NCBI RefSeq assembly: GCF_003610455.1
Contig: NZ_RAQK01000001.1
Location: 2,480,001 to 2,544,000, forward strand
Direction: 5' to 3'
DNA from: Sulfitobacter guttiformis
GTDB lineage: Bacteria; Pseudomonadota; Alphaproteobacteria; Rhodobacterales; Rhodobacteraceae
DNA: 64,000 nucleotides
Notes under the pieces: model-generated
Told to the model about the DNA's origin: nothing
What the model saw: only the letters and a program-made list of their open reading frames with translations
Database searches by the model: none
Position numbers and translations under genes: made by a program
Part shown: positions 1 through 64,000 of the stretch, one piece after another
Layout: the number at the start of each line of letters is the position of its first letter
Position numbering within the stretch: the stretch's first letter is position 1

Positions 1-640
1 CCACCACGACCTTTGTCGGCATGCCGAGCAGATAAATCATTGCTGGCACCATGATAAAGCCGCCCCCGACACCCATAATCGCGGCCAGAATACCCACCAA
101 TACGCCGACGATCAGCGGTGGAATTACAGAGATGTACAGCCCTGACACGCGAAACCGCATCTTAAGCGGTAGGCCATGGATCCAGTTGTGTTTCTTGCGC
201 TTGGGCGCCTTGCCCTTTTTAACGTTGCGAATGGCATTGAGGCTCTCAAAGAACATCAGTCCGCCTATAACGCCAAGGAACAGCACGTAGCAAAGCTTGA
301 CGAGCAGATCGACCTGCCCTTGTGCCTTGAGATAGTTGAACACCATCACGCCAAGCGCCGCACCGGCGAGACCGCCAATCAACAGCACGGTGCCCATCCT
401 GAGATCGACTGTCTTACGCTTGAAATGCGCAAGGACCCCCGAGAAGGAGGAGGCTACAATCTGGTTTGCCTCGGTCGCAACTGCCACGGCAGGTGGTATG
501 CCGATGAAAAACAGCAGCGGCGTCATTAAAAATCCGCCGCCCACGCCAAACATTCCCGACAAAATGCCGACAATTCCGCCCAATCCCAACAAAAGGAACG
601 CGTTAACCGATACTTCGGCAATGGGCAGGTAAATTTGCAT
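1..640 (-). CDS. TauE/SafE family membrane exporter, C-terminus cut by window edge
   Basis: About 213 codons are visible; the reading frame stays open to the left edge, so the C-terminus is missing. The translation is almost all hydrophobic segments. It contains two copies of a glycine-rich GVGGGF motif, near residue 33 and again near the visible end, which is the internal repeat of the TauE/SafE (DUF81) family. Members export sulfite, sulfoacetate or other small organic anions across the inner membrane. A basic loop (KKGKAPKRKK) separates the halves. The start is the ATG whose complement is at 638-640. The substrate cannot be told from the sequence. Confidence 0.85.
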   Translation of the reverse strand, partial: MQIYLPIAEVSVNAFLLLGLGGIVGILSGMFGVGGGFLMTPLLFFIGIPPAVAVATEANQIVASSFSGVLAHFKRKTVDLRMGTVLLIGGLAGAALGVMVFNYLKAQGQVDLLVKLCYVLFLGVIGGLMFFESLNAIRNVKKGKAPKRKKHNWIHGLPLKMRFRVSGLYISVIPPLIVGVLVGILAAIMGVGGGFIMVPAMIYLLGMPTKVVV

Positions 641-715
641 AATCGTCCTTAGGCTGCGGTGCTTTCAAAATCAATGATCTAACATAGAGGACTTATAAAT
701 CGGGGTCATCTGGCC

Positions 716-1687
716 TTATCTTTCTTTGACATAAGGCTCCCCTCCCGCGCGGGGCGGAATGGCTTTGCCCACAAAACCTGCGAGGATGATCACGGTCATG
801 ACATAGGGAAGGGCGGCAAGGAGCTGACCCTGTACTTTCATACCGATGACCTGTTCAATGATGTCGGGGCGCGTTTCGAGCGCGCCAAATAGACCGAAAA
901 GCAAGGTTGCATAAAGCGCGTGCCATGGCCGCCATTTGGCAAAAATAAGCGCGGCGAGGGCGATGAAGCCGCGCCCTGCCGACATATCCTTTACGAAGCC
1001 GGCCTGAAGTGCAGTGCTTAGATAAGCCCCTGCGATGCCGCACAAGATGCCACAGATCCCAACAGCGGCAAAACGCAGCCCGACAACGGAGACACCGGCG
1101 GTATCGACCGCTGCGGGGTTTTCGCCAACAGCCCGCAAGCGCAGACCGAAGCGCGTCCGGAACAACAGCCACCATGTGAACGGGACGGCAGCAAAGGCGA
1201 TATAAACAAGGATCGAATGGCCCGAGATCAGCTCGTAATAAAGCGGACCAAGTATCGGCACATTTTGCAGCGAGTCGGCAAACGGCAGGGTGATCGGCTC
1301 GAACCGGCCCTTCCCGATGAGCGAGGGTGTCCGCCCCCCCTGTTTGAACCACGCTTGGGCGATTAAAACAGTCAGGCCTGCCGCGAGAAAATTAATCGCA
1401 ACACCCGAGATAAGCTGGTTTCCCCTAAAGGTAATCGAAGCGATACCGTGGATTGCGCTGAGAGCCAGCGATGCACCTATACCCGCCAGAAGGCCGATCC
1501 AGACGTTGCCGGTCATCGCAGCAATTGCTGCAGAGAAAAACGCAGCGGCAAGCATTTTACCTTCGAGCCCGATATCAAAAATTCCCGCACGCTCTGAATA
1601 CAGGCCCGCAAGACAGGCCAGAAGTAGGGGCGTGGCAAGCCGCACGGTGGAATCCAGCAGTTGGATCAGAGTGAGATACATATCCAT
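716..1687 (-). CDS. BMP-type nucleoside ABC transporter, second permease
   Basis: A 323-residue inner-membrane permease of the BPD_transp_2 (branched-chain/ribose type) family with about 8-10 hydrophobic segments. It is the last gene of a leftward operon of binding protein, double ATPase, permease, permease, which is the layout of the YufN/O/P/Q (NupNOPQ) nucleoside importers. Only 3 bases separate it from the first permease, so the two are almost certainly co-translated and form a heterodimeric channel. Function follows from the operon and family. Purine nucleosides are the likely substrate but this is inferred. Confidence 0.9.
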   Translation of the reverse strand: MDMYLTLIQLLDSTVRLATPLLLACLAGLYSERAGIFDIGLEGKMLAAAFFSAAIAAMTGNVWIGLLAGIGASLALSAIHGIASITFRGNQLISGVAINFLAAGLTVLIAQAWFKQGGRTPSLIGKGRFEPITLPFADSLQNVPILGPLYYELISGHSILVYIAFAAVPFTWWLLFRTRFGLRLRAVGENPAAVDTAGVSVVGLRFAAVGICGILCGIAGAYLSTALQAGFVKDMSAGRGFIALAALIFAKWRPWHALYATLLFGLFGALETRPDIIEQVIGMKVQGQLLAALPYVMTVIILAGFVGKAIPPRAGGEPYVKER

Positions 1688-1690
1688 AGC

Positions 1691-2812
1691 TCAGACCTCC
1701 TTGCGTTCAGGCTTGGGCTCGCTGCGGCGCAGTCGGGCAGCAAGAAAGATCCGCTCGAGTGGCATGCGTACCATATTATCGAGCGCTCCGGTGAACAGGA
1801 TCACCAGGGCCTGGATCACCACGATCAACTCGCGTGGGATTGAAGTCCAGAGTGCAAGCTCAGCACCACCCTGATAGAGAAACCCGAACAGGATTGCCGC
1901 GATGAAAACCCCCAATGGATGCGAGCGCCCCATCAGTGCTACAGCGATACCGATAAATCCTGCCCCCTCGACGGAATTTAGTACCAGACGCTCGGCTTCG
2001 CCCATCACATTGTTAATGGCCATCATTCCGGCGAGCGCACCAGAAATTACCATAGTGACCATAATGATTTTGACCGGTGGCATTCCCGCATATCTCGCGG
2101 CGGATTCAGAATTTCCAAAGCTGCGGATCTCGTAGCCCAGCCTCGTGCGCCAGATCAGGAACCATAAAAATACGCAAGCAGCGACCGCCACCAAAAGCGA
2201 GACATTCGCGGGCGCGGCGCGGGAAAACTCTATCCCGATCGGAGCCAACATATCATGCAAGGTGGGCAGGTGGACTGTCTCGGGAAACCGCTCCGTGGCG
2301 GGGTCCATGGATCCTTTTGGGCGGAGCATGTTCACAAGAACATAGTTAAGCAGCGAGGCGGCGATGAAATTGAACATGATCGTCGTGATTACGATGTGGC
2401 TGCCACGCTTGGCCTGAAGATAGGCGGGGATGGCAGCCCATGCCGCCCCGAAGAGACCTGCTGCAACGGCTGCCCCCACCAACGCCAGAGACCAGTGTGG
2501 CCACGGAATATAGAGGCAGGCAAGTGCGACACCAAGGCCTCCCAGCGCAGCCTGACCCTCGCCGCCTATGTTGAACAGACGAGCGTGAAACGCGATGGAA
2601 ACCGCCAACCCCGTGAACATGAAGTTAGTCGCGTAATACAGGGTGTAGCCCCAACCATAAGTCGAGCCGAGGGCTCCTGTGACCATCATTTTAACAGCCG
2701 CTACAGGGTCCTCACCTATGGCAAGGATAACCAGCGCCGATAATACAGCGGCGAGAAAAAGCGATATGAGCGGCACGAGGATCACCTCTGCCCACTTTGG
2801 CATCAAATCCAT
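1691..2812 (-). CDS. BMP-type nucleoside ABC transporter, first permease
   Basis: A 373-residue permease of the same BPD_transp_2 superfamily as its downstream neighbour but longer, with an N-terminal membrane segment, a periplasmic loop (residues about 170-205) and further membrane spans. Its ATG directly follows the TAG stop of the ATPase gene with no spacer, so translational coupling is likely. The C-terminal tail is basic and cytoplasmic. Together with the 716-1687 product it should form the membrane pore used by the binding protein encoded at 4521-5516. The substrate class (nucleosides) is inferred from family and operon, not from residues. Confidence 0.9.
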   Translation of the reverse strand: MDLMPKWAEVILVPLISLFLAAVLSALVILAIGEDPVAAVKMMVTGALGSTYGWGYTLYYATNFMFTGLAVSIAFHARLFNIGGEGQAALGGLGVALACLYIPWPHWSLALVGAAVAAGLFGAAWAAIPAYLQAKRGSHIVITTIMFNFIAASLLNYVLVNMLRPKGSMDPATERFPETVHLPTLHDMLAPIGIEFSRAAPANVSLLVAVAACVFLWFLIWRTRLGYEIRSFGNSESAARYAGMPPVKIIMVTMVISGALAGMMAINNVMGEAERLVLNSVEGAGFIGIAVALMGRSHPLGVFIAAILFGFLYQGGAELALWTSIPRELIVVIQALVILFTGALDNMVRMPLERIFLAARLRRSEPKPERKEV

Positions 2813-4411
2813 CTATTTCGCCTCCCCGTCGCCCGCATGTGCAAGGTTATGCTCTATCTCCGCCACGCTGTGGGGCGCATCGGTATCGGTAATCCCCGCC
2901 ATCAGCAGGCCCAACTCTTTTTCGTTTGTGTGCGCGGGTAACCGTTCGCCCATAATATTACCGTCGAACATTACGGCGATCCGATCACTCAGGGCCATGA
3001 TCTCGTCCAGCTCGACACTGACCAGCAGCACGGCCTTGCCCTTGTCACGCAGGGCAATGATCTGCTGGTGGATAAATTCGATTGCGCCGATATCAACGCC
3101 GCGTGTGGGTTGTCCTATGAGAAGGAGATCCGGATTCCGTTCGATCTCGCGGGCCAGTACGATCTTTTGCTGGTTGCCGCCGGAGAAGTTTTTAGCGCTG
3201 AGCTTGGGATCTGGCGGGCGCACGTCGAACCGCGCCATTTTACCTTCCGTGTCCTCGCGGATGGCCGCATTATTCATCAAGATACCCGAGCGGTAGGCCG
3301 GATCATGGTGATAGCCGAATGCTACGTTTTCCCATGCAGAGAATTCCATGATCAGCCCCTCGCGTTGGCGGTCTTCGGGAACATGGGCTATGCCGCGGGC
3401 GCGGCGCGACTGTCCATCCGAATATTTACCTGTGAGGTCCAGCGGCTGGCCGTTGACGATGACACTGCCCGTACCATCGGCATAGCCACCCAAGACCTCC
3501 AGCAGCTCAGACTGGCCGTTGCCTGCGACACCTGCGATGCCCAGCACTTCGCCCGCGCGGACCTGCAGACTGATCCCCTTAAGACGCTCTACGCCTTTGT
3601 CGTCGTGTACGCGCAGATCTTTCACGTCCAGCACCACCTCTTTGGGTTGGGCAGGGGTTTTGTCGACACGCAGCAGTACTTTACGACCCACCATCAGCTC
3701 GGCTAGTTCTGCAGGGGATGTCTCCGAGGTTTTGACTGTCGCCGTCATCTCGCCGCGGCGCATTACGCTGACGGTGTCGGTTGTGTCCATAATCTCGCGC
3801 AATTTATGGGTGATCAGAATGATCGTTTTCCCTTCAGCGCGCAGGCGGCTCAAGATGCGGAACAACTGGTCGGCTTCTGCAGGTGTCAGCACCCCTGTAG
3901 GCTCGTCCAGAATAAGAATATCGGCCTGACGGTACAGCGCCTTGAGGATCTCGACGCGCTGTTGCATGCCTACGCCAATGTCCTGAATGAGAGCGTCCGG
4001 CTCAACGTTCAGGCCATAATCGGCGGCAAGTTCCAACAACGTGCGCCGCGCCTTGGCGATAGAGGGTTTGAGCCATCGACCATCCTCGGCTCCCAGAATG
4101 ATATTTTCGAGCACCGTGAAATTCTCGACCAGCTTAAAATGCTGGAACACCATCCCGATTCCTGCCGCAATCGCGGCCTGACTGTCGGGGATCTGGGTTT
4201 TCTTGCCCTTGATGAAAATTTCGCCTCGGTCCGCTTTGTAGAACCCGTAGAGGATCGACATCAGGGTGGATTTTCCTGCGCCATTCTCTCCGATAATGCC
4301 GTGAATTGTACCCGGCATTACGCGTATTGAAATATCCTTGTTGGCCTGCACGGGACCAAAAGCTTTGGAAATGCCTTTGAGTTCGATCGCGGGGGCGGAA
4401 TTTGCGGTCAT
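2813..4411 (-). CDS. BMP-type nucleoside ABC transporter, double ATPase subunit
   Basis: A 532-residue cytoplasmic ATPase with two tandem ABC domains, as in the RbsA/MglA/YufO group. Domain 1 has Walker A GENGAGKS and Walker B LILDEPT, but its signature is the weak VGMQQ. Domain 2 has a degenerate P-loop (GVAGNGQSE), a good signature (FSGGNQQ) and GQPTRGVD in place of the usual Walker B surroundings. This asymmetry is normal for the family. I chose the ATG at 4411 because the product then starts MTANSAPAIELKGISKAFG; the longer reading from 4453 runs back towards the hairpin and adds unrelated residues. Confidence 0.92.
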   Translation of the reverse strand: MTANSAPAIELKGISKAFGPVQANKDISIRVMPGTIHGIIGENGAGKSTLMSILYGFYKADRGEIFIKGKKTQIPDSQAAIAAGIGMVFQHFKLVENFTVLENIILGAEDGRWLKPSIAKARRTLLELAADYGLNVEPDALIQDIGVGMQQRVEILKALYRQADILILDEPTGVLTPAEADQLFRILSRLRAEGKTIILITHKLREIMDTTDTVSVMRRGEMTATVKTSETSPAELAELMVGRKVLLRVDKTPAQPKEVVLDVKDLRVHDDKGVERLKGISLQVRAGEVLGIAGVAGNGQSELLEVLGGYADGTGSVIVNGQPLDLTGKYSDGQSRRARGIAHVPEDRQREGLIMEFSAWENVAFGYHHDPAYRSGILMNNAAIREDTEGKMARFDVRPPDPKLSAKNFSGGNQQKIVLAREIERNPDLLLIGQPTRGVDIGAIEFIHQQIIALRDKGKAVLLVSVELDEIMALSDRIAVMFDGNIMGERLPAHTNEKELGLLMAGITDTDAPHSVAEIEHNLAHAGDGEAK

Positions 4412-4472
4412 GCGGGTGCATCCTTCACGCCTGAACACAGCTTTTGCTGCCAACAGGGAGTTTTAATAGAAT

Positions 4473-4502
4473 GGGGCCGCGCTGAATTGTCAACGCGGCC
4501 CC
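4473..4502 (-). terminator. Strong hairpin between the binding-protein gene and the ATPase gene
   Basis: A 9-bp perfect stem (GGGGCCGCG / CGCGGCCCC) with a 12-base loop sits just after the stop of the binding-protein gene and upstream of the ATPase start, in one transcription unit. On the minus strand it is followed by ATTCTATT, a poor U-tract. It may be a leaky terminator or an mRNA 3'-end stabiliser, which would give more binding protein than membrane components, a common arrangement in ABC operons. Confidence 0.6.
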
Positions 4503-4520
4503 GTCTTCTTGTGGAGCGCT

Positions 4521-5516
4521 TTAGAATGTCAGCGCTGGGCAGCTGTCATCGGACATGTAGTCATGAACCATCAGCTCACCGGAAGTGATTTTTGCCGCAG
4601 CATCATCGACCATGGCCTGCATATCAGCGCTCACCAGATCGGCGTTGTTCTCGTCGATCGCATAGCCGACACCGCCATTTGCGATGCCCATGACATTAAA
4701 TCCTTTTTCCATACCAGGACCGTCGGTAAATGCCTCATATACAGCGTTGTCGACGCGTTTGAGCATCGACGTCAGAACCTTGCCGGGGTGTAGATAGTTC
4801 TGGTTTGAGTCCACTCCGATCGACAGGATGGATTCGTCAGCGGCAGTTTGCAAAACGCCAACACCTGTGCCGCCTGCTGCGGCGAATACGACATCCGAAC
4901 CCTGGCTGATCTGCGCCTTTGTCAGCTCCGAGCCTTTTACAGGATCATTCCACGCGGCGGGTGTTGTGCCTGTCATATTCGCGACCACGTTGATGTCCGC
5001 GTTTACCGCTTTTGCGCCTTGGGCGTAGCCGCAAGCAAATTTACGAATGAGCGGGATGTCCATGCCTCCGATAAAGCTGACAGTGCCGGTTTTCGACGCT
5101 TGGGCAGCCAGCATGCCAACGAGGTAGGATCCTTCATGTTCGTTAAATACGACGGAACGGACGTTTGGCTGCTCTACGACCATGTCGATGATCACGAAAT
5201 CGGTCTCGGGATAGTCTTGTGCGACCTGACCCAACGCATCACCAAACGCAAAACCCGTCATAACAATTGGGTTGGAACCAGCTTCAGCAAAGCGACGCAG
5301 TGCCTGCTCGCGCTGAGCTTCTGACTGAAGCTCGATCTCGCGGAATGTCTCGCCTGTCTCTTCTGCCCAACGCTGCGCGCCAGCGAATGCTGCCTCGTTA
5401 AATGATTTGTCGAACTTGCCACCCAGATCAAAGATCAGGGCAGGCTCTGCTAATGCGGCACCGGCACTAAGGGCGGTAGCAGCAGCAGCGCCAAGGAATT
5501 TGGTCATGAGGGTCAT
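4521..5516 (-). CDS. BMP family substrate-binding protein of nucleoside-type ABC transporter
   Basis: A 331-residue periplasmic protein, first gene of the four-gene transporter operon. Residues 1-23 are a Sec signal peptide (MTKFLG core, cleavage after ALA); there is no lipobox cysteine, unlike Gram-positive BMP lipoproteins. The mature part has the family's opening LIFDLGGKFDKSFNEAA, with DKSFN the conserved ligand-side motif, followed by the two alternating Rossmann-like lobes. A GGGAGAG ribosome site lies a few bases before the ATG at 5516. BMP family members bind purine nucleosides or related ligands; the exact ligand is not readable here. Confidence 0.92.
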   Translation of the reverse strand: MTLMTKFLGAAAATALSAGAALAEPALIFDLGGKFDKSFNEAAFAGAQRWAEETGETFREIELQSEAQREQALRRFAEAGSNPIVMTGFAFGDALGQVAQDYPETDFVIIDMVVEQPNVRSVVFNEHEGSYLVGMLAAQASKTGTVSFIGGMDIPLIRKFACGYAQGAKAVNADINVVANMTGTTPAAWNDPVKGSELTKAQISQGSDVVFAAAGGTGVGVLQTAADESILSIGVDSNQNYLHPGKVLTSMLKRVDNAVYEAFTDGPGMEKGFNVMGIANGGVGYAIDENNADLVSADMQAMVDDAAAKITSGELMVHDYMSDDSCPALTF

Positions 5517-5662
5517 AGGTCTCTCCCAGTTTTATATCATTGGGGCGGCGGCACTTCCGGCCCGCGCCCAGAACCGTGCGAGGCACGGTGCTGGCCAAAT
5601 AGTCGGCGGGGACGCGTGTGGGGTCAACCTGATTCGGGCTTGGCCGTGCCTTGGGGCGGGCG

Positions 5663-6079
5663 TTAACCTTGCGTAAGTGGGCGGTTCATTATCAATGCAT
5701 CTACCGAAGGTGAATCCTTGCGCGAATAATAGGCTTTTCGCAGGCCGCAATTGGCGAAGCCATGCTTTTCATAGAGATTTATGGCTGCATAATTATCTGC
5801 TGAAACTTCGAGAAACGCAGTGTCGGCAGATGTCTGCGCGGCGTTGATCCACTGCGCCATCAAATCCCGTGCGATACCGCGCCGCTGGTACGCAGGACTG
5901 ACCGCAAGGGTCAATAATTCTGATTCTCCCGCCACCGTGCGCGTGAGGGCAAAACCGCCCATTACGGTAAAGGCCGCGATGTAAGGCTGCGCGAGCAGCG
6001 AGGTCAGTTCCGCTAAGCTCCATCCACGCTCCTTCACAAAGGCCGCATGATGGATCAGGGACATCTCGGTTGGAGTCAC
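5663..6079 (-). CDS. rimI: Ribosomal-protein-alanine N-acetyltransferase RimI-like
   Basis: A 138-residue GNAT acetyltransferase. The acetyl-CoA loop reads AVSPAYQRRGIARDLM (residues about 74-89), matching the Q/RxxGxG/A signature, and the C-terminal half has AAINLYEKHGFANCGLRKAYY, the standard RimI ending. RimI acetylates the N-terminal alanine of ribosomal protein S18. Its ATG overlaps the TGA of the upstream tsaB gene (ATGA), and tsaB-rimI coupling is a widespread arrangement that supports the name. Short GNAT proteins are hard to assign by sequence alone, so the substrate rests mainly on this neighbourhood. Confidence 0.85.
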   Translation of the reverse strand: MTPTEMSLIHHAAFVKERGWSLAELTSLLAQPYIAAFTVMGGFALTRTVAGESELLTLAVSPAYQRRGIARDLMAQWINAAQTSADTAFLEVSADNYAAINLYEKHGFANCGLRKAYYSRKDSPSVDALIMNRPLTQG

Positions 6080-6681
6080 GGAATGATCTGCGGTGGTGTA
6101 TCGCGTGCCGGAGCGGCATCGGCCGCACGCAGATAAAGCGGGGCGGGCGGCTGCTGGTGCTCCGTCAAACGCGTGGCGGCGATGCGGGCGATGGCCTCTG
6201 CTACGCTATGCTTCGGGGCAATGCCGAAAGCACCGATAACAGGCAGGTTTTCGGGCAGTTCTGCAAGCGGGATAAGAACAGGCGCAGGCAGATGCTCAGT
6301 GTGAAAGCCCTGCGCGAACACCATGTCGCGACGCGCGTCAACGGTACACAGACACGGTCCCTGCGCACCAAGGTGCAGGGCATCGAATGCATTTACGCCT
6401 ACCGCAGGAATGCCAAGGCCCAATCCAAGACCGCGCGCAGCCGATACTGCGATGCGGATGCCAGTAAAGTTTCCCGGGCCAACGCCCACACCGATCGCAC
6501 CGAGCTGGCCCATACGGAGGCCGGATTGCGCCAAAAGCTCTTGAGCGAGAACAAGCAGTCTTTCTGCCTGACCTTTTGCCATAGGCTCGACCGCGCTTGC
6601 GATAACATTGTCACCACAAACAATCGCCGCCGCACAATGTGCAGCGGCGGTATCGAACGCGAGGATTAACGGTTTTGTCAC
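6076..6681 (-). CDS. tsaB: tRNA threonylcarbamoyladenosine biosynthesis protein TsaB
   Basis: A 201-residue protein of the ASKHA fold. It begins LILAFDTAAAHCAAAI, the phosphate-1 motif of the YgjD/TsaB family, and has VGVGPGNFTGIRIAVSAARG near residues 66-85, the most conserved TsaB block (GPGSFTGxR). TsaB is the non-catalytic partner that dimerises with TsaD to place the t6A modification on ANN-decoding tRNAs in the cytoplasm. The length is slightly below the usual 210-230. It is followed by rimI with a 4-base overlap and preceded closely by the nfu gene. Confidence 0.9.
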   Translation of the reverse strand: MTKPLILAFDTAAAHCAAAIVCGDNVIASAVEPMAKGQAERLLVLAQELLAQSGLRMGQLGAIGVGVGPGNFTGIRIAVSAARGLGLGLGIPAVGVNAFDALHLGAQGPCLCTVDARRDMVFAQGFHTEHLPAPVLIPLAELPENLPVIGAFGIAPKHSVAEAIARIAATRLTEHQQPPAPLYLRAADAAPARDTPPQIIP

Positions 6682-6690
6682 GCCGCCGCC

Positions 6691-7251
6691 TTAGGCAACA
6701 GGGCGTACTTCGGTCACTTCGGGGATATAGTGACGGAGCAGGTTTTCGATGCCCATTTTCAACGTGAGTGTCGAGGAGGGGCAGCCGGCGCAAGCGCCCT
6801 GCATATGCAAGTATACAACCCCACGGTCAAATCCGTGAAACGTGATGTCACCACCATCTTGTGCAACAGCAGGCCGCACACGGCTATCAAGCAATTCTTT
6901 GATCTGGCCTACGATTACGCCGTCCTCTCCGGTATGCTCGGCATGGCCGGAGGTGGCTTTGTGGTCTGCGCCCATTACAGGCTGGCCGGACTGGAAATGC
7001 TCCATGATCGCACCGAGCAAGCTTGGCTTGAGGTGGTCCCACTCCATTTCATCGGATTTTGTGATTGTTACGAAATCAATGCCAAAGAAAACGCCCGTTA
7101 CGCCATCGACCGCGAACAGGCGCGTGGCCAGTGGAGAAGTCGTGGCTGTCTCGGCGGTCGGGAAATCTGCGGTGCCCATGTCCAGCACGTTCTGGCCAGG
7201 CAGGAACTTGAGCGTTGCGGGGTTCGGGGTGGATTCTGTTTGGATAAACAT
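6691..7251 (-). CDS. NifU-like Fe-S scaffold/carrier protein (Nfu)
   Basis: A 186-residue protein with two parts: an Nfu N-terminal domain (FIQTESTPNPATLKFLPG at the start, the typical opening) and a C-terminal NifU domain with the cluster-ligating CAGCPSS motif near residues 153-159. Such proteins carry a 4Fe-4S cluster between monomers and deliver it to client enzymes. The arrangement matches mitochondrial NFU1 and its alphaproteobacterial relatives. The gene lies 9 bases upstream of tsaB and in the same direction, so the three genes nfu-tsaB-rimI probably form one operon. Confidence 0.92.
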   Translation of the reverse strand: MFIQTESTPNPATLKFLPGQNVLDMGTADFPTAETATTSPLATRLFAVDGVTGVFFGIDFVTITKSDEMEWDHLKPSLLGAIMEHFQSGQPVMGADHKATSGHAEHTGEDGVIVGQIKELLDSRVRPAVAQDGGDITFHGFDRGVVYLHMQGACAGCPSSTLTLKMGIENLLRHYIPEVTEVRPVA

Positions 7252-7354
7252 GGTGCGATCTCTCCATCGGGGTTACCCAAGATATGCGGATGCGGCGCCG
7301 GGATGTCAAGGGATTGGAACGATTCTAAACTGGGTTGGGGTGGCTAAAAGGGCC

Positions 7355-7810
7355 TCAGGTTATCGCCTCGAGCCTCTCCTTGCTCAGATCCCCCGGCACG
7401 ATTGTAATTGGTACCGGTAAGCTGCCCGAATTTCGGCTTAGTTGCGTGACCAGCGGGCCAGGCCCTTTGCCATCTGTACCTGCGCCGAGAACCAGAACGC
7501 CAATATCCTTGTTTTCCTTGATCCGCGCCATAATTTCATCGAACGGCTGGCCTTCCCGAATGACAAGTTCCGGCTCTACACCTTGACGGTCACGCATCCA
7601 TTTTGCGAAAACCTCGAAGTGGACCTCTATCCGCTCGCGTGCTTCCTCGCGCATGATATCACCTACACCGATCCAGTGATTGAACTCTTCGGGTGGAATA
7701 ACGGCCAAAACCTCGACTCCACCACCGGTTTTGGAGGCGCGCATCGCGGCAAAGCGCATTGCGCTCAGGCATTCGCGGCTGTCATCGAGGACCACAAGAA
7801 ACTTGCGCAT
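7355..7810 (-). CDS. Universal stress protein, UspA family
   Basis: A 151-residue single-domain Usp protein. It opens with KFLVVLDDSRECLSAMRFAA, where the Asp of the first strand and the following helix match the family. Near the C-terminus it has IGVLVLGAGTDGKGPGPLVTQL, in which the family's ATP-binding G-2x-G-9x-G-S/T loop is only partly kept: spacing resembles the motif but the final S/T site reads differently, so ATP binding is uncertain. Cytoplasmic, role in stress tolerance inferred from family. It is transcribed leftward and stands alone. Confidence 0.85.
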   Translation of the reverse strand: MRKFLVVLDDSRECLSAMRFAAMRASKTGGGVEVLAVIPPEEFNHWIGVGDIMREEARERIEVHFEVFAKWMRDRQGVEPELVIREGQPFDEIMARIKENKDIGVLVLGAGTDGKGPGPLVTQLSRNSGSLPVPITIVPGDLSKERLEAIT

Positions 7811-7959
7811 GATATTCTCCCTGTTGCGGGGGAGATCATGGCGTGTGGCTGCGTGGCTTGCAATTGACTTTTATAGGTCCAGTAGGGTCAAGGGGCTTAG
7901 CATGGGCGTTTTCAACAACGCATTGGCATTTTCCGCAGGCAAATGTTGTGCTGCTTCCA

Positions 7960-8838
7960 TTAGGCCTTTTGGGATGCGGCCCAATCCCAATACATTTCCC
8001 GCACACGTTGGGTAATCGGATTGCCATTACCGCCAACCTGATATTTTGTATCGTCAAAAGCCGAGATTGGGGTGACTTTCATCATATTTCCCGTAAGGAA
8101 AACCTCGTCCGCGCTATGGAAATCGTCAAAGCTCAGCACGCTTTCGTGAACGCGCAATCCATCGGCGCGCATGTTATCCATATGGCGTGCGCGGGTTATA
8201 CCGGCAAGGAAGGTGCCGTTTGGCACAGGTGTAAACACCTCGCCGTCGCGGACCATAAACACATTGGCCGAGGCCGTCTCGGCCACATTGCCGATGGCGT
8301 CTGCGACTAGCGCATTATTGAAACCTTTGCTGCGCGCTTCGGCCATCATGCGGGCGTTGTTGGGGTAAAGGCAGCCAGCTTTCGCGTTTACTACGTTATC
8401 CTCAAGAACAGGACGGCGGAAACGCGTGCGCGTTAGAGTTGCGGCAGATTCTGGCGGTGCCATGGGGATCTGTTCGAGGGAGATGGCAAAGCCGGTGGCA
8501 TCCTTGAGCGGAACAATACCCAACTCGTCACCCGCCAGCGCCCAATACATTGGTCGGATATAGACGGCAGCATCCTTCGGGTAGGATGCCAGACCATCGC
8601 GCACCATCGCCACCATATCTTCGGTCTTAACGGTCGGAGTTATCATCAGCGCCTCTGCGGAGCGGTTAATGCGGGCGCAATGAGCCTCCAGATCGGGTGC
8701 CAGACCGTCGAACATGCGCGCGCCGTCAAACACCGTTGTACCCAGCCACGCGCCGTGATCGGCAGCCTTCATCACACTCAGATCACCATCATGCCATGTG
8801 CCCTCAAAATACGTTCGGATGTTTGTGCCAGTGGCCAT
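7960..8838 (-). CDS. Class IV PLP aminotransferase, branched-chain type
   Basis: A 292-residue fold-type IV PLP enzyme. It starts MATGTNIRTYFEGTWHDGD, and the pyridoxal lysine lies in NAKAGCLYPNNARMMAEA, with the phosphate-binding loop at VAETASANVFMV. The layout fits branched-chain amino-acid aminotransferase IlvE, but D-amino-acid transaminase and aminodeoxychorismate lyase share the fold, so the substrate is not certain. I chose the ATG at 8838 because the 47 residues encoded further upstream lie in the preceding gene's region and look non-coding. Likely co-transcribed with the small gene just upstream. Confidence 0.85.
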   Translation of the reverse strand: MATGTNIRTYFEGTWHDGDLSVMKAADHGAWLGTTVFDGARMFDGLAPDLEAHCARINRSAEALMITPTVKTEDMVAMVRDGLASYPKDAAVYIRPMYWALAGDELGIVPLKDATGFAISLEQIPMAPPESAATLTRTRFRRPVLEDNVVNAKAGCLYPNNARMMAEARSKGFNNALVADAIGNVAETASANVFMVRDGEVFTPVPNGTFLAGITRARHMDNMRADGLRVHESVLSFDDFHSADEVFLTGNMMKVTPISAFDDTKYQVGGNGNPITQRVREMYWDWAASQKA

Positions 8839-8867
8839 AGTGTCTGTCCTGTAGATCCGTGCGTGCC

Positions 8868-9098
8868 TCAGGGCGCGCTGTGATAGATGCCTTCTGGCAG
8901 GTTGAGTGCGGCTGCCAGATCCCGCAACTGGTTCGGCGACAGCGTAATTTTGCGTACGCTGTCGGTCTCCGCATCCCATTGCTCGAGGGTAATCATAGTG
9001 TCAAATGCGCTCAGCGTCACATCCTCGCGCAGGGGAGTTATCCCCTCGTCTACAAGGGTGATTACGGTTGCGTCAAATTCATGCTCAATGGTAAACAT
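8868..9098 (-). CDS. Small conserved-looking hypothetical protein, 76 aa
   Basis: A 76-residue acidic protein with no cysteine, signal peptide or membrane segment. Two halves are visible: an N-terminal part rich in Thr, Glu and Val that should form strands, and a C-terminal part with a helix-like LSPNQLRDLAAALNLPEG. The gene ends 29 bases before the aminotransferase start and runs the same way, which suggests one transcript. I do not recognise a named domain. Codon use is like the neighbours and the ORF fills the gap between genes, so I think it is real. Confidence 0.6.
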   Translation of the reverse strand: MFTIEHEFDATVITLVDEGITPLREDVTLSAFDTMITLEQWDAETDSVRKITLSPNQLRDLAAALNLPEGIYHSAP

Positions 9099-9277
9099 GG
9101 AACAGTTCTAACGGATCGGCGCCGACGTGCAAGTATTGCTCTACAAGGGGAGGGGCGTATTTGTGCGGGTAATCCGCTGACACTTGTGTGATCGGGCTGG
9201 CCCTAATGGCAAGGCGTGCTAAAATGGACTTATACTCGCATTTCGCACTCCCTGCTATTTCCTAGAAGGACCTTTTG

Positions 9278-9997
9278 ATGTTTACGCGCGCTTTAGCTGC
9301 CTTGGGTCTGATCGCGGGCCTGTCCGCCTGTGAGGTCGTGCCTGTATATCCATCGGGATCTTCCCCTGCAGGCGCGCCATCCCCGAGTCAGACACTATCC
9401 CCCGGCGCCCGTGAAAACGCGCGCAGTTTTGTCCGCGTGGTAAGTACCGTCGAACCTGTAGCCGAGCGGGAGTGTCGTGCCCGCACCCAGAATGTGAATT
9501 GCGATTTCAATATTGTCGTTGACGATAAGCCGGGCGAACCCGCAAATGCCTATCAGACCGTGGATCGCCAAGGCCGCCCGATTATCGCTTTCACGCTGGC
9601 CTTGATCGATGACGCACGCAACGACGACGAGCTGGCTTTTGTCATGGGACACGAGGCTGCGCACCACATCGCGGGCCATATCAATCGACAGCAGCAAAAT
9701 GCGGTTGCAGGCGCTGTGATTTTTGCCGGACTTGCAACGCTCAGTGGTGGCGATGCCAGCGCTGTCCGCTCCGCGCAGGAGCTGGGCGCACAGGTCGGCG
9801 CGCGGAGTTATTCCAAAGAGTTCGAGCTGGAAGCCGATGCGCTGGGTACGATCATTACAAAAACTGCAGGCTATGACCCATTGCGCGGGGCCGAATTCTT
9901 CACCCGCATTCCCGATCCCGGTGACAAGTTTTTGGGGACCCACCCCCCCAATGCGTCCCGTCTAGAGACTGTACGCAGGACCGCGGCAGGGTTATAA
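9278..9997 (+). CDS. M48 family metalloprotease, lipoprotein
   Basis: A 239-residue periplasmic lipoprotein: a short signal peptide ends in the lipobox LSAC, putting the lipidated Cys at residue 18. The zinc site is HEAAHH in MGHEAAHHIAGH, with the third ligand Glu probably in SKEFELEADALGTIIT. This is the M48B/LoiP-YggG group, proteases of envelope protein quality control. The ATG at 9278 follows an AGAAGGA ribosome site; a TTG three bases upstream is less likely. Residues 25-45 form a Pro/Ser-rich linker. Divergent from the aminotransferase operon to its left. Confidence 0.88.
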   Translation: MFTRALAALGLIAGLSACEVVPVYPSGSSPAGAPSPSQTLSPGARENARSFVRVVSTVEPVAERECRARTQNVNCDFNIVVDDKPGEPANAYQTVDRQGRPIIAFTLALIDDARNDDELAFVMGHEAAHHIAGHINRQQQNAVAGAVIFAGLATLSGGDASAVRSAQELGAQVGARSYSKEFELEADALGTIITKTAGYDPLRGAEFFTRIPDPGDKFLGTHPPNASRLETVRRTAAGL

Positions 9998-10171
9998 CCC
10001 GCTTCGGGCCTTTCCTATGAGGGTTTGAACTAGAGCGGTTAATAGGGTCGGTGTTCCGAGTGCATTTTTCAGGAGCGGAGCAAAGCTGAGAGCTGTGGCA
10101 CAAACCCATCTGGTCTTTATCCGCAGACCTGTGCATGTGAACGAAGGATTAATCCGGTAGGGCGGTACTTT

Positions 10172-10531
10172 ATGTTGAAAAAACTTGGGATTATCCTGAC
10201 AGATAAAGGCAGCAAATATGCTGTGTCTGGTTGTCCTGTTTCCGATACCGAGGAAATTGAGGCCGCTCTCAAAACGCTGAAATCTGAAAAAGCTTATGCA
10301 AAAGCCACGCATAACACCTGGGGCGCGTTATTGGACAAGGATACGCCTCTTAAATCAGATGATGGCGAGAGTGGTGCGGGGATGGTCATCCTTCGAATGC
10401 TGGAGCGCGAAGGCCTGACCGGACATCTGATTGTAGTTACGCGCTGGTATGGTGGCAAACATTTAGGCGGTGACAGATTCCGTCACGTTCAATCTTGCGT
10501 GCGCTCCTATCTAGAAACGCTTTGCAAATAG
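10172..10531 (+). CDS. IMPACT/YigZ family protein, single domain
   Basis: A 119-residue protein matching the N-terminal IMPACT (UPF0029) domain. The diagnostic block is near the C-terminus: VVTRWYGGKHLGGDRF, the RWYGGxxLG motif, preceded by SDDGESGAGMVILRML, equivalent to the DDGEP...GxPML signature. YigZ proteins are about 200 residues with a second DUF1949 domain; that domain is absent here. The molecular function of bacterial members is not settled; eukaryotic IMPACT binds GCN1 and regulates translation. The gene stands between a protease gene and a convergent DCC-type gene. Confidence 0.75.
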   Translation: MLKKLGIILTDKGSKYAVSGCPVSDTEEIEAALKTLKSEKAYAKATHNTWGALLDKDTPLKSDDGESGAGMVILRMLEREGLTGHLIVVTRWYGGKHLGGDRFRHVQSCVRSYLETLCK

Positions 10532-10557
10532 GTCGTGAACAATTTCAGCTATTGCCG

Positions 10558-10944
10558 TCAAATATTATCTTTGGCCCTTCGATTTTGGCGTGCCACATGC
10601 AATCGGTACAAAAGCGGAGCAAGAACATAATCATAAAGTGCGCAAGCAGCACCGTGGATCACTGGCAAATTTGCCAGACGGGCAAGCCAGCGCATCTGGG
10701 GTATTTCGCGCCAAAGCAAAATGAATGCAGGAATCCCCGAAGTGATCACACCACTTTTTCGTACGTGCAGCCGTTTTGCCGCGTCTTGTTGCGTTATGCC
10801 CCAGTCGGCCAACCTGTCGGCATCAGCCAGATCGTCATAAGAAATCGGTAATGCCTGTTTTGCACTTATGCGGGCGTACTGGTTAACTTCCCGGCTGCAA
10901 ATCGGGCAGTCGCCATTATAGAGGACTTCGGTTTTATCTGTCAT
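10558..10944 (-). CDS. DCC-family thiol-disulfide oxidoreductase (DUF393)
   Basis: A 128-residue small thioredoxin-like protein. Near the N-terminus it has LYNGDCPICSREVNQY, the DxxCxxC motif that names the DCC family, with the two cysteines of a CPIC redox site. The middle has ADRLADWGITQQDAAKRLHV, typical of DUF393 proteins, and the C-terminus is mildly hydrophobic. The family is thought to act in thiol-disulfide exchange, but substrates are unknown. It is convergent with the IMPACT gene; their stops lie 26 bases apart. Confidence 0.8.
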   Translation of the reverse strand: MTDKTEVLYNGDCPICSREVNQYARISAKQALPISYDDLADADRLADWGITQQDAAKRLHVRKSGVITSGIPAFILLWREIPQMRWLARLANLPVIHGAACALYDYVLAPLLYRLHVARQNRRAKDNI

Positions 10945-10981
10945 GCTATATAAATAGTATCACGGGGCGACGCGACCAGCC

Positions 10982-11338
10982 CTAGCGCGGCTTATTCCCG
11001 TCAATCCACCGCGACATGAGGCCACGGTCCTTGAAGCACTCTGGCGGTACTTGAGTGCGTTTGAGCCGCGCAATGCGTTCGGCAAAGCCTACCTGCTTGG
11101 AGGAAGGATAATCATTGAACGCTGAAGGTGCGGGTTTGTGCGCATCGATCCATTTGGAAAGCCGGGCACGGTCCTGAATAATGCCAACCGGCAATTTCGA
11201 CTTTGTTTTTTCTGCGAGTGATAGCGCGTAATCGATCTGCTTTTGTGTGGCAGGAACGGGCGTGGGCAGAGGTAGCTCGGCCTGCACCGCAAGCGGTGCC
11301 GTGTCAAAGAGATCTGGAAATGTTGTTTGATACGACAT
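10982..11338 (-). CDS. Hypothetical protein with a duplicated WID motif, 118 aa
   Basis: I do not recognise a named family. The 118-residue product consists of a Pro-rich N-terminus and two copies of a ~40-residue unit. Copy 1 is about residues 31-69 (KQIDYALSLAEKTKSKLP, ending LSKWIDAHKP) and copy 2 about residues 79-116 (KQVGFAERIARLKRTQVP, ending MSRWIDGNKP). Each unit pairs a KQ-starting helix with a [ML]S[KR]WID ending. The pattern recalls short helical modules found beside topoisomerase or in DUF3072-type proteins, but this is only a resemblance. No signal or membrane segment. Confidence 0.7.
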   Translation of the reverse strand: MSYQTTFPDLFDTAPLAVQAELPLPTPVPATQKQIDYALSLAEKTKSKLPVGIIQDRARLSKWIDAHKPAPSAFNDYPSSKQVGFAERIARLKRTQVPPECFKDRGLMSRWIDGNKPR

Positions 11339-11622
11339 GGGATGCTCCCTGTTCTTTTTCTAACTATAACATAGAACATAGGGGGAACATATCAAGGGTT
11401 AGTTAACGGAACATCCATAAGCGCATTGTTCGCAGGCCGGTCAGCCCCGGCCACGCCATTTGAAATTCGGAAAAAAGCAGAGGTATTTGTGCACGTCCGC
11501 AGCGCATGCGCGCAGGTGACGGCGTATTACCGGTGTTATAACCACTTGAGATAAAGGCGGGCGCGAAGCTCCGTATTCGTGGGCGGAACTGATGAGGGGC
11601 AAGGCATAGTTTCAGCCAGTTT

Positions 11623-12993
11623 TCAAACAACCCGCCCCCACAGATCATATTCGCCTGCTTCCTCGACCTCGACGGTTACGATATCGCCCACTGACAGGTT
11701 CTCGAAGCCCTCGTCGATAAACAGGTTCCCGTCGATTTCCGGCGCGTCTGCTTTGGTGCGGCAGGTCGCGGCATCTGCGTCGATTTCATCGATAATCACA
11801 TCCATGCGCTTACCGACCTTGGCATGTAGTTTCGCTTCGGAGATTGCCTGCGCCTTTTCCATAAACCGGTTCCAGCGGTCTTGCTTGACCTCTGCATCTA
11901 CATGGTCGGGCAATGCGTTTGAGCGCGCGCCAGCGACGTTTTCGTATTGGAAACATCCCACGCGATCGAGTTGCGCCTCGTCCATCCAGTCCAGCAGAGT
12001 CTGGAACTCTGCCTCCGTCTCGCCCGGGTAGCCGACGATAAAGGTAGAGCGTAGCGTAATGTCAGGGCAAACATCGCGCCATGCTGCGATCTCGTCGAGA
12101 GTCTTGGACGCGGCAGCAGGCCGTGCCATCCGTTTAAGTACGTCCGGATGCGCGTGCTGAAAAGGAATATCGAGGTACGGGAGTACAAGACCATCTGCCA
12201 TCAGCGGGATCAGCTGTCGCACATGGGGGTAGGGATAGACGTAGTGCAGGCGCACCCATGCGCCCAGTGATCCCAGATCACGGGCCAGATCGGTGATATG
12301 TGCACGATGCCCGCGGTCCTCCGCATGTTTGATGTCGACACCATAAGCCGACGTATCTTGGGAGATGACCAGCAGCTCCTTCACGCCATTCTCGACCAGT
12401 TTCTCGGCTTCGCGCAGGACTGCGTGCGCTGGACGGCTTTGCAATTTTCCACGCATGTCTGGAATGATGCAAAATTTGCACTTGTGATTACAGCCCTCAG
12501 ATATCTTCAGGTAGCTGAAATGCCGTGGCGTGAGCGAGACACCGGAAGCGGGCAGTAGATCGATAAATGGATCTGGAGACGGAGGCACGGCAAGGTGCAC
12601 GGCGTCCAGAACCTGCTCGTATTGGTGCGGGCCCGTCACTGCGAGGATACGGGGGTGATGCTCGCGGATGTAATCAGGCTCGGCGCCCAAGCACCCTGTG
12701 ACGATCACGCGTCCGTTTTCAGTGAGAGCTTCGCCAATGGCATCAAGGCTCTCGGCCTTGGCGCTGTCCAGAAAGCCACAAGTGTTCACAATGACCGCAT
12801 CCGCACCTGCATAATCGGGGGAAATCGCATAGCCTTCGGCCCGCAGACGGGTCAGAATCCGTTCGCTATCGACCAAAGCTTTGGGGCAGCCAAGGCTGAC
12901 CATACCAATGGTGGGCTGGCCAGTGCGCTTTGGCTCGGAGAACTTTGCGCGGGGGGCCAGATCTGGGCGGAGGTTTGGTGGGTTTGTGCTCAT
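11623..12993 (-). CDS. rimO: Ribosomal protein S12 methylthiotransferase RimO
   Basis: A 456-residue radical-SAM methylthiotransferase that modifies Asp89 of ribosomal protein S12. Domain order: UPF0004 N-terminal domain ([20 protein letters not shown], with cysteines at SLGCPK, NTCGF and TGCLGAE for the auxiliary cluster), radical-SAM core with CNHKCKFC (CxxxCxxC) after LKISEGC, and a C-terminal TRAM domain. The [12 protein letters not shown] opening separates RimO from MiaB. Length is usual. It stands alone between intergenic stretches. Confidence 0.95.
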
Positions 12994-13357
12994 GCCAGCG
13001 CTATAATCTACACAAGCGGTATCGGCAATTGCTCAGAATTAACTGATGGGCGATCCCGCAGTCAGCAGGCAGGCCCTGCGCCTCATCCGAGCATGCTTTC
13101 GGGACATCGATAATATCTACATAAGGTGCAGCATGGAGGTTTTTGCCCAGCCCACAAGACCGGATGCAGCGTGGATAAATCAGGTCGGTCGACGCACCGT
13201 GCCTTGGCCAACACCTACAGCTTTTGAACAAACTCGGGATCATGTATCCTGTTCTGTTCAGGCAGTTGGACAAAGCCTCCCCCCCCGCCAGCAACCAGAA
13301 CGCCCGATGTAATATTGCGGGTTCTGGCGGAAAGGAGGGGAGGCTATTGCGCGCCAA
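12994..13357. other. Intergenic stretch, 364 bp, no convincing gene
   Basis: Between rimO and the YHS gene. Open frames on both strands exist but have no recognisable domain, no ribosome site and low-complexity arginine/cysteine-rich products. The segment must hold the rimO promoter on its left side. I see no RNA gene or strong terminator. Confidence 0.6.
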
Positions 13358-13882
13358 TTAGCCTTGCGGCGCAGCTGAGGACCACTGTGGAATGGTAGCG
13401 TCCGAGGCAGGCTGTGGATCAAGGCTGGGCCAGTTGCCGGTGGATAGGTTGATGTTTGCAGGGATGTCCTCTTCCCAGAACCCCACTACATTTTTGGTAA
13501 TGTTCAGATAGAGCTTGTCATCGATTATGCGCCAAAGTGTCGGGTTACCGGGGACCTTGCCCCCCTTTGCTACGCCATAAGCGCAATGGCCGTCATATTG
13601 AGGCACGTATTTGGCGGGGTTTGCTGTGAATGCATCGCGATTTTCCTCGGAGGAGAAAGCAAAGGTTGCTCCGTTATGTTCAGCGGTGATCGATTTGTTC
13701 CCCTCTACGGGCGCGGGTTGTGTCTGCCCAACAGGATTTTGTGGCAGCGAGAAATAAGCGACAACGTCATAGCCCGAGACGGCAAAGCCGGTCTCGTCGA
13801 TGAATTGCTCGCCTGCAAATGCCTGGTTGGCAAAACTGAGCGCGGTTGCAGCAGCGGCAATAGAGAGGACAAAGCGGTTCAT
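13358..13882 (-). CDS. Secreted YHS domain protein
   Basis: A 174-residue exported protein. Residues 1-23 are a Sec signal peptide ending AFAGE. The mature part is a YHS domain: AVSGYDVVAYFSLPQNPVG, then FAFSSEENRDAFTANPAKYVPQYDGHCAYGVAKG, the pattern of the periplasmic YHS family found across marine Proteobacteria. YHS domains are thought to bind metals such as copper or to accompany cation-handling proteins; no function is proven for this type. The C-terminal 40 residues are Pro- and Trp-rich. Single gene, leftward. Confidence 0.85.
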   Translation of the reverse strand: MNRFVLSIAAAATALSFANQAFAGEQFIDETGFAVSGYDVVAYFSLPQNPVGQTQPAPVEGNKSITAEHNGATFAFSSEENRDAFTANPAKYVPQYDGHCAYGVAKGGKVPGNPTLWRIIDDKLYLNITKNVVGFWEEDIPANINLSTGNWPSLDPQPASDATIPQWSSAAPQG

Positions 13883-14007
13883 GGTAGTCTCCAGTTGAGG
13901 GATTTCTCCCTGAACCTAGGAGGCAGTTTATACCTTTGCATCTCGCATTTACGTGACCTCTCGCACGCGTGAAGCCAGCATAAGCGCAGCGTGAAAATAC
14001 TGCTGGA

Positions 14008-14793
14008 TTATTTCAAAATAGGCGGTGCGCCTGCGTCTGCGCCCGGCATGCGCGGAGTTTTTTGTAATGTTTCCATCTGCGGCAAATCAAACCGCAGCCC
14101 GACTTTCATCAACTTTGTGACAGCCGCATCGCCGTGGTTGAAGAAACCCACATCCATCGCGCCCGCCTCGATGCCTGAGAATGTAAGCGCTTCGGAGGCT
14201 GCGCGCACTAACGCATCGCGCGCCCGTGGGATCGCGTCGATAAACGCCAGCAAATGACCGCGCCCGCCACCCTCATAGGAAACGCCGACAAGCCAAGCAT
14301 TGGCCGCCATCCCTGTAGCTGTGGCGAGTTTGGCATCGATGGCCTCGATGAGGGATTCGGGCAGTCCCTTGGGGGGAAGCACGCTCTCGATCTTTGCCTC
14401 GACCTGTGCGGCCGTATGCGTCAACGTCTCGCGCAGCCACGCCACGGCAGTATCGGGCAACAAGATTGCAGAAGGTGCTACCTCGATATTGAGGGCAATG
14501 CCGAGAGGCTGTCCCTCCAGCATCGCCGCCACATTGCGCCCTGACAGCGCGACATAGGCGCCCGCTTCGCCGGCGTATTGCGCAAGGCGTTGGGCTCGGT
14601 CAAAGGCCAGCAAATATTGCGCGCCTTCCGTTTCAAGGACGCGCGGGTTGATCTGATCTCCGTCGGGTTCGTTTTCCAGCAGCAGATAAAGTTCTGCATC
14701 TGCCATCCTTTCATAGAATCGCAGGCGCATCCTGTCATCATCAGGGGCGGCCATCATCGCGGCATGCGCGGCGTCGAGCGGAGTATCGGTCAT
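14008..14793 (-). CDS. SseB family protein
   Basis: A 261-residue cytoplasmic protein matching the SseB N-terminal domain: LDAAHAAMMAAPDDDRMRLRFYERMADAELYLLLE at the start, then the family's ALSGRNVAAML block near residues 95-105. The C-terminal part corresponds to the second SseB domain. SseB proteins are common but poorly understood. I chose the ATG at 14793 (MTDTPLDAAH), which overlaps the stop of the upstream uracil-DNA glycosylase-like gene by 4 bases; the longer reading would lie inside that gene. The two are translationally coupled. Confidence 0.8.
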   Translation of the reverse strand: MTDTPLDAAHAAMMAAPDDDRMRLRFYERMADAELYLLLENEPDGDQINPRVLETEGAQYLLAFDRAQRLAQYAGEAGAYVALSGRNVAAMLEGQPLGIALNIEVAPSAILLPDTAVAWLRETLTHTAAQVEAKIESVLPPKGLPESLIEAIDAKLATATGMAANAWLVGVSYEGGGRGHLLAFIDAIPRARDALVRAASEALTFSGIEAGAMDVGFFNHGDAAVTKLMKVGLRFDLPQMETLQKTPRMPGADAGAPPILK

Positions 14794-15374
14794 GTCATCA
14801 CCTGTGAAATGGCGGCCTGCAAACGGGGGATTACTTCCTCCTCGAACCACGGATTTTTCTTGAGCCAACCCGTATTGCGCCATGAGGGATGTGGCAAGGC
14901 ATAGGTGCCTTTTGGGTGGCTATCCCAGTCGCGCACAGCCTGGGTAACAGTTTTAAAGTCTGGAAGATGATAGCGCATGGCATGGCCGCCAATAAGAACG
15001 GTCAATCGCACATCGGGTACTGTCGCAAGTGCGTCGCGGCGCCACGTCTTTGCGCATACAGGCGGCGGCGGCAGATCACTTCCTTTGGCATCATAACCCG
15101 GAAAGCAGAAGGCCATGGGGATGATTGCCACGCGGCTGCGGTCATAAAACGCCTTTTCGTCAAGCCCGAGCCATTGGCGCAGCCGCACCCCTGACGCATC
15201 CCAGAAAGGCGTGTTTGCCCTGTGCACTTTCATCCCAGGCGCTTGTGACGCAATCAACAGCCGTGCCTCTGGCTGAAACCAGATCACAGGATTGGGCCGA
15301 TGGGCCGTGGCGGTTCTGGCAAAGCGGTCGGCGCAAAGGGTACAGGCAGCAATCTCAGGGCGAATATCAGTCAT
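14790..15374 (-). CDS. Uracil-DNA glycosylase family protein
   Basis: A 194-residue protein of the UDG superfamily, in the group usually annotated uracil-DNA glycosylase family protein. Motif 1 appears as LLIASQAPGMKVHRANTPFWDASG near residues 39-62, and motif 2 as ALPHPSWRN near residues 160-168, where the His is the expected catalytic-loop residue. Two cysteines (CTLC) near residue 11 resemble the start of the Fe-S cluster set of type 4/5 enzymes, but the full four-cysteine set is not evident. Overlaps the SseB gene by 4 bases. Confidence 0.78.
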   Translation of the reverse strand: MTDIRPEIAACTLCADRFARTATAHRPNPVIWFQPEARLLIASQAPGMKVHRANTPFWDASGVRLRQWLGLDEKAFYDRSRVAIIPMAFCFPGYDAKGSDLPPPPVCAKTWRRDALATVPDVRLTVLIGGHAMRYHLPDFKTVTQAVRDWDSHPKGTYALPHPSWRNTGWLKKNPWFEEEVIPRLQAAISQVMT

Positions 15375-15614
15375 GCCCCCTTAGGTAAGGCCGCGCAGCA
15401 GGTTGCCAAGTGGTAAGTATCAGGTATGGCAAAAGCAGTACTTCGCCGTCAAAAGACCGGGCGGGCCTGTTGGGATATGGCGGGTCAGGTGTCGTTGTAC
15501 ATTTGTTTCCAAATCGGACATAATATGGTCAAAATCTCTCGATAGAGGAATTGGTAACCTCCGCAAGAGAGGACATACTTCACCCCGCAAGCCGAACCGG
15601 AGAGCAGGCGCGCC

Positions 15615-16274
15615 ATGCTGGAATTTCGTAACGTTTCCAAGTCCTATTGGACAGGTACACAGCACAAGGTCATTCTTGACCAGGTGTCGTTCCGCGTCGA
15701 GCTTGGCAAATCGATGGGCATTCTTGCGCCCAACGGCACGGGTAAAACCACCCTGATCAATATGATGGCAGGGCTGGAAAAACCGGACGAAGGCGAGATT
15801 TACCGCGGCTGCAATATTTCCTTTCCATTGGGTTTTATGGGGGGGGTTGTTGGCAAAGTGTCCGCGATGGAGAACTCGCGCTATATCGCGCGGCTTTACG
15901 GGCTAGATCCCGACTACGTCGAAAGCTTTTGCCGCTGGTTGTGCGGCTTGGGAGAGTATTTTGACCAGCCTCTGGGCACCTATTCTGCAGGCATGCGTGC
16001 AAGGTTTTCCTTTGCGCTGATGCTGGCACTGGATTTTGATATGTATCTGATCGATGAGGGAATGCCTTCCACGACAGATGTAGAATTTAACCGCAAGGCA
16101 GGAGAGATCCTGCAAGAACGCCTGCGCACCACGACCATCGTGATCGTGTCGCATCAGGCGGAAACGCTTGAAAAATTCGCGCGAACTGCCGCGGTCCTGA
16201 TGGACGGGCAACTGAACGTATTTGACAGCTTGGAAGAAGCGAAGCAGTTGTATGATTACCAAACCAAAAGCTAG
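15615..16274 (+). CDS. kpsT: Capsule polysaccharide export ATP-binding protein
   Basis: A 219-residue ABC ATPase of the KpsT/CtrD/BexA group. Walker A reads APNGTGKTT (residues about 37-45), the signature YSAGMRARFSFALML about 120-134 is the diagnostic form for polysaccharide exporters, and Walker B is MYLIDEGM. It powers export of capsular polysaccharide through the inner membrane. It overlaps the next gene by 23 bases. The permease partner KpsM/CtrC is not in this window, so the system must be completed elsewhere or the set is divided. Confidence 0.9.
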   Translation: MLEFRNVSKSYWTGTQHKVILDQVSFRVELGKSMGILAPNGTGKTTLINMMAGLEKPDEGEIYRGCNISFPLGFMGGVVGKVSAMENSRYIARLYGLDPDYVESFCRWLCGLGEYFDQPLGTYSAGMRARFSFALMLALDFDMYLIDEGMPSTTDVEFNRKAGEILQERLRTTTIVIVSHQAETLEKFARTAAVLMDGQLNVFDSLEEAKQLYDYQTKS

Positions 16275-18039
16275 AAAATTCCGCATAAAGCGTAGTCCAA
16301 GCGCAGGTCTCGAAGGTGCTGCGCCACAGCCATCTAAGCCAGTGCGGACGGTGGAACCTGCGCGTGCTGATGCAAGTGTAGCCATTCCCCCCGCGCCTTC
16401 TGCTGATCCGGCTGCGTCAGCGGCGCCTTCGCGTCCTACCGTGCCCTCAGAACCACAGCACGAAGCGCGCCCCGAGACGCCCGCGTCTGCTGCAAAAACT
16501 GCCGCCCCAACCATGGCACGAACAGGCGACGTATCTTCTGCTGATCAGGTGAGCGGCGAACAGGATATGGATGCCATCCGTCAAGAGGGTTTAACCGGTC
16601 GCCAGCTGCGCATGGCGCGGCGTGTGGCGCAAAAACACGGGTTGCCCGCGACCTCGGATTTTGACGCTGTGCGTCTGCTGCGCGCTAAAGGCATCGATCC
16701 GTTCCAACGCTCGAATATGCTGGAACTGGTCGTCCCCCAAGCGGGCGGATCCCAGCATGAAGGCGGTCCAGGAAACGCACTGAACGACCTGCCTGCGGTC
16801 GCAGGTGGCGCAGGGGCGGGCCGTGTGCAGTTGCCGCAAACTGTGCCGACCGGCCGCAACACGCTCCCTTCGACCGAAATCAGCCCGATGGAGCGGCGCA
16901 CCCGCGAAATCTCCGACATTCAAAAAGACATTTCGCGCCGCCGCCGCAAAAAGATGGGTTTGCTCATTGTGCGGCTTGCCTTTTTTGTAGTGCTGCCAAC
17001 ATTCTTTGCAGGCTACTATTTCTACAAAGTGGCAACGCCGATGTATGCGACGGACAGTCAGTTCCTGATCATCCAGAACGAAGGCGGCGGTGGACCCAGC
17101 CCGTTTGGCGGTCTTCTACCGACACAATTCGCCAACTCTGCCGATAGTATCGCGACACAGGCCTATCTTCAGTCGAAGGACGCGATGTTACGCCTCAATG
17201 ACGATGCGGGTTTCAAGGACCATTTTACCGATGGTTCCATTGACCCGATCCAGCGGCTGACCGATGACCCGACTAACGAAGAAGCCTACAAGCTGTATAA
17301 GAAGAACGTCAAAATCGGCTATGACCCGACCGAAGGCGTGATCCGCATGGAAGTGATTGCTGCCGATCCGCAGATCGCCACCAGTTTCTCGGAGCGGTTG
17401 CTTGTTTATGCGGAGGAGCGGGTGAACAACCTTAGTCAAGCCAAGCGTGACAGCGGAATGACAGATGCCGAAATTGGCTTTGACAAGGCACAGCAGGCAC
17501 GCCGCGACGCCCAGCAGCGTCTGATCGAGCTTCAGGTCGAGAACGGTGTGGATCCAGAGGCCGTCATCGCGGCGATCCGCACCCAAATCACCAACTACGA
17601 GACGCTACTGATCGAAAAACAGCTGGAGCTGGCCGCATTATTGGACAACGCACGTCCAAACACCGCAAAAGTCGACGGCGCACAAGGTGATGTACGCAGG
17701 CTCGAAGCGGCACTGGCGCAACTCAATAACCGGATGAACAACGCCACCGAAGGCACTAACTCACTTGCACAGCAGGCGGTCAGCCTCCAGCTCGCGCAGG
17801 CGGATCTGGTGAACGCCGACACCAACCTTCAACTGGCCCAAACCGGTCTCGAACAGGCACGTACAGAAGCGACACGTCAGGTGCGCTACCTGACGATTGC
17901 CGTGCGCCCTGTCGCGAGCGAGGAGCCAAGCTATCCTCGCAAGTTCGAGAATACCATTTTGGCGTTCCTGATCTTTGGTGGCATTTACCTGATGCTTTCG
18001 CTTACCGCGTCGATCCTGCGCGAACAGGTTACCTCATAG
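16252..18039 (+). CDS. kpsE: Capsule polysaccharide export inner-membrane protein, KpsE/CtrB/BexC type
   Basis: A 595-residue polysaccharide co-polymerase-type protein. Residues 1-110 are Pro/Ala-rich and low in complexity; residues about 105-165 form a short helical domain (LTGRQLRMARRVAQKHGLP); a first membrane span lies near residue 240 (LLIVRLAFFVVLPTFFAGYYF); a long periplasmic coiled coil covers about 370-560; and a second span closes the protein (ILAFLIFGGIYLMLSLTASIL). KpsE is usually about 380 residues, so the extra N-terminal region is unusual but known in Rhodobacterales. The ATG at 16252 overlaps kpsT. Confidence 0.85.
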   Translation: MITKPKARKFRIKRSPSAGLEGAAPQPSKPVRTVEPARADASVAIPPAPSADPAASAAPSRPTVPSEPQHEARPETPASAAKTAAPTMARTGDVSSADQVSGEQDMDAIRQEGLTGRQLRMARRVAQKHGLPATSDFDAVRLLRAKGIDPFQRSNMLELVVPQAGGSQHEGGPGNALNDLPAVAGGAGAGRVQLPQTVPTGRNTLPSTEISPMERRTREISDIQKDISRRRRKKMGLLIVRLAFFVVLPTFFAGYYFYKVATPMYATDSQFLIIQNEGGGGPSPFGGLLPTQFANSADSIATQAYLQSKDAMLRLNDDAGFKDHFTDGSIDPIQRLTDDPTNEEAYKLYKKNVKIGYDPTEGVIRMEVIAADPQIATSFSERLLVYAEERVNNLSQAKRDSGMTDAEIGFDKAQQARRDAQQRLIELQVENGVDPEAVIAAIRTQITNYETLLIEKQLELAALLDNARPNTAKVDGAQGDVRRLEAALAQLNNRMNNATEGTNSLAQQAVSLQLAQADLVNADTNLQLAQTGLEQARTEATRQVRYLTIAVRPVASEEPSYPRKFENTILAFLIFGGIYLMLSLTASILREQVTS

Positions 18040-18066
18040 CGTCAGGCCGCCCGCACCGGCGGAAAG

Positions 18067-18104
18067 AAAAACGCCCGCCAGAGAGATCCGGCGGGCGTTT
18101 CCTA
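18067..18104 (+). terminator. Rho-independent terminator after kpsE, probably bidirectional
   Basis: Stem AAACGCCCGCC / GGCGGGCGTTT with a 10-base loop, followed by TTTCCTATT on the plus strand and preceded by AAAGAAAA, which reads as a U-tract on the other strand. It lies between convergent kpsE and opgH and can serve both. Confidence 0.85.
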
Positions 18105-18134
18105 TTGGCAGCGAAGATAACCCGAGCAGGTTGG

Positions 18135-20042
18135 CTACTCCGCCGGAACGTCCTTAACTCCAAGCGCGCGTTCAAGCCGCGCCCGCTCCAGCATGGCACG
18201 CCGCACTATGGCCGGTTCGCGTAGGGTATAGGGGCTGTCGAGGCGGAATGTTGCGGGAGCGCGTTTTGATATGGTCATGCCTGAAAGGGCCGACAGCGGC
18301 ACCGCCATCACAAGGCTCGCTACGATAGGCACCAGCCAGAGTGACACGAGGCCCGCGATCAAGCCGCTCAGAAGTACCACACCCAGTACCATCTCCACCC
18401 AGTGAAACTTGATCAGCGTCCACCAACTGTGCTGGCGCGCTTCCCGCGACTGCGGTGCCCATGCTTCTGTGCTGCTCGTTAGCGCCCGCAAAACGGCTTT
18501 TGTCTGCTGTATCATCATGATGGGCGCATAGGCGATGGACAGCGCCACCTCCACAAGGAAGCTACCCAAGAACGGACCTGCGCCTCCAAAAACACGTGCC
18601 GCGCGCGGAGTTGCTGCTATGATGCCTGCACCTGCGATCTTGGGCGTGAGAAGCATTGCGTACATGATTACTAGAAAAACGGCGCTGTCGATATGGCTCA
18701 TGGCGGGGGGCCAGTCTGGAAACAGCGGGTTTGCCTCATTAAAATAACGGATGACGTTGGTCTCGGCGTCCTTCCCGAGCAATGCCCATATCACGAGAAG
18801 AAAGAACCACATCGGGCTAAGAAGATAGGCAACTGCCCCGTGAAAAAGGTGAAAGCGCGACACGGGGTGCAGACCTTTTGTCCCGAGCAGGCGCAGGTGT
18901 TGCAGATTGCCGCGACACCAACGGCGGTCACGGATTACATAATCTATCAACGTGGCCGGTGTTTCCTCAAAGCTGCCTGTCACACGCGGCAGAAAACGCA
19001 CGCCCCATCCTGCACGGCGCAGCAGCCCTGCCTCAACAAAGTCATGGCTCAGGATCAGCTGGTCGCTTCCGCTGCGTCCGCGCAGATGAGGCAGCATGGC
19101 ACACGTGGCAAATGCCTTTGTGCGGATGATTGCATTATGGCCATAGTAGTTCCCTTCAGAACGCGCCCACGTCGCAAGACCTTCAGCCAACAGCCAGCCG
19201 TAAGCGATGTTCGAAAACTGCTGGAGGCGTGCAAAAACAGTCTGCGCGCCGATCAGCATGGGAAATGTCTGTATCAGACCCGCGCGGCTGTCCGAGGATA
19301 ATTCCGACGATAGACGGTCAATCGCACGACCGCTCATGAGGCTGTCAGCATCGAGGACGACCATCCCCTCGTAGGGAGCGCCCCACCCTCGAACCCATTC
19401 AGCGATATTGCCGATTTTTTTATCTGTGTTGTCGGTACGGCGGCGGTAATGCACCGCAAAGCCCTCTGGCGCGGTGCTCCGTAGATCTTCAAACGCCTGC
19501 CACTCTTGAGCTGCAATCGCCTCGTTGCGGGTGTCAGAGAGGATGAACAGCGTATAGTTATGCGGTCCGGCGCGGCTGGCCAGATCATGCAGCATCGCAA
19601 CCGCATTGCCGAATACGTTCTGCGGTACCTCATTATAGATCGGCACCAGTAAGGCGACATTGATGCCTGTAACCGCATCACGAGGGCGCGCGTCAGCATT
19701 CTCTCGCGCCAAAAGACCGGCAATGGCAACACCTACGGTACTGACCGAGAGGCTCACCCATATAAATGTCGCGCCAATCATGCTCAGTAAGGCCCACTCC
19801 ATACCGCTCATACCGCCATTGGCGAGCCATCCGTACAAACCGAACATCAACAAAGCTGTCCCGATCAAAGCAGGCCAGAACGTCGCCGCCCGCCATGCCG
19901 GACCTGTCGAAGGTTGGTCGGTGAAAGCACGTTCGGGTGCTGTTGAAAACGCCTGCTCGCGGGCCTCCAGCGGGGTACGGTCGGGCATTGCAGAAGTCAT
20001 TTTTGCGTCAAGCATCAGGTTTTTGTCCAACGGTAGAGCCAT
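18135..20042 (-). CDS. opgH: Osmoregulated periplasmic glucan glucosyltransferase OpgH
   Basis: A 635-residue inner-membrane family 2 glycosyltransferase that builds the beta-glucan backbone from UDP-glucose and moves it to the periplasm. Features: two N-terminal membrane spans, VALLVPIYNE, the acidic VVLDADSLM motif, HDFVEAGLLRRAGW, the RDRRWCRGN (QxxRW-type) motif, and C-terminal spans. It is shorter than E. coli OpgH (about 847), lacking part of the N-terminal extension. The start could be 20042 or the ATG at 20015, which forms a TGATG overlap with the opgG stop like the one between opgC and opgG. Confidence 0.92.
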   Translation of the reverse strand: MALPLDKNLMLDAKMTSAMPDRTPLEAREQAFSTAPERAFTDQPSTGPAWRAATFWPALIGTALLMFGLYGWLANGGMSGMEWALLSMIGATFIWVSLSVSTVGVAIAGLLARENADARPRDAVTGINVALLVPIYNEVPQNVFGNAVAMLHDLASRAGPHNYTLFILSDTRNEAIAAQEWQAFEDLRSTAPEGFAVHYRRRTDNTDKKIGNIAEWVRGWGAPYEGMVVLDADSLMSGRAIDRLSSELSSDSRAGLIQTFPMLIGAQTVFARLQQFSNIAYGWLLAEGLATWARSEGNYYGHNAIIRTKAFATCAMLPHLRGRSGSDQLILSHDFVEAGLLRRAGWGVRFLPRVTGSFEETPATLIDYVIRDRRWCRGNLQHLRLLGTKGLHPVSRFHLFHGAVAYLLSPMWFFLLVIWALLGKDAETNVIRYFNEANPLFPDWPPAMSHIDSAVFLVIMYAMLLTPKIAGAGIIAATPRAARVFGGAGPFLGSFLVEVALSIAYAPIMMIQQTKAVLRALTSSTEAWAPQSREARQHSWWTLIKFHWVEMVLGVVLLSGLIAGLVSLWLVPIVASLVMAVPLSALSGMTISKRAPATFRLDSPYTLREPAIVRRAMLERARLERALGVKDVPAE

Positions 20043-21541
20043 ACTTCGCTCAAAGGGGCATCGCCAATTCTGAGCTGTACGCGGAATTCAGATGAATCCG
20101 CACCCTCTGGCATAAAAGTAAACGCCAGTCGTGGACCATTGGTTTCAGGATTTCTTTGCAAGATGCCCGGAGTCGTCGTGCCTGTGCTGCTGCGTAGGGT
20201 CACTTCTACCATGCTCAGGTCTTCGGGCAGGGCTTCGCCCTGATCAAAATCAATTACCATCACCAGGCCGCCCTCGGGGCGCCCGCCGATGGCCGTGCCG
20301 GTTACACGCAGCAATTCGGGCGGGTTCGGTGCAGGATCGGCACCCCATTGCAGGTTGTAGCGCAGCAATTGCTCCGCCCCTTGCGCAATAGGTGCTGTCG
20401 GGCGCCAATAGGCGACGATGTTGTCATAAATCTCGAGATCGGCGGGGATCTCGACGAGTGTAACCGCGCCTTCGCCCCAGTCACCGCGCGGCGTGATCCA
20501 GACCGACGGGCGCATATGGTAAAGCGCTTCCAGATCATTGTAATCACTAAATTCGCGCTTGCGTTGCATCAGGCCAAAGCCTTTCGGGCTCTGATCACCG
20601 AAGGCGCTGATCTGCAGGGTAGTCGGGTTGGCCAAAGGCCGCCAGATTACTTCGCCCCAACCATTGTGGATCAGCAATCCGTCGCTGTCATGAACGTTCG
20701 GGCGGAAATCGGAGAAGCGCGCGCGGTCTTTTGCATCGAACAGGAACATGGATGTCAAAGGGGCGATGCCCACGTGGGACAGTTCGGTACGGGCAAAAAT
20801 GGTCGCCTCCACTTCCATATCAAGCACCTTGCCGTGGGTGATCTCGAAGCGGAAAGCGCCGGTACAGCTTGGGCTGTCCATCAGCGCGTGGATGGTGACA
20901 GATTTGTCCGAAGGTTCGGGCGTTTCGATCCAGAATGCAGTAAATTCAGGAAATTCCTCGCCCATCGGGTCGCCGGTTTTCAGGGCCAGACCGCGGGCAG
21001 ACAGGCCGTAAATCTCACCCGTGCCGATGCCGCGGAAATAGCTGGCGCCCTGAAAAACGTTGTATTCTGTATAGATTCCGGAGTTGAGCAGGTCGGCGCG
21101 CAGGCGCAATCCCGAATAGCCCATGTTTTCGTTCAAAGGCAGATCGGGAAATTTGTCCGTGCTGTCGAACACGGCCATGTCGAACAGGAGCGGGCTCGCT
21201 GCGCTGTCCTCGATGATATTGATTTCGATGCCCTGCGGATAATACAGACCGGGAGGGAAAACATCCAGACGCTGCGGACGGGCAGTATTTTCCCACAGTG
21301 CGTTGCGTGTATCGAACCATATTTTACGATACTGGTCATAGCTGATGTCCTGCCATTCCTTGGGGATGGCGGGACGGGGGGCATAGTCAACAGCGGCCAG
21401 TGCACGGGCGCGGTTTGGTACTGTCTGGGCGTTGAACGGCACCGGTGATGGCCCCACCTGTAATGGCGCATCAGCAGCAAAAGCACGGGTTGGCAGCGCG
21501 GCCAGAGCGGCCAACATTTTGAGAACTTCACGGCGCAACAT
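20015..21541 (-). CDS. opgG: Glucan biosynthesis protein OpgG
   Basis: A 508-residue periplasmic protein. The N-terminus MLRREVLKMLAALAALPTRAFAAD has an RRE pair and a hydrophobic stretch; an exported precursor is clear, and a Tat route is possible but the motif is incomplete. The rest matches MdoG: YPQGIEINIIEDS, GYSGLRLRADLLNSG, GASYFRGIGTGEIYGLSARGLAL, HNGWGEVIWRPL. OpgG is needed for synthesis and branching of osmoregulated periplasmic glucans. The ATG at 21541 shares one base with the opgC stop (TAATG), so I prefer it to the one 6 codons upstream. Confidence 0.95.
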   Translation of the reverse strand: MLRREVLKMLAALAALPTRAFAADAPLQVGPSPVPFNAQTVPNRARALAAVDYAPRPAIPKEWQDISYDQYRKIWFDTRNALWENTARPQRLDVFPPGLYYPQGIEINIIEDSAASPLLFDMAVFDSTDKFPDLPLNENMGYSGLRLRADLLNSGIYTEYNVFQGASYFRGIGTGEIYGLSARGLALKTGDPMGEEFPEFTAFWIETPEPSDKSVTIHALMDSPSCTGAFRFEITHGKVLDMEVEATIFARTELSHVGIAPLTSMFLFDAKDRARFSDFRPNVHDSDGLLIHNGWGEVIWRPLANPTTLQISAFGDQSPKGFGLMQRKREFSDYNDLEALYHMRPSVWITPRGDWGEGAVTLVEIPADLEIYDNIVAYWRPTAPIAQGAEQLLRYNLQWGADPAPNPPELLRVTGTAIGGRPEGGLVMVIDFDQGEALPEDLSMVEVTLRSSTGTTTPGILQRNPETNGPRLAFTFMPEGADSSEFRVQLRIGDAPLSEVWLYRWTKT

Positions 21542-22785
21542 TAGGATTTCCGCTTCCATGGTTGGGATTTGAACCAGCCGGCACCGTAAGCTGTGGCTAT
21601 CAGCACCAGTATTCCGACAAAATTGATGAGTAGTGTGTTGCCCGTGCTCCGGCTGGTCAGATCCATGGCAAGGCCCATGACCTGAGCCAGAAACATTGAC
21701 ATGATGAAAACCGCCAGCGATTGCTGCCCCACCTTAATGATAAAGGCAAGTATCACGCCCCATGTCCGCGCTGCCAGTCCCGTCCCGCGTACAAGCAAAT
21801 TGTCGCCGTTGTGACCGGCGATGACCCATGCAAGATAGGCGAGTGCCAAAAAGTGGGTGTAGCGGAATAGTCCGAAATCAGATTTGTCGATCAGCGGCGC
21901 GATCGCTTCGCGGGCCTCGCGGATGATGTTTCCGCTTTCTGTGACGAAGAACCAGTTGAGGCGAATGGAACGTACGGCAATTTCGCTCAGCGCGAGATTT
22001 GCAACCACAACCGCTGTCGCAACGGAAATCAACGCAATATGCACAGGCGGCTTTGGGATCCAGCCGCGCATCAGCGCGAAGCCGGTGAAGAAGATAAGTT
22101 GCCAACCAAACGGGTTGAAAAACCACTGCCTGTTTGACCACGGCTCTGCCGGCAATGACAATTGCGCACTCCCCCAAAGCGATCTTTGGGCACCGACCCA
22201 CACGACGATCATAAAGACAAACACCAGTCCTGTGTTGACACGCTGTAATGCAATCACCAGCGGCATCATGGCGAGCACCACCATATACATCGGCAGAATG
22301 TCAAAATAATTAGGCACATAGGTAAGCGTCAATAGGCCCAGCAGCGGAACCGAAGGGTCCTCAAAGAACGCCCAAAGGTTCAGCGACGCAATATACCGTT
22401 TGTCGTATCCGCCGATGTAATCGACACCTGCAAGAAATGTCGCGAGGGCGATAAACAGGGCAATATGCGCCCAATATATCTGCCAGACGCGAAACGCGAC
22501 CCGTGCAGTACCTACAAGCCAGCCAAGGCGCACAAATGTGCCGCCAAATGCTATTGCAGATGCCATGCCGGAGCAGAAAACAAACATCTCGGTTGCGTCC
22601 GAAAAACCCCAGCGTGCGGGAATCCATGAGATCAGAAAGTTGCCCGGTGTGTGGGACATGAGGATGATAAACATGGCAATGCCGCGAAAGAAATCAAGCC
22701 GCAGATCCCTCACAGGAGGTGTTGCTGCCCTAACAGCAGCGGAGGGCGAGGAAGATATCGGGACATTGGTCGCAAGGGTCGTCAT
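21541..22785 (-). CDS. opgC: OpgC-type glucan-modifying membrane protein
   Basis: A 414-residue inner-membrane protein with about ten hydrophobic segments. It opens RDLRLDFFRGIAMFIILMSHTPGNFL, the start seen in OpgC proteins (acyltransferase 3-like superfamily), which add succinyl groups to periplasmic glucans. The middle has NPFGWQLIFFTGFALMRGW, also typical. Located directly upstream of opgG with a 1-base overlap, so the three opg genes are translated as a chain. Whether the substituent is succinyl or another group cannot be read from sequence. Confidence 0.88.
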   Translation of the reverse strand: MTTLATNVPISSSPSAAVRAATPPVRDLRLDFFRGIAMFIILMSHTPGNFLISWIPARWGFSDATEMFVFCSGMASAIAFGGTFVRLGWLVGTARVAFRVWQIYWAHIALFIALATFLAGVDYIGGYDKRYIASLNLWAFFEDPSVPLLGLLTLTYVPNYFDILPMYMVVLAMMPLVIALQRVNTGLVFVFMIVVWVGAQRSLWGSAQLSLPAEPWSNRQWFFNPFGWQLIFFTGFALMRGWIPKPPVHIALISVATAVVVANLALSEIAVRSIRLNWFFVTESGNIIREAREAIAPLIDKSDFGLFRYTHFLALAYLAWVIAGHNGDNLLVRGTGLAARTWGVILAFIIKVGQQSLAVFIMSMFLAQVMGLAMDLTSRSTGNTLLINFVGILVLIATAYGAGWFKSQPWKRKS

Positions 22786-22803
22786 ATGTGATGTAGTTCC
22801 GGT

Positions 22804-24156
22804 TTATTGCGCCGCGACACCTCGGGCGAAGTTGATTTTTTCAAGACGGGTAATCGCGAATCGGTCAAGAGTTCCACCACGGATTCTTTGCCTGTCCCGC
22901 AAGATTGCTGCAGTTGCATCATATCGTCCCGCCCGCAAGCCCGCGTCGATAGTTATCCGCTCGAATACATCACGTTGTGCGTGGCTGCCACCGATGGTTT
23001 GCATCAGAGGCCGTGCTGCCGCTAGGTTAACAAAAGCAGTATCATAGCGCCCCTCGGAAAACGCATTCAGTCCTGAAAGTGCCGCCTGTCCGGGTGCGGC
23101 AACACGGGCGGGCATTTCACCGGTTTTTAGGGTGTCACAGGCAAAACGGGCGGTCATTGCTGCGCGTGCATCTGCGCGCTCCGCACCCGCGAGGGCCAGC
23201 AAATAATGCAGATCGGCGAACACCAGACAGCCGTCCTCGACCCGGTTTTCAGAAAAATCAGCAAGTTCTTCCCAGCGTGGCCCGATATCCATGCCTTCCA
23301 GCTCAAGCCGCGACAGCAGCGATGCAGCGTTCGAGATGTCGCGGTAATCGTCTGTTTTGTCGGCACGGATTTGCGCATCATAAAGGCCGAGCGCGATGTC
23401 CAGTTCGCCGCGTTCCATGTGCAGCAGCGCCTTGTGCCACCAGACATGATAGCGGAAATTGTTAGAGCCGGACCATGCGGCGGTGTTTTTCTCGATGAGG
23501 GCGATGCCGCAATCGGGGCGCGCCATCATATCGTGCACATGCGCCACAGCATGCAGGCCCCATGCGTCATCGGTCGTGTAGGTCAAACCCTCACGGCCGA
23601 CAGCTTCGGCGCGCGCATATTCTCCAGTTTCCTCAAGGGTAAATGCATGGCAGCCCAGCAGATACCCGCGTGCCGCATGATCCGGCCCGTGCGCCGCAAG
23701 GATCCGTTCGACCGACCGGCGCATACCGGCGCTATCGCCTAACATAAAGCGGATGCCATGACTTAACTTGGCGGAGAGAGTATCGTGGGGCAGGGCAAGT
23801 AGCACAGTTTCGACAGCGCCAATCGCAGCCGTAGGCTTACCTGCCAGCCAAAGGTCGAGCGCTTCAATCCAGCCTGCTTCTCTGGATGTAATGTGAGTAC
23901 TGTTGGCAGCCGTCTTTGCAGCAGCGAGCGCATCGTGGGCAGGTGCGATCACCTCTGCGCGGCCCGTCATGAGGCAGAACAAGCCGCGTGCTGCGTGACC
24001 CATCGCAAACTCAGGCTCTACCTCCATTAACTTGCCCAGATGCACAGGCGTCTGTTGGCCGTGCGACAGAAGGCCGTGTATGACCCCGTTCCAGTGCGCG
24101 ACAGAGGTCGAAGAGGAGAGGGTCACAGGGCAAGAGCACATGTCGGACTGGATCAT
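22804..24156 (-). CDS. TTC38-like tetratricopeptide protein
   Basis: A 450-residue soluble protein made of helical repeats, with no signal peptide. Blocks such as ALDLWLAGKPTAAIGAVETVLLALPHD, HVHDMMARPDCGIALIEKN and HVWWHKALLHMERGELDIALGLYD match the TTC38 family, which is shared by bacteria and animals and has no established biochemical function. The gene ends 18 bases before opgC and runs the same way, so it may lead the glucan operon. I chose the ATG at 24156; a later ATG 5 codons in is also possible. Confidence 0.75.
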   Translation of the reverse strand: MIQSDMCSCPVTLSSSTSVAHWNGVIHGLLSHGQQTPVHLGKLMEVEPEFAMGHAARGLFCLMTGRAEVIAPAHDALAAAKTAANSTHITSREAGWIEALDLWLAGKPTAAIGAVETVLLALPHDTLSAKLSHGIRFMLGDSAGMRRSVERILAAHGPDHAARGYLLGCHAFTLEETGEYARAEAVGREGLTYTTDDAWGLHAVAHVHDMMARPDCGIALIEKNTAAWSGSNNFRYHVWWHKALLHMERGELDIALGLYDAQIRADKTDDYRDISNAASLLSRLELEGMDIGPRWEELADFSENRVEDGCLVFADLHYLLALAGAERADARAAMTARFACDTLKTGEMPARVAAPGQAALSGLNAFSEGRYDTAFVNLAAARPLMQTIGGSHAQRDVFERITIDAGLRAGRYDATAAILRDRQRIRGGTLDRFAITRLEKINFARGVAAQ

Positions 24157-24365
24157 TGAAAAGACACCTTCGGGTTGGAGTGCTGCGCCCGTATCCCGAG
24201 CGCGCTTCACTTCTTTTAGCCCAAATAAGCTTTTCAGTCAGAGCCTCGAGGTCTGTCACACGTCAACGTGAAGCTTTCCACAAGTTTCGTGAACAGATCA
24301 AAATTTGCAGCAGATATTTGCCTGTGCATCGGCAAAGTTTCGCCAAATTTCAGGCAGTTGCCGCA

Positions 24366-25589
24366 TTATTTTGCAGCATCAGGTCCTAGCCATGTTGCAA
24401 ACACGTCGTCCGTATCCTGACCGAAACGTGGGGGGGGGCGTGTGTATTTCACCGGTGTCAGCGAGAACTTTAACGGATTTCCCAGCAATTGGACCGTTCC
24501 ACCCTTCACGCCTGTAGCGGGCATCTGCCGCACGGTGCCACGTGCCTGTGCCTGATCCGACGTCAGGGCCTCCTCAATCGTGTTGATCGGTCCTGCGGGT
24601 ACTTTTACTTTGCGCAAAGCTTCGAGAATATCGACCTTCGCCCATTTTTTGAGTGCAGGTTTGATATGGGCCATCAGGGCCTCGCGATTCTCGATCCTGC
24701 CCAGATTGGTGAGGAATGCAGGATCCGTAGCCACATCCTGCAGGCCGAGCACATCACAGAACCGCACGAACTGGGCGTCATTGCCCACGGCCAGTAAAAA
24801 GTGGCCATCGGCCACTTCGAAGGCGTCATAGGGTACGATATTTGGATGCGCGTTCCCGCGTCTTTGGGGCAACTCGCCGGAGGTGAGAAAATTAAGGCCC
24901 TCGTTGATCAGCCATGCCATCTGGGCGTCAATCAGTGCCAGCTCGACGTGCTGTCCTTCGCCGGTTTTGTCGCGGTGGCGCAGGGCTGTCAGGATGCCAA
25001 TAGTTGCATACATCCCGCACATCACATCTGCGATGCCGACGCCAACCTTTGTGGGTACACCTTCAGGGTCGCCGGTGATCGACATGATCCCACCGAAACC
25101 CTGGGCCATCAGATCATAGCCCGGTTTTTCGCGGTTTGGCCCCGTCTGGCCGTAGCCGGATATCGAGCAGTAAACGAGGCCGGGATGTGCGGCACAGAGG
25201 GTTTTATGGTCGAGACCGTATTTCACCAATCCGTCAGGTTTGAAATTCTCCACTACGATGTCGGCGCGCGCGGCAAGGCGGCGGATAATATCCTGCCCTT
25301 CCACTGTAGCGATGTCGACGGCGATGGATTGTTTGTTCCGGTTGGAGGACATGAAATATGCCGACAGGTCGGAGCGGCTGCCATCCTCGTTCATAGCATA
25401 GTTTGGACCCCAACCGCGGGTATCGTCCCCACCGGTCTTAGGGTTCTCGACCTTGATAACTGTTGCGCCCATATCGCCCAGCATCTGCGTCGCGGTAGGG
25501 CCTGCAAGAATACGCGTTAGATCAAGGATAAACACCCCGTCCAATGCGCCAACTGTTTGTGGTGTGTCTGTTTTAGATCCGTCCATCAT
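24366..25589 (-). CDS. Family III CoA-transferase (CaiB/BaiF)
   Basis: A 407-residue cytoplasmic CoA-transferase. The N-terminus GVFILDLTRILAGPTATQMLGDMGATVIKVE and the stretch ADIVVENFKPDGLVKYGLD are the standard family III blocks, with the catalytic Asp in the GYDLMAQGFGG region near residue 170. Enzymes of this family move CoA between carboxylates such as formate/oxalate, succinate/itaconate or carnitine. The ATG pair at 25586-25589 overlaps the end of the ThDP-enzyme gene by 17 bases, so the two proteins probably act in one pathway. The substrate is unknown. Confidence 0.9.
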   Translation of the reverse strand: MMDGSKTDTPQTVGALDGVFILDLTRILAGPTATQMLGDMGATVIKVENPKTGGDDTRGWGPNYAMNEDGSRSDLSAYFMSSNRNKQSIAVDIATVEGQDIIRRLAARADIVVENFKPDGLVKYGLDHKTLCAAHPGLVYCSISGYGQTGPNREKPGYDLMAQGFGGIMSITGDPEGVPTKVGVGIADVMCGMYATIGILTALRHRDKTGEGQHVELALIDAQMAWLINEGLNFLTSGELPQRRGNAHPNIVPYDAFEVADGHFLLAVGNDAQFVRFCDVLGLQDVATDPAFLTNLGRIENREALMAHIKPALKKWAKVDILEALRKVKVPAGPINTIEEALTSDQAQARGTVRQMPATGVKGGTVQLLGNPLKFSLTPVKYTRPPPRFGQDTDDVFATWLGPDAAK

Positions 25590-27198
25590 AAGCCCCTCGA
25601 TCAATAATGCAGGCAATTACGGTAAAGGTTTCGGCGGTCTGTGCGGCTGCAAGTGCTGCCTCAAGCTCGTCGCGGCTACTCACTGTATGTCCTGCTCCGC
25701 CAAACGCCTGACCCATCGCAGCAAAATCATGTTTTCCGAAATCGACCGCAGCATTGCGCAACTGGCGTTGGCGTTGCTTCAATTCGATCAGGGCAAGGGA
25801 GGCATCTACGAACACCACAAAGACAGGTGTGATTCCCAATTCCTTGGCGGTCGAAAGCTCGCCCGCGATCATCAGAAATCCGGCATCGCCGGAGAAAGAT
25901 ACAACCGTGCGATCAGGCGCGCAAAGTGCTGTGCCCATGGCAAGTGGGAGCGCGCAGCCCATGGTGCACAGGGCAGAGGATTGCAGCAACCCGCGTGGCT
26001 GCGTGCAGGTCCACATCTGGCTGAGTAAAATCCGGTGCGCGCCACTGTCGGCGGTGGCGATCGTATCTGCAGGCAGGTTTTGGCGACAGGTGTCGATGAT
26101 CGCCGCTGGTCCCCATGTCTCGCTGCGCGGAAATGCTGCTGCGAGCGCGGATTTGACCGCAGCAATTTCGCCATTTGCCCATGTCTTTGCCACAGGTTGG
26201 ATTCCTTCGCCCATTGCTGTCAGGGTCGCTGCACAATCTGCAATGATGCTCAGGCTGGCCTGATGCATATAATGGTGGTTCGGCTCCGCGGTGATATCAA
26301 TCACGTTCTGGACACGCGGATCCCAAATGTCGCGCCATCCCGGGCGCATCTCGATAGGATCATAGCCGACACAAAGTATGAGATCGGATTGTTTGATAAA
26401 AGGCACCAGATACGTGTCTGCCAAAGGCGACAGACCGGCCCCGCCAAGCGCCAGCATGTGATTTTCGTCCAAAAGCCCTTTGGCCTTGTAGGTGGTGATC
26501 ACGGGAATATCAAAACGAGTGGCAAACTCGGTTATTGTCGGACCTGCCAGTGCGTTCATCGCATCCACACCCACAATCAACACGGGCCTTTGTGCAGACC
26601 CGAGCCAGTCGCGGGCGGTTTGCAATTGCGCACCGGTTGGTGCAGTCGGGGCAGGGGTTGCGCGTGCCGCCGGTGCCTGTGCCGAAACAATCGCATCCGC
26701 GACAGAAATCGGCACGTCGATGTGCACCGGACCGGGCCTGCCCTCAAGGGCGATGCCAACAGCCTTGTCCGCGATCACATGTGCTGCTCCAGCGCTAAGC
26801 TGGAAACTGGCCTTTGTAATCGGGCGCAGGACGGCCTGCTGGTCGAGGACCTGATGGGTGTAAGTCTGTGCCTCGTCCGCATCCACACATCCCGACAGCA
26901 CAATCAGTGGCACGCGGTCCTGAAGGGCATTTGCGATGGCGTTCACGCCATTCAGGACACCGGGCCCGATTGTGGCGACCATAATGCCGGGCGCGCCGGT
27001 TTGATGCCAAGCAGCCTCAGCCATAAATCCGGCAGCATTCTCGTGCTTGCACAGCACAAAGGTAATGCCGGCAGCCTCCAGCGCGTCAACAATCGTTAGG
27101 ACTTCACCGCCTGGCATGCCAAAGGCGTGACGACATCCCGCATCGTACAGACGGCGGGCAATAGCATCGGCCGCGCGGATGGTTTGGGTTTTGGACAT
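25573..27198 (-). CDS. Thiamine-diphosphate enzyme, acetolactate synthase-like
   Basis: A 541-residue ThDP enzyme of the acetolactate synthase/oxalyl-CoA decarboxylase superfamily. The cofactor-activating Glu is E53 in CKHENAAGF; the central domain holds RPVLIVGVDA; the ThDP/Mg motif begins GDAGFLM, but the usual Asn-Asn end reads VDAS. That change may affect metal binding or mark a subfamily. The coupling to a family III CoA-transferase recalls oxalate degradation (frc-oxc), though the sequence is closer to acetolactate synthase. The ATG at 27198 gives the usual N-terminus (SKTQTIRAADAIARRL). Confidence 0.82.
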   Translation of the reverse strand: MSKTQTIRAADAIARRLYDAGCRHAFGMPGGEVLTIVDALEAAGITFVLCKHENAAGFMAEAAWHQTGAPGIMVATIGPGVLNGVNAIANALQDRVPLIVLSGCVDADEAQTYTHQVLDQQAVLRPITKASFQLSAGAAHVIADKAVGIALEGRPGPVHIDVPISVADAIVSAQAPAARATPAPTAPTGAQLQTARDWLGSAQRPVLIVGVDAMNALAGPTITEFATRFDIPVITTYKAKGLLDENHMLALGGAGLSPLADTYLVPFIKQSDLILCVGYDPIEMRPGWRDIWDPRVQNVIDITAEPNHHYMHQASLSIIADCAATLTAMGEGIQPVAKTWANGEIAAVKSALAAAFPRSETWGPAAIIDTCRQNLPADTIATADSGAHRILLSQMWTCTQPRGLLQSSALCTMGCALPLAMGTALCAPDRTVVSFSGDAGFLMIAGELSTAKELGITPVFVVFVDASLALIELKQRQRQLRNAAVDFGKHDFAAMGQAFGGAGHTVSSRDELEAALAAAQTAETFTVIACIIDRGAYDGRI

Positions 27199-27359
27199 GA
27201 GCTGACCTTGTGCAATATCTACTGCCGCATAAAGCACGGCGGTGATGCCCATCGCAACTCAAGACTGCGTTGGAAGTGTTTCACACTGCTTGCTCGAAAA
27301 CGGCCCGAATTTTGCGGATATCACGCAGGAAAAACCCCGCGCAATATCACTTCTACTGA

Positions 27360-27956
27360 TTAACGACGGCGATCTCGCCGCGCGCTCATCGGCTGAAACG
27401 CAACGCCGACATGGGCCTCGCAATAGGGTTTCCCCTGCTTAACAGGAAGGCCGCAAAACCAGAAATCCTCGGTTGCAGGATCGCCTACGGGCCATTTGCA
27501 TGTCCGCTCGGTCAGCTCCATCAAGCTTAGCTTTTTGGCCTTTTTCTCAATCTCGTTAACCTTGGCGAGGGCCTCTGGGCTGATCTCGTTGGCGGAAGGC
27601 TGAGGCGGCAATGGCTGGCCAGCCGGAATGATCTGGTTGCGCGGAGGGCGCACTGCGTTGGGGGAAATCGCGGGCTCTGTCTTCAAATCCGGCTTGGAGG
27701 AATTTGCATCCACCTCCGGCTCCGCGGGAGGCGCGGCTTTAGCTTTGGCGGGCACTTTGGGCGCGGATTTTACCTTTGGTTCTGTTTTGGCGGGGGCGGC
27801 ACCGGCAGTTGTCCGGTTGGACAGGCCCAGACGGTGCACTTTTCCGATCACAGCGTTGCGGGTCACGCCACCCAACTCTTTTGCGATCTGGCTTGCGGAC
27901 TGGCCTTCGCCCCACATTTTCTTCAAAATCTCGACGCGGTCATCGGTCCATGACAT
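27360..27956 (-). CDS. gcrA: Cell-cycle regulator GcrA
   Basis: A 198-residue transcription factor. The start SWTDDRVEILKKMWGEG and the following helix-turn-helix ASQIAKELGGVTRNAVIGKVHRLGLSNR are the hallmark of GcrA, which binds sigma70 and methylated GANTC sites to control S-phase genes in Alphaproteobacteria. The middle is a Lys/Pro/Ala-rich linker; the C-terminus has a WPVGDP...FCGLPVKQGKPYCEAH block, the conserved Cys/His-bearing sigma-interacting end. Monocistronic and leftward. Confidence 0.95.
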   Translation of the reverse strand: MSWTDDRVEILKKMWGEGQSASQIAKELGGVTRNAVIGKVHRLGLSNRTTAGAAPAKTEPKVKSAPKVPAKAKAAPPAEPEVDANSSKPDLKTEPAISPNAVRPPRNQIIPAGQPLPPQPSANEISPEALAKVNEIEKKAKKLSLMELTERTCKWPVGDPATEDFWFCGLPVKQGKPYCEAHVGVAFQPMSARRDRRR

Positions 27957-27978
27957 GCAAGTTTCCCTAGTGTAAGAA

Positions 27979-28002
27979 AGCGGCCCTCAGGGGGGACCGC
28001 TT
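27979..28002 (-). terminator. Candidate terminator after the DMT transporter gene
   Basis: An inverted repeat AAGCGG...CCGCTT with internal GGCCC/GGGGG pairing lies between the transporter stop and the gcrA start. Both genes run leftward, so it would stop transporter transcripts before gcrA. Confidence 0.5.
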
Positions 28003-28052
28003 TGTAAAATTCAGTCTCCTATAGTAATGGCTATGGCGGCAGGTGCAAGGCG

Positions 28053-28961
28053 TCACACCGCTGTGTGTGGTCGCGGTGCCGGCTTTTTGATGCGCGCCTC
28101 GCGCAGGGCCAGCCAAATTGCCCCTGTTATAATGATGAATGCGCCCAAAACCGTCACGGTGTCCGGCGTGACACGGAAAAAGATCAAATCGTAAAAAGCA
28201 GCGAATATCAGTGTCCCATAGCTGAACGGCGCGACAAAACTGGCGTCCGCGCGTGCCATCGCGTTTACAAAACAGGTCTGTGCCACCGCCATGCACAGGC
28301 CGATACCTGCCAGCAGCGCCCATTGCGCGCCCGTTGGCGGCTGCCACACAGGAAGCATCGCTACGGTCGCGATGCACAGCCCTATCATATTGTTGACCAG
28401 CAATATCTGGAACGGGTTTTCGCGCCCTGCCAGCTTTTTGATGAAGATAAGCTCCATGCCCATGATCATCGCTGCGCCAAGCGCCAGTAGCGCGGCAGGC
28501 TGGAAGCTGTCGGGCGTGGGGCGCAACAGGACCAGCGCTCCGATCATGGCCAAAACTGCCGCCGACCAGCGCACGCGGCCCACCTTTTCGCCCAGCATCG
28601 GGATTGCCAGCATCATGGCGAACACGGGATTCAAGAAAGATATCGCGGTAGCATCGGCAAGCGGTATGAACGCCACAGCCGCAAACATCAGCGTTACTCC
28701 CGCCCAGCCAAAACTGGTACGCGCAATGTGCAGCTTCCAGTGTGGTCTCATTAATTTTGGGCGCAGCAGCAGTGCGGCGGCACTCAGTCCCGCGAAAGCA
28801 AATAAAAACCGTCCGTGACTGATTTGTAGGGCATGCAAGGGCGGACCAAATCCCCCAGTTCCAAGGCTTTTTGCCATCAGTGTCGTTGCTGCAATAAACG
28901 CAGTTGCAATCAGAACGAGCGTCGCAGCAAGCGCATTGTTTTGGGAGACAGGTGCATACAT
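28053..28961 (-). CDS. DMT superfamily transporter (EamA domains)
   Basis: A 302-residue inner-membrane protein with about ten hydrophobic spans and two EamA halves. Each half shows the family pattern, for example AISFLNPVFAMMLAIPMLGEKVG (helices 3-4) and the matching second-half block ASFVAPFSYGTLIFAAFYDLIFF. Likely a metabolite exporter; the substrate cannot be read. I chose the ATG at 28961 (MYAPVSQNNALAATLVLIA) since residues further upstream in the open frame are Arg-rich and lie opposite the argD leader. Divergent from argD. Confidence 0.88.
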   Translation of the reverse strand: MYAPVSQNNALAATLVLIATAFIAATTLMAKSLGTGGFGPPLHALQISHGRFLFAFAGLSAAALLLRPKLMRPHWKLHIARTSFGWAGVTLMFAAVAFIPLADATAISFLNPVFAMMLAIPMLGEKVGRVRWSAAVLAMIGALVLLRPTPDSFQPAALLALGAAMIMGMELIFIKKLAGRENPFQILLVNNMIGLCIATVAMLPVWQPPTGAQWALLAGIGLCMAVAQTCFVNAMARADASFVAPFSYGTLIFAAFYDLIFFRVTPDTVTVLGAFIIITGAIWLALREARIKKPAPRPHTAV

Positions 28962-29233
28962 GCAGCCGCTATGGTGTATATCCGGTGCCCGGACAAGCGT
29001 TACAATCCTCTTGCGAAGGCGACGCAATGGCGCGAATGTCCACGGATGAAACTGGGCATACTCAGCACCCTCCGACGACACTCCTGCTGACCCGATACGG
29101 GCGAGCCTGTCATTTCGCAGGCCTGTATCCTGCGACCCCGCGCCAAACCCACTTGACCCGCCGCATTGCCCATGGCCTTTTGGGTTTTCGCGGTCTGTTT
29201 GCCACACACGTCTTCCTTGAAAGGATGAACACG

Positions 29234-30409
29234 ATGATTTCCTCTGTCCTGCCGACCTATTCACGCGCCCCGCTCAGCTTTGTCAAAGGCGAGGGTGCCT
29301 GGCTCATCGAGGCGGATGGCCGACGGTTTCTGGATCTGGGCGCAGGCATCGCGGTGAATGCGCTTGGCCATGCGAACCCTGCACTGGTCGAAGCCCTCAC
29401 CGCGCAGGCGGGCGCGTTGTGGCACACTTCCAACCTATACCAGATCCCGCAACAACAGGCGCTGGCGGACAAATTGGTAGAACATACATTTGCCGATACC
29501 GTGTTTTTCACTAACTCGGGTACGGAATCCTGTGAGCTGGCTGTGAAAATGGCCCGCAAATATTTCTACGATAAGGGAGAACCAGATCGCGTCGAGATCA
29601 TCACCTTTTCTGGCTCGTTCCACGGTCGCTCTTCTGCAGGGATCGCCGCCGCTGGGTCCGAAAAAATGGTGAAGGGCTTTGGTCCGCTGTTGCCGGGGTT
29701 CGTGCATCTGGAATTCGGCGACCATGAGGCGCTGACCGCCGCGATCACGGATAAGACTTGTGCCATCATGGTCGAACCTGTGCAGGGCGAGGGGGGCATT
29801 CGCCCGCTGCCTGATGCTTGCTTGAAAGGACTTCGCGATCTTTGCGACACCCATGGCATCCTGATGATCCTCGACGAGGTGCAGTGCGGCGTGGGCCGGA
29901 CCGGCAAACTGTTTGCGCACGAATGGTCAGGCGCGACACCAGATATCATGATGGTCGCCAAAGGTATCGGTGGCGGGTTTCCCTTGGGTGCGGTCCTCGC
30001 AACCGAGGATGCGGCATCTGGTATGACCGCAGGCACGCATGGCTCGACATACGGCGGCAATCCTTTGGGCTGTGCCGTGGGGTGCGCAGTGATCGATATC
30101 ATCGCCGACCCTGCATTCCTGTCCGAGGTAAACCGCAAGTCCGGCCTATTGCGCCAGAAACTAGAAGGGCTGATCGCATCACACCCGGATGTATTCGAGA
30201 GCGTGCGCGGCTCTGGTCTGATGCTGGGTCTGAAATGCAAGGTAGCCCCCAGCGACGTGGTGAATGCAGGCTACGCAAACGAGGTTATCGCCGTTCCGGC
30301 AGCCGATAACGTCGTGCGTTTGCTACCGCCGCTCAACATCACAGACGAAGAAATCTCTGAAGCAGTGGCACGACTGGACCGCGCCGCAACCAGTCTTGGC
30401 GGCGCTTGA
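29234..30409 (+). CDS. argD: Acetylornithine aminotransferase
   Basis: A 391-residue class III PLP aminotransferase for arginine biosynthesis. Motifs: [27 protein letters not shown], the Asp in [21 protein letters not shown] and the PLP lysine in [17 protein letters not shown]. Two ATGs are close together at 29225 and 29234. The AAAGG ribosome site (29220-29224) touches the first and is 9 bases from the second, so I take 29234 ([16 protein letters not shown]). Followed by argF 73 bases downstream in the same direction. Confidence 0.95.
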
Positions 30410-30482
30410 CCTTTCTTATTCCGATAAATTCGAATTCGGGGGCATCGCCCCCGATCCCGACCTCTATTACAAAGACATATCC

Positions 30483-31388
30483 ATGAATCATTTTCTCGAC
30501 ATCCATCAAACCGACCGCACCCAGTTGCGCACCATCATCGACAGTGCGGCATCGATGAAATCTGCCCGACTTGGCCGCCCGCGTGGTGCGCTGGACGCAG
30601 ACCAGCCGCTCAAGGATCACATGGTCGCACTGATTTTCGAGAAACCCTCGACCCGCACCCGCGTCTCGTTCGATGTGGGCGTGCGCCAGATGGGGGGACA
30701 GACGCTGGTGCTGTCAGGGGCGGATATGCAATTGGGCCATGGTGAGACAATCGCCGATACCGCGCGTGTTCTGTCGCGTTATGTGGACCTCATCATGATC
30801 CGTACATTCGAGGAACAAACCCTGCATGAGATGGCCGAATATGCCTCTGTGCCGGTGATCAATGGACTAACCAACCGCAGTCATCCGTGCCAGATCATGG
30901 CCGATATCATGACGTTCGAAGAGCATAACGGCCCGATCAAGGGCAAACGCGTCGTATGGTCGGGTGACGGCAACAACGTCTTTGCCAGCTTCGCGCACGC
31001 GGCAAAACAGTTCGATTTCGATCTGGTCTTCACTGGCCCCGAAACCCTCGATCCCGAGCGCGCCCTTGACGGTCTGTATACCAAGATCCGCAATCCGGAT
31101 GAAGCCGTGAAGGGCGCCGATCTGGTGGTCACGGACACGTGGGTTTCCATGCATGATCCTCAGTCTGCGCGCGAGCGGCGGCACAACCAGCTTCGCGGCT
31201 ATCAGGTGAATAGCGCATTGATGTCCAAGGCCAAGCCGGACGCGCTCTTTATGCATTGCCTGCCTGCCCACCGTGATGATGAAGCAACCAGCGAAGTCAT
31301 GGACGGCAAGCATTCGGTAATCTTTGACGAGGCAGAAAACCGCCTTCATGCGCAAAAAGCTATTATGCGCTGGTGCTTGGGGAAATAG
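30483..31388 (+). CDS. argF: Ornithine carbamoyltransferase
   Basis: A 301-residue enzyme that makes citrulline from ornithine and carbamoyl phosphate. The carbamoyl-phosphate loop is [15 protein letters not shown] (STRTR), the ornithine side shows [15 protein letters not shown], and near the end [17 protein letters not shown] carries the HCLP motif. Length is standard. It follows argD closely, giving an argD-argF arginine operon. The ATG at 30483 is chosen because the 73 upstream codons of the open frame overlap argD. Confidence 0.96.
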
Positions 31389-31399
31389 CACCGTTTCCC

Positions 31400-31428
31400 G
31401 CCCCGGTGCGTCTTTTCTGCTCCGGGGC
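31400..31428 (+). terminator. Candidate terminator after argF
   Basis: Stem GCCCCGG / CCGGGGC with a 15-base loop begins 11 bases after the argF stop and is followed by TTC. The U-tract is weak. Confidence 0.45.
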
Positions 31429-31465
31429 TTCATGCATACTCTGGATTATCCCCAATGTGCCGTTG

Positions 31466-31924
31466 CTATAAGGCGCGTAAGATATTCTGTAACTCGGGCT
31501 CGGCGACCATTTGCGCGGCGTCATCGGGTGTCACCCATCTGCGCGTCCGCTCATCCATCTCGGGGTAGGTATCCGCAAGCGTTTCCACGCGGGCCAGATA
31601 GACAGTCGCCTCAACTGGCAGCGCGCCGCCATCGCTCAGGCGCTTGTCATAGCTGTAGGTACCTAACGGCTCTGGCGTAATGTCGGCTTGACGTACACCC
31701 GCCTCTTCCCACGCTTCCTGAAGGGCCGAAGCAGGCCCATCAAGGCCCTCGATGGGCCACCCTTTCGGCAAGATCCAGCGTTTTGTATCACGGCTGGTGA
31801 TCACCAGCACCTCGATACCCGTATCGGTCTGCCGATAACACAGCGCGGCCACTTGCGAACGCCGCACAGTTTTGAACGTTTGCCCAAAGGCGCCCGCCCA
31901 CGATTTCCGGAACACATGTTTCAT
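31466..31924 (-). CDS. NUDIX hydrolase
   Basis: A 152-residue NUDIX protein. The box reads GWPIEGLDGPASALQEAWEEAG, fitting Gx5Ex7REUXEEXGU except for an A in place of the R, and the metal-binding EE pair is present. The closely related group in Alphaproteobacteria hydrolyses diphosphoinositol polyphosphates or dinucleoside polyphosphates (DIPP-like), which share the LPKGW stretch seen here (RWILPKGWPIEG). Cytoplasmic, single gene. The ATG at 31924 is preferred; the upstream extension is AT-rich and lies in the promoter region. Confidence 0.85.
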   Translation of the reverse strand: MKHVFRKSWAGAFGQTFKTVRRSQVAALCYRQTDTGIEVLVITSRDTKRWILPKGWPIEGLDGPASALQEAWEEAGVRQADITPEPLGTYSYDKRLSDGGALPVEATVYLARVETLADTYPEMDERTRRWVTPDDAAQMVAEPELQNILRAL

Positions 31925-32110
31925 TTGAAGTCTGCCCGCGTCTGCTATTGTTATTATTATTTGCAGCTTTATGCATGAAAGATTGCAAATTTGCAAACAT
32001 TAGTGCCGAGTGGCTGCTCATTGCATAAGATTCGTAAAATGGTCACGTTTTGTCTGTGACGCATTTGACCCGCAGCACTTACCCGCTTTTACATCGAACA
32101 AAGACAGCCC

Positions 32111-32791
32111 ATGACACAGACATGTGCTGATATTGGCGTGTACGGATTGGGGGCGATGGGCAGCGCGCTCGCGCTCAACCTTGCCGTCCACGGGTTTACG
32201 GTGGCCGTCACCAATCGCGAGGTGGAATGGATCACCCGTTCCATCGAAACTGCTGGCCGCTGGCTCAAAATCTGCTGCCTGCGGTCACGCTTGACGCATT
32301 TGTGGCGGCACTCGGAACACCGCGCACCATCCTGTTCATGATACCGTCAAGCGTACCTATGGATGCGATGATCGAAGCCGCGCTGCCTTCGCCGGAAGGA
32401 GGCGATACGATCATCGACGATGGTAATGCAGACTTCAACGATACCCGACGCAGGTCGGTGCAGATTGCCGGTAGCGGACTGCATTTTGTAGGGATGGGCG
32501 TCTCGGGAGGTGAGACAGGTGCGCGGGCTGCATTATCCACGCTGGCTTGCTAAATAACTTTGCGCGGGCGCTCAGTGATGATTTACCTAACAAAAATCTT
32601 GTCTTTTCGCCTGATATTGCCGCGATGCTGGCCCACGTTATTGCGGCGTGCGATTGTCGCGGGCGTCTCCCTTGGTGTGGCATTGGCCGCACTCTCGGCG
32701 GCATTGGCATGGTGCGCATGGTTTTGCGCGGATCGACCGCGAGGGCCGCTTTGACGCCGACGTGCTCGATCCGGAGCGCGACCAGACTTAG
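32111..32791 (+). pseudogene. Decayed 6-phosphogluconate dehydrogenase
   Basis: Fragments of one protein appear in successive frames. The first frame gives ADIGVYGLGAMGSALALNLAVHGFTVAVTNR, the NADP-binding start. After a frameshift near 32260 comes DTIIDDGNADFNDTRRR and LHFVGMGVSGGETGAR, typical of 6PGDH. A large internal deletion then joins this to C-terminal pieces such as RRAIVAGVSLGVALAALSAALAW and, in another frame, FARIDREGRFDADVLDPER. About 230 codons are missing in the middle. It ends by overlapping the hrpB stop. It cannot make an active enzyme. Confidence 0.85.
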
Positions 32792-35211
32792 GTGCCGCGG
32801 GGTTTTGCCTTCAGCGTCGGATCAGACTGGCGCGGATCATCGGGCCATGGATGGCGCGGATACTGGCTGCGCATATCCTTCTGCACATCCGCATAGGAGC
32901 CGTCCCAGAATCCGATCAGATCCATGGTGACCTGCACAGGGCGCTGGGCGGGGGACAGTAGCGTCACCTGCAAGGGTTGGCCCGCCACAGACGGATGGCG
33001 TGTAACGCCGAACATTTCCTGCAAGCGGACGGCGATCTGGGGCGTGTCACCGTCATAATCAATCGCGATACGGCGGCCCAGCGGGGTCACGAAATGCCCC
33101 GGCGCGGCACGGTCCAGTTGCTGCTGCTGGTCCCAATCGAGACGCGACTTGAGCGCGGGCAGCATATCAAAGCGCTTCCAGTCTGCGGTACTGCGGGTGG
33201 TGCCCAGATGCGGCAACAGCCAGTCCTCCAGTGTCGCCAGCAGATGCGTTTCGGAAAAGTCGGGGAAGCCCGGCTGGCCGGCCATCAGCGCGGCACGACG
33301 CAAAAAACGTGCAGCAGATTTGTCAGGCCGTAGGCCCAGTTGCACCACACCCTCCAGCATTGCAGCGGCCACTGCCTCTTGCGGGGCATCGCTCCAGCTA
33401 CGGTCATCCAGCACCAGCGTTCCGAGCCGCTCCTGTCGCCGTGTCTCGACCCGCCCCTCGCGGCGTGACCAATGGCAGTGATCATGCCATGCGATCTGAT
33501 CCGCAAACGTGGTGCGCAGGGCTGCGTCCGACAGGGCGGTTCCTTGCCTGATACGCGCCTCGCGCGGATCACCGTCCAGATCTGTGGCGACGATGAGGCG
33601 CTCTCCCGCCAGCGGATCCCCCCCCTCGATTACCGCTCCCTTGCCTCCTGACAAAACGAACCGCGCCGCGGCACCCTTGCGGCGCAGACCGATCCGGTCA
33701 GGATAGGCGAGGGCGGCAAGGGTGCCGATGTCCTCAGTGCCTGTATGATTTGTGGACCGCGCAAGGCGCTTTGCCTCGATCCTGATGCGCGCAAGGGTTG
33801 CGTGATGCACCTCACCGGCTACGCGCCCGCCTTCGACGGCGCGTACCCTGTGTATGAGGTCGAGCGGGCCACCGCGCAGTGGATCGCGCTCCGACAATAT
33901 CGCGGCCAGTATAGCGGCATTGCGTCCGCCCAGCGTTACCATGTGCGCCAGCCGCGGATGCAACGGCAGCTTTGCCAGCTTGCGCCCGTGCGGTGTGATC
34001 CGGTGCTGTACATCAAGCGCGCCGAGCATATGCAAAAGTGACTTGGCCTCACCCAGCCTTCCCGCATGGGGCGGCGTAACAAATTCCAGCTCCTCTGCCT
34101 GCGCGCCCCATAGCGCCAGTTCCAGTGCAAAGGCGCTCAAATCGCCGCTCTCAATCTCGGCAGGGGGATACGCGGCCAGTGCGCCATCCTCGCCCTTTGT
34201 CCACAATTTATAGGCTACCCCTTCGCTCATCCGTCCGGCGCGGCCTGCGCGCTGGGTGGCCTCTGCTTGGGTGACGCGGGTGGTGACAAGGCGTGACATG
34301 CCTGAATTGGGATTAAACTCTGCGCGGCGTGACCTGCCGCCATCCACGACGATGCGAATGCCCTCGATGGTCAGCGATGTCTCTGCGATGGAAGTGGCGA
34401 GCACGATTTTCCGACCCGAAGGCGCAGGATTGATCGCGGAGCGCTGTGCTTTGAAATCCATTGCACCGAATAGAGGCGCGATGACGCAATCCTTGGGAAC
34501 CTGTCGTTCCAGCAGGTTTTGCACGCGGCGGATCTCTCCCTCGCCCGGAAGGAACACCAGAGCCGAGCCTTCCGACTGCGCCAATGCATGCAAGACCAGA
34601 TCGGCCACTGTCTGCTCGTAGCGGGTGGTTTTGGGCAGCGGTTTATCGAGCCAGCGAGGGGTCACCGCAAAACTGCGGCCCTGCGAGGTTACAATCGGCG
34701 CATTCATGAGGGCGGCAATGGGGCCTGCATCCAACGTGGCAGACATGGCGATCAGCAGGAGATCGTCGCGCAAAGCGCCTGCAATTTCCAGACACAGCGC
34801 GAGCCCCAGATCGGCGTTGAGGGAGCGTTCGTGGAATTCATCGAAGATCACCGCACCCACGCCGGGCAGTTCTGGGTTATCCTGCATCATCCGTGTCAGG
34901 ATCCCTTCGGTGACAACTTCGATGCGGGTGGCCTTCGAGACTTCGGAGGCGCCGCGCACGCGGTAACCCACAGTCTGGCCCGTCTTCTCGCCCAGCGTTT
35001 GGGCCATCCGTTCGGCGGCGGCGCGTGCTGCGAGGCGGCGCGGCTCCAGCATGAGAATGCGCCCCGTGGTCAGCCCCGCCTCCAGCATCGCGAGGGGCAC
35101 GCGCGTGGTCTTGCCTGCACCGGGAGGTGCCTGAAGGACCAGACGCTGACGGGTCCGTAGCGCGTCGAGCACGTCGGGCATGACTTCATCAATTGGCAGG
35201 TGCATTTCCAT
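32788..35211 (-). CDS. hrpB: ATP-dependent helicase HrpB
   Basis: An 807-residue DEAH-box helicase. Motif I is APPGAGKTTRVP, motif II FDEFHERS (a DEFH form usual for HrpB), motif III MSATLD, motif VI QRAGRAGR. The C-terminus has the HrpB-specific domain, with the block GDGTPQ-like DYDGDTPQIAVRLQEMFG and DLIGFWDGSYADVQKDMRSQYPRHPWPDDP. Length is usual for the family (about 810). The ATG at 35211 gives MEMHLPIDEVMPDVLDALR; the longer open frame adds unrelated residues. The cellular role of HrpB is not well defined. Confidence 0.93.
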   Translation of the reverse strand: MEMHLPIDEVMPDVLDALRTRQRLVLQAPPGAGKTTRVPLAMLEAGLTTGRILMLEPRRLAARAAAERMAQTLGEKTGQTVGYRVRGASEVSKATRIEVVTEGILTRMMQDNPELPGVGAVIFDEFHERSLNADLGLALCLEIAGALRDDLLLIAMSATLDAGPIAALMNAPIVTSQGRSFAVTPRWLDKPLPKTTRYEQTVADLVLHALAQSEGSALVFLPGEGEIRRVQNLLERQVPKDCVIAPLFGAMDFKAQRSAINPAPSGRKIVLATSIAETSLTIEGIRIVVDGGRSRRAEFNPNSGMSRLVTTRVTQAEATQRAGRAGRMSEGVAYKLWTKGEDGALAAYPPAEIESGDLSAFALELALWGAQAEELEFVTPPHAGRLGEAKSLLHMLGALDVQHRITPHGRKLAKLPLHPRLAHMVTLGGRNAAILAAILSERDPLRGGPLDLIHRVRAVEGGRVAGEVHHATLARIRIEAKRLARSTNHTGTEDIGTLAALAYPDRIGLRRKGAAARFVLSGGKGAVIEGGDPLAGERLIVATDLDGDPREARIRQGTALSDAALRTTFADQIAWHDHCHWSRREGRVETRRQERLGTLVLDDRSWSDAPQEAVAAAMLEGVVQLGLRPDKSAARFLRRAALMAGQPGFPDFSETHLLATLEDWLLPHLGTTRSTADWKRFDMLPALKSRLDWDQQQQLDRAAPGHFVTPLGRRIAIDYDGDTPQIAVRLQEMFGVTRHPSVAGQPLQVTLLSPAQRPVQVTMDLIGFWDGSYADVQKDMRSQYPRHPWPDDPRQSDPTLKAKPRGT

Positions 35212-35304
35212 GGCTCCCTTATCCGTGCTGCCGCAGTGCGGGGCAAGGCTGGACATTCGCGACGCGGGACGTGAAAAACACACCAACTGACGTGGAGGAA
35301 TCCC

Positions 35305-36285
35305 ATGGACATCGCAGATATGGCACAGCGGCTCATCGCAGGCGAGCGGCGCGCACTTGCGCGGGCCATTACGCTGGTCGAAAGCGGACGGGCAGACCAC
35401 CGTGCGCAGGCGACCGAGCTGTTGGCGACATTGGGCACTGAAAAACAGGCGTTGCGTATCGGACTGTCGGGGACCCCCGGTGTGGGAAAATCGACCTTTA
35501 TAGAAAGCTTCGGGCTGATGCTTACGGGGCAGGGAATGCGCGTGGCGGTACTTGCTGTTGATCCAAGCTCGTCGCGGTCCGGCGGGTCTATTCTTGGGGA
35601 TAAAACTCGGATGGATTTGCTGAGCCGTGATCCTGCGGCCTTCATTCGCCCTTCGCCCAGTCAGACCCATTTGGGCGGTGTGGCAAGGCGTACCCGGGAG
35701 GCCGTGGCACTATGTGAAGCCGCGGGATTTGATGTGGTCCTGATCGAGACAGTGGGTGTCGGGCAATCCGAGACAGTTGTGGCACAGATGTCGGACCTGT
35801 TTTTGCTGCTGCTCGCGCCCGCAGGCGGGGACGAGTTGCAGGGCGTCAAGCGCGGCATCATGGAGATGGCTGATCTCATCGTCGTGAACAAAGCTGACGG
35901 CGATCTCAAGGCTACAGCCATGCGCACACAGGCGGATTACGCCGGTGCCCTGCGCCTGATGCGCAAGCGCCCGCAAGACCCCGATGGATACCCTTGTGCG
36001 ATGACTGTTTCGGCCCTTGAGCAGCGCGGATTGCCGGAGGTCTGGCAGAGCCTGAAATCGCTTTCTGACTGGCGGCGCGATCACGGGTTCTGGGAGCTGA
36101 CGCGGGCAACGCAGGCCCGGTACTGGTTTGAAGATGCGGTGAAAACAGCATTGCTTGCGCAGTTGGCGCAACCGCATGCGCGCGCAGCACTGGCCCAGCT
36201 GAGCGATGCCGTTGCGAGAGGGGAGCAAGAGCCTGCCGCCGCTGCCGCCGCGTTTGTGCGTGAATTGCGCGTTGATGATGTATAA
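35305..36285 (+). CDS. meaB: Methylmalonyl-CoA mutase-associated GTPase MeaB
   Basis: A 326-residue G3E-family GTPase that protects and loads adenosylcobalamin into methylmalonyl-CoA mutase or ethylmalonyl-CoA mutase. P-loop [10 protein letters not shown] near residue 55, then [34 protein letters not shown] and VVNKADGD, all standard MeaB blocks. The mutase genes are not in this window. Divergent from hrpB; the two starts are about 90 bases apart. Confidence 0.95.
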
Positions 36286-36421
36286 ACGGGGCTTCGCGGG
36301 TTGACCTGCCTTGTGATTCCTCCTAATGACTGCAAACCAATTTACGGGTCACCAGTGGTGTGACCTGATTAGCTGTGGTCCCGAATGCATGGGTGCCGCG
36401 CCGAACCAAAAGGATGAACCC

Positions 36422-36721
36422 ATGTCGCGTCGTTGCGAATTGACCGGAAAAGGCCCGATGTCGGGCAACAACGTATCCCACGCCAAGAACCGCACGCGTC
36501 GTCGGTTCCTGCCAAACCTGAACGACACCACGCTTCAGTCCGAATCGCTGGGTCGCGGGTTCAAGCTCCGCATTTCTGCCGCGGCACTTCGTTCAGTCGA
36601 TCACCGTGGTGGTCTGGACGCGTATCTGGCAAAAGCCAAGGATACCGAGCTGTCCGAGAATGCACTGAAGATCAAGAAGGCGATCTCGAAATCCAGCGCG
36701 ACGGCAGACGTTCTGTCCTGA
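36422..36721 (+). CDS. rpmB: 50S ribosomal protein L28
   Basis: A 99-residue large-subunit ribosomal protein. The N-terminus [20 protein letters not shown] and [12 protein letters not shown] are standard for L28, and the length fits the longer alphaproteobacterial form. I chose the ATG at 36422 in place of the longer open frame. Monocistronic, with a clear terminator downstream. Confidence 0.97.
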
Positions 36722-36746
36722 TCGGACCTACAGATTAGATTTGGAG

Positions 36747-36785
36747 CGGCCCCGACCTGAATGCAGGCGGGGCCGTTTCCGTTTC
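36747..36785 (+). terminator. Rho-independent terminator after rpmB
   Basis: Stem CGGCCCCG / CGGGGCCG with a 13-base loop, followed by TTTCCGTTT. It starts 25 bases after the L28 stop. Confidence 0.85.
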
Positions 36786-36843
36786 ATGGGCTAGAATTCG
36801 GGGGGATCACCCCCAGATACGGAACAGCACAAGGAGAGCGGGA

Positions 36844-37320
36844 ATGAAAAACCAGAAGGCTACTATGGGGATCGTTGTCCTTTTCGCGCTGGTCGCTGTT
36901 GTGATGACCGCTGTCTCTGTCAAAATGTCGCCGCTTGATAAGGGCGATGCCGCTTTCGCCGTCGAGGAGCCTTATTTGCGCAGCAGCTTGCCGACATCGA
37001 CCTCCGCCGCTGCCTTTCTGGTATTGCGCAACATGACAGGTGAGGATGACCGCCTGATCGCTGTTCGCTCGACATTGTCGGGCCAGGTGAGCCTGCACAG
37101 GCACACCGAGGACGCGAATGGCGTCATGCGGATGAGCGAGATCGAGGGCGGTGTCGCGCTTCCTGATGGAGATAGCCATGCGTTTGTCCGTGGAGGCGAT
37201 CATCTGATGTTTACGGGGTTGGATGCGCCGCTGGAGCAAGGCCAGATGGTGCCGGTCACGTTGGTCTTCGAGGCGGCAGGCGAGATCCAGATTATGGTTC
37301 CGGTTGATTTGACCCGCTAG
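36844..37320 (+). CDS. Periplasmic copper chaperone, PCu(A)C family
   Basis: A 158-residue protein with an N-terminal hydrophobic segment (IVVLFALVAVVMTAVSV) that is either a signal anchor or a poorly cleaved signal. The Cu(I) site pattern is present: SLHRHTEDANGVMRM followed about 20 residues later by GGDHLMFTGL, matching the H(M)x10Mx21HxM arrangement with some spacing differences. PCu(A)C proteins deliver copper to the CuA or CuB centre of cytochrome oxidase. Convergent with the sirtuin gene. Confidence 0.82.
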   Translation: MKNQKATMGIVVLFALVAVVMTAVSVKMSPLDKGDAAFAVEEPYLRSSLPTSTSAAAFLVLRNMTGEDDRLIAVRSTLSGQVSLHRHTEDANGVMRMSEIEGGVALPDGDSHAFVRGGDHLMFTGLDAPLEQGQMVPVTLVFEAAGEIQIMVPVDLTR

Positions 37321-37348
37321 GATCCAGCGGTTCACGGTGAGGTCGCGC

Positions 37349-38047
37349 TTAAGCGCCGGCGCGTAGAATACTCTCGACCCAGGCGGGCACTGTTTTTGTC
37401 GCAGGGCCAAGGAGCGCCTTGTCGAATTGCGCGCCCACTGCCGAAGGCTCCAGATTGATTTCGAGCGTATGCGCACCTGCGCGGGCTGCTTCGGCCACAA
37501 ATCCGGCCGCCGGATAGACGTTGCCGGAGGTGCCGATCGCGGCAAAAATATCCGCTTCCCCGATTGCTTCGAATATTAGGTCCATCTGATAGGGCATTTC
37601 ACCGAACCATACGATATCCGGACGCGCGGCAGCAGCGTTGCAGGAGGGGCAGGCATCGCCTGCGCGCATTTCCATCGGCGCGGTCCAGCGATGCTCGCAC
37701 GTGGCGCAGAGGGCTGAGTTGAGTGCGCCGTGCATGTGGACAAGATTGCAGCTGCCGCCACGCTCGTGCAAGTCATCGACGTTTTGTGTGACCACCAGAA
37801 CTTTACCTTTGTGTTCGGCTTCCAGACGCGCCAGCGCCTTGTGGGCGGCGTTGGGTGCTGCTGCTGCTGCAGCAGCTCGTCGCGCATTGTAGAAATCGAC
37901 GACCAGTTCAGGATTACACGCAAATCCTTCAGGTGTTGCGACATCCTCAACGCGGTGTTGTGCCCAGAGGCCCGTTTCTGCGCGAAAGGTTTCGATTCCG
38001 CTTTCGGCCGAAATGCCTGCGCCGGTCAGGATGACGATGTTGCTCAT
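37349..38047 (-). CDS. cobB: NAD-dependent protein deacylase, sirtuin class III
   Basis: A 232-residue sirtuin. Motifs: GAGISAESGIETFR (NAD binding), TQNVDDLHERGG, catalytic His in LVHMHGAL, zinc CATCEHRW and CPSCNAA pairs, and the final NLEPS block. The A-x-x-x-Y/R pattern that marks desuccinylases (class III SIRT5-like) cannot be fixed by eye, so deacetylase versus desuccinylase activity is open. Cytoplasmic. Confidence 0.93.
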   Translation of the reverse strand: MSNIVILTGAGISAESGIETFRAETGLWAQHRVEDVATPEGFACNPELVVDFYNARRAAAAAAAPNAAHKALARLEAEHKGKVLVVTQNVDDLHERGGSCNLVHMHGALNSALCATCEHRWTAPMEMRAGDACPSCNAAAARPDIVWFGEMPYQMDLIFEAIGEADIFAAIGTSGNVYPAAGFVAEAARAGAHTLEINLEPSAVGAQFDKALLGPATKTVPAWVESILRAGA

Positions 38048-38179
38048 GGAATGCTCCGGTTATCTGGACTGTGTTTGTGAAACGCCATGGCAAAGGCGTC
38101 AAGGGCACAGTGTTCGCGCTTGTTGCCAACGGGCCAAAAGGTCAGACTATAGCAACCCGCAATCACTTCGGAGCTATCT

Positions 38180-39067
38180 ATGAAAATCGCAACTGCCGCC
38201 TATCCGCTCGATATTCTCACGTCATGGTCGCAGTATGAGGATAAAGTTGCCGACTGGGTTGCAGAGGCCGCAGGGCAGGGGGCTGACCTGCTGGTATTTC
38301 CTGAGTACGGCGCGATGGAGCTTGCCACGCTTGACGGGCTTGAGGTGGCGGGCGACCTCGAGCGATCATTGTTTTCCGTTTCCGACAAGATCGCAGAAGC
38401 GGACGAACTGCATGTGAGGTTGGCCGCAGAACATAATGTGCATATCGTCGCTGCTTCGGCGCCCGCTGCCACGGCCACGCGGCCTGTCAACCGTGCGCGC
38501 TTGATCACGCCGGATGGTCAGATCGGTGTGCAGGACAAACAGATTATGACCCGATTCGAACGGGAGGACTGGGGCGTGATCGGCGGTGGCCCGTTGCAGG
38601 TGTTCGATACTGCGCTGGGGCGGATTGGTATACTTATCTGTTATGATAGCGAGTTTCCCTTGCTGGGGCGCGCACTGGAGAGCTGTGATGTTATCGCCGT
38701 ACCCAGCGTGACCGAGGCGTTAGCGGGATACTGGCGGGTGCGAACGGGGGCAATGGCCCGCGCTCTTGAGAATCAGTGCATTACGGTGATGTCTTCGGTG
38801 GTCGGACAGGCGGACTGGTCGGAGGCTTTGGGGACTTGTGTGGGCGCGGGTGGTATTTTTTGCCCCCCCGATACCGGCTTTCCCCCCACAGGTGTTATGG
38901 CCGTGGCGGAAATCGGTATGCCCGGCTGGACCTATTCCGAGGTCGATATGAGTGCCATTGATCATGTGCGCCGCGACGGCGTTGTTCTCAATCGTACCCA
39001 TTGGGCCGAGCAGGCAGGACGCGATCATCCTGCGTTAAATGTGCCGTTGGGGCGTATCTCCTCTTGA
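38180..39067 (+). CDS. Carbon-nitrogen hydrolase (nitrilase superfamily)
   Basis: A 295-residue amidase-type enzyme with the catalytic triad in the expected order: Glu in LVFPEYGAME, Lys in VQDKQIMTRFE, Cys in GILICYDSEFP. Members act on nitriles, N-carbamoyl compounds or amides; the substrate is not readable. The gene runs away from cobB and is followed by infA. Confidence 0.9.
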   Translation: MKIATAAYPLDILTSWSQYEDKVADWVAEAAGQGADLLVFPEYGAMELATLDGLEVAGDLERSLFSVSDKIAEADELHVRLAAEHNVHIVAASAPAATATRPVNRARLITPDGQIGVQDKQIMTRFEREDWGVIGGGPLQVFDTALGRIGILICYDSEFPLLGRALESCDVIAVPSVTEALAGYWRVRTGAMARALENQCITVMSSVVGQADWSEALGTCVGAGGIFCPPDTGFPPTGVMAVAEIGMPGWTYSEVDMSAIDHVRRDGVVLNRTHWAEQAGRDHPALNVPLGRISS

Positions 39068-39133
39068 AAAACCCCTCCGATGCGCTCATTTAAGCGCTGT
39101 CCCCGTATGGGGGACGTATTTACAGGAGAGACC

Positions 39134-39352
39134 ATGGCCAAGGAAGATACGCTCGAATTTCCCGGTATCGTTAAGGAACTCCTGCCGAATGCGACGTTCC
39201 GGGTCGAGCTTGAAAACGGCCATGAGATCATCGCGCACACGGCAGGAAAAATGCGCAAAAATCGCATTCGTGTACTGGCTGGTGACAAGGTGCAGGTCGA
39301 GATGACCCCTTATGATCTGACCAAAGGCCGGATCAACTACCGTTTCAAATAA
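39134..39352 (+). CDS. infA: Translation initiation factor IF-1
   Basis: A 72-residue S1/OB-fold protein of the 30S initiation complex, with the unmistakable [20 protein letters not shown] start and [19 protein letters not shown]. The ATG at 39134 follows a CAGGAGA ribosome site 6 bases upstream. In Rhodobacterales infA commonly lies with maf, an RNase E/G-type gene and yacG, as here. Confidence 0.98.
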
Positions 39353-39365
39353 TACATTCCCCGCC

Positions 39366-39384
39366 CGCCCCGATGGTGGGGCGA
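39366..39384 (+). terminator. Hairpin between infA and maf
   Basis: Stem CGCCCC / GGGGCG with a short GATGGT loop, lying just after infA and overlapping the maf ribosome-site area (GAGGAG). No U-tract, so it may be an attenuator or a processing site and not a full terminator. Confidence 0.45.
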
Positions 39385-39394
39385 GGAGCTGCTT

Positions 39395-39973
39395 ATGAAA
39401 TTCATCCTCGGATCAGGATCTCCGCGTCGCAAGGATTTGCTGGCGCAAATTGGCGTTTATGCTGATGAAATTCGCGCGCCAGATATCGACGAAACCCCTA
39501 TAAAAGCGGAGTTACCGCGACCCTATTGCGCCCGCATCGCGCGTGAGAAGGTCGCAGCGGTAGAGGCTGATGCAGATGACATCGTGCTTTGTGCCGATAC
39601 CACTGTAGCGTTAGGGCGCCGTATTTTGGGCAAGCCCGCCGACCGCGCCGAGGCCGAACAATTCTTGCGCGCCCTGTCTGGTCGTCGTCACAAAGTGATT
39701 ACAGCCGTCGCGGTAAAGCGGGGCGACAAGATGTGGGAGCGCGATGTGATGAGCACCGTGCGTATGAAGAACCTTTCCGAGGAAGAGTTGACTGCCTACC
39801 TCGACACTGGTGACTGGGAAGGCAAGGCAGGCGGCTACGGCATTCAGGGCCCTGCTGGTGTACTGATTCCGTGGATCTCCGGATCATTTACCGGAATCGT
39901 GGGCCTTCCGCTGTCCGAAACTGCAAATCTGCTGCGCGCGAGCGGCTACCCCCTATATGGAGAAGGCTCATGA
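39395..39973 (+). CDS. Maf-type nucleotide pyrophosphatase
   Basis: A 192-residue house-cleaning pyrophosphatase. It opens [18 protein letters not shown], the Maf signature S-x-S-x-R-R, and has [10 protein letters not shown] with the catalytic acidic residue plus [10 protein letters not shown] near residue 145. This set hydrolyses non-canonical or modified nucleotides; YhdE-type (dTTP/UTP) versus YceF-type (m7GTP) cannot be decided by eye. The stop overlaps the next start (ATGA). Confidence 0.93.
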
Positions 39974-40995
39974 AAGGCCGCACAATTATTCTCGACCACC
40001 TCGGTGATATCGAGGCTGCCGCCCTGATGGTGGACGGCAAGCTTGAAGATTTGTTGGTGGACACGCCCGATGCTGCCCGTGTCGGGACAATCTACCGCGC
40101 GATCGCGGACCGTCCTGTTAAAGGGCAGGGGGGCATGTTCCTCAAGACCCCCGATGGCATGGCGTTTTTGCGTCAGGTGAAGGGGCTTTCACCCGGTCAG
40201 CCGCTATTGGTGCAGGTTACCGGATTTGCCGAGGACGGAAAGGCCATCCCTGTTACCTCAAAGCTGCTGTTTAAAAGCCGTTACGCGATTGTCACCCCTG
40301 ATGCGCCGGGCCTCAATATCTCGCGCAGTGTGCGTGACGAGCCGGAGCGTGACCGTCTACTGGAGATTGCGCATGAGGCGATGGATGGTGCCGGATACGG
40401 CCTTATCCTCCGCTCGTGCTGCGCTGGCGCTGACAGTGATGCGATAGTCGAAGATATCGAAGCGATGCTGTCACTTGCCCAGACCGTTCTTACCGATGAG
40501 AGTAAGGACATGGAAACCCTTAGCGAGGGCGACGGGCCCCACGTCCTTGCATGGCGTGACTGGGTCGAGACAGCGCAAGTCGTGACCGAAGCTGGCGGTT
40601 TTGAAGAGCACGGCGTGCTAGATGCGCTGGATGCGCTCGCCGAGGATTTTGTACCGCTCGCGGGTGGCGCCTCCATGTATGTTGAGCCGACACGCGCGCT
40701 GGTGGCCGTCGATATCAACACCGGGGCTGATGTGTCTCTTGCCGCTGGCATAAAGGCCAACATGGCCTGCGCCCGCGCGCTGCCTCGTGCGCTGCGTTTA
40801 CGCGGGCTGGGAGGGCAAATCGTGCTCGACCTTGCTCCAATGCCGAAAAAGGACCGCCGCCCTTTTGAGACCGCCCTTCGCGCCGCGTTCAAGTCGGATG
40901 AAGTCGAGACCACGCTAGTCGGCTGGACCCCGCTGGGCCACTATGAGTTGCAACGCAAACGCGCGCGTGCGCCTTTGTCAGAGGTTCTCGCGTGA
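39970..40995 (+). CDS. Short ribonuclease E/G family protein
   Basis: A 341-residue Rne/Rng-type protein, clearly shorter than RNase G (about 490) or RNase E. It keeps the catalytic core block [18 protein letters not shown] and [13 protein letters not shown], and an N-terminal part ([29 protein letters not shown]) that resembles a reduced S1/RNase H-like region; a typical S1 domain and the CPxCxG zinc link are not visible. This small form is often found in Rhodobacterales next to maf and yacG. Substrate and whether it is active are uncertain. Confidence 0.85.
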
Positions 40996-41177
40996 CTTGT
41001 CCGATCTGCTCTGGTGAAGTGGACAAAAAGTATCGGCCATTCTGCTCGCGACGTTGCGCTGATATCGATCTGGCCAAGTGGTTTTCAGGTGCTTACGCAA
41101 CCCCGTCCCAAGATCCTGACGATATAGAAAAAGTAATCGATGCCCTTGAAAACGAGCCAGAGCAAAAGCCGCACTGA
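40992..41177 (+). CDS. yacG: DNA gyrase inhibitor YacG
   Basis: A 61-residue zinc protein with CPICSGEV and CSRRCADIDLAKW, the CxxC...CxxxC zinc site of YacG, which binds GyrB and blocks gyrase. The start is GTG at 40992 overlapping the RNase stop (GTGA), consistent with a coupled operon infA-maf-rne/rng-yacG. The C-terminus is acidic. The tRNA-Phe gene follows. Confidence 0.92.
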   Translation: MTCPICSGEVDKKYRPFCSRRCADIDLAKWFSGAYATPSQDPDDIEKVIDALENEPEQKPH

Positions 41178-41278
41178 TCGGGCAATTGATCTTGTTTGTG
41201 GTTCAGGCAAAATGGGGCTGGACACCGCTCTGCTGAGACCCTAGAACGCCCACACCCGACCAGTTCGCTGGTCCCGGT

Positions 41279-41353
41279 GCCCGGGTAGCTCAGGGGTAGA
41301 GCAGTGGATTGAAAATCCTCGTGTCGGTGGTTCGATTCCGCCCCTGGGCACCA
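41279..41353 (+). tRNA. tRNA-Phe (GAA)
   Basis: Acceptor stem GCCCGGG pairs with CCTGGGC (one G-T), the D-arm is AGCTCAGGGGTAGAGC, the anticodon loop TTGAAAA has GAA, and the T-arm is GGTGG TTCGATT CCGCC, with encoded CCA at 41351-41353. Total 75 bases. One U-U mismatch is visible in the anticodon stem. The gene remains complete although an element is integrated at its 3' end. Confidence 0.96.
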
Positions 41354-41357
41354 TTTA
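41308..41357 (+). repeat. attL: 50-bp direct repeat inside the tRNA-Phe 3' end
   Basis: From ATTGAAAATCCTC in the anticodon loop to CCATTTA just past the tRNA, this 50-bp stretch is identical to 59272-59321. A tRNA 3' end duplicated at the far side of a segment carrying an integrase is the standard sign of site-specific insertion by a tyrosine recombinase. The bases on both sides differ between the copies, so the boundaries are sharp. Confidence 0.95.
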
Positions 41358-41818
41358 TAACTTATAATATCAGTTTTTACGTTAAAAATGCACGCTAAGC
41401 GTGTGTATTTCAAAAACACACCAAACGCACACTTTTTGACGTGTTCGCGGGCTGGTTTGCGCATGAAACACTGTGTTGAACAGAGTGTTTCTGGGTTGGT
41501 GTGAGAACACAGTGTTTAAGGACACAATGTTCGCCCCAACTAACCAGCAAAGTCCCAGCGCTGCAGCACTGCCATAGCTTGCGGTTTGTTGATGGCGTCT
41601 GACCACTGTGTTTGAGCCATCGCGTTCAATCCCATATGTTGTTGGAGATTTCACGGGCGTTCCTTTCGGCCCTTACCGGCCATTCACCCACGGACCGGCA
41701 TGCTGCGGTGCGGCCCGTCGAACCTGCCATTCGCTGCAACCGCGAAATCAAGGGATCGGCGAATTCACGGTTCGCCGGACAAAGCCGCCGTTTGCCACGC
41801 GCTTCTTTTGCAAAGTGG
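41358..41818. other. Left end of the element: repeat-rich, no gene
   Basis: Contains the repeat CAAAAACACAC at 41411-41421 followed by CGCACACT, then palindromic 11-mers AACACTGTGTT at 41467, AACAGAGTGTT at 41479, AACACAGTGTT at 41506 and GACACAATGTT at 41521, plus a weak copy at 41602. The same elements recur at the right end. I read them as recombinase arm sites or replication sites. No open frame here has a recognisable product. Confidence 0.7.
41411..41531 (+). repeat. Left-end arm repeats and palindromic 11-mers
   Basis: One CAAAAACACAC unit and four copies of a palindrome of the form NACACNGTGTT, two of them spaced by a single base exactly as at 59158-59180. Likely integrase/excisionase or replication-protein binding sites. 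Confidence 0.6.
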
Positions 41819-43579
41819 TCAAGATTCTTCGAATCGATAGCCGTTTGCGATACCAGATCTGTGCTTGATGGCATTCGTAATCACCCCCGCGTGGGATAAA
41901 CCAAGAGCGTCAGCGGCTGCCGTTCTAGAAGGATATTCGCCAACATATTGCCCGGTTTCTGCTGCGAAGGCTCGGACGCACTTTCGAGCATTTGGTGGGG
42001 TTTTAGGCGCAACATCCTTAGCATGTTGTTCGTTGTATGAAGCAATGCCTTCTTCGCTTAGCTCAGAGGGTTCCCAAGTGTAACCCCCTGCTACCGAACG
42101 CTTTCTATTGCAAACCGAAGTGATATGGCTCGGACTAACGCTCAATCCCCGAGAAATCATGATGGACGCCGCATCTGCCGCGTTCCAAAAGTGCTCGTCA
42201 CGCTCAATGCAACGAACAGGGTAGCCGTGCTGCACTCTAGTAAGTGGTTCGATTGAGGATGGATCAAACTTGTCCTTGCGAAAAAAACGCAACCCGTTCG
42301 ATATTGTTCTAGAATTGTTTGGATCAATCACCATTGAGACATTTCTGAAGCCTGCACGGGTAGCATCCGTTAAGCTCTCAAACTCGTGAACAATTTCCAA
42401 AGTGACAGGATCCACCCCCACGACGGCCACCGGAAGGTTCGTCAGGTCCTTTGGACGGGAAACATTAATACTGTCCCTTTCAACTATTTTGGCGTTCATT
42501 ACCCCAAGTTCTCGCTGATAGTCGACTTCCTCCGCTAGCAAGATCTGCAACTGACATTTTGCTGTCTCCACGATGAATTGAGCTCGCTCGAGGTAGTAGA
42601 TTTCCGTGTCTCCCCCCCATCGTTTGCCATTGCGCATGCCTGCGTAGAAAATCCGTGGGTCATACCAATCGCGACACAGGCGATGAATACGGGCTTCAAG
42701 GACGTAGGCGTCCCGCTCGGAAAGTATTGCGCTCCAAACAACCTCATTTAGGTGCCATGCGTACCGTTTGGTGAGCGACCTCGTCGTCACACCGACCTTG
42801 ATCGCTGAGATTTCAAAAACTTTGACGATCATCACGCCAATTTCTGTTAGCACACCTGCTTCACCGGTTTCTATAAGTCTCAGTAACCTGTGGTTTGTGA
42901 ATCCTGCCATCTCGCGGGCGCACTCATGGCAATAATATACAGCACCCATTGCCGAACCTTTGGTGGTCTCGAATTCCCCATGGCGATCGCACTTCATTTG
43001 AAGGCGGGTTCCAGACTCACCACGACGCAAGCCCAGAAGGTGGATGTGGTTTGGTAGATCATCTGCCAGTTCGTCGCGGACATCGTCTAGAGCGAGGAGC
43101 CTTGATGCTATGGTTGCATCACGAGCGCATGCGTCGCATCCGTGAGAATTACTGTTCTTTAGGTAGACAGCCTTGGTCGTCTTAATGGTGCCGTGTTTTT
43201 TGCACATTAATTGGAGCGACGCATTTGGGCCTTTGAATTCCCCAACGACTTCAACGTTCTCGGGCAACCTCTCTGCAAGCCATTCGCGGTAACGCTCAAG
43301 ATACATCTGGCTTTTAATCTTAGACTTCAACTCTGAAGCACAATCAGGGCAGCCCCCAGCATCGTTCGTTATGTGCAAACCCGGGGCGACCATGAAACCG
43401 CCGTGTTCTGGGCAGTTGATGGGCACTTTGGGCCGTTTGGAGGTTTCGAAGGCTTCGGCGGTGCTAGAGTAGTCGAAACGATCCCCATGGCATTCGTGCG
43501 CCCGCTTCATCCATCTGTTGAAGTTGCCCTCCACAATCTTCTTGTGCCCTGCCTCTGTGAGCTGCCTCTTTCTTTTCAT
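41819..43579 (-). CDS. Homing-endonuclease-like protein: zinc ribbons, GIY-YIG-like core, NUMOD repeats
   Basis: A 586-residue protein with three parts. (1) Three zinc-ribbon-like units: residues 30-80 (HGDRFDYS, CPEHGGF, CPDC), 110-151 (CKKHG, CDAC) and 180-220 (CDRHGEF, CHEC), as in DUF723-type phage proteins. (2) A GIY-YIG/T5orf172-like core about 250-305 (IVKVFEISAIKVGVTTRSLTKRY ... LEARIH). (3) Three NUMOD-like DNA-binding repeats at 384-435, 455-504 and 533-584, each ending G-x-R/T-F/W. Such proteins are free-standing homing endonucleases of phages. The gene is the first in the element and leftward. Confidence 0.75.
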   Translation of the reverse strand: MKRKRQLTEAGHKKIVEGNFNRWMKRAHECHGDRFDYSSTAEAFETSKRPKVPINCPEHGGFMVAPGLHITNDAGGCPDCASELKSKIKSQMYLERYREWLAERLPENVEVVGEFKGPNASLQLMCKKHGTIKTTKAVYLKNSNSHGCDACARDATIASRLLALDDVRDELADDLPNHIHLLGLRRGESGTRLQMKCDRHGEFETTKGSAMGAVYYCHECAREMAGFTNHRLLRLIETGEAGVLTEIGVMIVKVFEISAIKVGVTTRSLTKRYAWHLNEVVWSAILSERDAYVLEARIHRLCRDWYDPRIFYAGMRNGKRWGGDTEIYYLERAQFIVETAKCQLQILLAEEVDYQRELGVMNAKIVERDSINVSRPKDLTNLPVAVVGVDPVTLEIVHEFESLTDATRAGFRNVSMVIDPNNSRTISNGLRFFRKDKFDPSSIEPLTRVQHGYPVRCIERDEHFWNAADAASIMISRGLSVSPSHITSVCNRKRSVAGGYTWEPSELSEEGIASYNEQHAKDVAPKTPPNARKCVRAFAAETGQYVGEYPSRTAAADALGLSHAGVITNAIKHRSGIANGYRFEES

Positions 43580-44017
43580 TTACCTTGAGCTCCACCTTGT
43601 GCTGTGGGCGAGAATATTCCCTGCAGTTTTATCTCTCTTATTCAGCAGGACAAGTCTGGGTACCTTCGGTCGCAAGAACCAAGGATTTTTTTGTTCATCA
43701 TTCGACGGTCAGGTCAGCTTCCCACTTTATGTGTTAAAATATACAAGATGCAGCATCTATCACATTGGGCTCACTGCCGCCATTAGATCATTTGCAGCAT
43801 TCCTAGATGTGACCTCTCATTGAACGGCTGCTTTCGCCAGATTGCCTCAGAGCCCGCGCACTTGCAGCGAAAGTCCGTTTCCCGCCCTTGGTGTCTCGCA
43901 GCAATCTATATCACAGACAGGTAACAGCGCGTTTTGCGCCACAGAAACCCAAGTCCCAAAAACACACTGTAGTAGACTTGTCCGTAGTTTGAGCCGTACT
44001 GTGCAAGCAAGGAGAGC
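43580..44017. other. Integrase upstream region, 438 bp, no gene
   Basis: Between two divergent genes, so it should hold both promoters. It carries a copy of CAAAAACACAC at 43957-43967, 50 bases before the integrase start, the same unit that occurs at both element ends. An AAGGAGAGC ribosome site precedes the integrase. No convincing ORF. Confidence 0.65.
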
Positions 44018-45259
44018 ATGATGCGGCAGCTGCGGGACGACACACATATACTGTTAGACGGTGCAGTCCGTGTGTATCGGCGCGTGCGCAGCAGGCGCTG
44101 GCAGGCAGCCTTTACCATCGACGGGCACACAGTGCGTATCAGCACGGGCAAGCGCGACTTGGAAGAAGCCAAGGAATATGCAGGCGACGCATACCTTGAG
44201 TACAAATTTCGCCACAAGAACGACTTGCCCATCGTCACCAAGAAATTCTCTGACGTGGCACGACTGGCGATTTTGGACATGCGCAAGCAGCTGAACGCGG
44301 GCTTGGGCAAGAAAGTCTACAAAGACTACATCGTGTGCATAGAGAGCTATTTGATTCCGTTCTTTGGCTCGCAGCATGTCACATCAATCGACTACCAGAA
44401 AATCCAAGACTTCTATGAGTGGCGTCGTATCAAAATGGGGCGTGAACCCAAGGCAAGCACGTTGAACACACACAACTCCGCCATGAACCGAGTGTTTGAC
44501 GAAGCTGTGGCGCGAGGGTTTCTGGCGCACAAGAATGTGCCTCTGTTGGTGAACAAGGGCGAGAAAAGCGAACGTCGCCCAGACTTCACGCGCGAAGAAT
44601 ACGCAACGATGATCCGCAAGCTGCCCAGCTGGATCACACAGGGCAAAAAGGGCAAGCCCACTGACATGCGCCATCTGATGCGCGACTATGTATTGATCCT
44701 TGCCAATACAGGGATGAGGCACGGCACTGAGGCGCTGAACCTGCGCTGGAAGCATGTCACGCTGTTCGAAGACAAGGGGCTGCAATACCTAGAAATGAGC
44801 GTGTCGGGCAAAACAGGGCGGCGCGACATCATCTGCCGTTCTGGCACCATCAACTATCTCAAGCGCATTCACGAACGATCAGAAGACATCAAACACATCC
44901 CGTTTGAGCAGCTTCTAAAGAACAAAGTGGATTTGCCTGTGTTCCGCTTGCCGGATGGCACGGTGTCAAAGAACCTGCATCAGACGTTCCGAGCGTTTGT
45001 AACGGAGACAGGGCTGATTACATGTCCGCGCACTGCACAGAACCGAACGCTTTACAGTTTGCGGCACACCTATGCCACGTTCTCTCTGCTCAATGACGGC
45101 ATGGACATCCATGCGTTGGCTGTACAGATGGGCACAAGCATCGGCATGATCGAGCGGCATTACAGCCACCTTACGCCACGTTTGAAGAAGGATATGCTCA
45201 CAGGCAAGCGCTACGAGCTTTCGTATGCTGAATATCAGGCACAGCAAGCGTCAGGGTAG
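44018..45259 (+). CDS. int: Tyrosine integrase of the tRNA-Phe element
   Basis: A 413-residue tyrosine recombinase. Residues 1-60 form an arm-binding-like domain (YRRVRSRRWQAAFTIDGHTVRISTGKRDLEEA), 75-170 a core-binding SAM-like domain, and 190-395 the catalytic domain: R234 in NTGMRHGTEAL, K265 in SGKTGRR, SLRHT at 347-351 (first His replaced by Ser), and nucleophile Y382 in ERHYSHLTP. The usual LGH of motif II is replaced by MGTS, a less common variant. It sits near attL, reading into the element. It most likely catalyses integration and excision at tRNA-Phe. Confidence 0.93.
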   Translation: MMRQLRDDTHILLDGAVRVYRRVRSRRWQAAFTIDGHTVRISTGKRDLEEAKEYAGDAYLEYKFRHKNDLPIVTKKFSDVARLAILDMRKQLNAGLGKKVYKDYIVCIESYLIPFFGSQHVTSIDYQKIQDFYEWRRIKMGREPKASTLNTHNSAMNRVFDEAVARGFLAHKNVPLLVNKGEKSERRPDFTREEYATMIRKLPSWITQGKKGKPTDMRHLMRDYVLILANTGMRHGTEALNLRWKHVTLFEDKGLQYLEMSVSGKTGRRDIICRSGTINYLKRIHERSEDIKHIPFEQLLKNKVDLPVFRLPDGTVSKNLHQTFRAFVTETGLITCPRTAQNRTLYSLRHTYATFSLLNDGMDIHALAVQMGTSIGMIERHYSHLTPRLKKDMLTGKRYELSYAEYQAQQASG

Positions 45260-45435
45260 GGGCTTTGGCTATGGACTTTGCGTACGTGGGTTGCAAATGA
45301 AAATTATGCTGTTTTAGAAAGACGGAAAATCACTGTTTGTGATAAGAAGAGGTGTGGCGACGTTCTCCAAGATGTTGACAAGAAGCTTTTTGGCATGGCT
45401 TTCTATAGTCTATTGGAATATTTGATAGGTGAGAT

Positions 45436-45825
45436 ATGAAAAAGCGCATTTTTTCTTTAATAGCTGTGGCGATAGCGGTAGCAGGATGCGACCCCGCTAT
45501 GCAGGAAAAAGCCAGCCTAGCCGAAAAAATACCTGCCACTCAGACAAATTCAATCCCAATTAAAACAGCTGCGACTGAGCCGTTGGCAGACGGACTATAT
45601 AGCCAAACACTTGCCGGAAAACTGATAACTCTAAGTGTTGTTGATGGACAGCCAGTAAAATATACTTGGGGTGATAGTTATTCAACTACAGATATTTCTC
45701 GGCGCGGTGAAATGATCCAAATTGATGGTGCAAAGTTCAAAATACTTTCAAATAGTCCCGCTAAAATTTCGGGCATCTATAGTTGGGGCGGATATCTCCG
45801 TCGGCTGCACCTGACAAGAAAATGA
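45436..45825 (+). CDS. Small lipoprotein, paralogue of the 46069-46398 product
   Basis: A 129-residue predicted lipoprotein: MKKRIFSLIAVAIAVAGCDP has a lipobox ending at Cys18. A Thr/Lys-rich linker follows to residue about 50, then a beta-rich domain with GKLITLSVVDGQPVKYTWGD, MIQIDGAKFKIL and a closing LHLT. The same domain, with GQPVxYxWG and the I-x-IDxA block, is in the secreted protein encoded nearby on the other strand. I do not recognise the family. AT-richer than the flanking chromosome, which suits cargo of a mobile element. Confidence 0.65.
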   Translation: MKKRIFSLIAVAIAVAGCDPAMQEKASLAEKIPATQTNSIPIKTAATEPLADGLYSQTLAGKLITLSVVDGQPVKYTWGDSYSTTDISRRGEMIQIDGAKFKILSNSPAKISGIYSWGGYLRRLHLTRK

Positions 45826-46068
45826 CTGTGTGTATTTCATATCCTACCGCGCTAAAGGTATTCGGTAAGCCTTTTACGTAACTATAAGAACGATAGTTCA
45901 GTGGCTAGGTAATAAAATCTAGATGCCCAGGACTGAAGATTTTTCGGAGTTCACAGAAAAACTCAATGTTCAGCCTAATTTATAATTAGACGGTTTTAAA
46001 ATTCGCTAGCATTCATTGGTAGCAGCGCCTTGCTATCACCTGGACGATAAAGATCGTGTTCTAGAGCA

Positions 46069-46398
46069 CTAGCCACAGATAAAAGTGACGTCCTGGCCTT
46101 GCCCTTTAAACTGCCACTTCCCCTGAAATGCTGCTTTGCCGCTTTGAGTAGCGCCAACTTTCAAGTTCTCGATAACTGCTTGATCTATGGATATAACGTT
46201 TCCTGTCATGGAGACGTTTTTCGCTTTGTAGCTTCCCCATTTGTATGACACAGGCTGTCCGCCCTGTACTAATATTGTGGCGGTTTTCCCAGAAACGTTG
46301 CCCTTATAGGCGCAGTTGGACAACTCGCTAGCCATTGCGGGTACTGCAAGTGCTAACAACACCGCGCTTGCTGCCGAAACGATGATACCTAGACGCAT
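46069..46398 (-). CDS. Small secreted beta-rich protein, paralogue of the 45436-45825 product
   Basis: A 109-residue exported protein: the signal peptide runs MRLGIIVSAASAVLLALAV and cleaves after AMA. The mature domain (about 85 residues) has CAYKGNVSGKTATILVQGGQPVSYKWG, VISIDQAVIENL and a final FICG, with Cys near each end that could form a disulfide. It shares GQPVxYxWG and the I-x-ID-x-A block with the neighbouring lipoprotein. I chose the ATG at 46398 because the preceding reading begins with a poor signal. Function unknown; convergent with the lipoprotein gene. Confidence 0.68.
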   Translation of the reverse strand: MRLGIIVSAASAVLLALAVPAMASELSNCAYKGNVSGKTATILVQGGQPVSYKWGSYKAKNVSMTGNVISIDQAVIENLKVGATQSGKAAFQGKWQFKGQGQDVTFICG

Positions 46399-46598
46399 AA
46401 AATTTCCTAAATTCAAAAACCACAACAAATTGTTTGGCTACATTGATAAAAGTGGGTCAGTAGAACCTTCTCATCATGAAAATCGCATTCGATTCTGTCA
46501 ACCCATCTATAAATGCTCTATTTTAATAAGGTTCTTTGATATATTGGGGTTTTAAACTGGCGTTCGTGGCAATTTACGCTGAGGTTCGGTCTTAACAT

Positions 46599-47165
46599 TC
46601 AAAGCAGCTCGACTGCTTGGCTCAGCTGCTCTGAATTCACATCAATGTAGCGCTGCGTTGTCGATATGTGGCTGTGCCCCGCAAGTTCAGCAAGCAACCG
46701 CACACCTACGCCTTTGTTCGCCAGCCGCGTAATGTAGGTGCGCCGCCCCGAATGACTTGATGCATCTTTCAACCCGCATGCTTTGTATACGTCGAGGAAC
46801 AGCTGGCACATGGTGTTGCCTGAGAAGTGCCCGCCTTTCTGGCTTTCGAACAGAGGGCTGTTTTGATCTGCGCTGCGTATTGTTTCGCCGTACTCACTCA
46901 GCGATTTGCGCAACCGCTGGTTCAGGTACACTGTGCGGGTTTTGCCCCCTTTGCTTTGCTCTGCGCTGAGAATGAACTGACTGCGCACAGCACCAGCTTC
47001 ATCAAACACGTTGCCCACAGTCAGCGCTGCAATTTCCTTGGCGCGCAGCCCAGCGTAAAAGCTCACCATCACAATCGTTTCATCGCGGACTGGATGACGC
47101 CGACTGCGGCAGTAGTGTAAAACACGACGCAGCTGCGCCTCGTTCAATGTCTGTGCTTGGCGCAT
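46599..47165 (-). CDS. Minimal tyrosine recombinase, 188 aa
   Basis: Essentially only the catalytic domain: R41 in YAGLRAKEIAAL, Lys in SKGGKTRTV, H138 and R141 in SHSGRRTYIT, H164 in AGHSHIS, Y173 in TQRYIDV, so all key residues are present. Proteins of this size resemble FimB/FimE-type invertases or small plasmid resolvases, and could invert DNA or resolve dimers. It lies in the minus-strand gene block of the element and is separate from the integrase. Start at 47165 (MRQAQTLNEAQL) chosen over a longer frame. Confidence 0.88.
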   Translation of the reverse strand: MRQAQTLNEAQLRRVLHYCRSRRHPVRDETIVMVSFYAGLRAKEIAALTVGNVFDEAGAVRSQFILSAEQSKGGKTRTVYLNQRLRKSLSEYGETIRSADQNSPLFESQKGGHFSGNTMCQLFLDVYKACGLKDASSHSGRRTYITRLANKGVGVRLLAELAGHSHISTTQRYIDVNSEQLSQAVELL

Positions 47166-47226
47166 GTCAAAACTCCTAAAAACATAACGTTTTGTTAGCT
47201 TTGACTGTAAAGTCTGAGGTTCCGGT

Positions 47227-47249
47227 TGGTCGACCGAAATCACGCCAAG
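47227..47249 (-). promoter_or_regulatory. Shared operator-like motif, copy 1
   Basis: On the plus strand TTGGTCGACCGAAATC then ACG then CCAA: outer TTGG/CCAA arms flank CGACCGAAATC. It lies 61 bases upstream of the small recombinase start. A near copy precedes the DUF6641 gene at 48965-48988. Confidence 0.5.
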
Positions 47250-47289
47250 TCCGTATGCTATATTTTTCAATGACTTAGGCGATAACCTA

Positions 47290-47307
47290 ATACAATATGT
47301 ATTGTAT
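47290..47307. promoter_or_regulatory. Inverted repeat upstream of the small recombinase
   Basis: ATACAAT-ATGT-ATTGTAT, perfect 7-bp arms with a 4-base spacer, in the upstream region of the minimal recombinase. Typical size for a repressor operator; no regulator is assigned. Confidence 0.4.
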
Positions 47308-47363
47308 GAGGTTTTGGGCTGTGTGGTTCTGCGCCAGCAAAAGCCTTGTACTTGAGGTGGCGC

Positions 47364-48098
47364 TCAGTGACGCTGCGCAGGCTCGACACTGTCATCAGTG
47401 TCCAGTGTTAGCCAAGAACGCCAAAGTTGGGTTTTGAAATATGAGGCGTCTGAGCGTCGCGCGCTTTGGTCTTGCTGACTGCTTAATAAACCTGCCCAAC
47501 AAAGAGGGCGCAGCACACAGCAGTAGAATGACGACGTCGCGCGCCACGCCATCGGTTCGTTACTGAGTTTTCCATAAAAGACTTCGTACAGCTCGACTTC
47601 CGTACCGCCATCTTCAGCTTCGACATTGAGCACATTGAACCAAACGTCCCAGTTCCCTGCCGCTTGATCGCCGCTGCGGCTGTAACTGCTGTGATCCATG
47701 TTCATGAGGTAAAACGGTATTAAGGCATCAACTAGCTGAGCTGGATGGGCAAGCAGTTCAGCGCCACGTTTGGTGATCTTGAACTGTCCTTTGTAATGCC
47801 GCCCCAGCTTTAATTCTACGAGCAAGAAATGCAGCAGTTCCAAGGGCGGGAAATCGTATTCGTTGAGCACCTTGTTGACGCTGAACAGCTCATCGTAGCT
47901 CATGTCAGGCCAATCGAAGTGCTCGGCTGCCCAGTGAACGAACACGCGCTTGAAGGCTTTGTTGGAGGTGAGCCCAATTCCATTATGTTCTTGGGCGTAA
48001 CGCAAAGTCAGCAATGCTGCCCGCAGCAACGGTGAGGAGGCAAGGTCAGGATGATCATCAGGCAGCTGGCGAAATTCAATCATGCAGAATCTTGGCAT
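47364..48098 (-). CDS. Hypothetical protein of the element, 244 aa
   Basis: I cannot name this family. The protein is soluble, Trp-rich and acidic. Notable stretches are KAFKRVFVHWAAEHFDWPDMSYDELFSVNKVLNEYDFPPLELLHFLLVELKLGRHYKG split by short linkers, and FKITKRGAELLAHP, which looks like the wing of a winged-helix-like fold. Similar patterns occur in plasmid-borne proteins of alphaproteobacteria. It has two possible ATG starts (48098 and 48083) with no clear ribosome site. Same direction as the recombinase and Rep genes. Confidence 0.6.
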   Translation of the reverse strand: MPRFCMIEFRQLPDDHPDLASSPLLRAALLTLRYAQEHNGIGLTSNKAFKRVFVHWAAEHFDWPDMSYDELFSVNKVLNEYDFPPLELLHFLLVELKLGRHYKGQFKITKRGAELLAHPAQLVDALIPFYLMNMDHSSYSRSGDQAAGNWDVWFNVLNVEAEDGGTEVELYEVFYGKLSNEPMAWRATSSFYCCVLRPLCWAGLLSSQQDQSARRSDASYFKTQLWRSWLTLDTDDSVEPAQRH

Positions 48099-48129
48099 AG
48101 CTGAACGTAACGAGCCAGTCTAAACCTGC

Positions 48130-48462
48130 TTAGTATTCGTCAGCCAGCATCACCGTCAGCACTCGCGCAGTGACAGCTGGGTCTGAAGGGGCAGGGCTGT
48201 GCATCGTCAAATCCAAATCGTAATAGTCGAATTTCCAGAACACTGAATGTGCTTGGTGCGTTATTTGTCCGAAGTCATGTTCGCCATATGGATCATTGTC
48301 AGCTGTGAACGCGTCGAAGTTCTGAACTGCCTGTAGAACGTCAGCAACTGACGCCTCACCCAGCGCTTGCACTCCTTGGGTGATCATAACTCGGCATCCC
48401 GCAAATGTGCGCCGAGCCTGATCATTAAGTGCTGCTATTTCGATGGCGTCTGCATCATGCAT
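48130..48462 (-). CDS. DUF3768-type small protein
   Basis: A 110-residue protein starting MHDADAIEIAALNDQARRTF and ending in FWKFDYYDLDLTMHSPAP...RVLTVMLADEY, which matches the DUF3768 ending well. DUF3768 proteins are small, of unknown function and common on alphaproteobacterial plasmids and islands. The ATG at 48462 overlaps the DUF6641 gene end by 8 bases, so the two are translated together. The longer open frame upstream belongs to that gene's other frame. Confidence 0.78.
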   Translation of the reverse strand: MHDADAIEIAALNDQARRTFAGCRVMITQGVQALGEASVADVLQAVQNFDAFTADNDPYGEHDFGQITHQAHSVFWKFDYYDLDLTMHSPAPSDPAVTARVLTVMLADEY

Positions 48463-48913
48463 TTGCGGACGCCTTTGCCGCTCCGGGCTTGAGGCTTGGT
48501 GCACGTTCAGCTGTTTTACTGATGGCTTGATCCAGTTCACCTGCACCAGCTGCCGACATGAAGGCATCCAACACCGCGCCCACGTCTTTGAGTGTTTTGA
48601 CGAACACAGCATTGTTGCTGCCATCTGCCGCAACCACACGTGCCCCGTAGCGGCACTGCACATACCAACCGTTGTCCTGTTCAAAGAACCACGGACGCAC
48701 GCCGCGCATTGCTTTTGTCAGTACGCGCTCGCCCAGCTCATTTTGCATCCATTTGGATTTCTCAACGCGGTGATCTTCGCCTTTGAGTGCAGCGGCATAA
48801 ACCAGCTTTTGCTCTTTCAGCCCAGCCATCAGTTTTTCACGTCGGGCTATCACAGGATCACGTTTGGTGTTCCGAGTGACCGATTTGAACGTTAGCTTTT
48901 CTAGATGTGTCAT
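48455..48913 (-). CDS. DUF6641-type protein
   Basis: A 152-residue basic protein. TRNTKRDPVIARREKLMAGLKEQ at the N-terminus and VRPWFFEQDNGWYVQCRYGARVV, followed by NNAVFVKTLKDVGAVLDAFM, fit a family (DUF6641) usual on plasmids and mobile elements of Rhodobacterales and sphingomonads. Function unknown. It leads a two-gene unit with DUF3768, and the operator-like motif at 48965-48988 lies 52 bases upstream. Confidence 0.75.
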   Translation of the reverse strand: MTHLEKLTFKSVTRNTKRDPVIARREKLMAGLKEQKLVYAAALKGEDHRVEKSKWMQNELGERVLTKAMRGVRPWFFEQDNGWYVQCRYGARVVAADGSNNAVFVKTLKDVGAVLDAFMSAAGAGELDQAISKTAERAPSLKPGAAKASANA

Positions 48914-48964
48914 ATGCGCTCCTTGCTGCTTGTTGACAGTTAAAGCGTATGATCATCTTTGGGC

Positions 48965-48988
48965 TTGGACGACCGAAATCTAATCCAA
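48965..48988 (-). promoter_or_regulatory. Shared operator-like motif, copy 2
   Basis: TTGG then ACGACCGAAATC then TAAT then CCAA on the plus strand, nearly the same as 47227-47249 including the outer arms and the invariant CGACCGAAATC. Located 52 bases upstream of the DUF6641 start, on the same side as in copy 1. Confidence 0.55.
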
Positions 48989-49111
48989 GTATCTGAATTT
49001 ATTACTCTATATTGATACTGCACCGAACCTACGCTCACAAAAAAAGCGTCTAACGGTATGAACCATTGACGCTGTTTTATGTCTGTTAAGTGTATGTACT
49101 GCTTCACGTAT

Positions 49112-49171
49112 TGCTGTTTGAACAGTTGCTCTTTGAACATTTGTTGTTTGAGCATTTGTTCGTGAGTATTG
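49112..49171 (+). repeat. Iteron-like 15-bp tandem repeats
   Basis: Three consecutive 15-mers, TGCTGTTTGAACAGT, TGCTCTTTGAACATT and TGTTGTTTGAGCATT, and a weaker fourth. They lie about 90 bases past the Rep-like stop. Repeats of this length beside a replication initiator are typical of iterons. Confidence 0.6.
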
Positions 49172-49257
49172 ATTTGCCAAGGATTTTACCTAAGACATGC
49201 AATCCACTTATCTGTACGAGAACTGTTTGCGTGCAGGGGCTTAGCCGCGCTGCATCA

Positions 49258-49860
49258 TCAATGTTCGTCGGGTAGCTGATACCTAGCCTGTTGAGCCGCT
49301 AGTGCCTGTTTCGCGTCGTTAAGCCAGAGTGGGCTGGCTGCCCTTAATATGCGTGCCTGCTGTGCATCATGTTGGTATTCAGCCAAAGTGTTGGCAGATG
49401 TTCGGTCCCAACACAGATCGTCCAACAGCGTTTCCCCGCCCAGTTGCCAATACTCACCTGTAAGATAGTTGGTGGCAGCCTTTTTGTGTAGAAGCGGCAT
49501 GATCCAGTTTTTGCCAAGCGGCGCTGTCTGGTAATGATGCTGCGTCCATACGGCGTTTAATACACAGCATGTATGTTCGATGTCTGCGATGGGGGCGAGC
49601 AAAGCAAAATGGACATGATAGTTTTCACTGTCAGAACCTTCATGAGCGAAACACCAGCGCGGAACCCGAACCGCTTGTCGCTCAGCAGCTTTGCCGAAGA
49701 ACACACGATCAATTTTGTTCCAGTATGAACGCAATACTTTGGTTGCGCTGTGTCTGCCGATGGTGCGTCCATCGATGAACTTCAACGTGCCAAAAACATT
49801 CCAATCTTTCGACAGCAGATGATCCATCAAAGCTGCTCTTTCGCGTTTGTGTTGCTCCAT
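49258..49860 (-). CDS. HUH-type replication initiator/relaxase-like protein
   Basis: A 200-residue protein with the three motifs of rolling-circle Rep proteins in order: motif I FGTLKF (residues 23-28), motif II with the HUH pair HVH at 82-84 in NYHVHFALLAP, and motif III KKAATNYLTGEYWQ with candidate catalytic Tyr132 and Tyr137. Such enzymes nick one DNA strand and stay bound to its 5' end. The ATG at 49860 follows a GGGAGAGGA ribosome site; the TTG further upstream is less likely. Next to iteron-like repeats and a AAA+ gene. Activity is inferred. Confidence 0.8.
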   Translation of the reverse strand: MEQHKRERAALMDHLLSKDWNVFGTLKFIDGRTIGRHSATKVLRSYWNKIDRVFFGKAAERQAVRVPRWCFAHEGSDSENYHVHFALLAPIADIEHTCCVLNAVWTQHHYQTAPLGKNWIMPLLHKKAATNYLTGEYWQLGGETLLDDLCWDRTSANTLAEYQHDAQQARILRAASPLWLNDAKQALAAQQARYQLPDEH

Positions 49861-49975
49861 TGGTGTTACATTCCTCTCCCATGTATTTATCAACGAGACA
49901 GAAAAAGGCGCTTGTTTCAGGCAAAGACTGTGGGGCGAACAAATCTGAACAGCCTGTGTTGCGCACTAAGGTCGC

Positions 49976-49986
49976 GACACAGTGTT
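49976..49986. repeat. Internal copy of the end palindrome, upstream of the Rep-like gene
   Basis: GACACAGTGTT, one mismatch from AACACAGTGTT of the element ends, located 115 bases before the HUH gene start. It could be part of the origin or the promoter control of rep. Confidence 0.5.
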
Positions 49987-50063
49987 TGCCCACAGCTTGA
50001 TGCATGGCAAAAAGCCGCCAGCATTGCTGCTGACGGCTTTTAGTCTTTGATTATGTGCGCAGT

Positions 50064-50393
50064 TTAGTCTTCCAAATCCATGACAGCAGAAGGGTATGAC
50101 AGCCCCGCAAGCTCACAGAGATAACGACGCTGTTCGAGTGGGGTCGCTTGATCCCACTGACGCTTGAATGCGCTAAACTCGGATTCCGTCATCTGATGAT
50201 GTGCAGCAGCTTCGAGCGATTGCTTGAGTTCGCCCTCTGCAAGCTCTTTCACATGAGGAAACGGATTTAGCCCTTCGTACCATTGCACCAAGCCGTCAAT
50301 TTGTTCGAGACGTTTGAGAGCTTCTATGACACGGATATCGACTAATTGTTTGATGTTGAGGATTTCAAGAAGCAGTTTGCGGCGTTGCATCAT
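50064..50393 (-). CDS. Hypothetical partner of the AAA+ ATPase, 109 aa
   Basis: A 109-residue acidic, mostly helical protein with no recognisable domain, signal or membrane span. Residues 1-35 (RRKLLLEILNIKQLVDIRVIEALKRLEQI) look like one long helix able to pack against another protein; the C-terminus ends in an acidic VMDLED tail. Its start overlaps the end of the AAA+ gene by 4 bases (ATGA), so the two proteins are probably made together. A role as an ATPase partner is inferred only from this coupling. Confidence 0.65.
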   Translation of the reverse strand: MMQRRKLLLEILNIKQLVDIRVIEALKRLEQIDGLVQWYEGLNPFPHVKELAEGELKQSLEAAAHHQMTESEFSAFKRQWDQATPLEQRRYLCELAGLSYPSAVMDLED

Positions 50394-51118
50394 TTAATCA
50401 CCTTTTTGATAGTACCTGCAACAGCTTGCGCGGTAAGGCTTGGCTTTGTCGCAGATGGCTGAGCTGACTGCTGATTTGTCACCAGCGACACCGCGGCTGA
50501 CTTTAGCTTAAGTATATAATCCTCCACCCAATCGTTGAGGTTGCGCCCGCTTTGGTCAAAACCCTGAAGCAGAACGCATGCTTGTTCATGTGTTACTGTA
50601 AAGCCTTCTGCGTTGAAGATGTTCATGACGCGGTACGCCCATTGTTCTGAGCTAGGGTAGTCGACATGTAAGCAGCGAAAGCGATCTTTGAGCGGCGCAT
50701 CAATGAGATGGAGGTTATTGGTAGTCGCAATTACGATGCCACCTTGGTGCTCGTCGATAAAAGCACGGAACCGTTTCTGCATTGGCATCGAGAACTGATC
50801 TAGTTCATCAAAGATGACGCATCCAGTATGCGCGCCCAGCAAAGTTTGCATTTGCCAAGAGTTCATCACTTTCTGAAAGCTATCAGAGTCTGCTTCATAG
50901 CTATTGGCATGAAAGGGATCATTAAACGCAGTATCTCCTACCCTCGCGTTTAGGACAATCTGTGCCGTTACGCTTTTGCCAGTACCTTTTGGCCCATACA
51001 GCAGAAGATGCTTGTTGATCTTGTTTTTTGCGTAGTCTTCAAGCGTTTGCTCCACAGCAGCACTCTTGAACATGACGTCACGCAAGGATGTTGGGCGGTT
51101 TCTTTGTTCGAAATTCAT
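50390..51118 (-). CDS. AAA+ ATPase resembling clamp-loader small subunits
   Basis: A 242-residue AAA+ protein. It opens RPTSLRDVMFKSAAVEQTLEDY, the same order as the RFC box (RPxxLxDVxGQ). Walker A is GPKGTGKS (42-49), Walker B VIFDEL (101-106), sensor 1 TTNN (132-135), an Arg-finger-like DRFR (145-148) and a sensor-2-like GRNLND (191-196). This matches RFC/gp44-type clamp loaders and related loaders more than DnaA, MCM or IstB types. RFC small subunits are about 320 residues; the collar domain is short here. It lies directly upstream of the Rep-like gene region in one leftward block. Confidence 0.82.
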   Translation of the reverse strand: MNFEQRNRPTSLRDVMFKSAAVEQTLEDYAKNKINKHLLLYGPKGTGKSVTAQIVLNARVGDTAFNDPFHANSYEADSDSFQKVMNSWQMQTLLGAHTGCVIFDELDQFSMPMQKRFRAFIDEHQGGIVIATTNNLHLIDAPLKDRFRCLHVDYPSSEQWAYRVMNIFNAEGFTVTHEQACVLLQGFDQSGRNLNDWVEDYILKLKSAAVSLVTNQQSAQPSATKPSLTAQAVAGTIKKVIK

Positions 51119-51187
51119 GGTTAATTTTCTTTCTAAATTTGAGATGATGTAGGCAGCACAACGCTGCCTACTATTGGAGTTGAGGGG

Positions 51188-52012
51188 TTAAGCTGTGACA
51201 GGTTGCGTGAGAGTAACGGTTTCAGGCAGCTGCAATTCAGGTTGAAAAACCTTTGGCGCAGGTAGGCTTTGCATCAGCTGCTGAAGGTTCAGTGCTCGCT
51301 GATCTGCGTCAGCCTCAGCAACACTGCGTTCAACTCTTTTGACAACATTTGCTTTGAGCGCTTTTCCTGCGATATTGAGGACGTTGTTGACGGCAGCCAT
51401 GTTATTTGTGCCAAACACAATGCTGCCTGTGCCGTCGTCATTCTTGCGCACAAGGGCGAGACTGAACCGAGCGCCATCAACTGGCTGAAGTCCGTCACCC
51501 ATTGTGACTGGAAAGAGCTCCGCCTGATCTGCCAGCATTGCTTCTGCAAATTCGCGTGCCATATGTGTTGACTTAGTATCAGACGAACTCAAAGGCATCT
51601 TACGCCGGATTTCATCGATGCCGTGGTTGTCAACAATGTACTGGGGAAGCTCGGAGCCGATGATGCCTTCTCCGGCAGCAACTTCAATTACGCGGCAATA
51701 GACAAAAGCGCGGTTTTCGATCTTGTTTTGGCGATCAGTTCCCACAAATACGAGACGAACAACCTTCAGGGCTAAACTTGTCTGGGAATTGTGGGTGAGC
51801 TTGTAGATGTCCATCAATCGGTTGATGGCTTTGCAGTGATCTAGATTTCTGCGGACTTTGATGAAGAAGTCGAGCGTGGAGCCGAGGAGCGCGTAAAGTT
51901 CAGCGTTACTCGCAGCATAAGTGCCTGCCTCCCATCTGCGGTGCTGTGCTGCAAGGGCTTCGATGGCGTTGCTCAGATCGTGTACGTTTTTGTCTTCAAG
52001 TCTTGTAGTCAT
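51188..52012 (-). CDS. Unknown protein upstream of the AAA+ gene, 274 aa
   Basis: A 274-residue soluble protein I cannot assign. The N-terminal half is helical (NAIEALAAQHRRWEAGTYAASNAELYALLG, then FFIKVRRNLDHCKAINRLMDIYK), the centre has strand-rich LALKVVRLVFVG and RFSLALVRKNDDGTGSIVFGTN, and the C-terminus is Pro/Gln-rich and flexible. A DNA-binding or single-strand-binding role would fit the block but is speculation. The ATG at 52012 follows an AAAAGGAAA ribosome site 6-8 bases upstream; the ATG at 52033 lacks one. Confidence 0.65.
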   Translation of the reverse strand: MTTRLEDKNVHDLSNAIEALAAQHRRWEAGTYAASNAELYALLGSTLDFFIKVRRNLDHCKAINRLMDIYKLTHNSQTSLALKVVRLVFVGTDRQNKIENRAFVYCRVIEVAAGEGIIGSELPQYIVDNHGIDEIRRKMPLSSSDTKSTHMAREFAEAMLADQAELFPVTMGDGLQPVDGARFSLALVRKNDDGTGSIVFGTNNMAAVNNVLNIAGKALKANVVKRVERSVAEADADQRALNLQQLMQSLPAPKVFQPELQLPETVTLTQPVTA

Positions 52013-52165
52013 GTTAAGTTTCCTTTTGCTCATGTTCTGCCGACACGGTGTTGCGCCGACTTAGGAAACATCTCACATTGCCGCTCAATGGGCGTTTGGC
52101 GGCATTCACCTGAGGTTAGTGTTGCCAATGCTGCGGCAGTCATCATTTTTGAATGGAAACACTTG

Positions 52166-53110
52166 ATGTACCAAAAGCACTTGCGTGATCTGGATGTTGT
52201 GTACTTCCGATACGCTCCGCCGCAGGCGTTTCGAAACGATACGAGCAGCGAGAAACTTCCAAATCCGCCATTTTCAGGCGCAGCACCTTGGCAATGCTCA
52301 GTCTATTATTATTGGTGGCTTTTCTTACGAGAGCATCAAGCTCTGCATGGTGATAGCTCTGAGATTGAGATGCTGATTGCAAATCAAGATTGGAAGCTAA
52401 ATATGAACGTCCGTTCGGAATTTGGCTCCGTGACTGAAGTTGGTTTTTTGCGTTGGTGGATTTTGACTGGGCGTCATCTGTTCTGTGAGGTTGCTGAGCA
52501 CAGTGTCAGGGCACTCACTTCCAACGAGGTCAACCATGGCGTGGAACTATCAGATGGTAGGCGAGTACCGATTCATGATGCCAACATTTATTTGCAGATT
52601 CCTGTACATCAGGATTTAGACAAATCCATCGAGGAGGTGCGGGCATATTTGCGGCAAGCAAAACAGCGGCAACATGTGAATCCAGATTATGAGGCACGAT
52701 ATCCGGTGTTTACGAAGCCTGTACTGACTGCTCTTGAAAAAACGTATCGAGCATGGATTTTGCGTAAGTCACATCCTGAAATGCCGCTTGCAGAAATTGC
52801 GGTGGAAGCTGGATTGGCTGCAAGGGCTGATAATACTGATACAGCGAACAAATCAGCCAACGCTTCAGCTGCTAGTCGCGCATTGAATCAAGCCACGCTA
52901 TTGATCGAATGGGTGGGTAAGGGCATATTTCCTGTCACTTCCAAATCCCAAGAATTGCGCGCGGCTGACATGGCTGAACGGCAATGGAAGAAACTCCACA
53001 GCAGTGATTTTAAAGACGCACGTTACAGGTCATCTCGTCATAAGCGTTCTAATGCTGATCTGACAGAACAGGCGGCAGTCCACGGCTTAGACTTAGACGC
53101 CGTGCGCTGA
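52166..53110 (+). CDS. Hypothetical protein, 314 aa, opposite strand to the Rep block
   Basis: A 314-residue protein starting MYQKHLRDLDVVYFRYAPPQAF. Blocks VYYYWWLFLREHQAL, EFGSVTEVGFLRWWI and GRHLFCE form a pattern (YWW...FLR...EFG-x-V...WW...LF-E) seen in proteins of other integrated elements, but I cannot name the family. The C-terminal half holds LPLAEIAVEAGLAARAD, a helix-turn-helix-like stretch, and a basic tail. It starts about 150 bases from the 51188-52012 gene, so the two share a divergent promoter region. Might be a regulator or a partition-type protein. Confidence 0.65.
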   Translation: MYQKHLRDLDVVYFRYAPPQAFRNDTSSEKLPNPPFSGAAPWQCSVYYYWWLFLREHQALHGDSSEIEMLIANQDWKLNMNVRSEFGSVTEVGFLRWWILTGRHLFCEVAEHSVRALTSNEVNHGVELSDGRRVPIHDANIYLQIPVHQDLDKSIEEVRAYLRQAKQRQHVNPDYEARYPVFTKPVLTALEKTYRAWILRKSHPEMPLAEIAVEAGLAARADNTDTANKSANASAASRALNQATLLIEWVGKGIFPVTSKSQELRAADMAERQWKKLHSSDFKDARYRSSRHKRSNADLTEQAAVHGLDLDAVR

Positions 53111-53162
53111 GCTTTCTGCGTTTTAAGGGCACCTCGGATGCTCTGGTTCCCGCTATGTTGGT

Positions 53163-53173
53163 AACACAGTGTT
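53163..53173. repeat. Internal copy of the end palindrome, exact
   Basis: AACACAGTGTT, identical to the left-end copy at 41506-41516. It lies in the short gap after the 314-residue protein gene and about 100 bases before the small cysteine-rich gene. Confidence 0.55.
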
Positions 53174-53276
53174 TAACATTGCTGCTGCATCATAGTCTGC
53201 GCCTATCGAGTGTCATGGCTCAAGGCACCAAATAATTCTGCGATGTTACCGGAGTAAGAAAGCTTTCGATGTGGAA

Positions 53277-53489
53277 CTATTTGCGAAGGGCGGGCCATTT
53301 GCCAAATGCAGCGCAGGTAGCGAGGGCTTGAACTTGCTGCCTATTATGTGCGCCACCTAAACATTCGCCCTTGGTGCCGGATGAAGCAGTGGTAACAAAA
53401 GTACGGGTTGGATCGAGCTTACGTGCTCCGCCCCAGCGTTCGCATGTTGCGCACAGTTTCATGCGCGGGGAATAAGTTGGCATCTGCAT
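53277..53489 (-). CDS. Small cysteine-rich protein, probable zinc binder, 70 aa
   Basis: A 70-residue product with four cysteines arranged CATC (CxxC), a single Cys in GECLGG and one near the end in TCAAFGKW. The layout KLCATCERWGGARK...GECLGGAHNRQQVQALATCAAFGKWPALRK looks like a compact zinc-binding module with conserved Trp residues. I recall this pattern from other mobile elements but have no name. An AAAAGGAGA ribosome site precedes the ATG at 53489. Function unknown. Confidence 0.62.
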   Translation of the reverse strand: MQMPTYSPRMKLCATCERWGGARKLDPTRTFVTTASSGTKGECLGGAHNRQQVQALATCAAFGKWPALRK

Positions 53490-53593
53490 CTCCTTTTTCT
53501 TACGTTATTTTCTGACCAAGGCTCAGAGCAACCGAAGATCGTCTTCGCGTTCGGATAAATACCTATGAACGTGAGAGAATTTGGAGAGACGCA

Positions 53594-53920
53594 ATGACCA
53601 TAAAGCTACTTGAACACCTTCGTGACGAGCTGATCCAGTCAGGGGCAGTACAGAACACACCAGAGTTTTGCCGTTGCTGGCTGGGGCGAAGCGAGGGGTA
53701 TATCAGAACGCTGCGCTACCATGGAATTGAGCCCAGCGTTGAAGCGCTAGCTGTGTGCAGCAACAAGTTGGGATTCTATGCGGATCAACTGCGGAACAGT
53801 GACATAGAGCCCCATCTGTTTTGGGTGGTGCGCTTTGATGATCTCAAAAGGCTGTGTGATGAAGCGTTGGCGCAGCAAGTTCGAGCCGTTTGGCAAGCGC
53901 CAAGCAGAATGTCGGCATGA
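53594..53920 (+). CDS. DUF6626-like helix-turn-helix protein
   Basis: A 108-residue protein. LLEHLRDELIQSGAVQNTPEFCRCWLGRSEGYIRTLRYHGIEPSVEALAV, taken in parts, matches the DUF6626 layout: an N-terminal helix, LGRS-x-Y, and EPSVEAL. It probably binds DNA through a helix-turn-helix. It overlaps the next small ORF by 4 bases (ATGA). Rightward, in the part of the element beyond the Rep block. Confidence 0.7.
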   Translation: MTIKLLEHLRDELIQSGAVQNTPEFCRCWLGRSEGYIRTLRYHGIEPSVEALAVCSNKLGFYADQLRNSDIEPHLFWVVRFDDLKRLCDEALAQQVRAVWQAPSRMSA

Positions 53921-54051
53921 TCGGCTTCCTGAAATGGGTTCTGCAGTCCCCAAATCTTGCTGCGCGGATTTTTCTAGGGAAGTACTTATCGTTTCAAGCT
54001 GGTGATTTTGTATCCCCCAACTCTGGTTTTGCGCGCAGTGCTAGTCAGTGA
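53917..54051 (+). CDS. 44-aa ORF coupled to the DUF6626-like gene
   Basis: The ATG at 53917 overlaps the preceding stop (ATGA). The product MIGFLKWVLQSPNLAARIFL... has an amphipathic first 20 residues with aromatic and leucine residues, like a short membrane-binding peptide, and then a polar tail ending at TGA 54049-54051. It may be a real small protein or chance; its start overlap is the only direct support. Confidence 0.4.
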   Translation: MIGFLKWVLQSPNLAARIFLGKYLSFQAGDFVSPNSGFARSASQ

Positions 54052-54576
54052 AGTAGTAGGGCAGTGGCGCATTGCTAAGCCCCGCCAGCTGCCCATACCA
54101 AAACCAGTCATTGCAAAGAAACCTCGTAGCAGGAAGCAAAAGGCTCAGCCGTTTAACAAGAGCAAGCCTGACGAGCAAAGCTAAAGACGTCGTACGCACG
54201 CTGTGCTGGTCTTGTGTGCGTCTGATGATACCAGCCTGCACTCAGTGTAGCGAACAACGGATGCGCTGCGCTGCATGTGAAGATCTGGGTGGTTTCGTCA
54301 GGAAAAGGGCAGGGGGAAGTGCGACGAGAAATTTGTCGACCATCTGACTGAGAGGTATGCCAGAGATGGTTTTGCAGCTTTCAGGATGTCGATCACTCAA
54401 ACCGCAAGGTTGATCTCAGCATCGGACACCGAGGTCGGAAACCGGACATTCGCTGCATGTGGAAATTCTGATCGACTAAGAGACAAAGCGGGCTTACGGT
54501 TGAATGCTGGCTAACCAACCCTAAATTCGAAATCTTACCGCCCGTTTTATACGATGACTGGTATCTAGTACTCACT
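54052..54576. other. 525-bp stretch with no convincing gene
   Basis: Short frames on both strands have no recognisable products and no good ribosome sites. The segment separates the small coupled genes from the leftward HNH gene. Composition resembles degraded coding sequence, such as arises from old insertions, but I cannot name a parent gene. Confidence 0.5.
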
Positions 54577-56151
54577 CTATCCATTGCAAAAATACTCGGG
54601 GCGGCCGGTGGCCCAGCGAGGTTTTAGCCTAACACCAACTAGCGCACCTACGGCACTTCTTTCGGTCTTGCTAAGGCCTGTATTACCGCTTTGAACTTGC
54701 CCGTCAACTATCGTCAAAAAGCCGTGTTCGTATAGATAATCACAACCGAATATACATAGTGGGAACACAATGTGCGGATCGAGGCGTTCACTATCGCTGC
54801 ATTGGCTGCGTTTCTTTTTGTGGGCGACAACTAATGCATTTCTGGAATATTTCCGTTGGCAAATTGCACATCGTCGCTTATTCTTTTGGCCAAATATCCA
54901 ATCAGCAAGAATTGACTGTTCTCGCCTCCTAGTCCCAATAGAGGCTTGATCAGTATTACCAATTTTTGAGAGCCGATCCTTGAAGCGATCATACCTTTTT
55001 TCATTTGTCGAATTCTGATCAAAAGCAAGATCGGATGCCAGTGTCACCAAGTAATTTCCACGCCCACCTTTTTTATCAATAAACAATAGTGGCGAGTTGA
55101 ATATTAGCTTTCCAATATTGGCAGAACCCAGCCCCTCTGCCACCAGAGATTTTGTGACTTCAGGTGTAGGTATTGCCCCCCTTCCACGCATGATATTGCA
55201 TAGGATATCTTCTCCGTCACCTAACTCTCCGGGAGTACCTTTGAAGCTGGCTAATCCATCTTCAACGACGAAGTGACGTGATTGCATAATCCACGTGCGA
55301 ATTAAGCTCTCGCTGGGAAATTCCGTATTTGCAGCACGTCGACGCAAGGAATGCGACAGCATTTCAGTGAGGTGGTCCACTCCAATGCTTTCAACGATTG
55401 AGAAAACTTTTTCAGCAGCATTAATTAAGCTGTTCCCATCCGAATTTTCGAAAATATACCAGAGATCTTCCCCCTCCACTGCACTCCATGTTTGCTCGTT
55501 CAATACAATGAGATCTTTTAAAACTTTGAAATCTTCGGTGGTCTTGGGGCCTTTGACATAGCTCAGTTTTCCCAAGCCGACCAAACCCGGAACTTTATAA
55601 GCGGCTTTAAGATGTTTCTTCAGCGACCTCAGCTTTGATTCGTTACAAATTACCCGTGCCTCGTGCTTTGAATAGCTGTTTCTGGTAACCTTTTCCAAGT
55701 TCGCGTGGCAAACTGTGTAGCCCTCGGAAAGCCCTTGGCTTCTGAGGTAGTCAATTATCCCCACCAGTGTCGGGAAATTCCCAATCAAGCTTTTTGTTTG
55801 TAGTTGTTGTAGCAAATCCGGCTCCAACCAAAAGTCTCGTTGGGTGATAACCGCGTCTACCATTTTCGCGATAGGAAGCGGGCCATCAAGATGATCGCGA
55901 TAGTTGCGCTCTATAAGTTGGCGGACACGCTCACGGGTAAGCTCTCCATAATTTTGTCCGAGCGCTTCATAAGTTGGCATGATCTGATCATCTGCGCCAA
56001 ACCCATAATAGTCCAAGATTATTGCATGATTTCGAGTTTGAAGAATTGGGTCAAGTTCCGCCATTTTACGCGGCGTTCCGTCCAATTTTAGTTGACCGGC
56101 TTTTCGTGGAACGTTCACCAAAAACTCTCGGAATTCTTCTTCGATATCCAA
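54577..56151 (-). CDS. HNH nuclease with a sigma region 4-like N-terminus
   Basis: A 524-residue protein. Residues about 47-82 (YYGFGADDQIMPTYEALG, then LTRERVRQLIERN) match the -35-binding helix-turn-helix of sigma70 region 4, including TRERVRQ. The middle is an unnamed domain. The C-terminus has CAICQRKYSRNALVVAHK from residue 428, the AH of an HNH site, then FPLCIFGCDYLYEHG, with CxxC and paired cysteines for zinc. Start TTG at 56151 is supported by AAGGA 7-8 bases upstream. Nucleases of this HNH type occur in defence loci; role here is inferred. Confidence 0.75.
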   Translation of the reverse strand: MDIEEEFREFLVNVPRKAGQLKLDGTPRKMAELDPILQTRNHAIILDYYGFGADDQIMPTYEALGQNYGELTRERVRQLIERNYRDHLDGPLPIAKMVDAVITQRDFWLEPDLLQQLQTKSLIGNFPTLVGIIDYLRSQGLSEGYTVCHANLEKVTRNSYSKHEARVICNESKLRSLKKHLKAAYKVPGLVGLGKLSYVKGPKTTEDFKVLKDLIVLNEQTWSAVEGEDLWYIFENSDGNSLINAAEKVFSIVESIGVDHLTEMLSHSLRRRAANTEFPSESLIRTWIMQSRHFVVEDGLASFKGTPGELGDGEDILCNIMRGRGAIPTPEVTKSLVAEGLGSANIGKLIFNSPLLFIDKKGGRGNYLVTLASDLAFDQNSTNEKRYDRFKDRLSKIGNTDQASIGTRRREQSILADWIFGQKNKRRCAICQRKYSRNALVVAHKKKRSQCSDSERLDPHIVFPLCIFGCDYLYEHGFLTIVDGQVQSGNTGLSKTERSAVGALVGVRLKPRWATGRPEYFCNG

Positions 56152-56416
56152 TCCAAGTTCCTTTCTGAAATGCTAATAGGTTTCAGGTTATAGTGACAAA
56201 TGCCTCGGGATTGTCGAGCAAGTATCGCTGAGTCGATCAAACACCAATATCACTTTTTAATGGAGCGAATGTCTACTCTAGCTTGCTGCATCGCATCATT
56301 CTAGGCAATGCCCGGACGGCGGCTACGGGCCGGAAGCATCGCCTCGAACTGGGTCGAACCACCACAATGCTGTGAAGCGAGACACGGTAAGAGTGAGCCC
56401 TTAGTTGAACGACGAT

Positions 56417-56665
56417 CTAAAACCAGTAGTCCTTCATGCGCTTAAGGAACTCCATATCTTGCAGTAAGAGATTTGAAGCATCGCCAATGACTTAATCAAT
56501 ACTACAACGCGGGCATATCGCGGTTTGCTCATCATGACACCATTGATCGATCTCTGTAGGTGCGAATACCGAGCAGCAATTGAAACAGCCGCATTGGGAG
56601 CTGGCTTCAATCTCAGAGCGGTGGTGAGAAGAGTGGGCGTGGGCAGTTTTGAGTTGATCATCCAT
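56417..56665 (-). pseudogene. Small cytoplasmic protein gene with a nonsense codon
   Basis: The frame gives HHRSEIEASSQCGCFNCCSVFAPTEIDQWCHDEQ and AICPRCSID, then a TAA at 56492-56494, then continues in the same frame with VIGDASNLLLQDMEFLKRMKDYWF and a TAG at 56417-56419. Intact relatives I recall continue IDSVIG across this point, so the stop replaces one serine codon by a single change. Four-cysteine (CGCFNCC, CPRC) pattern, zinc binding likely. The gene is otherwise full length, so the mutation is recent or the sequence has an error. Confidence 0.7.
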
Positions 56666-56929
56666 AGGCACGTAATGGCATAGAATACTTGATACTTTCC
56701 AACGATAGCTTTGCCCCGCATAGCAATCATTTACCACTTTATTGTGCCGCAGGTGGTATCAATAGTCGCTTTCGGGACGCTACAGCGCAGCAGGCGGTTT
56801 CCCGGCGCAGTTTGTAAGCGTTGGTAGTGGCAATGATGAGGCTAGACCCAACATGGAGAGGCATCACCGCTTGTAGCTTATGAAAAGCGGCGTATCCTCA
56901 GTCTAGCAAATAAATAAAAATGGGCAGCA

Positions 56930-58894
56930 ATGAGCACTAAGTCATATTATGCGGCGAGGGTAGAAGAGTTTTTGCTGCTTTCGACAGAAGAGATTGTTGG
57001 GCAACTTGCGATACGGGTTGGATCTGAGCACAGCGGAAATGAAGGTAATCAAATTCGCGCTTGGCGGACACAGATTGGCCTACTCAAAGAAGCACTGACT
57101 GACCCGCAGTGTTCAGATTGGGGGATCTTGCTAGAGCTGCCTCTTCTACGGTTGGGCAGACGTATCGACACCGTTATCCTGATTGGTGATTGCATAGCTT
57201 GTATCGAATTTAAGATCGGATCGGCAAGTTTTGGATCTGGTGATATAGATCAGGCGGTTGATTATGCCCTCTGTCTCCGCGACTTCCATGCAGCTAGCCA
57301 CAATCGCACAATCATCCCAATACTGTGTGCGGACAAGGCGGCTCTTCAACGTGACAGAACACAAATCGAAATTATCGAAGGGGTTAGTCAATGCTTGCTC
57401 GTTAATGGGCTACAGCTTGCTAGAGCTATTGAATTAATTGCGGAGGAAGCTGAGCCAAATCAGATTGATTGGCGCGCTTACGATGCGGCGACTTACAGCC
57501 CCACGCCAGATATCGTTACAGCAGCGCGTGGACTTTATTCGGGTCATACGGTCAAAGAGATCGGGCGTTCAGATGCTGCGGCTGAATCCTTGGAGCGAAC
57601 AGCGGCGCGTCTGAAGGCGATTGCTGATGATGCACGGATACACGGAAAGAAAGTTATTTGCTTTGTTACTGGAGAGCCTGGGTCTGGGAAAACTCTCTTG
57701 GGTTTGGACATGGTGTTTTCAGGAAGTACTGGACGCGATGCTAACGAACCCGCCGCTTTACTGAGCGGCAACAGACCATTGGTGTTTGTCCTCCAGGCTG
57801 CCATTGCTGAGGATGCGCGAAAACGTCTCGGAGTCAAAGCGCCGGAAGCCAAGCGACAATCCCAACAGGCACTTCAAACACTATTGGGCTATCTGAAGGA
57901 CCACGCAGCTCCAGACTCAGATCCACCCGAGAACATCATCGTGTTTGATGAAGCGCAACGGGCTTGGGATGCTGACACCGGACTCAAGCTTCTTGGACGC
58001 GCTAAATCCGAACCTGAGCTGTTCCTAGAGATTATGGGGCGACTGCCTTGGGCTTGCTTGGTATGTTTGGTTGGTCCGGGCCAGGAGATTAACCGCGGCG
58101 AAGGTGGCTTGATGCTGTGGGGCGAGGCGCTCGCAAAATCGCAAGAGTGGACAGCCCACATTTCGGAAATCGCATTAAGAGAACGGAAAGGCTTAATCGG
58201 GCTGTTGGACATCGCAAACGGCGCGGATGTTGCTATCAATCTGGAACCTGAACTTCATCTTCAAACAAACCTCAGAGCCCATAGGAACCATCTTCATGGT
58301 AGTTGGGTTGCTGCGCTGCTCGAAGGGGATATTGAAAGTGCCGCGTCAATTGCGGCTGAAATGGAAAGCCCTCCTGCGTTAGTCACCCGCGATCTTGCAG
58401 AGATGAAAGAATGGCTAAGTCTTCGCAGAAGAGGTGAACAGCGGGTTGGGCTTCTCGCGAGTAGTGGAGCAACTAGGCTCATCGCCGATGGCATCCCTGC
58501 TTCTCCACGATCTGATGACCTCGGAGCGGTTGTGCATTGGTTTTTGAAGCCGAACGGCGATTTTCGGTCATCAAACTCACTTGAGACTCCACTGTCTGAA
58601 TTCGTCTGCCAAGGGCTTGAGATTGATTACGCTGGCTTATGCTGGGGCAATGACTTGATCTGGGAAAACAGAAACTGGCTGCCGCGGAAAATGCGCGCGC
58701 CCAACTGGCAAGTCCTTAAGAAAGAAGATGCCAAACAGTATCGAGTCAACACATATCGCGTTTTGCTTACGCGCGCCCGAGCAGGGACGGTGATCTACGT
58801 CCCGAATGGTGATCCGGGAGATCCCACGCGGAAGCCTTCTGACTTTGAGGGCGTTTTTGAAACTCTTCAGTCCGCTGGATGTTCGGTGATATAG
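56930..58894 (+). CDS. PD-(D/E)xK-like nuclease fused to a DUF2075 helicase
   Basis: A 654-residue protein. Residues 60-115 hold a nuclease-like core: ELPLLRLGRRIDTVILIGDCIACIEFKIG, with D80 and E93-x-K95 in the order expected for PD-(D/E)xK enzymes. Residues 240-650 form a DUF2075/Schlafen-type ATPase: Walker A GEPGSGKT (248-255), Walker B IIVFDEAQRAW with D340 E341, and a motif VI-like RVLLTRARAG near residue 620. Such fusions are frequent in defence islands. Divergent from the HNH gene; the two may act together. Function inferred. Confidence 0.8.
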   Translation: MSTKSYYAARVEEFLLLSTEEIVGQLAIRVGSEHSGNEGNQIRAWRTQIGLLKEALTDPQCSDWGILLELPLLRLGRRIDTVILIGDCIACIEFKIGSASFGSGDIDQAVDYALCLRDFHAASHNRTIIPILCADKAALQRDRTQIEIIEGVSQCLLVNGLQLARAIELIAEEAEPNQIDWRAYDAATYSPTPDIVTAARGLYSGHTVKEIGRSDAAAESLERTAARLKAIADDARIHGKKVICFVTGEPGSGKTLLGLDMVFSGSTGRDANEPAALLSGNRPLVFVLQAAIAEDARKRLGVKAPEAKRQSQQALQTLLGYLKDHAAPDSDPPENIIVFDEAQRAWDADTGLKLLGRAKSEPELFLEIMGRLPWACLVCLVGPGQEINRGEGGLMLWGEALAKSQEWTAHISEIALRERKGLIGLLDIANGADVAINLEPELHLQTNLRAHRNHLHGSWVAALLEGDIESAASIAAEMESPPALVTRDLAEMKEWLSLRRRGEQRVGLLASSGATRLIADGIPASPRSDDLGAVVHWFLKPNGDFRSSNSLETPLSEFVCQGLEIDYAGLCWGNDLIWENRNWLPRKMRAPNWQVLKKEDAKQYRVNTYRVLLTRARAGTVIYVPNGDPGDPTRKPSDFEGVFETLQSAGCSVI

Positions 58895-59271
58895 GCACTC
58901 TGATTAGCCAAAGTGGGAAGGCTGCAATGCCTGCGATTTTGGAGATATATTTAATATTTCCTAGCTGGGCATGATCCCGAGCATTTCGTTTGCTGACGTT
59001 TCAGCCTGAAAATGGTGCGGGTGTATAAATTGAGGCAATGCGAAAGAGGCGATGCAGCGTTTGGATGAAGGCATGCTTAGGTAAGTGCGTTGTCCTGCGT
59101 GTTTGCTGTTTGGGTGATTTCCGGCTGTCCATTCACTGTGTTTGCGTTAGTGTTGTAAACACTGTGTTGAACACAGTCTTTAGAGCGAATATCCAAAAAC
59201 ACACTTTTACGCACACTAAAATTTTTGCACAGTAAACCACTGCAAAATATGACTTATATACAGCCATCTGT
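58895..59271. other. Right end of the element: repeats, no gene
   Basis: Contains palindromes at 59132-59142 (weak), 59158-59168 (AACACTGTGTT) and 59170-59180 (AACACAGTCTT), and the unit CAAAAACACAC at 59194-59204 followed by CGCACACT, matching the left end in order-specific detail. A 65-residue frame covers it but reads across the repeats and is not believable as a gene. Confidence 0.7.
59158..59212 (+). repeat. Right-end arm repeats and palindromic 11-mers
   Basis: AACACTGTGTT, one base, AACACAGTCTT, then CAAAAACACAC and CGCACACT. The pair of palindromes with a one-base spacer also starts at 41467. Direct orientation relative to the left end. Confidence 0.65.
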
Positions 59272-59321
59272 ATTGAAAATCCTCGTGTCGGTGGTTCGAT
59301 TCCGCCCCTGGGCACCATTTA
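59272..59321 (+). repeat. attR: 50-bp direct repeat of the tRNA-Phe 3' end
   Basis: Identical to 41308-41357, from ATTGAAAATCCTC to CCATTTA. The 5' part of the tRNA is absent here, so this is the incomplete copy and the functional gene is at the left side. It marks the right boundary of the element. Confidence 0.95.
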
Positions 59322-59650
59322 AGTATTTGATATATCATACTTTATTTATCCTTTGGGTTTAGTTTGTATCCGTAACCCGCTTTGGGATTACATTGGGGCT
59401 ACACTCAGGTTTTGTTCGTTATTCGATCTAAGAACTTACAAATATCATCGTGCGGAACCGGTCAACGTCCAAGTTATTTTCATATATTTTTGATTAGACA
59501 CGCATGTTATCGAAGGGCGTTTCAAGCTTCAGTCGAACTTTTCAGGAAGCTATCTTAAGCGAGGAAATTCCAAAACTTGCTATCAAACCAAATTTCGATA
59601 TCGGAAAATAGACCAAAATCCTTTTCATAGCCAATGTGAAAGGGAACTAT
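59322..59650. other. AT-rich stretch after attR, 329 bp
   Basis: No convincing gene until the AlpA-like start. It is AT-rich compared with the left chromosome and may be the left end of another inserted element that once used the same tRNA. I find no further copy of the tRNA 3' end in the window. Confidence 0.5.
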
Positions 59651-59827
59651 ATGTTCGACGTAAAACCACTCCTCACCATCAAAGATGTTTGCATGCTTCT
59701 TCAACGCTCCAAAGCAAGCATTTATCGTGACATTGATGACGGATCATTTCCAAAACCTTTGAAGCTTAAAGGCTCGTCCCGGTGGACTATGAGTGATATA
59801 GAATCCCGCATTTCTGGTGCGCGATAA
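59651..59827 (+). CDS. AlpA-like excisionase/regulator, 58 aa
   Basis: A 58-residue MerR-superfamily helix-turn-helix protein: LLTIKDVCMLLQRSKASIYRDIDDGSFPKPLKLKGSSRWTMSDIESRI fits AlpA/excisionase proteins, with the wing in SSRW. These control excision of prophages or islands. The ATG at 59651 has AAAGGGA 5 bases upstream. It is outside attR, so it may belong to a second element or be left over from one. Confidence 0.85.
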   Translation: MFDVKPLLTIKDVCMLLQRSKASIYRDIDDGSFPKPLKLKGSSRWTMSDIESRISGAR

Positions 59828-59860
59828 TATAGAAAATCTGATTGGTTGACGAAACCTGTC

Positions 59861-59881
59861 GGCTCAAGAAAATATTGAGCC
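59861..59881 (+). terminator. Hairpin after the AlpA-like gene
   Basis: GGCTCAA-gaaaata-TTGAGCC, a perfect 7-bp stem 34 bases past the gene end. There is no U-tract, so termination is uncertain. Confidence 0.35.
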
Positions 59882-60021
59882 CAGTGTTCGGATGTCGAAG
59901 GGCACTTATCAGCGCCATTCTGTCAGTCGATTAGCTACAATTAGGGAGGGCCGATCTCACATTGAAACCGCCCCTCCCTACTTTTGTTTGGAATTTTATT
60001 GGCGCCAATCTAATGGACTTT

Positions 60022-60255
60022 CTACCGATTGAAACGATCAATAATTTCAGCAGCTGCGGCCACGTTAAGAGCCTCACGCAGCAGGTCTCGAAATTGATGC
60101 ACAGGAACGCAGGCCTGCTGCAAAGCGGCAAGGTGGTCTGGCAGGCAGAGTTCGAGCCAGCCTTCATGAGGACACCCCTCATCCCAGATCAACTCGGTTT
60201 TCTGCCCGTTCTTAATCCAGCTGTCTGCCTGTGCCAGAATGGTCACGAGCCCCAT
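60022..60255 (-). CDS. Hypothetical protein, 77 aa, possibly a gene fragment
   Basis: A 77-residue acidic helical product with coherent composition: IWDEGCPHEGWLELCLPDHLAALQQACVPVHQFRDLLREALNVAAAAEIIDRF in parts. Codons upstream of the ATG (FLDEKIE) look coding too, up to a stop further back, which suggests a truncated longer gene. I cannot name it. Opposite strand from its neighbours. Confidence 0.4.
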   Translation of the reverse strand: MGLVTILAQADSWIKNGQKTELIWDEGCPHEGWLELCLPDHLAALQQACVPVHQFRDLLREALNVAAAAEIIDRFNR

Positions 60256-60758
60256 TTCGATCTTCTCATCGAGGAAGGCGTTACCACGTATATATTGTGC
60301 TCAGAGTAGCTACTCGCAATTGAAGAGGTTGAGGGCAATCTGGATATGCAGAAATTGCCGACAGGCCGCTAATGGCGCTTATTAGTATCTTGGGGCAGGG
60401 GCGTGAATAATCCTATGGCGTGAGATTTCCGCATGAATATGCGAAGATGGCCCGCCAATCCTGATTTCGATCAGTTCTGCCCGTTTTAGTTTCTGACAGC
60501 CTTGCCGAACAACAGCGACCTAAGAACTACAATCATGTCCCATGAATGTCCCCATTGTCCACCAAATTTGCCTTCTGATGAAGAGGTTATAACAGAAGCT
60601 AAGTTCCGCATAGTTGACCAACACAATATGCGGAAACACCAAAAAAACATAATTTCTGTCACAGTTGAGAACTTGTAGCTTGAAATGAAGCTAAAGGTCT
60701 TCGGTCAAATCAGGACGATCCACGAAACACCATCTATCTTCAATAGAGGGCGACCCAC
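60256..60758. other. 503-bp stretch, one possible tiny ORF
   Basis: A 47-codon frame at 60535-60678 would encode MSHECPHCPPNLPSDEEVIT followed by a basic tail, with a CPHC pair, but no ribosome site. Otherwise nothing recognisable. The segment should contain the MscS-gene promoter at its right end. Confidence 0.45.
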
Positions 60759-62492
60759 TTGGAAAATGTCGGAATAAATCATCCCTTAACTGATGTCCGA
60801 TCAATCCGGTCTGTCTTAGTGAGCCCGGTCCCGTCTTACATAAAACGCTTACTGTCAATTATCGCCCTATGTGTCGCGGCTACGCTGGCGACACCTGATT
60901 TCCTTACGGCACAAGAGGACACAGCGCTCTGGTATGAAACGGAAACCATCAATTCAGGTCTTGAAGCGCCGTCGAAAGATGTGGATCGGAGCTCCCCACG
61001 CGCCGCGCTCAGAAGCTTTCTTGAGCTAATTGAAAAGGGCGATCTTTCAGCTGCCTTACACCTGATGAATCTGTCGGAAATCCCAAAGGAAGAACAACAG
61101 GCTCTTGGTTCGCAGCTTGTGTCCGAACTTGCGTCTATCTTCGACCGCAAGCTCCGGATCAACTGGTCGAGCATTCCGGCTGACCCTTCCGCGCGAACGA
61201 CCGACCGCGCGGAAGGTCAGGCACTTTCGGAGCCTCGGCGAGACTACTTTCTAGAAGATCTCGACGTGGATGGCCAAGTCTACGCTATTCGTCTCTCCCG
61301 CTACGCAGCACAATCCCCTGACGGCGAATTTGGCGACCCTGTCTGGCTTTTCTCTCGAGAAACTGTCGATAATATTGATGTCCTCTACGATGCTTTTGGT
61401 CCAAGAGCCTTTGAGAGCCACATTCCGGGCGCGTTAAAAGCAAGATTCGGCTGGTTGAATCTTTGGGAATGGATCGCCCTCCCATTGCTGTTGGGTGCTG
61501 TCGTGTGTGTCGGCATGCTTACGTCGAAACTTGTCGGCCTCGGCAAATATATATCCAATCGTCGCGTGCTGAGTCACGCATTCGAACGCGCGTCTTTACC
61601 GCTGTCGCTGGTGACAGCATCGATAGCAGCATACTGGCTTCTGGGCTTCATAGTTTCCCTTTCAGGACCGGTCATCGCAGTCATCACACCAGCGTTGGTA
61701 ATGCTGTCTGTTGTTGGTTTCAGTCTTGCCGCGCTGCGCGGAATTGATGCGCTGATCGACCATGTGACCCGCCGCTATCTGGGCGACGATTATGATGCGC
61801 CCAGCTCGTCTGAACGGGAGTTCCACACGTCGATGTATGCTATCCGGCGGATCATCTTGGTGGCCACGGTCGGCTTCTCACTTGTTTTTGTATTGATGCA
61901 GTTCGACATTCTTGCCGACATGGGTCTTACATTGATTGCTTCCGCAGGTGTCTTGACGGTCATCCTCGGTATTGCCGGTCAAACAACGCTCGGGAATATC
62001 GTAGCCTCCCTGCAGATTGCAATTGCGAAGCCTGTGAGGATTGGCGACAGCATACAATATGAAGGTGACTGGTGTATCGTCGAATCCATTTACTTCACGT
62101 TCATAAGGCTGCGTACATGGGACGAAAGACGGATCATAGTACCGGTCAAATATTTTCTTTCCTATCCCTTCAAGAACTGGTCAGTCGTCAATGAACGCAT
62201 GCTCTGTACGATCCAACTTGTTCTTGATCCGATGGCAGAGGTGGCTGTGCTACGCGAGAAATTTGAGGCAATCGCCAAAAGTGATCCCAACGTGATCGAA
62301 CACGATGAAGTCGTGACATATGTTACCTGCCATTCGTCGAACGGGATGACGGTTGAGTTCTTCGCGATGGCTCCAGATCCTTCGACAGCCAGAGTAATTG
62401 AAATGCGCTTGCGCGAAAAACTTGTAGACTTTGTACGCAGGGAGCACCCTGAATGGTGGTGGCGCGAACGCTTCGTCGAAAGCAGAAAGTGA
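60759..62492 (+). CDS. Mechanosensitive channel, MscS family
   Basis: A 577-residue membrane protein. The start seems to be TTG at 60759 with AGAGGG 8 bases upstream; no ATG fits. A signal-like stretch (KRLLSIIALCVAATLATPDF) is followed by a periplasmic domain to about residue 235, then several spans, with the pore helix region ADMGLTLIASAGVLTVILGIAGQTTLGNIVASLQIAIAKPVRIGD, diagnostic for MscS. The C-terminal soluble part is the usual vestibule (YFLSYPFKNWS). Opens on osmotic down-shock. Confidence 0.88.
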   Translation: MENVGINHPLTDVRSIRSVLVSPVPSYIKRLLSIIALCVAATLATPDFLTAQEDTALWYETETINSGLEAPSKDVDRSSPRAALRSFLELIEKGDLSAALHLMNLSEIPKEEQQALGSQLVSELASIFDRKLRINWSSIPADPSARTTDRAEGQALSEPRRDYFLEDLDVDGQVYAIRLSRYAAQSPDGEFGDPVWLFSRETVDNIDVLYDAFGPRAFESHIPGALKARFGWLNLWEWIALPLLLGAVVCVGMLTSKLVGLGKYISNRRVLSHAFERASLPLSLVTASIAAYWLLGFIVSLSGPVIAVITPALVMLSVVGFSLAALRGIDALIDHVTRRYLGDDYDAPSSSEREFHTSMYAIRRIILVATVGFSLVFVLMQFDILADMGLTLIASAGVLTVILGIAGQTTLGNIVASLQIAIAKPVRIGDSIQYEGDWCIVESIYFTFIRLRTWDERRIIVPVKYFLSYPFKNWSVVNERMLCTIQLVLDPMAEVAVLREKFEAIAKSDPNVIEHDEVVTYVTCHSSNGMTVEFFAMAPDPSTARVIEMRLREKLVDFVRREHPEWWWRERFVESRK

Positions 62493-62652
62493 GGTGCTAA
62501 GAGTAAGCTGTCTGACACAATTGGCTTGAAGCATCGCTGAGGTGCAAAGAAAGGCAATCACTGCGATTTGGGCTCCGATAAGCCAATAAGTGCGTATTCC
62601 GGAGTATCCGCCAACCTGTGCTGCGTTGCTGTGAGGCAATGTTTTTCAATTA

Positions 62653-63240
62653 TCAGGTTTGAGGCATTTCGTAATCTATTTTGCTAATGGTTTTGCGCAT
62701 GGACTGTCCCTCGAGTTCGAGGCGGTAAGCGTTGTAAACGATGCGATCGAGGATCGCGTCTGCGAAGGTCGGCTGCCCGATGACGTCATGCCAGGCTTTG
62801 ATGGGCAGCTGGCTGGTAATCATGGTTAATCCGCGTCCATAGCGTCCCTCGACGGTCTCCATGCAATCTCGGCGTTGCGTGGCGGTCAGCCGGTCTGGCC
62901 CCCAGTTCTTGAGGATCAGCAGGGGTGCTTTCGTGGTTCTGCGGAACAAGCGGGGGAAGCGCCCGTCCATTGCCCGGCAGGCGATTGCAAATTAATCTGC
63001 CGTGAGGGGCCATGAGCCAGCTCCGCCTATTCGAAGAGGCCCGGCATTCTCTTGTAGACCAAGATGACGCCGTCGAGACAGGCCGCTTGCGCCGATGAGC
63101 AGCCGAGCCAGGTCTTGCCGCCCCCCGAAGAAGTTAAAGGCGCGCACGTTGCTGGTGATCCAGTCTGGTAAGGTTTCGGTCCAGGTCGCTTCGGCATGGG
63201 TTTAGTTTGAGGCGCCGAGCGTCGCGACAAACAGTTGCGC
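62653..63240 (-). pseudogene. IS21-family IstB remnant
   Basis: Broken IstB ATPase. One frame gives GRFPRLFRRTTKAPLLILKNWGPDRLTATQRRDCMETV, then ITSQLPIKAWHDVIGQPTFADAILDRIVYNAYRLELEGQSMRKT, the C-terminal half. Upstream, in another frame, is GGGKTWLGCSSAQAACLDGVILVYKRMPGLFE (in parts), the P-loop region, ended by a stop and a frameshift. The N-terminus and IstA are absent. An old transposase helper fragment. Confidence 0.85.
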
Positions 63241-63595
63241 TGTGGCACCTCCCTTGCCTGGGATCAATCACATCGATGGCGTGCTCAGCATGATCTTGGG
63301 TATGTTCTATAGACGAGGATTTGTGGAGCTATTTCAAATTGCCGGAGTTTAAAGTTCTTTGCGTTGATGCCATGTCGCATGCCTGACCGACGCTGATAGC
63401 CTGTGAGACTTGCGGTGTTTGAGCAAGCGCGGCGCGAACAAACCGCAGACATCGCTTATCCAAGCCCAAAATATTGACAGCTTTCTATTTCGGCGAGGTG
63501 AAAGTGATGTCCAGCCTCAAATTCGCCAAAATCATGGTTCTAAAACAGTATTGGTTAACAAGAATCGTCAGTTAGAAATTATCGGGAGCAGCACG
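63241..63595. other. 355-bp stretch with no gene seen
   Basis: Lies between the IstB remains and the GAF gene. No reading frame has a recognisable product. It should contain the GAF-gene promoter; a GGGAG ribosome site is at 63584-63588. Confidence 0.5.
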
Positions 63596-64000
63596 ATGGC
63601 TAAGACATATACGTTTGAAGCTCTTGGATTGCTGCATGGCAGCATGGACGAGGGCCTCCTGAACATTAACACTCTTGCAACACGCGTTTTTGGTGTAGCC
63701 GTCTCCTTTGTCTCGGTCCTTGAAAGGCAAGAGGGGCGCCAATATATGTCCGCCCATTCAGGGTCTTGTTTTGACGATCCAGATTTGCATGACATACCAA
63801 TTGAGGGGTCGATTTGTCAGTATGTACAGGTGAGTCAGCAGACGGTTGCTATTCCAGATCTGCTTAAAGATGCCCGCACTCGAAACAGCGAGTTGATATC
63901 CAAAACCGGTATGCGTTCCTATCTTGGCAGCCCAATCCATACGACTGCTGGAAAGGTTATCGGGGCAATTTGCTGCATGGATGAATCCCCACGAAATTGG
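63596..64000 (+). CDS. GAF-domain protein, 5' part only
   Basis: 135 codons are visible before the window ends. The product begins MAKTYTFEALGLLHGSMDEG and shows a GAF sensor domain: TLATRVFGVAVSFVSVLERQEG, then DIPIEGSICQYV, TVAIPDLLKD and SYLGSPIHTTAGKVIGAICCMDESPRNW, the usual GAF order. In full genes this is often followed by a histidine-kinase or GGDEF output domain, which cannot be seen here. The ATG at 63596 has GGGAG 7 bases upstream. Confidence 0.85.
   Translation, partial: MAKTYTFEALGLLHGSMDEGLLNINTLATRVFGVAVSFVSVLERQEGRQYMSAHSGSCFDDPDLHDIPIEGSICQYVQVSQQTVAIPDLLKDARTRNSELISKTGMRSYLGSPIHTTAGKVIGAICCMDESPRNW

What the first reader, a model, noticed from the sequence alone, without database searches (positions are those of the whole stretch)
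49258..52012. HUH Rep-like protein in one leftward block with a clamp-loader-like AAA+ ATPase
The genes at 49258-49860 (HUH motif HVH, motif III tyrosines), 50064-50393, 50390-51118 (RFC-box-like start, GPKGTGKS, VIFDEL, TTNN) and 51188-52012 run together, the middle two overlapping by 4 bases. A rolling-circle-type initiator with its own clamp-loader-like ATPase, not a helicase, would be an unusual replication module. The two partner proteins are of unknown family. I see this as the best candidate for an undescribed system.
Basis: partly seen in the sequence, partly recalled or inferred. Interest (0 to 1): 0.85.

Follow-up and report, generated by a model that had tools for sequence, protein, structure and literature searches.

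The report
Mobile element with swappable ATPase cassette
The four genes lie in an 18-kb mobile DNA element inserted in a tRNA gene; the gene for a probable DNA-nicking replication protein travels with the element's backbone, whereas the clamp-loader-like ATPase belongs to a separate, swappable gene cassette of unknown function.

Summary
The genes are real and conserved. They sit in a ~18-kb element in tRNA-Phe, bounded by a 53-nt repeat (41305-41357/59269-59321), with a tyrosine integrase, a second short tyrosine recombinase and a phage-defence candidate. The HUH call is likely but rests on relatives: two remote ones pass the Pfam PF23343 (Rep ORF2/G2P) cut-off, the window's copy does not. A candidate origin (repeats, conserved motif, hairpin) follows the gene. 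The ATPase is closest to RFC small subunits/T4 gp44, but lacks the collar domain, and no clamp was found among the element proteins scanned.

Relatives: the order 281-aa gene, AAA+, HUH recurs in five other loci. But gene histories disagree: over seven loci HUH tracks the backbone (r 0.66-0.72); AAA+ tracks its 281-aa partner (r 0.95), not HUH (r -0.33). Eight of 17 cassette loci show no HUH; L152 has HUH and no cassette. So: two modules on one element, a probable rolling-circle Rep and an undescribed three-gene cassette, perhaps an initiator/loader pair (inferred). No structure prediction was possible. Interest about 0.5.

The parts
41305..41357 (+). attL: 3' part of tRNA-Phe plus a few bases (tRNA 41279-41353)
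   Evidence: 53-nt direct repeat with 59269-59321, 98% identical; tRNA-Phe
59269..59321 (+). attR copy of the tRNA-Phe 3' end; right end of the ~18-kb element
   Evidence: 45-53-nt copies of the tRNA-Phe 3' end are listed in 13 of 36 genomes of the genus
44018..45259 (+). tyrosine integrase (Int, 413 aa)
   Evidence: PF00589 E 3.6e-7; 85-88% identical in L148, L153, L156
46599..47270 (-). short tyrosine recombinase (Yrec), 223 aa as ORF; most relatives are 188 aa
   Evidence: PF00589 E 6.5e-29, phrog_216 E 3.5e-45; 76-96% identity across the elements compared
48130..48684 (-). DUF3768 protein (backbone)
   Evidence: PF12599 E 1.6e-35
48455..48913 (-). 152-aa backbone protein (p152)
   Evidence: phrog_31551 E 1.9e-15; 43-93% identity across the elements compared
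49039..49072 (-). terminator-like hairpin with T-run downstream of HUH
   Evidence: conserved in the 8 aligned regions; place checked
49111..49158 (.). 15-bp iterons x 3.2, part of candidate double-strand origin
   Evidence: TRF score 68; TCAAACA-type repeats in relatives
49167..49181 (-). window's divergent copy (4 mismatches) of CTTGGCACATCCTTG, a motif found just downstream of HUH in 7 of 7 other close-HUH loci
49258..49860 (-). probable HUH (Y1) Rep-type protein, 200 aa (211 aa if TTG 49893)
   Evidence: PF23343 REP_ORF2-G2P: 27 of 41 relatives at E<=1, 2 of 41 at E<=1e-3 (L165 34.9 and L166 33 bits, cut-off 27.8), window copy none; phrog_3584 replication initiation for 2 of 41; invariant HxH and Y132
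49976..49986 (+). AACACWGTGTT-type palindrome upstream of HUH (1 mismatch)
50064..50393 (-). 109-aa accessory protein, not core
   Evidence: only in the window, L147 (x2), L148 (x2), L153 among the loci
50390..51118 (-). AAA+ ATPase, RFC/gp44-like, collarless (242 aa)
   Evidence: phrog_168 clamp loader E 8.7e-23; profile vs PDB RFC5 E 1.2e-23 over profile positions 5-213
51188..52033 (-). 281-aa partner of the AAA+ (p281), no known family
   Evidence: adjacent to AAA+ in 13 of 13 family places; identity matrices correlate r=0.95
52166..53110 (+). divergent third cassette gene (p389; longest ORF from GTG 51941, start more likely ATG 52166)
   Evidence: relative in divergent position in 17 of 18 loci with p281+AAA+; no Pfam or PDB relative
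53163..53173 (+). perfect AACACAGTGTT palindrome between p389 and DUF6626
53594..53920 (+). DUF6626 protein, proposed regulator
   Evidence: PF20331 E 4.5e-38; regulator role inferred
41467..41516 (+). AACACWGTGTT palindromes inside attL
59158..59180 (+). AACACWGTGTT palindromes inside attR
56930..58894 (+). cargo: PDC-S41 phage-defence candidate (Schlafen group 3-type helicase domain)
   Evidence: PADLOC E 1.4e-215; PF09848 E 3.4e-66

Best explanation
The four genes are parts of two independent modules on a ~18-kb integrative element in tRNA-Phe of a Rhodobacteraceae-type bacterium. Module 1 (backbone: Int, short recombinase Yrec, DUF6626, p152/DUF3768, HUH): after Int-mediated excision the HUH protein nicks a double-strand origin just downstream of its own gene and starts rolling-circle replication; Yrec may resolve multimers; DUF6626 probably acts on AACACWGTGTT palindromes at both ends and upstream of HUH. 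Module 2 (p389 facing p281-AAA+): an exchangeable cassette in which a collarless RFC/gp44-like AAA+ ATPase works with its operon partner p281, most likely as a DNA-binding initiator/remodeller plus ATP-driven loader, under or beside the divergent p389. Shown by calls: the element's anatomy, family relations, linkage, separate histories, conserved sites. Inferred: excision, nicking, what DUF6626 and Yrec do, and the function of module 2.
For: att repeat and tRNA; tRNA-Phe 3'-end copies in 13 of 36 genomes of the genus; tRNA repeats of 40 nt or more also in L158 and L159. HUH. Candidate origin: (motif within 1 mismatch after HUH in 7 of 7 other close-HUH loci; none within 2 mismatches in the 10 AAA+ loci without close HUH). 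Palindromes: 9 in the window vs 0.68 expected, 0 of 100 shuffles reach 9, all 9 inside the element; no perfect site in 1.76 Mb of control loci. Separate histories: (HUH-p152 r 0.66, HUH-DUF6626 r 0.72, HUH-AAA+ r -0.33, AAA+-p281 r 0.95; 7 loci). Cassette: p389 in 17 of 18 loci with p281+AAA+; AAA+ beside p281 in 13 of 13 family places. In L151 the cassette sits at another place of the backbone.
Against: HUH has the cassette nearby in 7 of the 8 intact close-HUH places, more than a chance pairing needs. The window's HUH copy matches no Rep family itself; only 2 of 41 relatives match PF23343 at E<=1e-3, and they are remote (29% and 23% identity). p389 does not correlate with p281 (r -0.19); identities of 23-38% are near saturation, so correlations over 7 loci are rough. 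The window's own origin motif has 4 mismatches. Perfect palindromes are in only 9 of the 24 other mapped loci. No DNA-binding fold was shown for p281, p389 or DUF6626; structure prediction was off. Nothing shows that the element excises.
Confidence: 0.57

Rival explanations
1. The p389 | p281-AAA+ cassette is a conflict module (anti-phage or inter-element immunity), carried as variable cargo; the RFC-like ATPase powers a sensor/effector rather than replication.
For: It is far more diverse than the backbone (AAA+ 25-74%, p389 23-73% vs Yrec 76-96%), is swapped, was not found in L152, L198 and L200, and the element carries a defence candidate.
Against: PADLOC gives the AAA+ six weak matches, best IetA E 2.4e-7 over 25 residues around Walker A, and none for p281 or p389. 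A Yrec of this element type lies in 14 of 17 cassette loci, two of the other three being cut by contig ends; free defence genes would be expected in other contexts too. Replication modules are also swapped and diverse.
Confidence: 0.25
2. One reading: HUH and the AAA+ form one rolling-circle module, the ATPase loading a clamp or helicase for HUH.
For: Order p281-AAA+-HUH on one strand in six loci; the cassette near HUH in 7 of 8 intact close-HUH places.
Against: Uncorrelated divergence; no close HUH in 10 of 17 mapped cassette loci (L077 and L155 have a remote relative); L152 has HUH and no cassette in the 20 kb fetched; no clamp family among the element proteins scanned, no collar domain.
Confidence: 0.12
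3. The AAA+/p281 pair regulates site-specific recombination (acts on Yrec or Int), like AAA+ regulators of DDE transposases.
For: Yrec in the mapped locus in 14 of 17 cassette loci, including a gammaproteobacterial MAG (L076).
Against: Yrec occurs without the cassette in L152, L198 and L200. The AAA+ is RFC-like; transposition and DnaC-type AAA+ families match only weakly (phrog_296 E 0.098, phrog_50 E 0.021).
Confidence: 0.1

Closest known systems
PF23343 REP_ORF2-G2P (rolling-circle Rep of phages; name from Pfam, phage groups recalled)
   Same: Two remote relatives pass the cut-off, 27 of 41 relatives match at E<=1; HxH and one tyrosine conserved; candidate origin next to the gene
   Different: The window's own sequence gives no PF23343 match; carried by a chromosomal integrative element; no relative found in viral contigs, phages or plasmids at the sensitivity used
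RFC small subunit / T4 gp44 clamp loader (phrog_168)
   Same: AAA+ core and lid align (profile 5-213): Walker A, DExD, sensor-1 NN, arginine at the SRC-box position, sensor-2 arginine (box names recalled)
   Different: No collar domain, no clamp family seen, partner p281 instead; ~240 aa instead of ~320
Phage satellites of marine bacteria (PICMI, PMC10803314, passages seen)
   Same: Small integrative element with Int, a replication gene and defence cargo
   Different: PICMI is defined by Int, AlpA, a primase and the fis site; here Int + Yrec + DUF6626 + HUH and tRNA sites
Phage initiator-loader pairs such as lambda O/P (recalled)
   Same: Two adjacent, diverse genes that co-diverge and are exchanged as a unit
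   Different: No sequence relation shown; lambda P is not AAA+ (recalled); p281's DNA binding untested

Membership tests
HUH rolling-circle Rep (PF23343) | Profile match | tested here: inconclusive
   Window copy: none. Relatives: 27 of 41 at E<=1, 2 of 41 at E<=1e-3, L165 and L166 above the curated cut-off; these are 29% and 23% identical to the window copy and were found with it as query at E 1.4e-6 and 3.8e-5
HUH rolling-circle Rep (PF23343) | HUH motif and catalytic tyrosine conserved | tested here: met
   H82, H84, Y132 invariant in 41 sequences
HUH rolling-circle Rep (PF23343) | Origin with nick site and iterons | tested here: inconclusive
   Conserved motif and repeats downstream; nicking untested; window copy has 4 mismatches
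HUH rolling-circle Rep (PF23343) | HUH fold | not testable with these tools
   Structure prediction off; no meaningful PDB sequence match
Clamp loader (RFC/gp44/DnaX) | RFC-type AAA+ core and lid | tested here: met
Clamp loader (RFC/gp44/DnaX) | C-terminal collar domain | tested here: not met
   Matches end at the lid; the short tail is unconserved
Clamp loader (RFC/gp44/DnaX) | Clamp or other loader subunits encoded nearby | tested here: not met
   No such family among 10 element proteins scanned with Pfam, PHROGs and NCBIfam and 6 more with Pfam only; smaller ORFs not scanned
Clamp loader (RFC/gp44/DnaX) | Pentamer, clamp opening | not testable with these tools
   needs experiment
tRNA-targeted integrative element | Int and att repeats at a tRNA | tested here: met
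tRNA-targeted integrative element | Excision/circular form | not testable with these tools
   needs PCR or reads
PICMI-type phage satellite | AlpA, primase, fis site | tested here: not met
   tRNA-Phe site; no AlpA or primase family among the 16 element proteins scanned with Pfam; criteria from passages of PMC10803314

The most novel reading that the evidence does not exclude
The p389 | p281-AAA+ cassette is a previously undescribed ATP-driven system of integrative elements: a clamp-loader-type ATPase stripped of its collar and re-purposed to act with a non-clamp partner (p281), with a freely exchanged divergent specificity protein (p389), giving each element its own replication or immunity type, independent of the element's rolling-circle Rep.
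Probability: 0.3. Interest if true: 0.72.

Novelty: new variant of a known kind. Interest (0 to 1): 0.5.

Why it matters
It defines, with boundaries and testable sites, a family of integrative elements of alphaproteobacteria (one relative in a gammaproteobacterial MAG, L076) with a probable HUH Rep in the backbone and a three-gene cassette whose two partner proteins match no family consistently in the libraries searched here. A mobile element with an RFC-like ATPase and no clamp in sight is a chance to learn what the clamp-loader core does outside clamp loading.

Tried and rejected
T4-like 45-44-62 order (p281 as clamp, 109-aa protein as small loader subunit): rejected, since p281 matches no clamp and the 109-aa gene is in only 4 loci. 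Phage origin: the HUH and p281 scans of viral contigs found no relative (pattern-based), HUH none in phages; the AAA+ hits in viral contigs are at most 29% identical (a capped list of 66). Plasmid origin: no hits for HUH, p281, AAA+. A second origin as repeats in the p281/AAA+ genes or the p389-p281 gap: nothing convincing. att repeats were not found in the stretches tested of L148, L149, L153, L157, L074, L162 and L163; the 19-nt repeat of L156 and the 60-nt one of L198, which lies in similar porin-like genes, I do not count. Empty site by the right flank: that flank is not conserved in the genus. Of (capped list, 44 loci) I used four; the other 40, and the 66 viral loci, I treated as ordinary AAA+ relatives from the listing and from tblastn with 11 window proteins, where the only further hit among them was a recombinase in L017. 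The Amylibacter relative named was not in the loci fetched.

Full report
OBSERVATION. AAA+ core residues and HxH plus Y132 are conserved in the aligned relatives; Y137 varies.

WHERE IT LIES. GC falls from ~0.57 to ~0.49-0.50 after 42 kb. A 53-nt repeat of the tRNA-Phe 3' end (41305-41357) recurs at 59269-59321, so the element spans ~18 kb. Short (45-53 nt) copies of that 3' end are listed in 13 of 36 genomes of the genus, so the tRNA looks like a hotspot. The element carries a 586-aa ORF, Int (44018-45259), a short recombinase Yrec (46599-47270), a 244-aa ORF, DUF3768, p152, HUH, the 109-aa gene, AAA+, p281, the divergent gene p389, DUF6626, an unassigned 524-aa ORF and PDC-S41. The family is probably Rhodobacteraceae: same-family genome G789 has contigs of 377209 and 137486 bases, the lengths listed for Marimonas arenosa proteins; this is inference.

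RELATIVES. Among 394 same-family genomes (393 genera) the HUH protein matches in 12 (16 places) and p281 in 9 (13 places), own genome included. Of 8 intact places with close HUH (the other seven 58-71% identical to the window's), 7 have p281+AAA+ in the same stretch (window, L147-L151, L153) and one, L152, has not; a ninth is a fragment (L160). In the window, L147-L150 and L153 the order is p281, AAA+, (109-aa gene in some), HUH on one strand; in L151 cassette and HUH sit in another order. All 13 p281 places have AAA+ beside it (L159's p281 is in two ORFs). Of the 17 loci with p281+AAA+, 7 have close HUH, 2 (L077, L155) a remote relative, 8 none found (L074, L075, L076, L154, L156-L159; L075 and L076 are contigs of 6.6 and 4.5 kb). 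With L174 there are 18 such loci, and p389 faces the pair in 17 (not L077). Exceptions told: L162 has p281 and HUH but no AAA+ found, at a contig start; L175 and L176 have weak p281 matches and no AAA+ in 3.5 kb; L161 and L163, with HUH and no cassette seen, also begin at contig starts. L198 and L200 have Yrec and DUF6626 with neither HUH nor cassette in 20 kb. HUH was found only in the own genome in the class search (1 of 385) and p281 in 4 of 289. Of 60 relatives (36 of the genus, own included) 7 match the AAA+, six of them weakly (28-29% identity, E 7e-5 or worse) and outside the genus.

SEPARATE HISTORIES. Pairwise identities over ten loci, where the gene is present: Yrec 76-96%, p152 43-93%, DUF6626 53-99%, HUH 58-85%, against AAA+ 25-74%, p281 30-77%, p389 23-73%; Int 38-88%. 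L149/L150: p152 and DUF6626 93%, HUH 78%, AAA+ 33%. L147/L148: AAA+ 74% while HUH 61%. L148/L074: p389 73%, p281 48%; L148/L147: p389 27%, p281 77%. L152/L153 lie in one genome with HUH 85%, p152 89%, Yrec 96%, DUF6626 99% (but Int 40%), yet L152 has no cassette. Matrix correlations over seven loci with permutation: HUH-DUF6626 0.72 (p 0.002), HUH-p152 0.66 (p 0.006), AAA+-p281 0.95 (p 0.002), HUH-AAA+ -0.33, HUH-p281 -0.30, AAA+-p389 -0.22. Faster evolution alone does not explain a pair in which AAA+ is more alike than HUH; exchange does. Values near 30% are close to saturation, a limit of this test.

WHAT THE PROTEINS ARE. HUH: the window copy matches no Rep family in Pfam, PHROGs or NCBIfam (phrog_10883, unknown function, E 0.0046). 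Of 41 relatives 27 match PF23343 REP_ORF2-G2P at E<=1, the next commonest family matching 6, but only 2 at E<=1e-3: L165 (E 1.9e-8, 34.9 bits) and L166 (7.5e-8, 33 bits), cut-off 27.8. L077 matches PF01446 Rep_1 weakly (0.012); L155, L162 and L163 match no Rep family; 2 of 41 match phrog_3584 replication initiation, best E 1.7e-6. No PDB match by sequence. So HUH Rep is the likely reading, by relatives and motifs. AAA+: phrog_168 clamp loader E 8.7e-23; profile against PDB sequences: RFC5 1.2e-23, archaeal RFC small 4.5e-23, gp44 5e-16 to 6e-16, DnaX gamma 3e-9, RarA 3e-7. The match stops at the lid and the tail is unconserved, so no collar. p281 and p389 match no family consistently: single members reach E 0.0008-0.001 for unrelated families (p281) or 0.024 (p389), and no PDB sequence meaningfully.

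SITES. Just after HUH lie a CTTGGCACATCCTTG motif (within 1 mismatch in L147-L153, 7 of 7), TCAAACA-type repeats (in the window 15 bp x 3.2) and a terminator-like hairpin. The motif is not found within 2 mismatches in L074-L077 or L154-L159, the ten AAA+ loci without close HUH; L164 and L165 have a 2-mismatch site far from HUH; the control stretch (1.76 Mb, which includes 3.7 kb of the own genome) has 21 sites within 3 mismatches. The window copy has 4 mismatches, which speaks against the whole motif being essential. AACACWGTGTT palindromes: 9 in the window with up to 1 mismatch, 4 perfect, all inside the element, 0.68 expected, 0 of 100 shuffles reach 9. They lie inside both ends, upstream of HUH and between p389 and DUF6626; one (51320, 1 mismatch) is inside p281. 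Perfect sites occur in 9 of the 24 other mapped loci and not in 15; the control has none. That DUF6626 binds them is inference.

MECHANISM. Most likely: Int excises; HUH replicates the circle from its adjacent origin; Yrec resolves multimers; DUF6626 times it; the p281-AAA+ pair is an initiator/loader-like machine with its own regulator p389. The first part rests on families and sites; the second on co-divergence and gene order only.

LITERATURE. Searches of the held open library listed no paper that, by title and start of abstract, describes such an element family; the terms were few, and subscription journals and preprints are missing. PMC10803314, PMC13386836 and PMC5714925 were seen as passages only; the rest as search listings.

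Noticed in passing
window 56930-58894: PDC-S41 phage-defence candidate with Schlafen group 3-type helicase domain, just inside attR.
   Followed up: partly
window 54577-56151: 524-aa minus-strand protein with CxxC pairs that look like an HNH-type end (by eye); no Pfam or PADLOC match.
   Followed up: partly
window 41819-43579: 586-aa protein with DUF723 and an I-HmuI/NUMOD-like end, possibly a homing-type endonuclease, next to attL.
   Followed up: partly
window 45436-45825 and 46069-46428: Two small secreted-looking proteins of similar sequence by eye, on opposite strands between Int and Yrec; no Pfam match.
   Followed up: no
window 59322-60500: Stretch beyond attR has a match in only 1 of 35 other same-genus genomes, of 127 bp, so another island may follow.
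   Followed up: no
L152 and L153 (one genome, G704): Two such elements with DUF6626 genes 13.9 kb apart, one with and one without the AAA+ cassette; the genome has two further cassette loci (L154, L155).
   Followed up: partly
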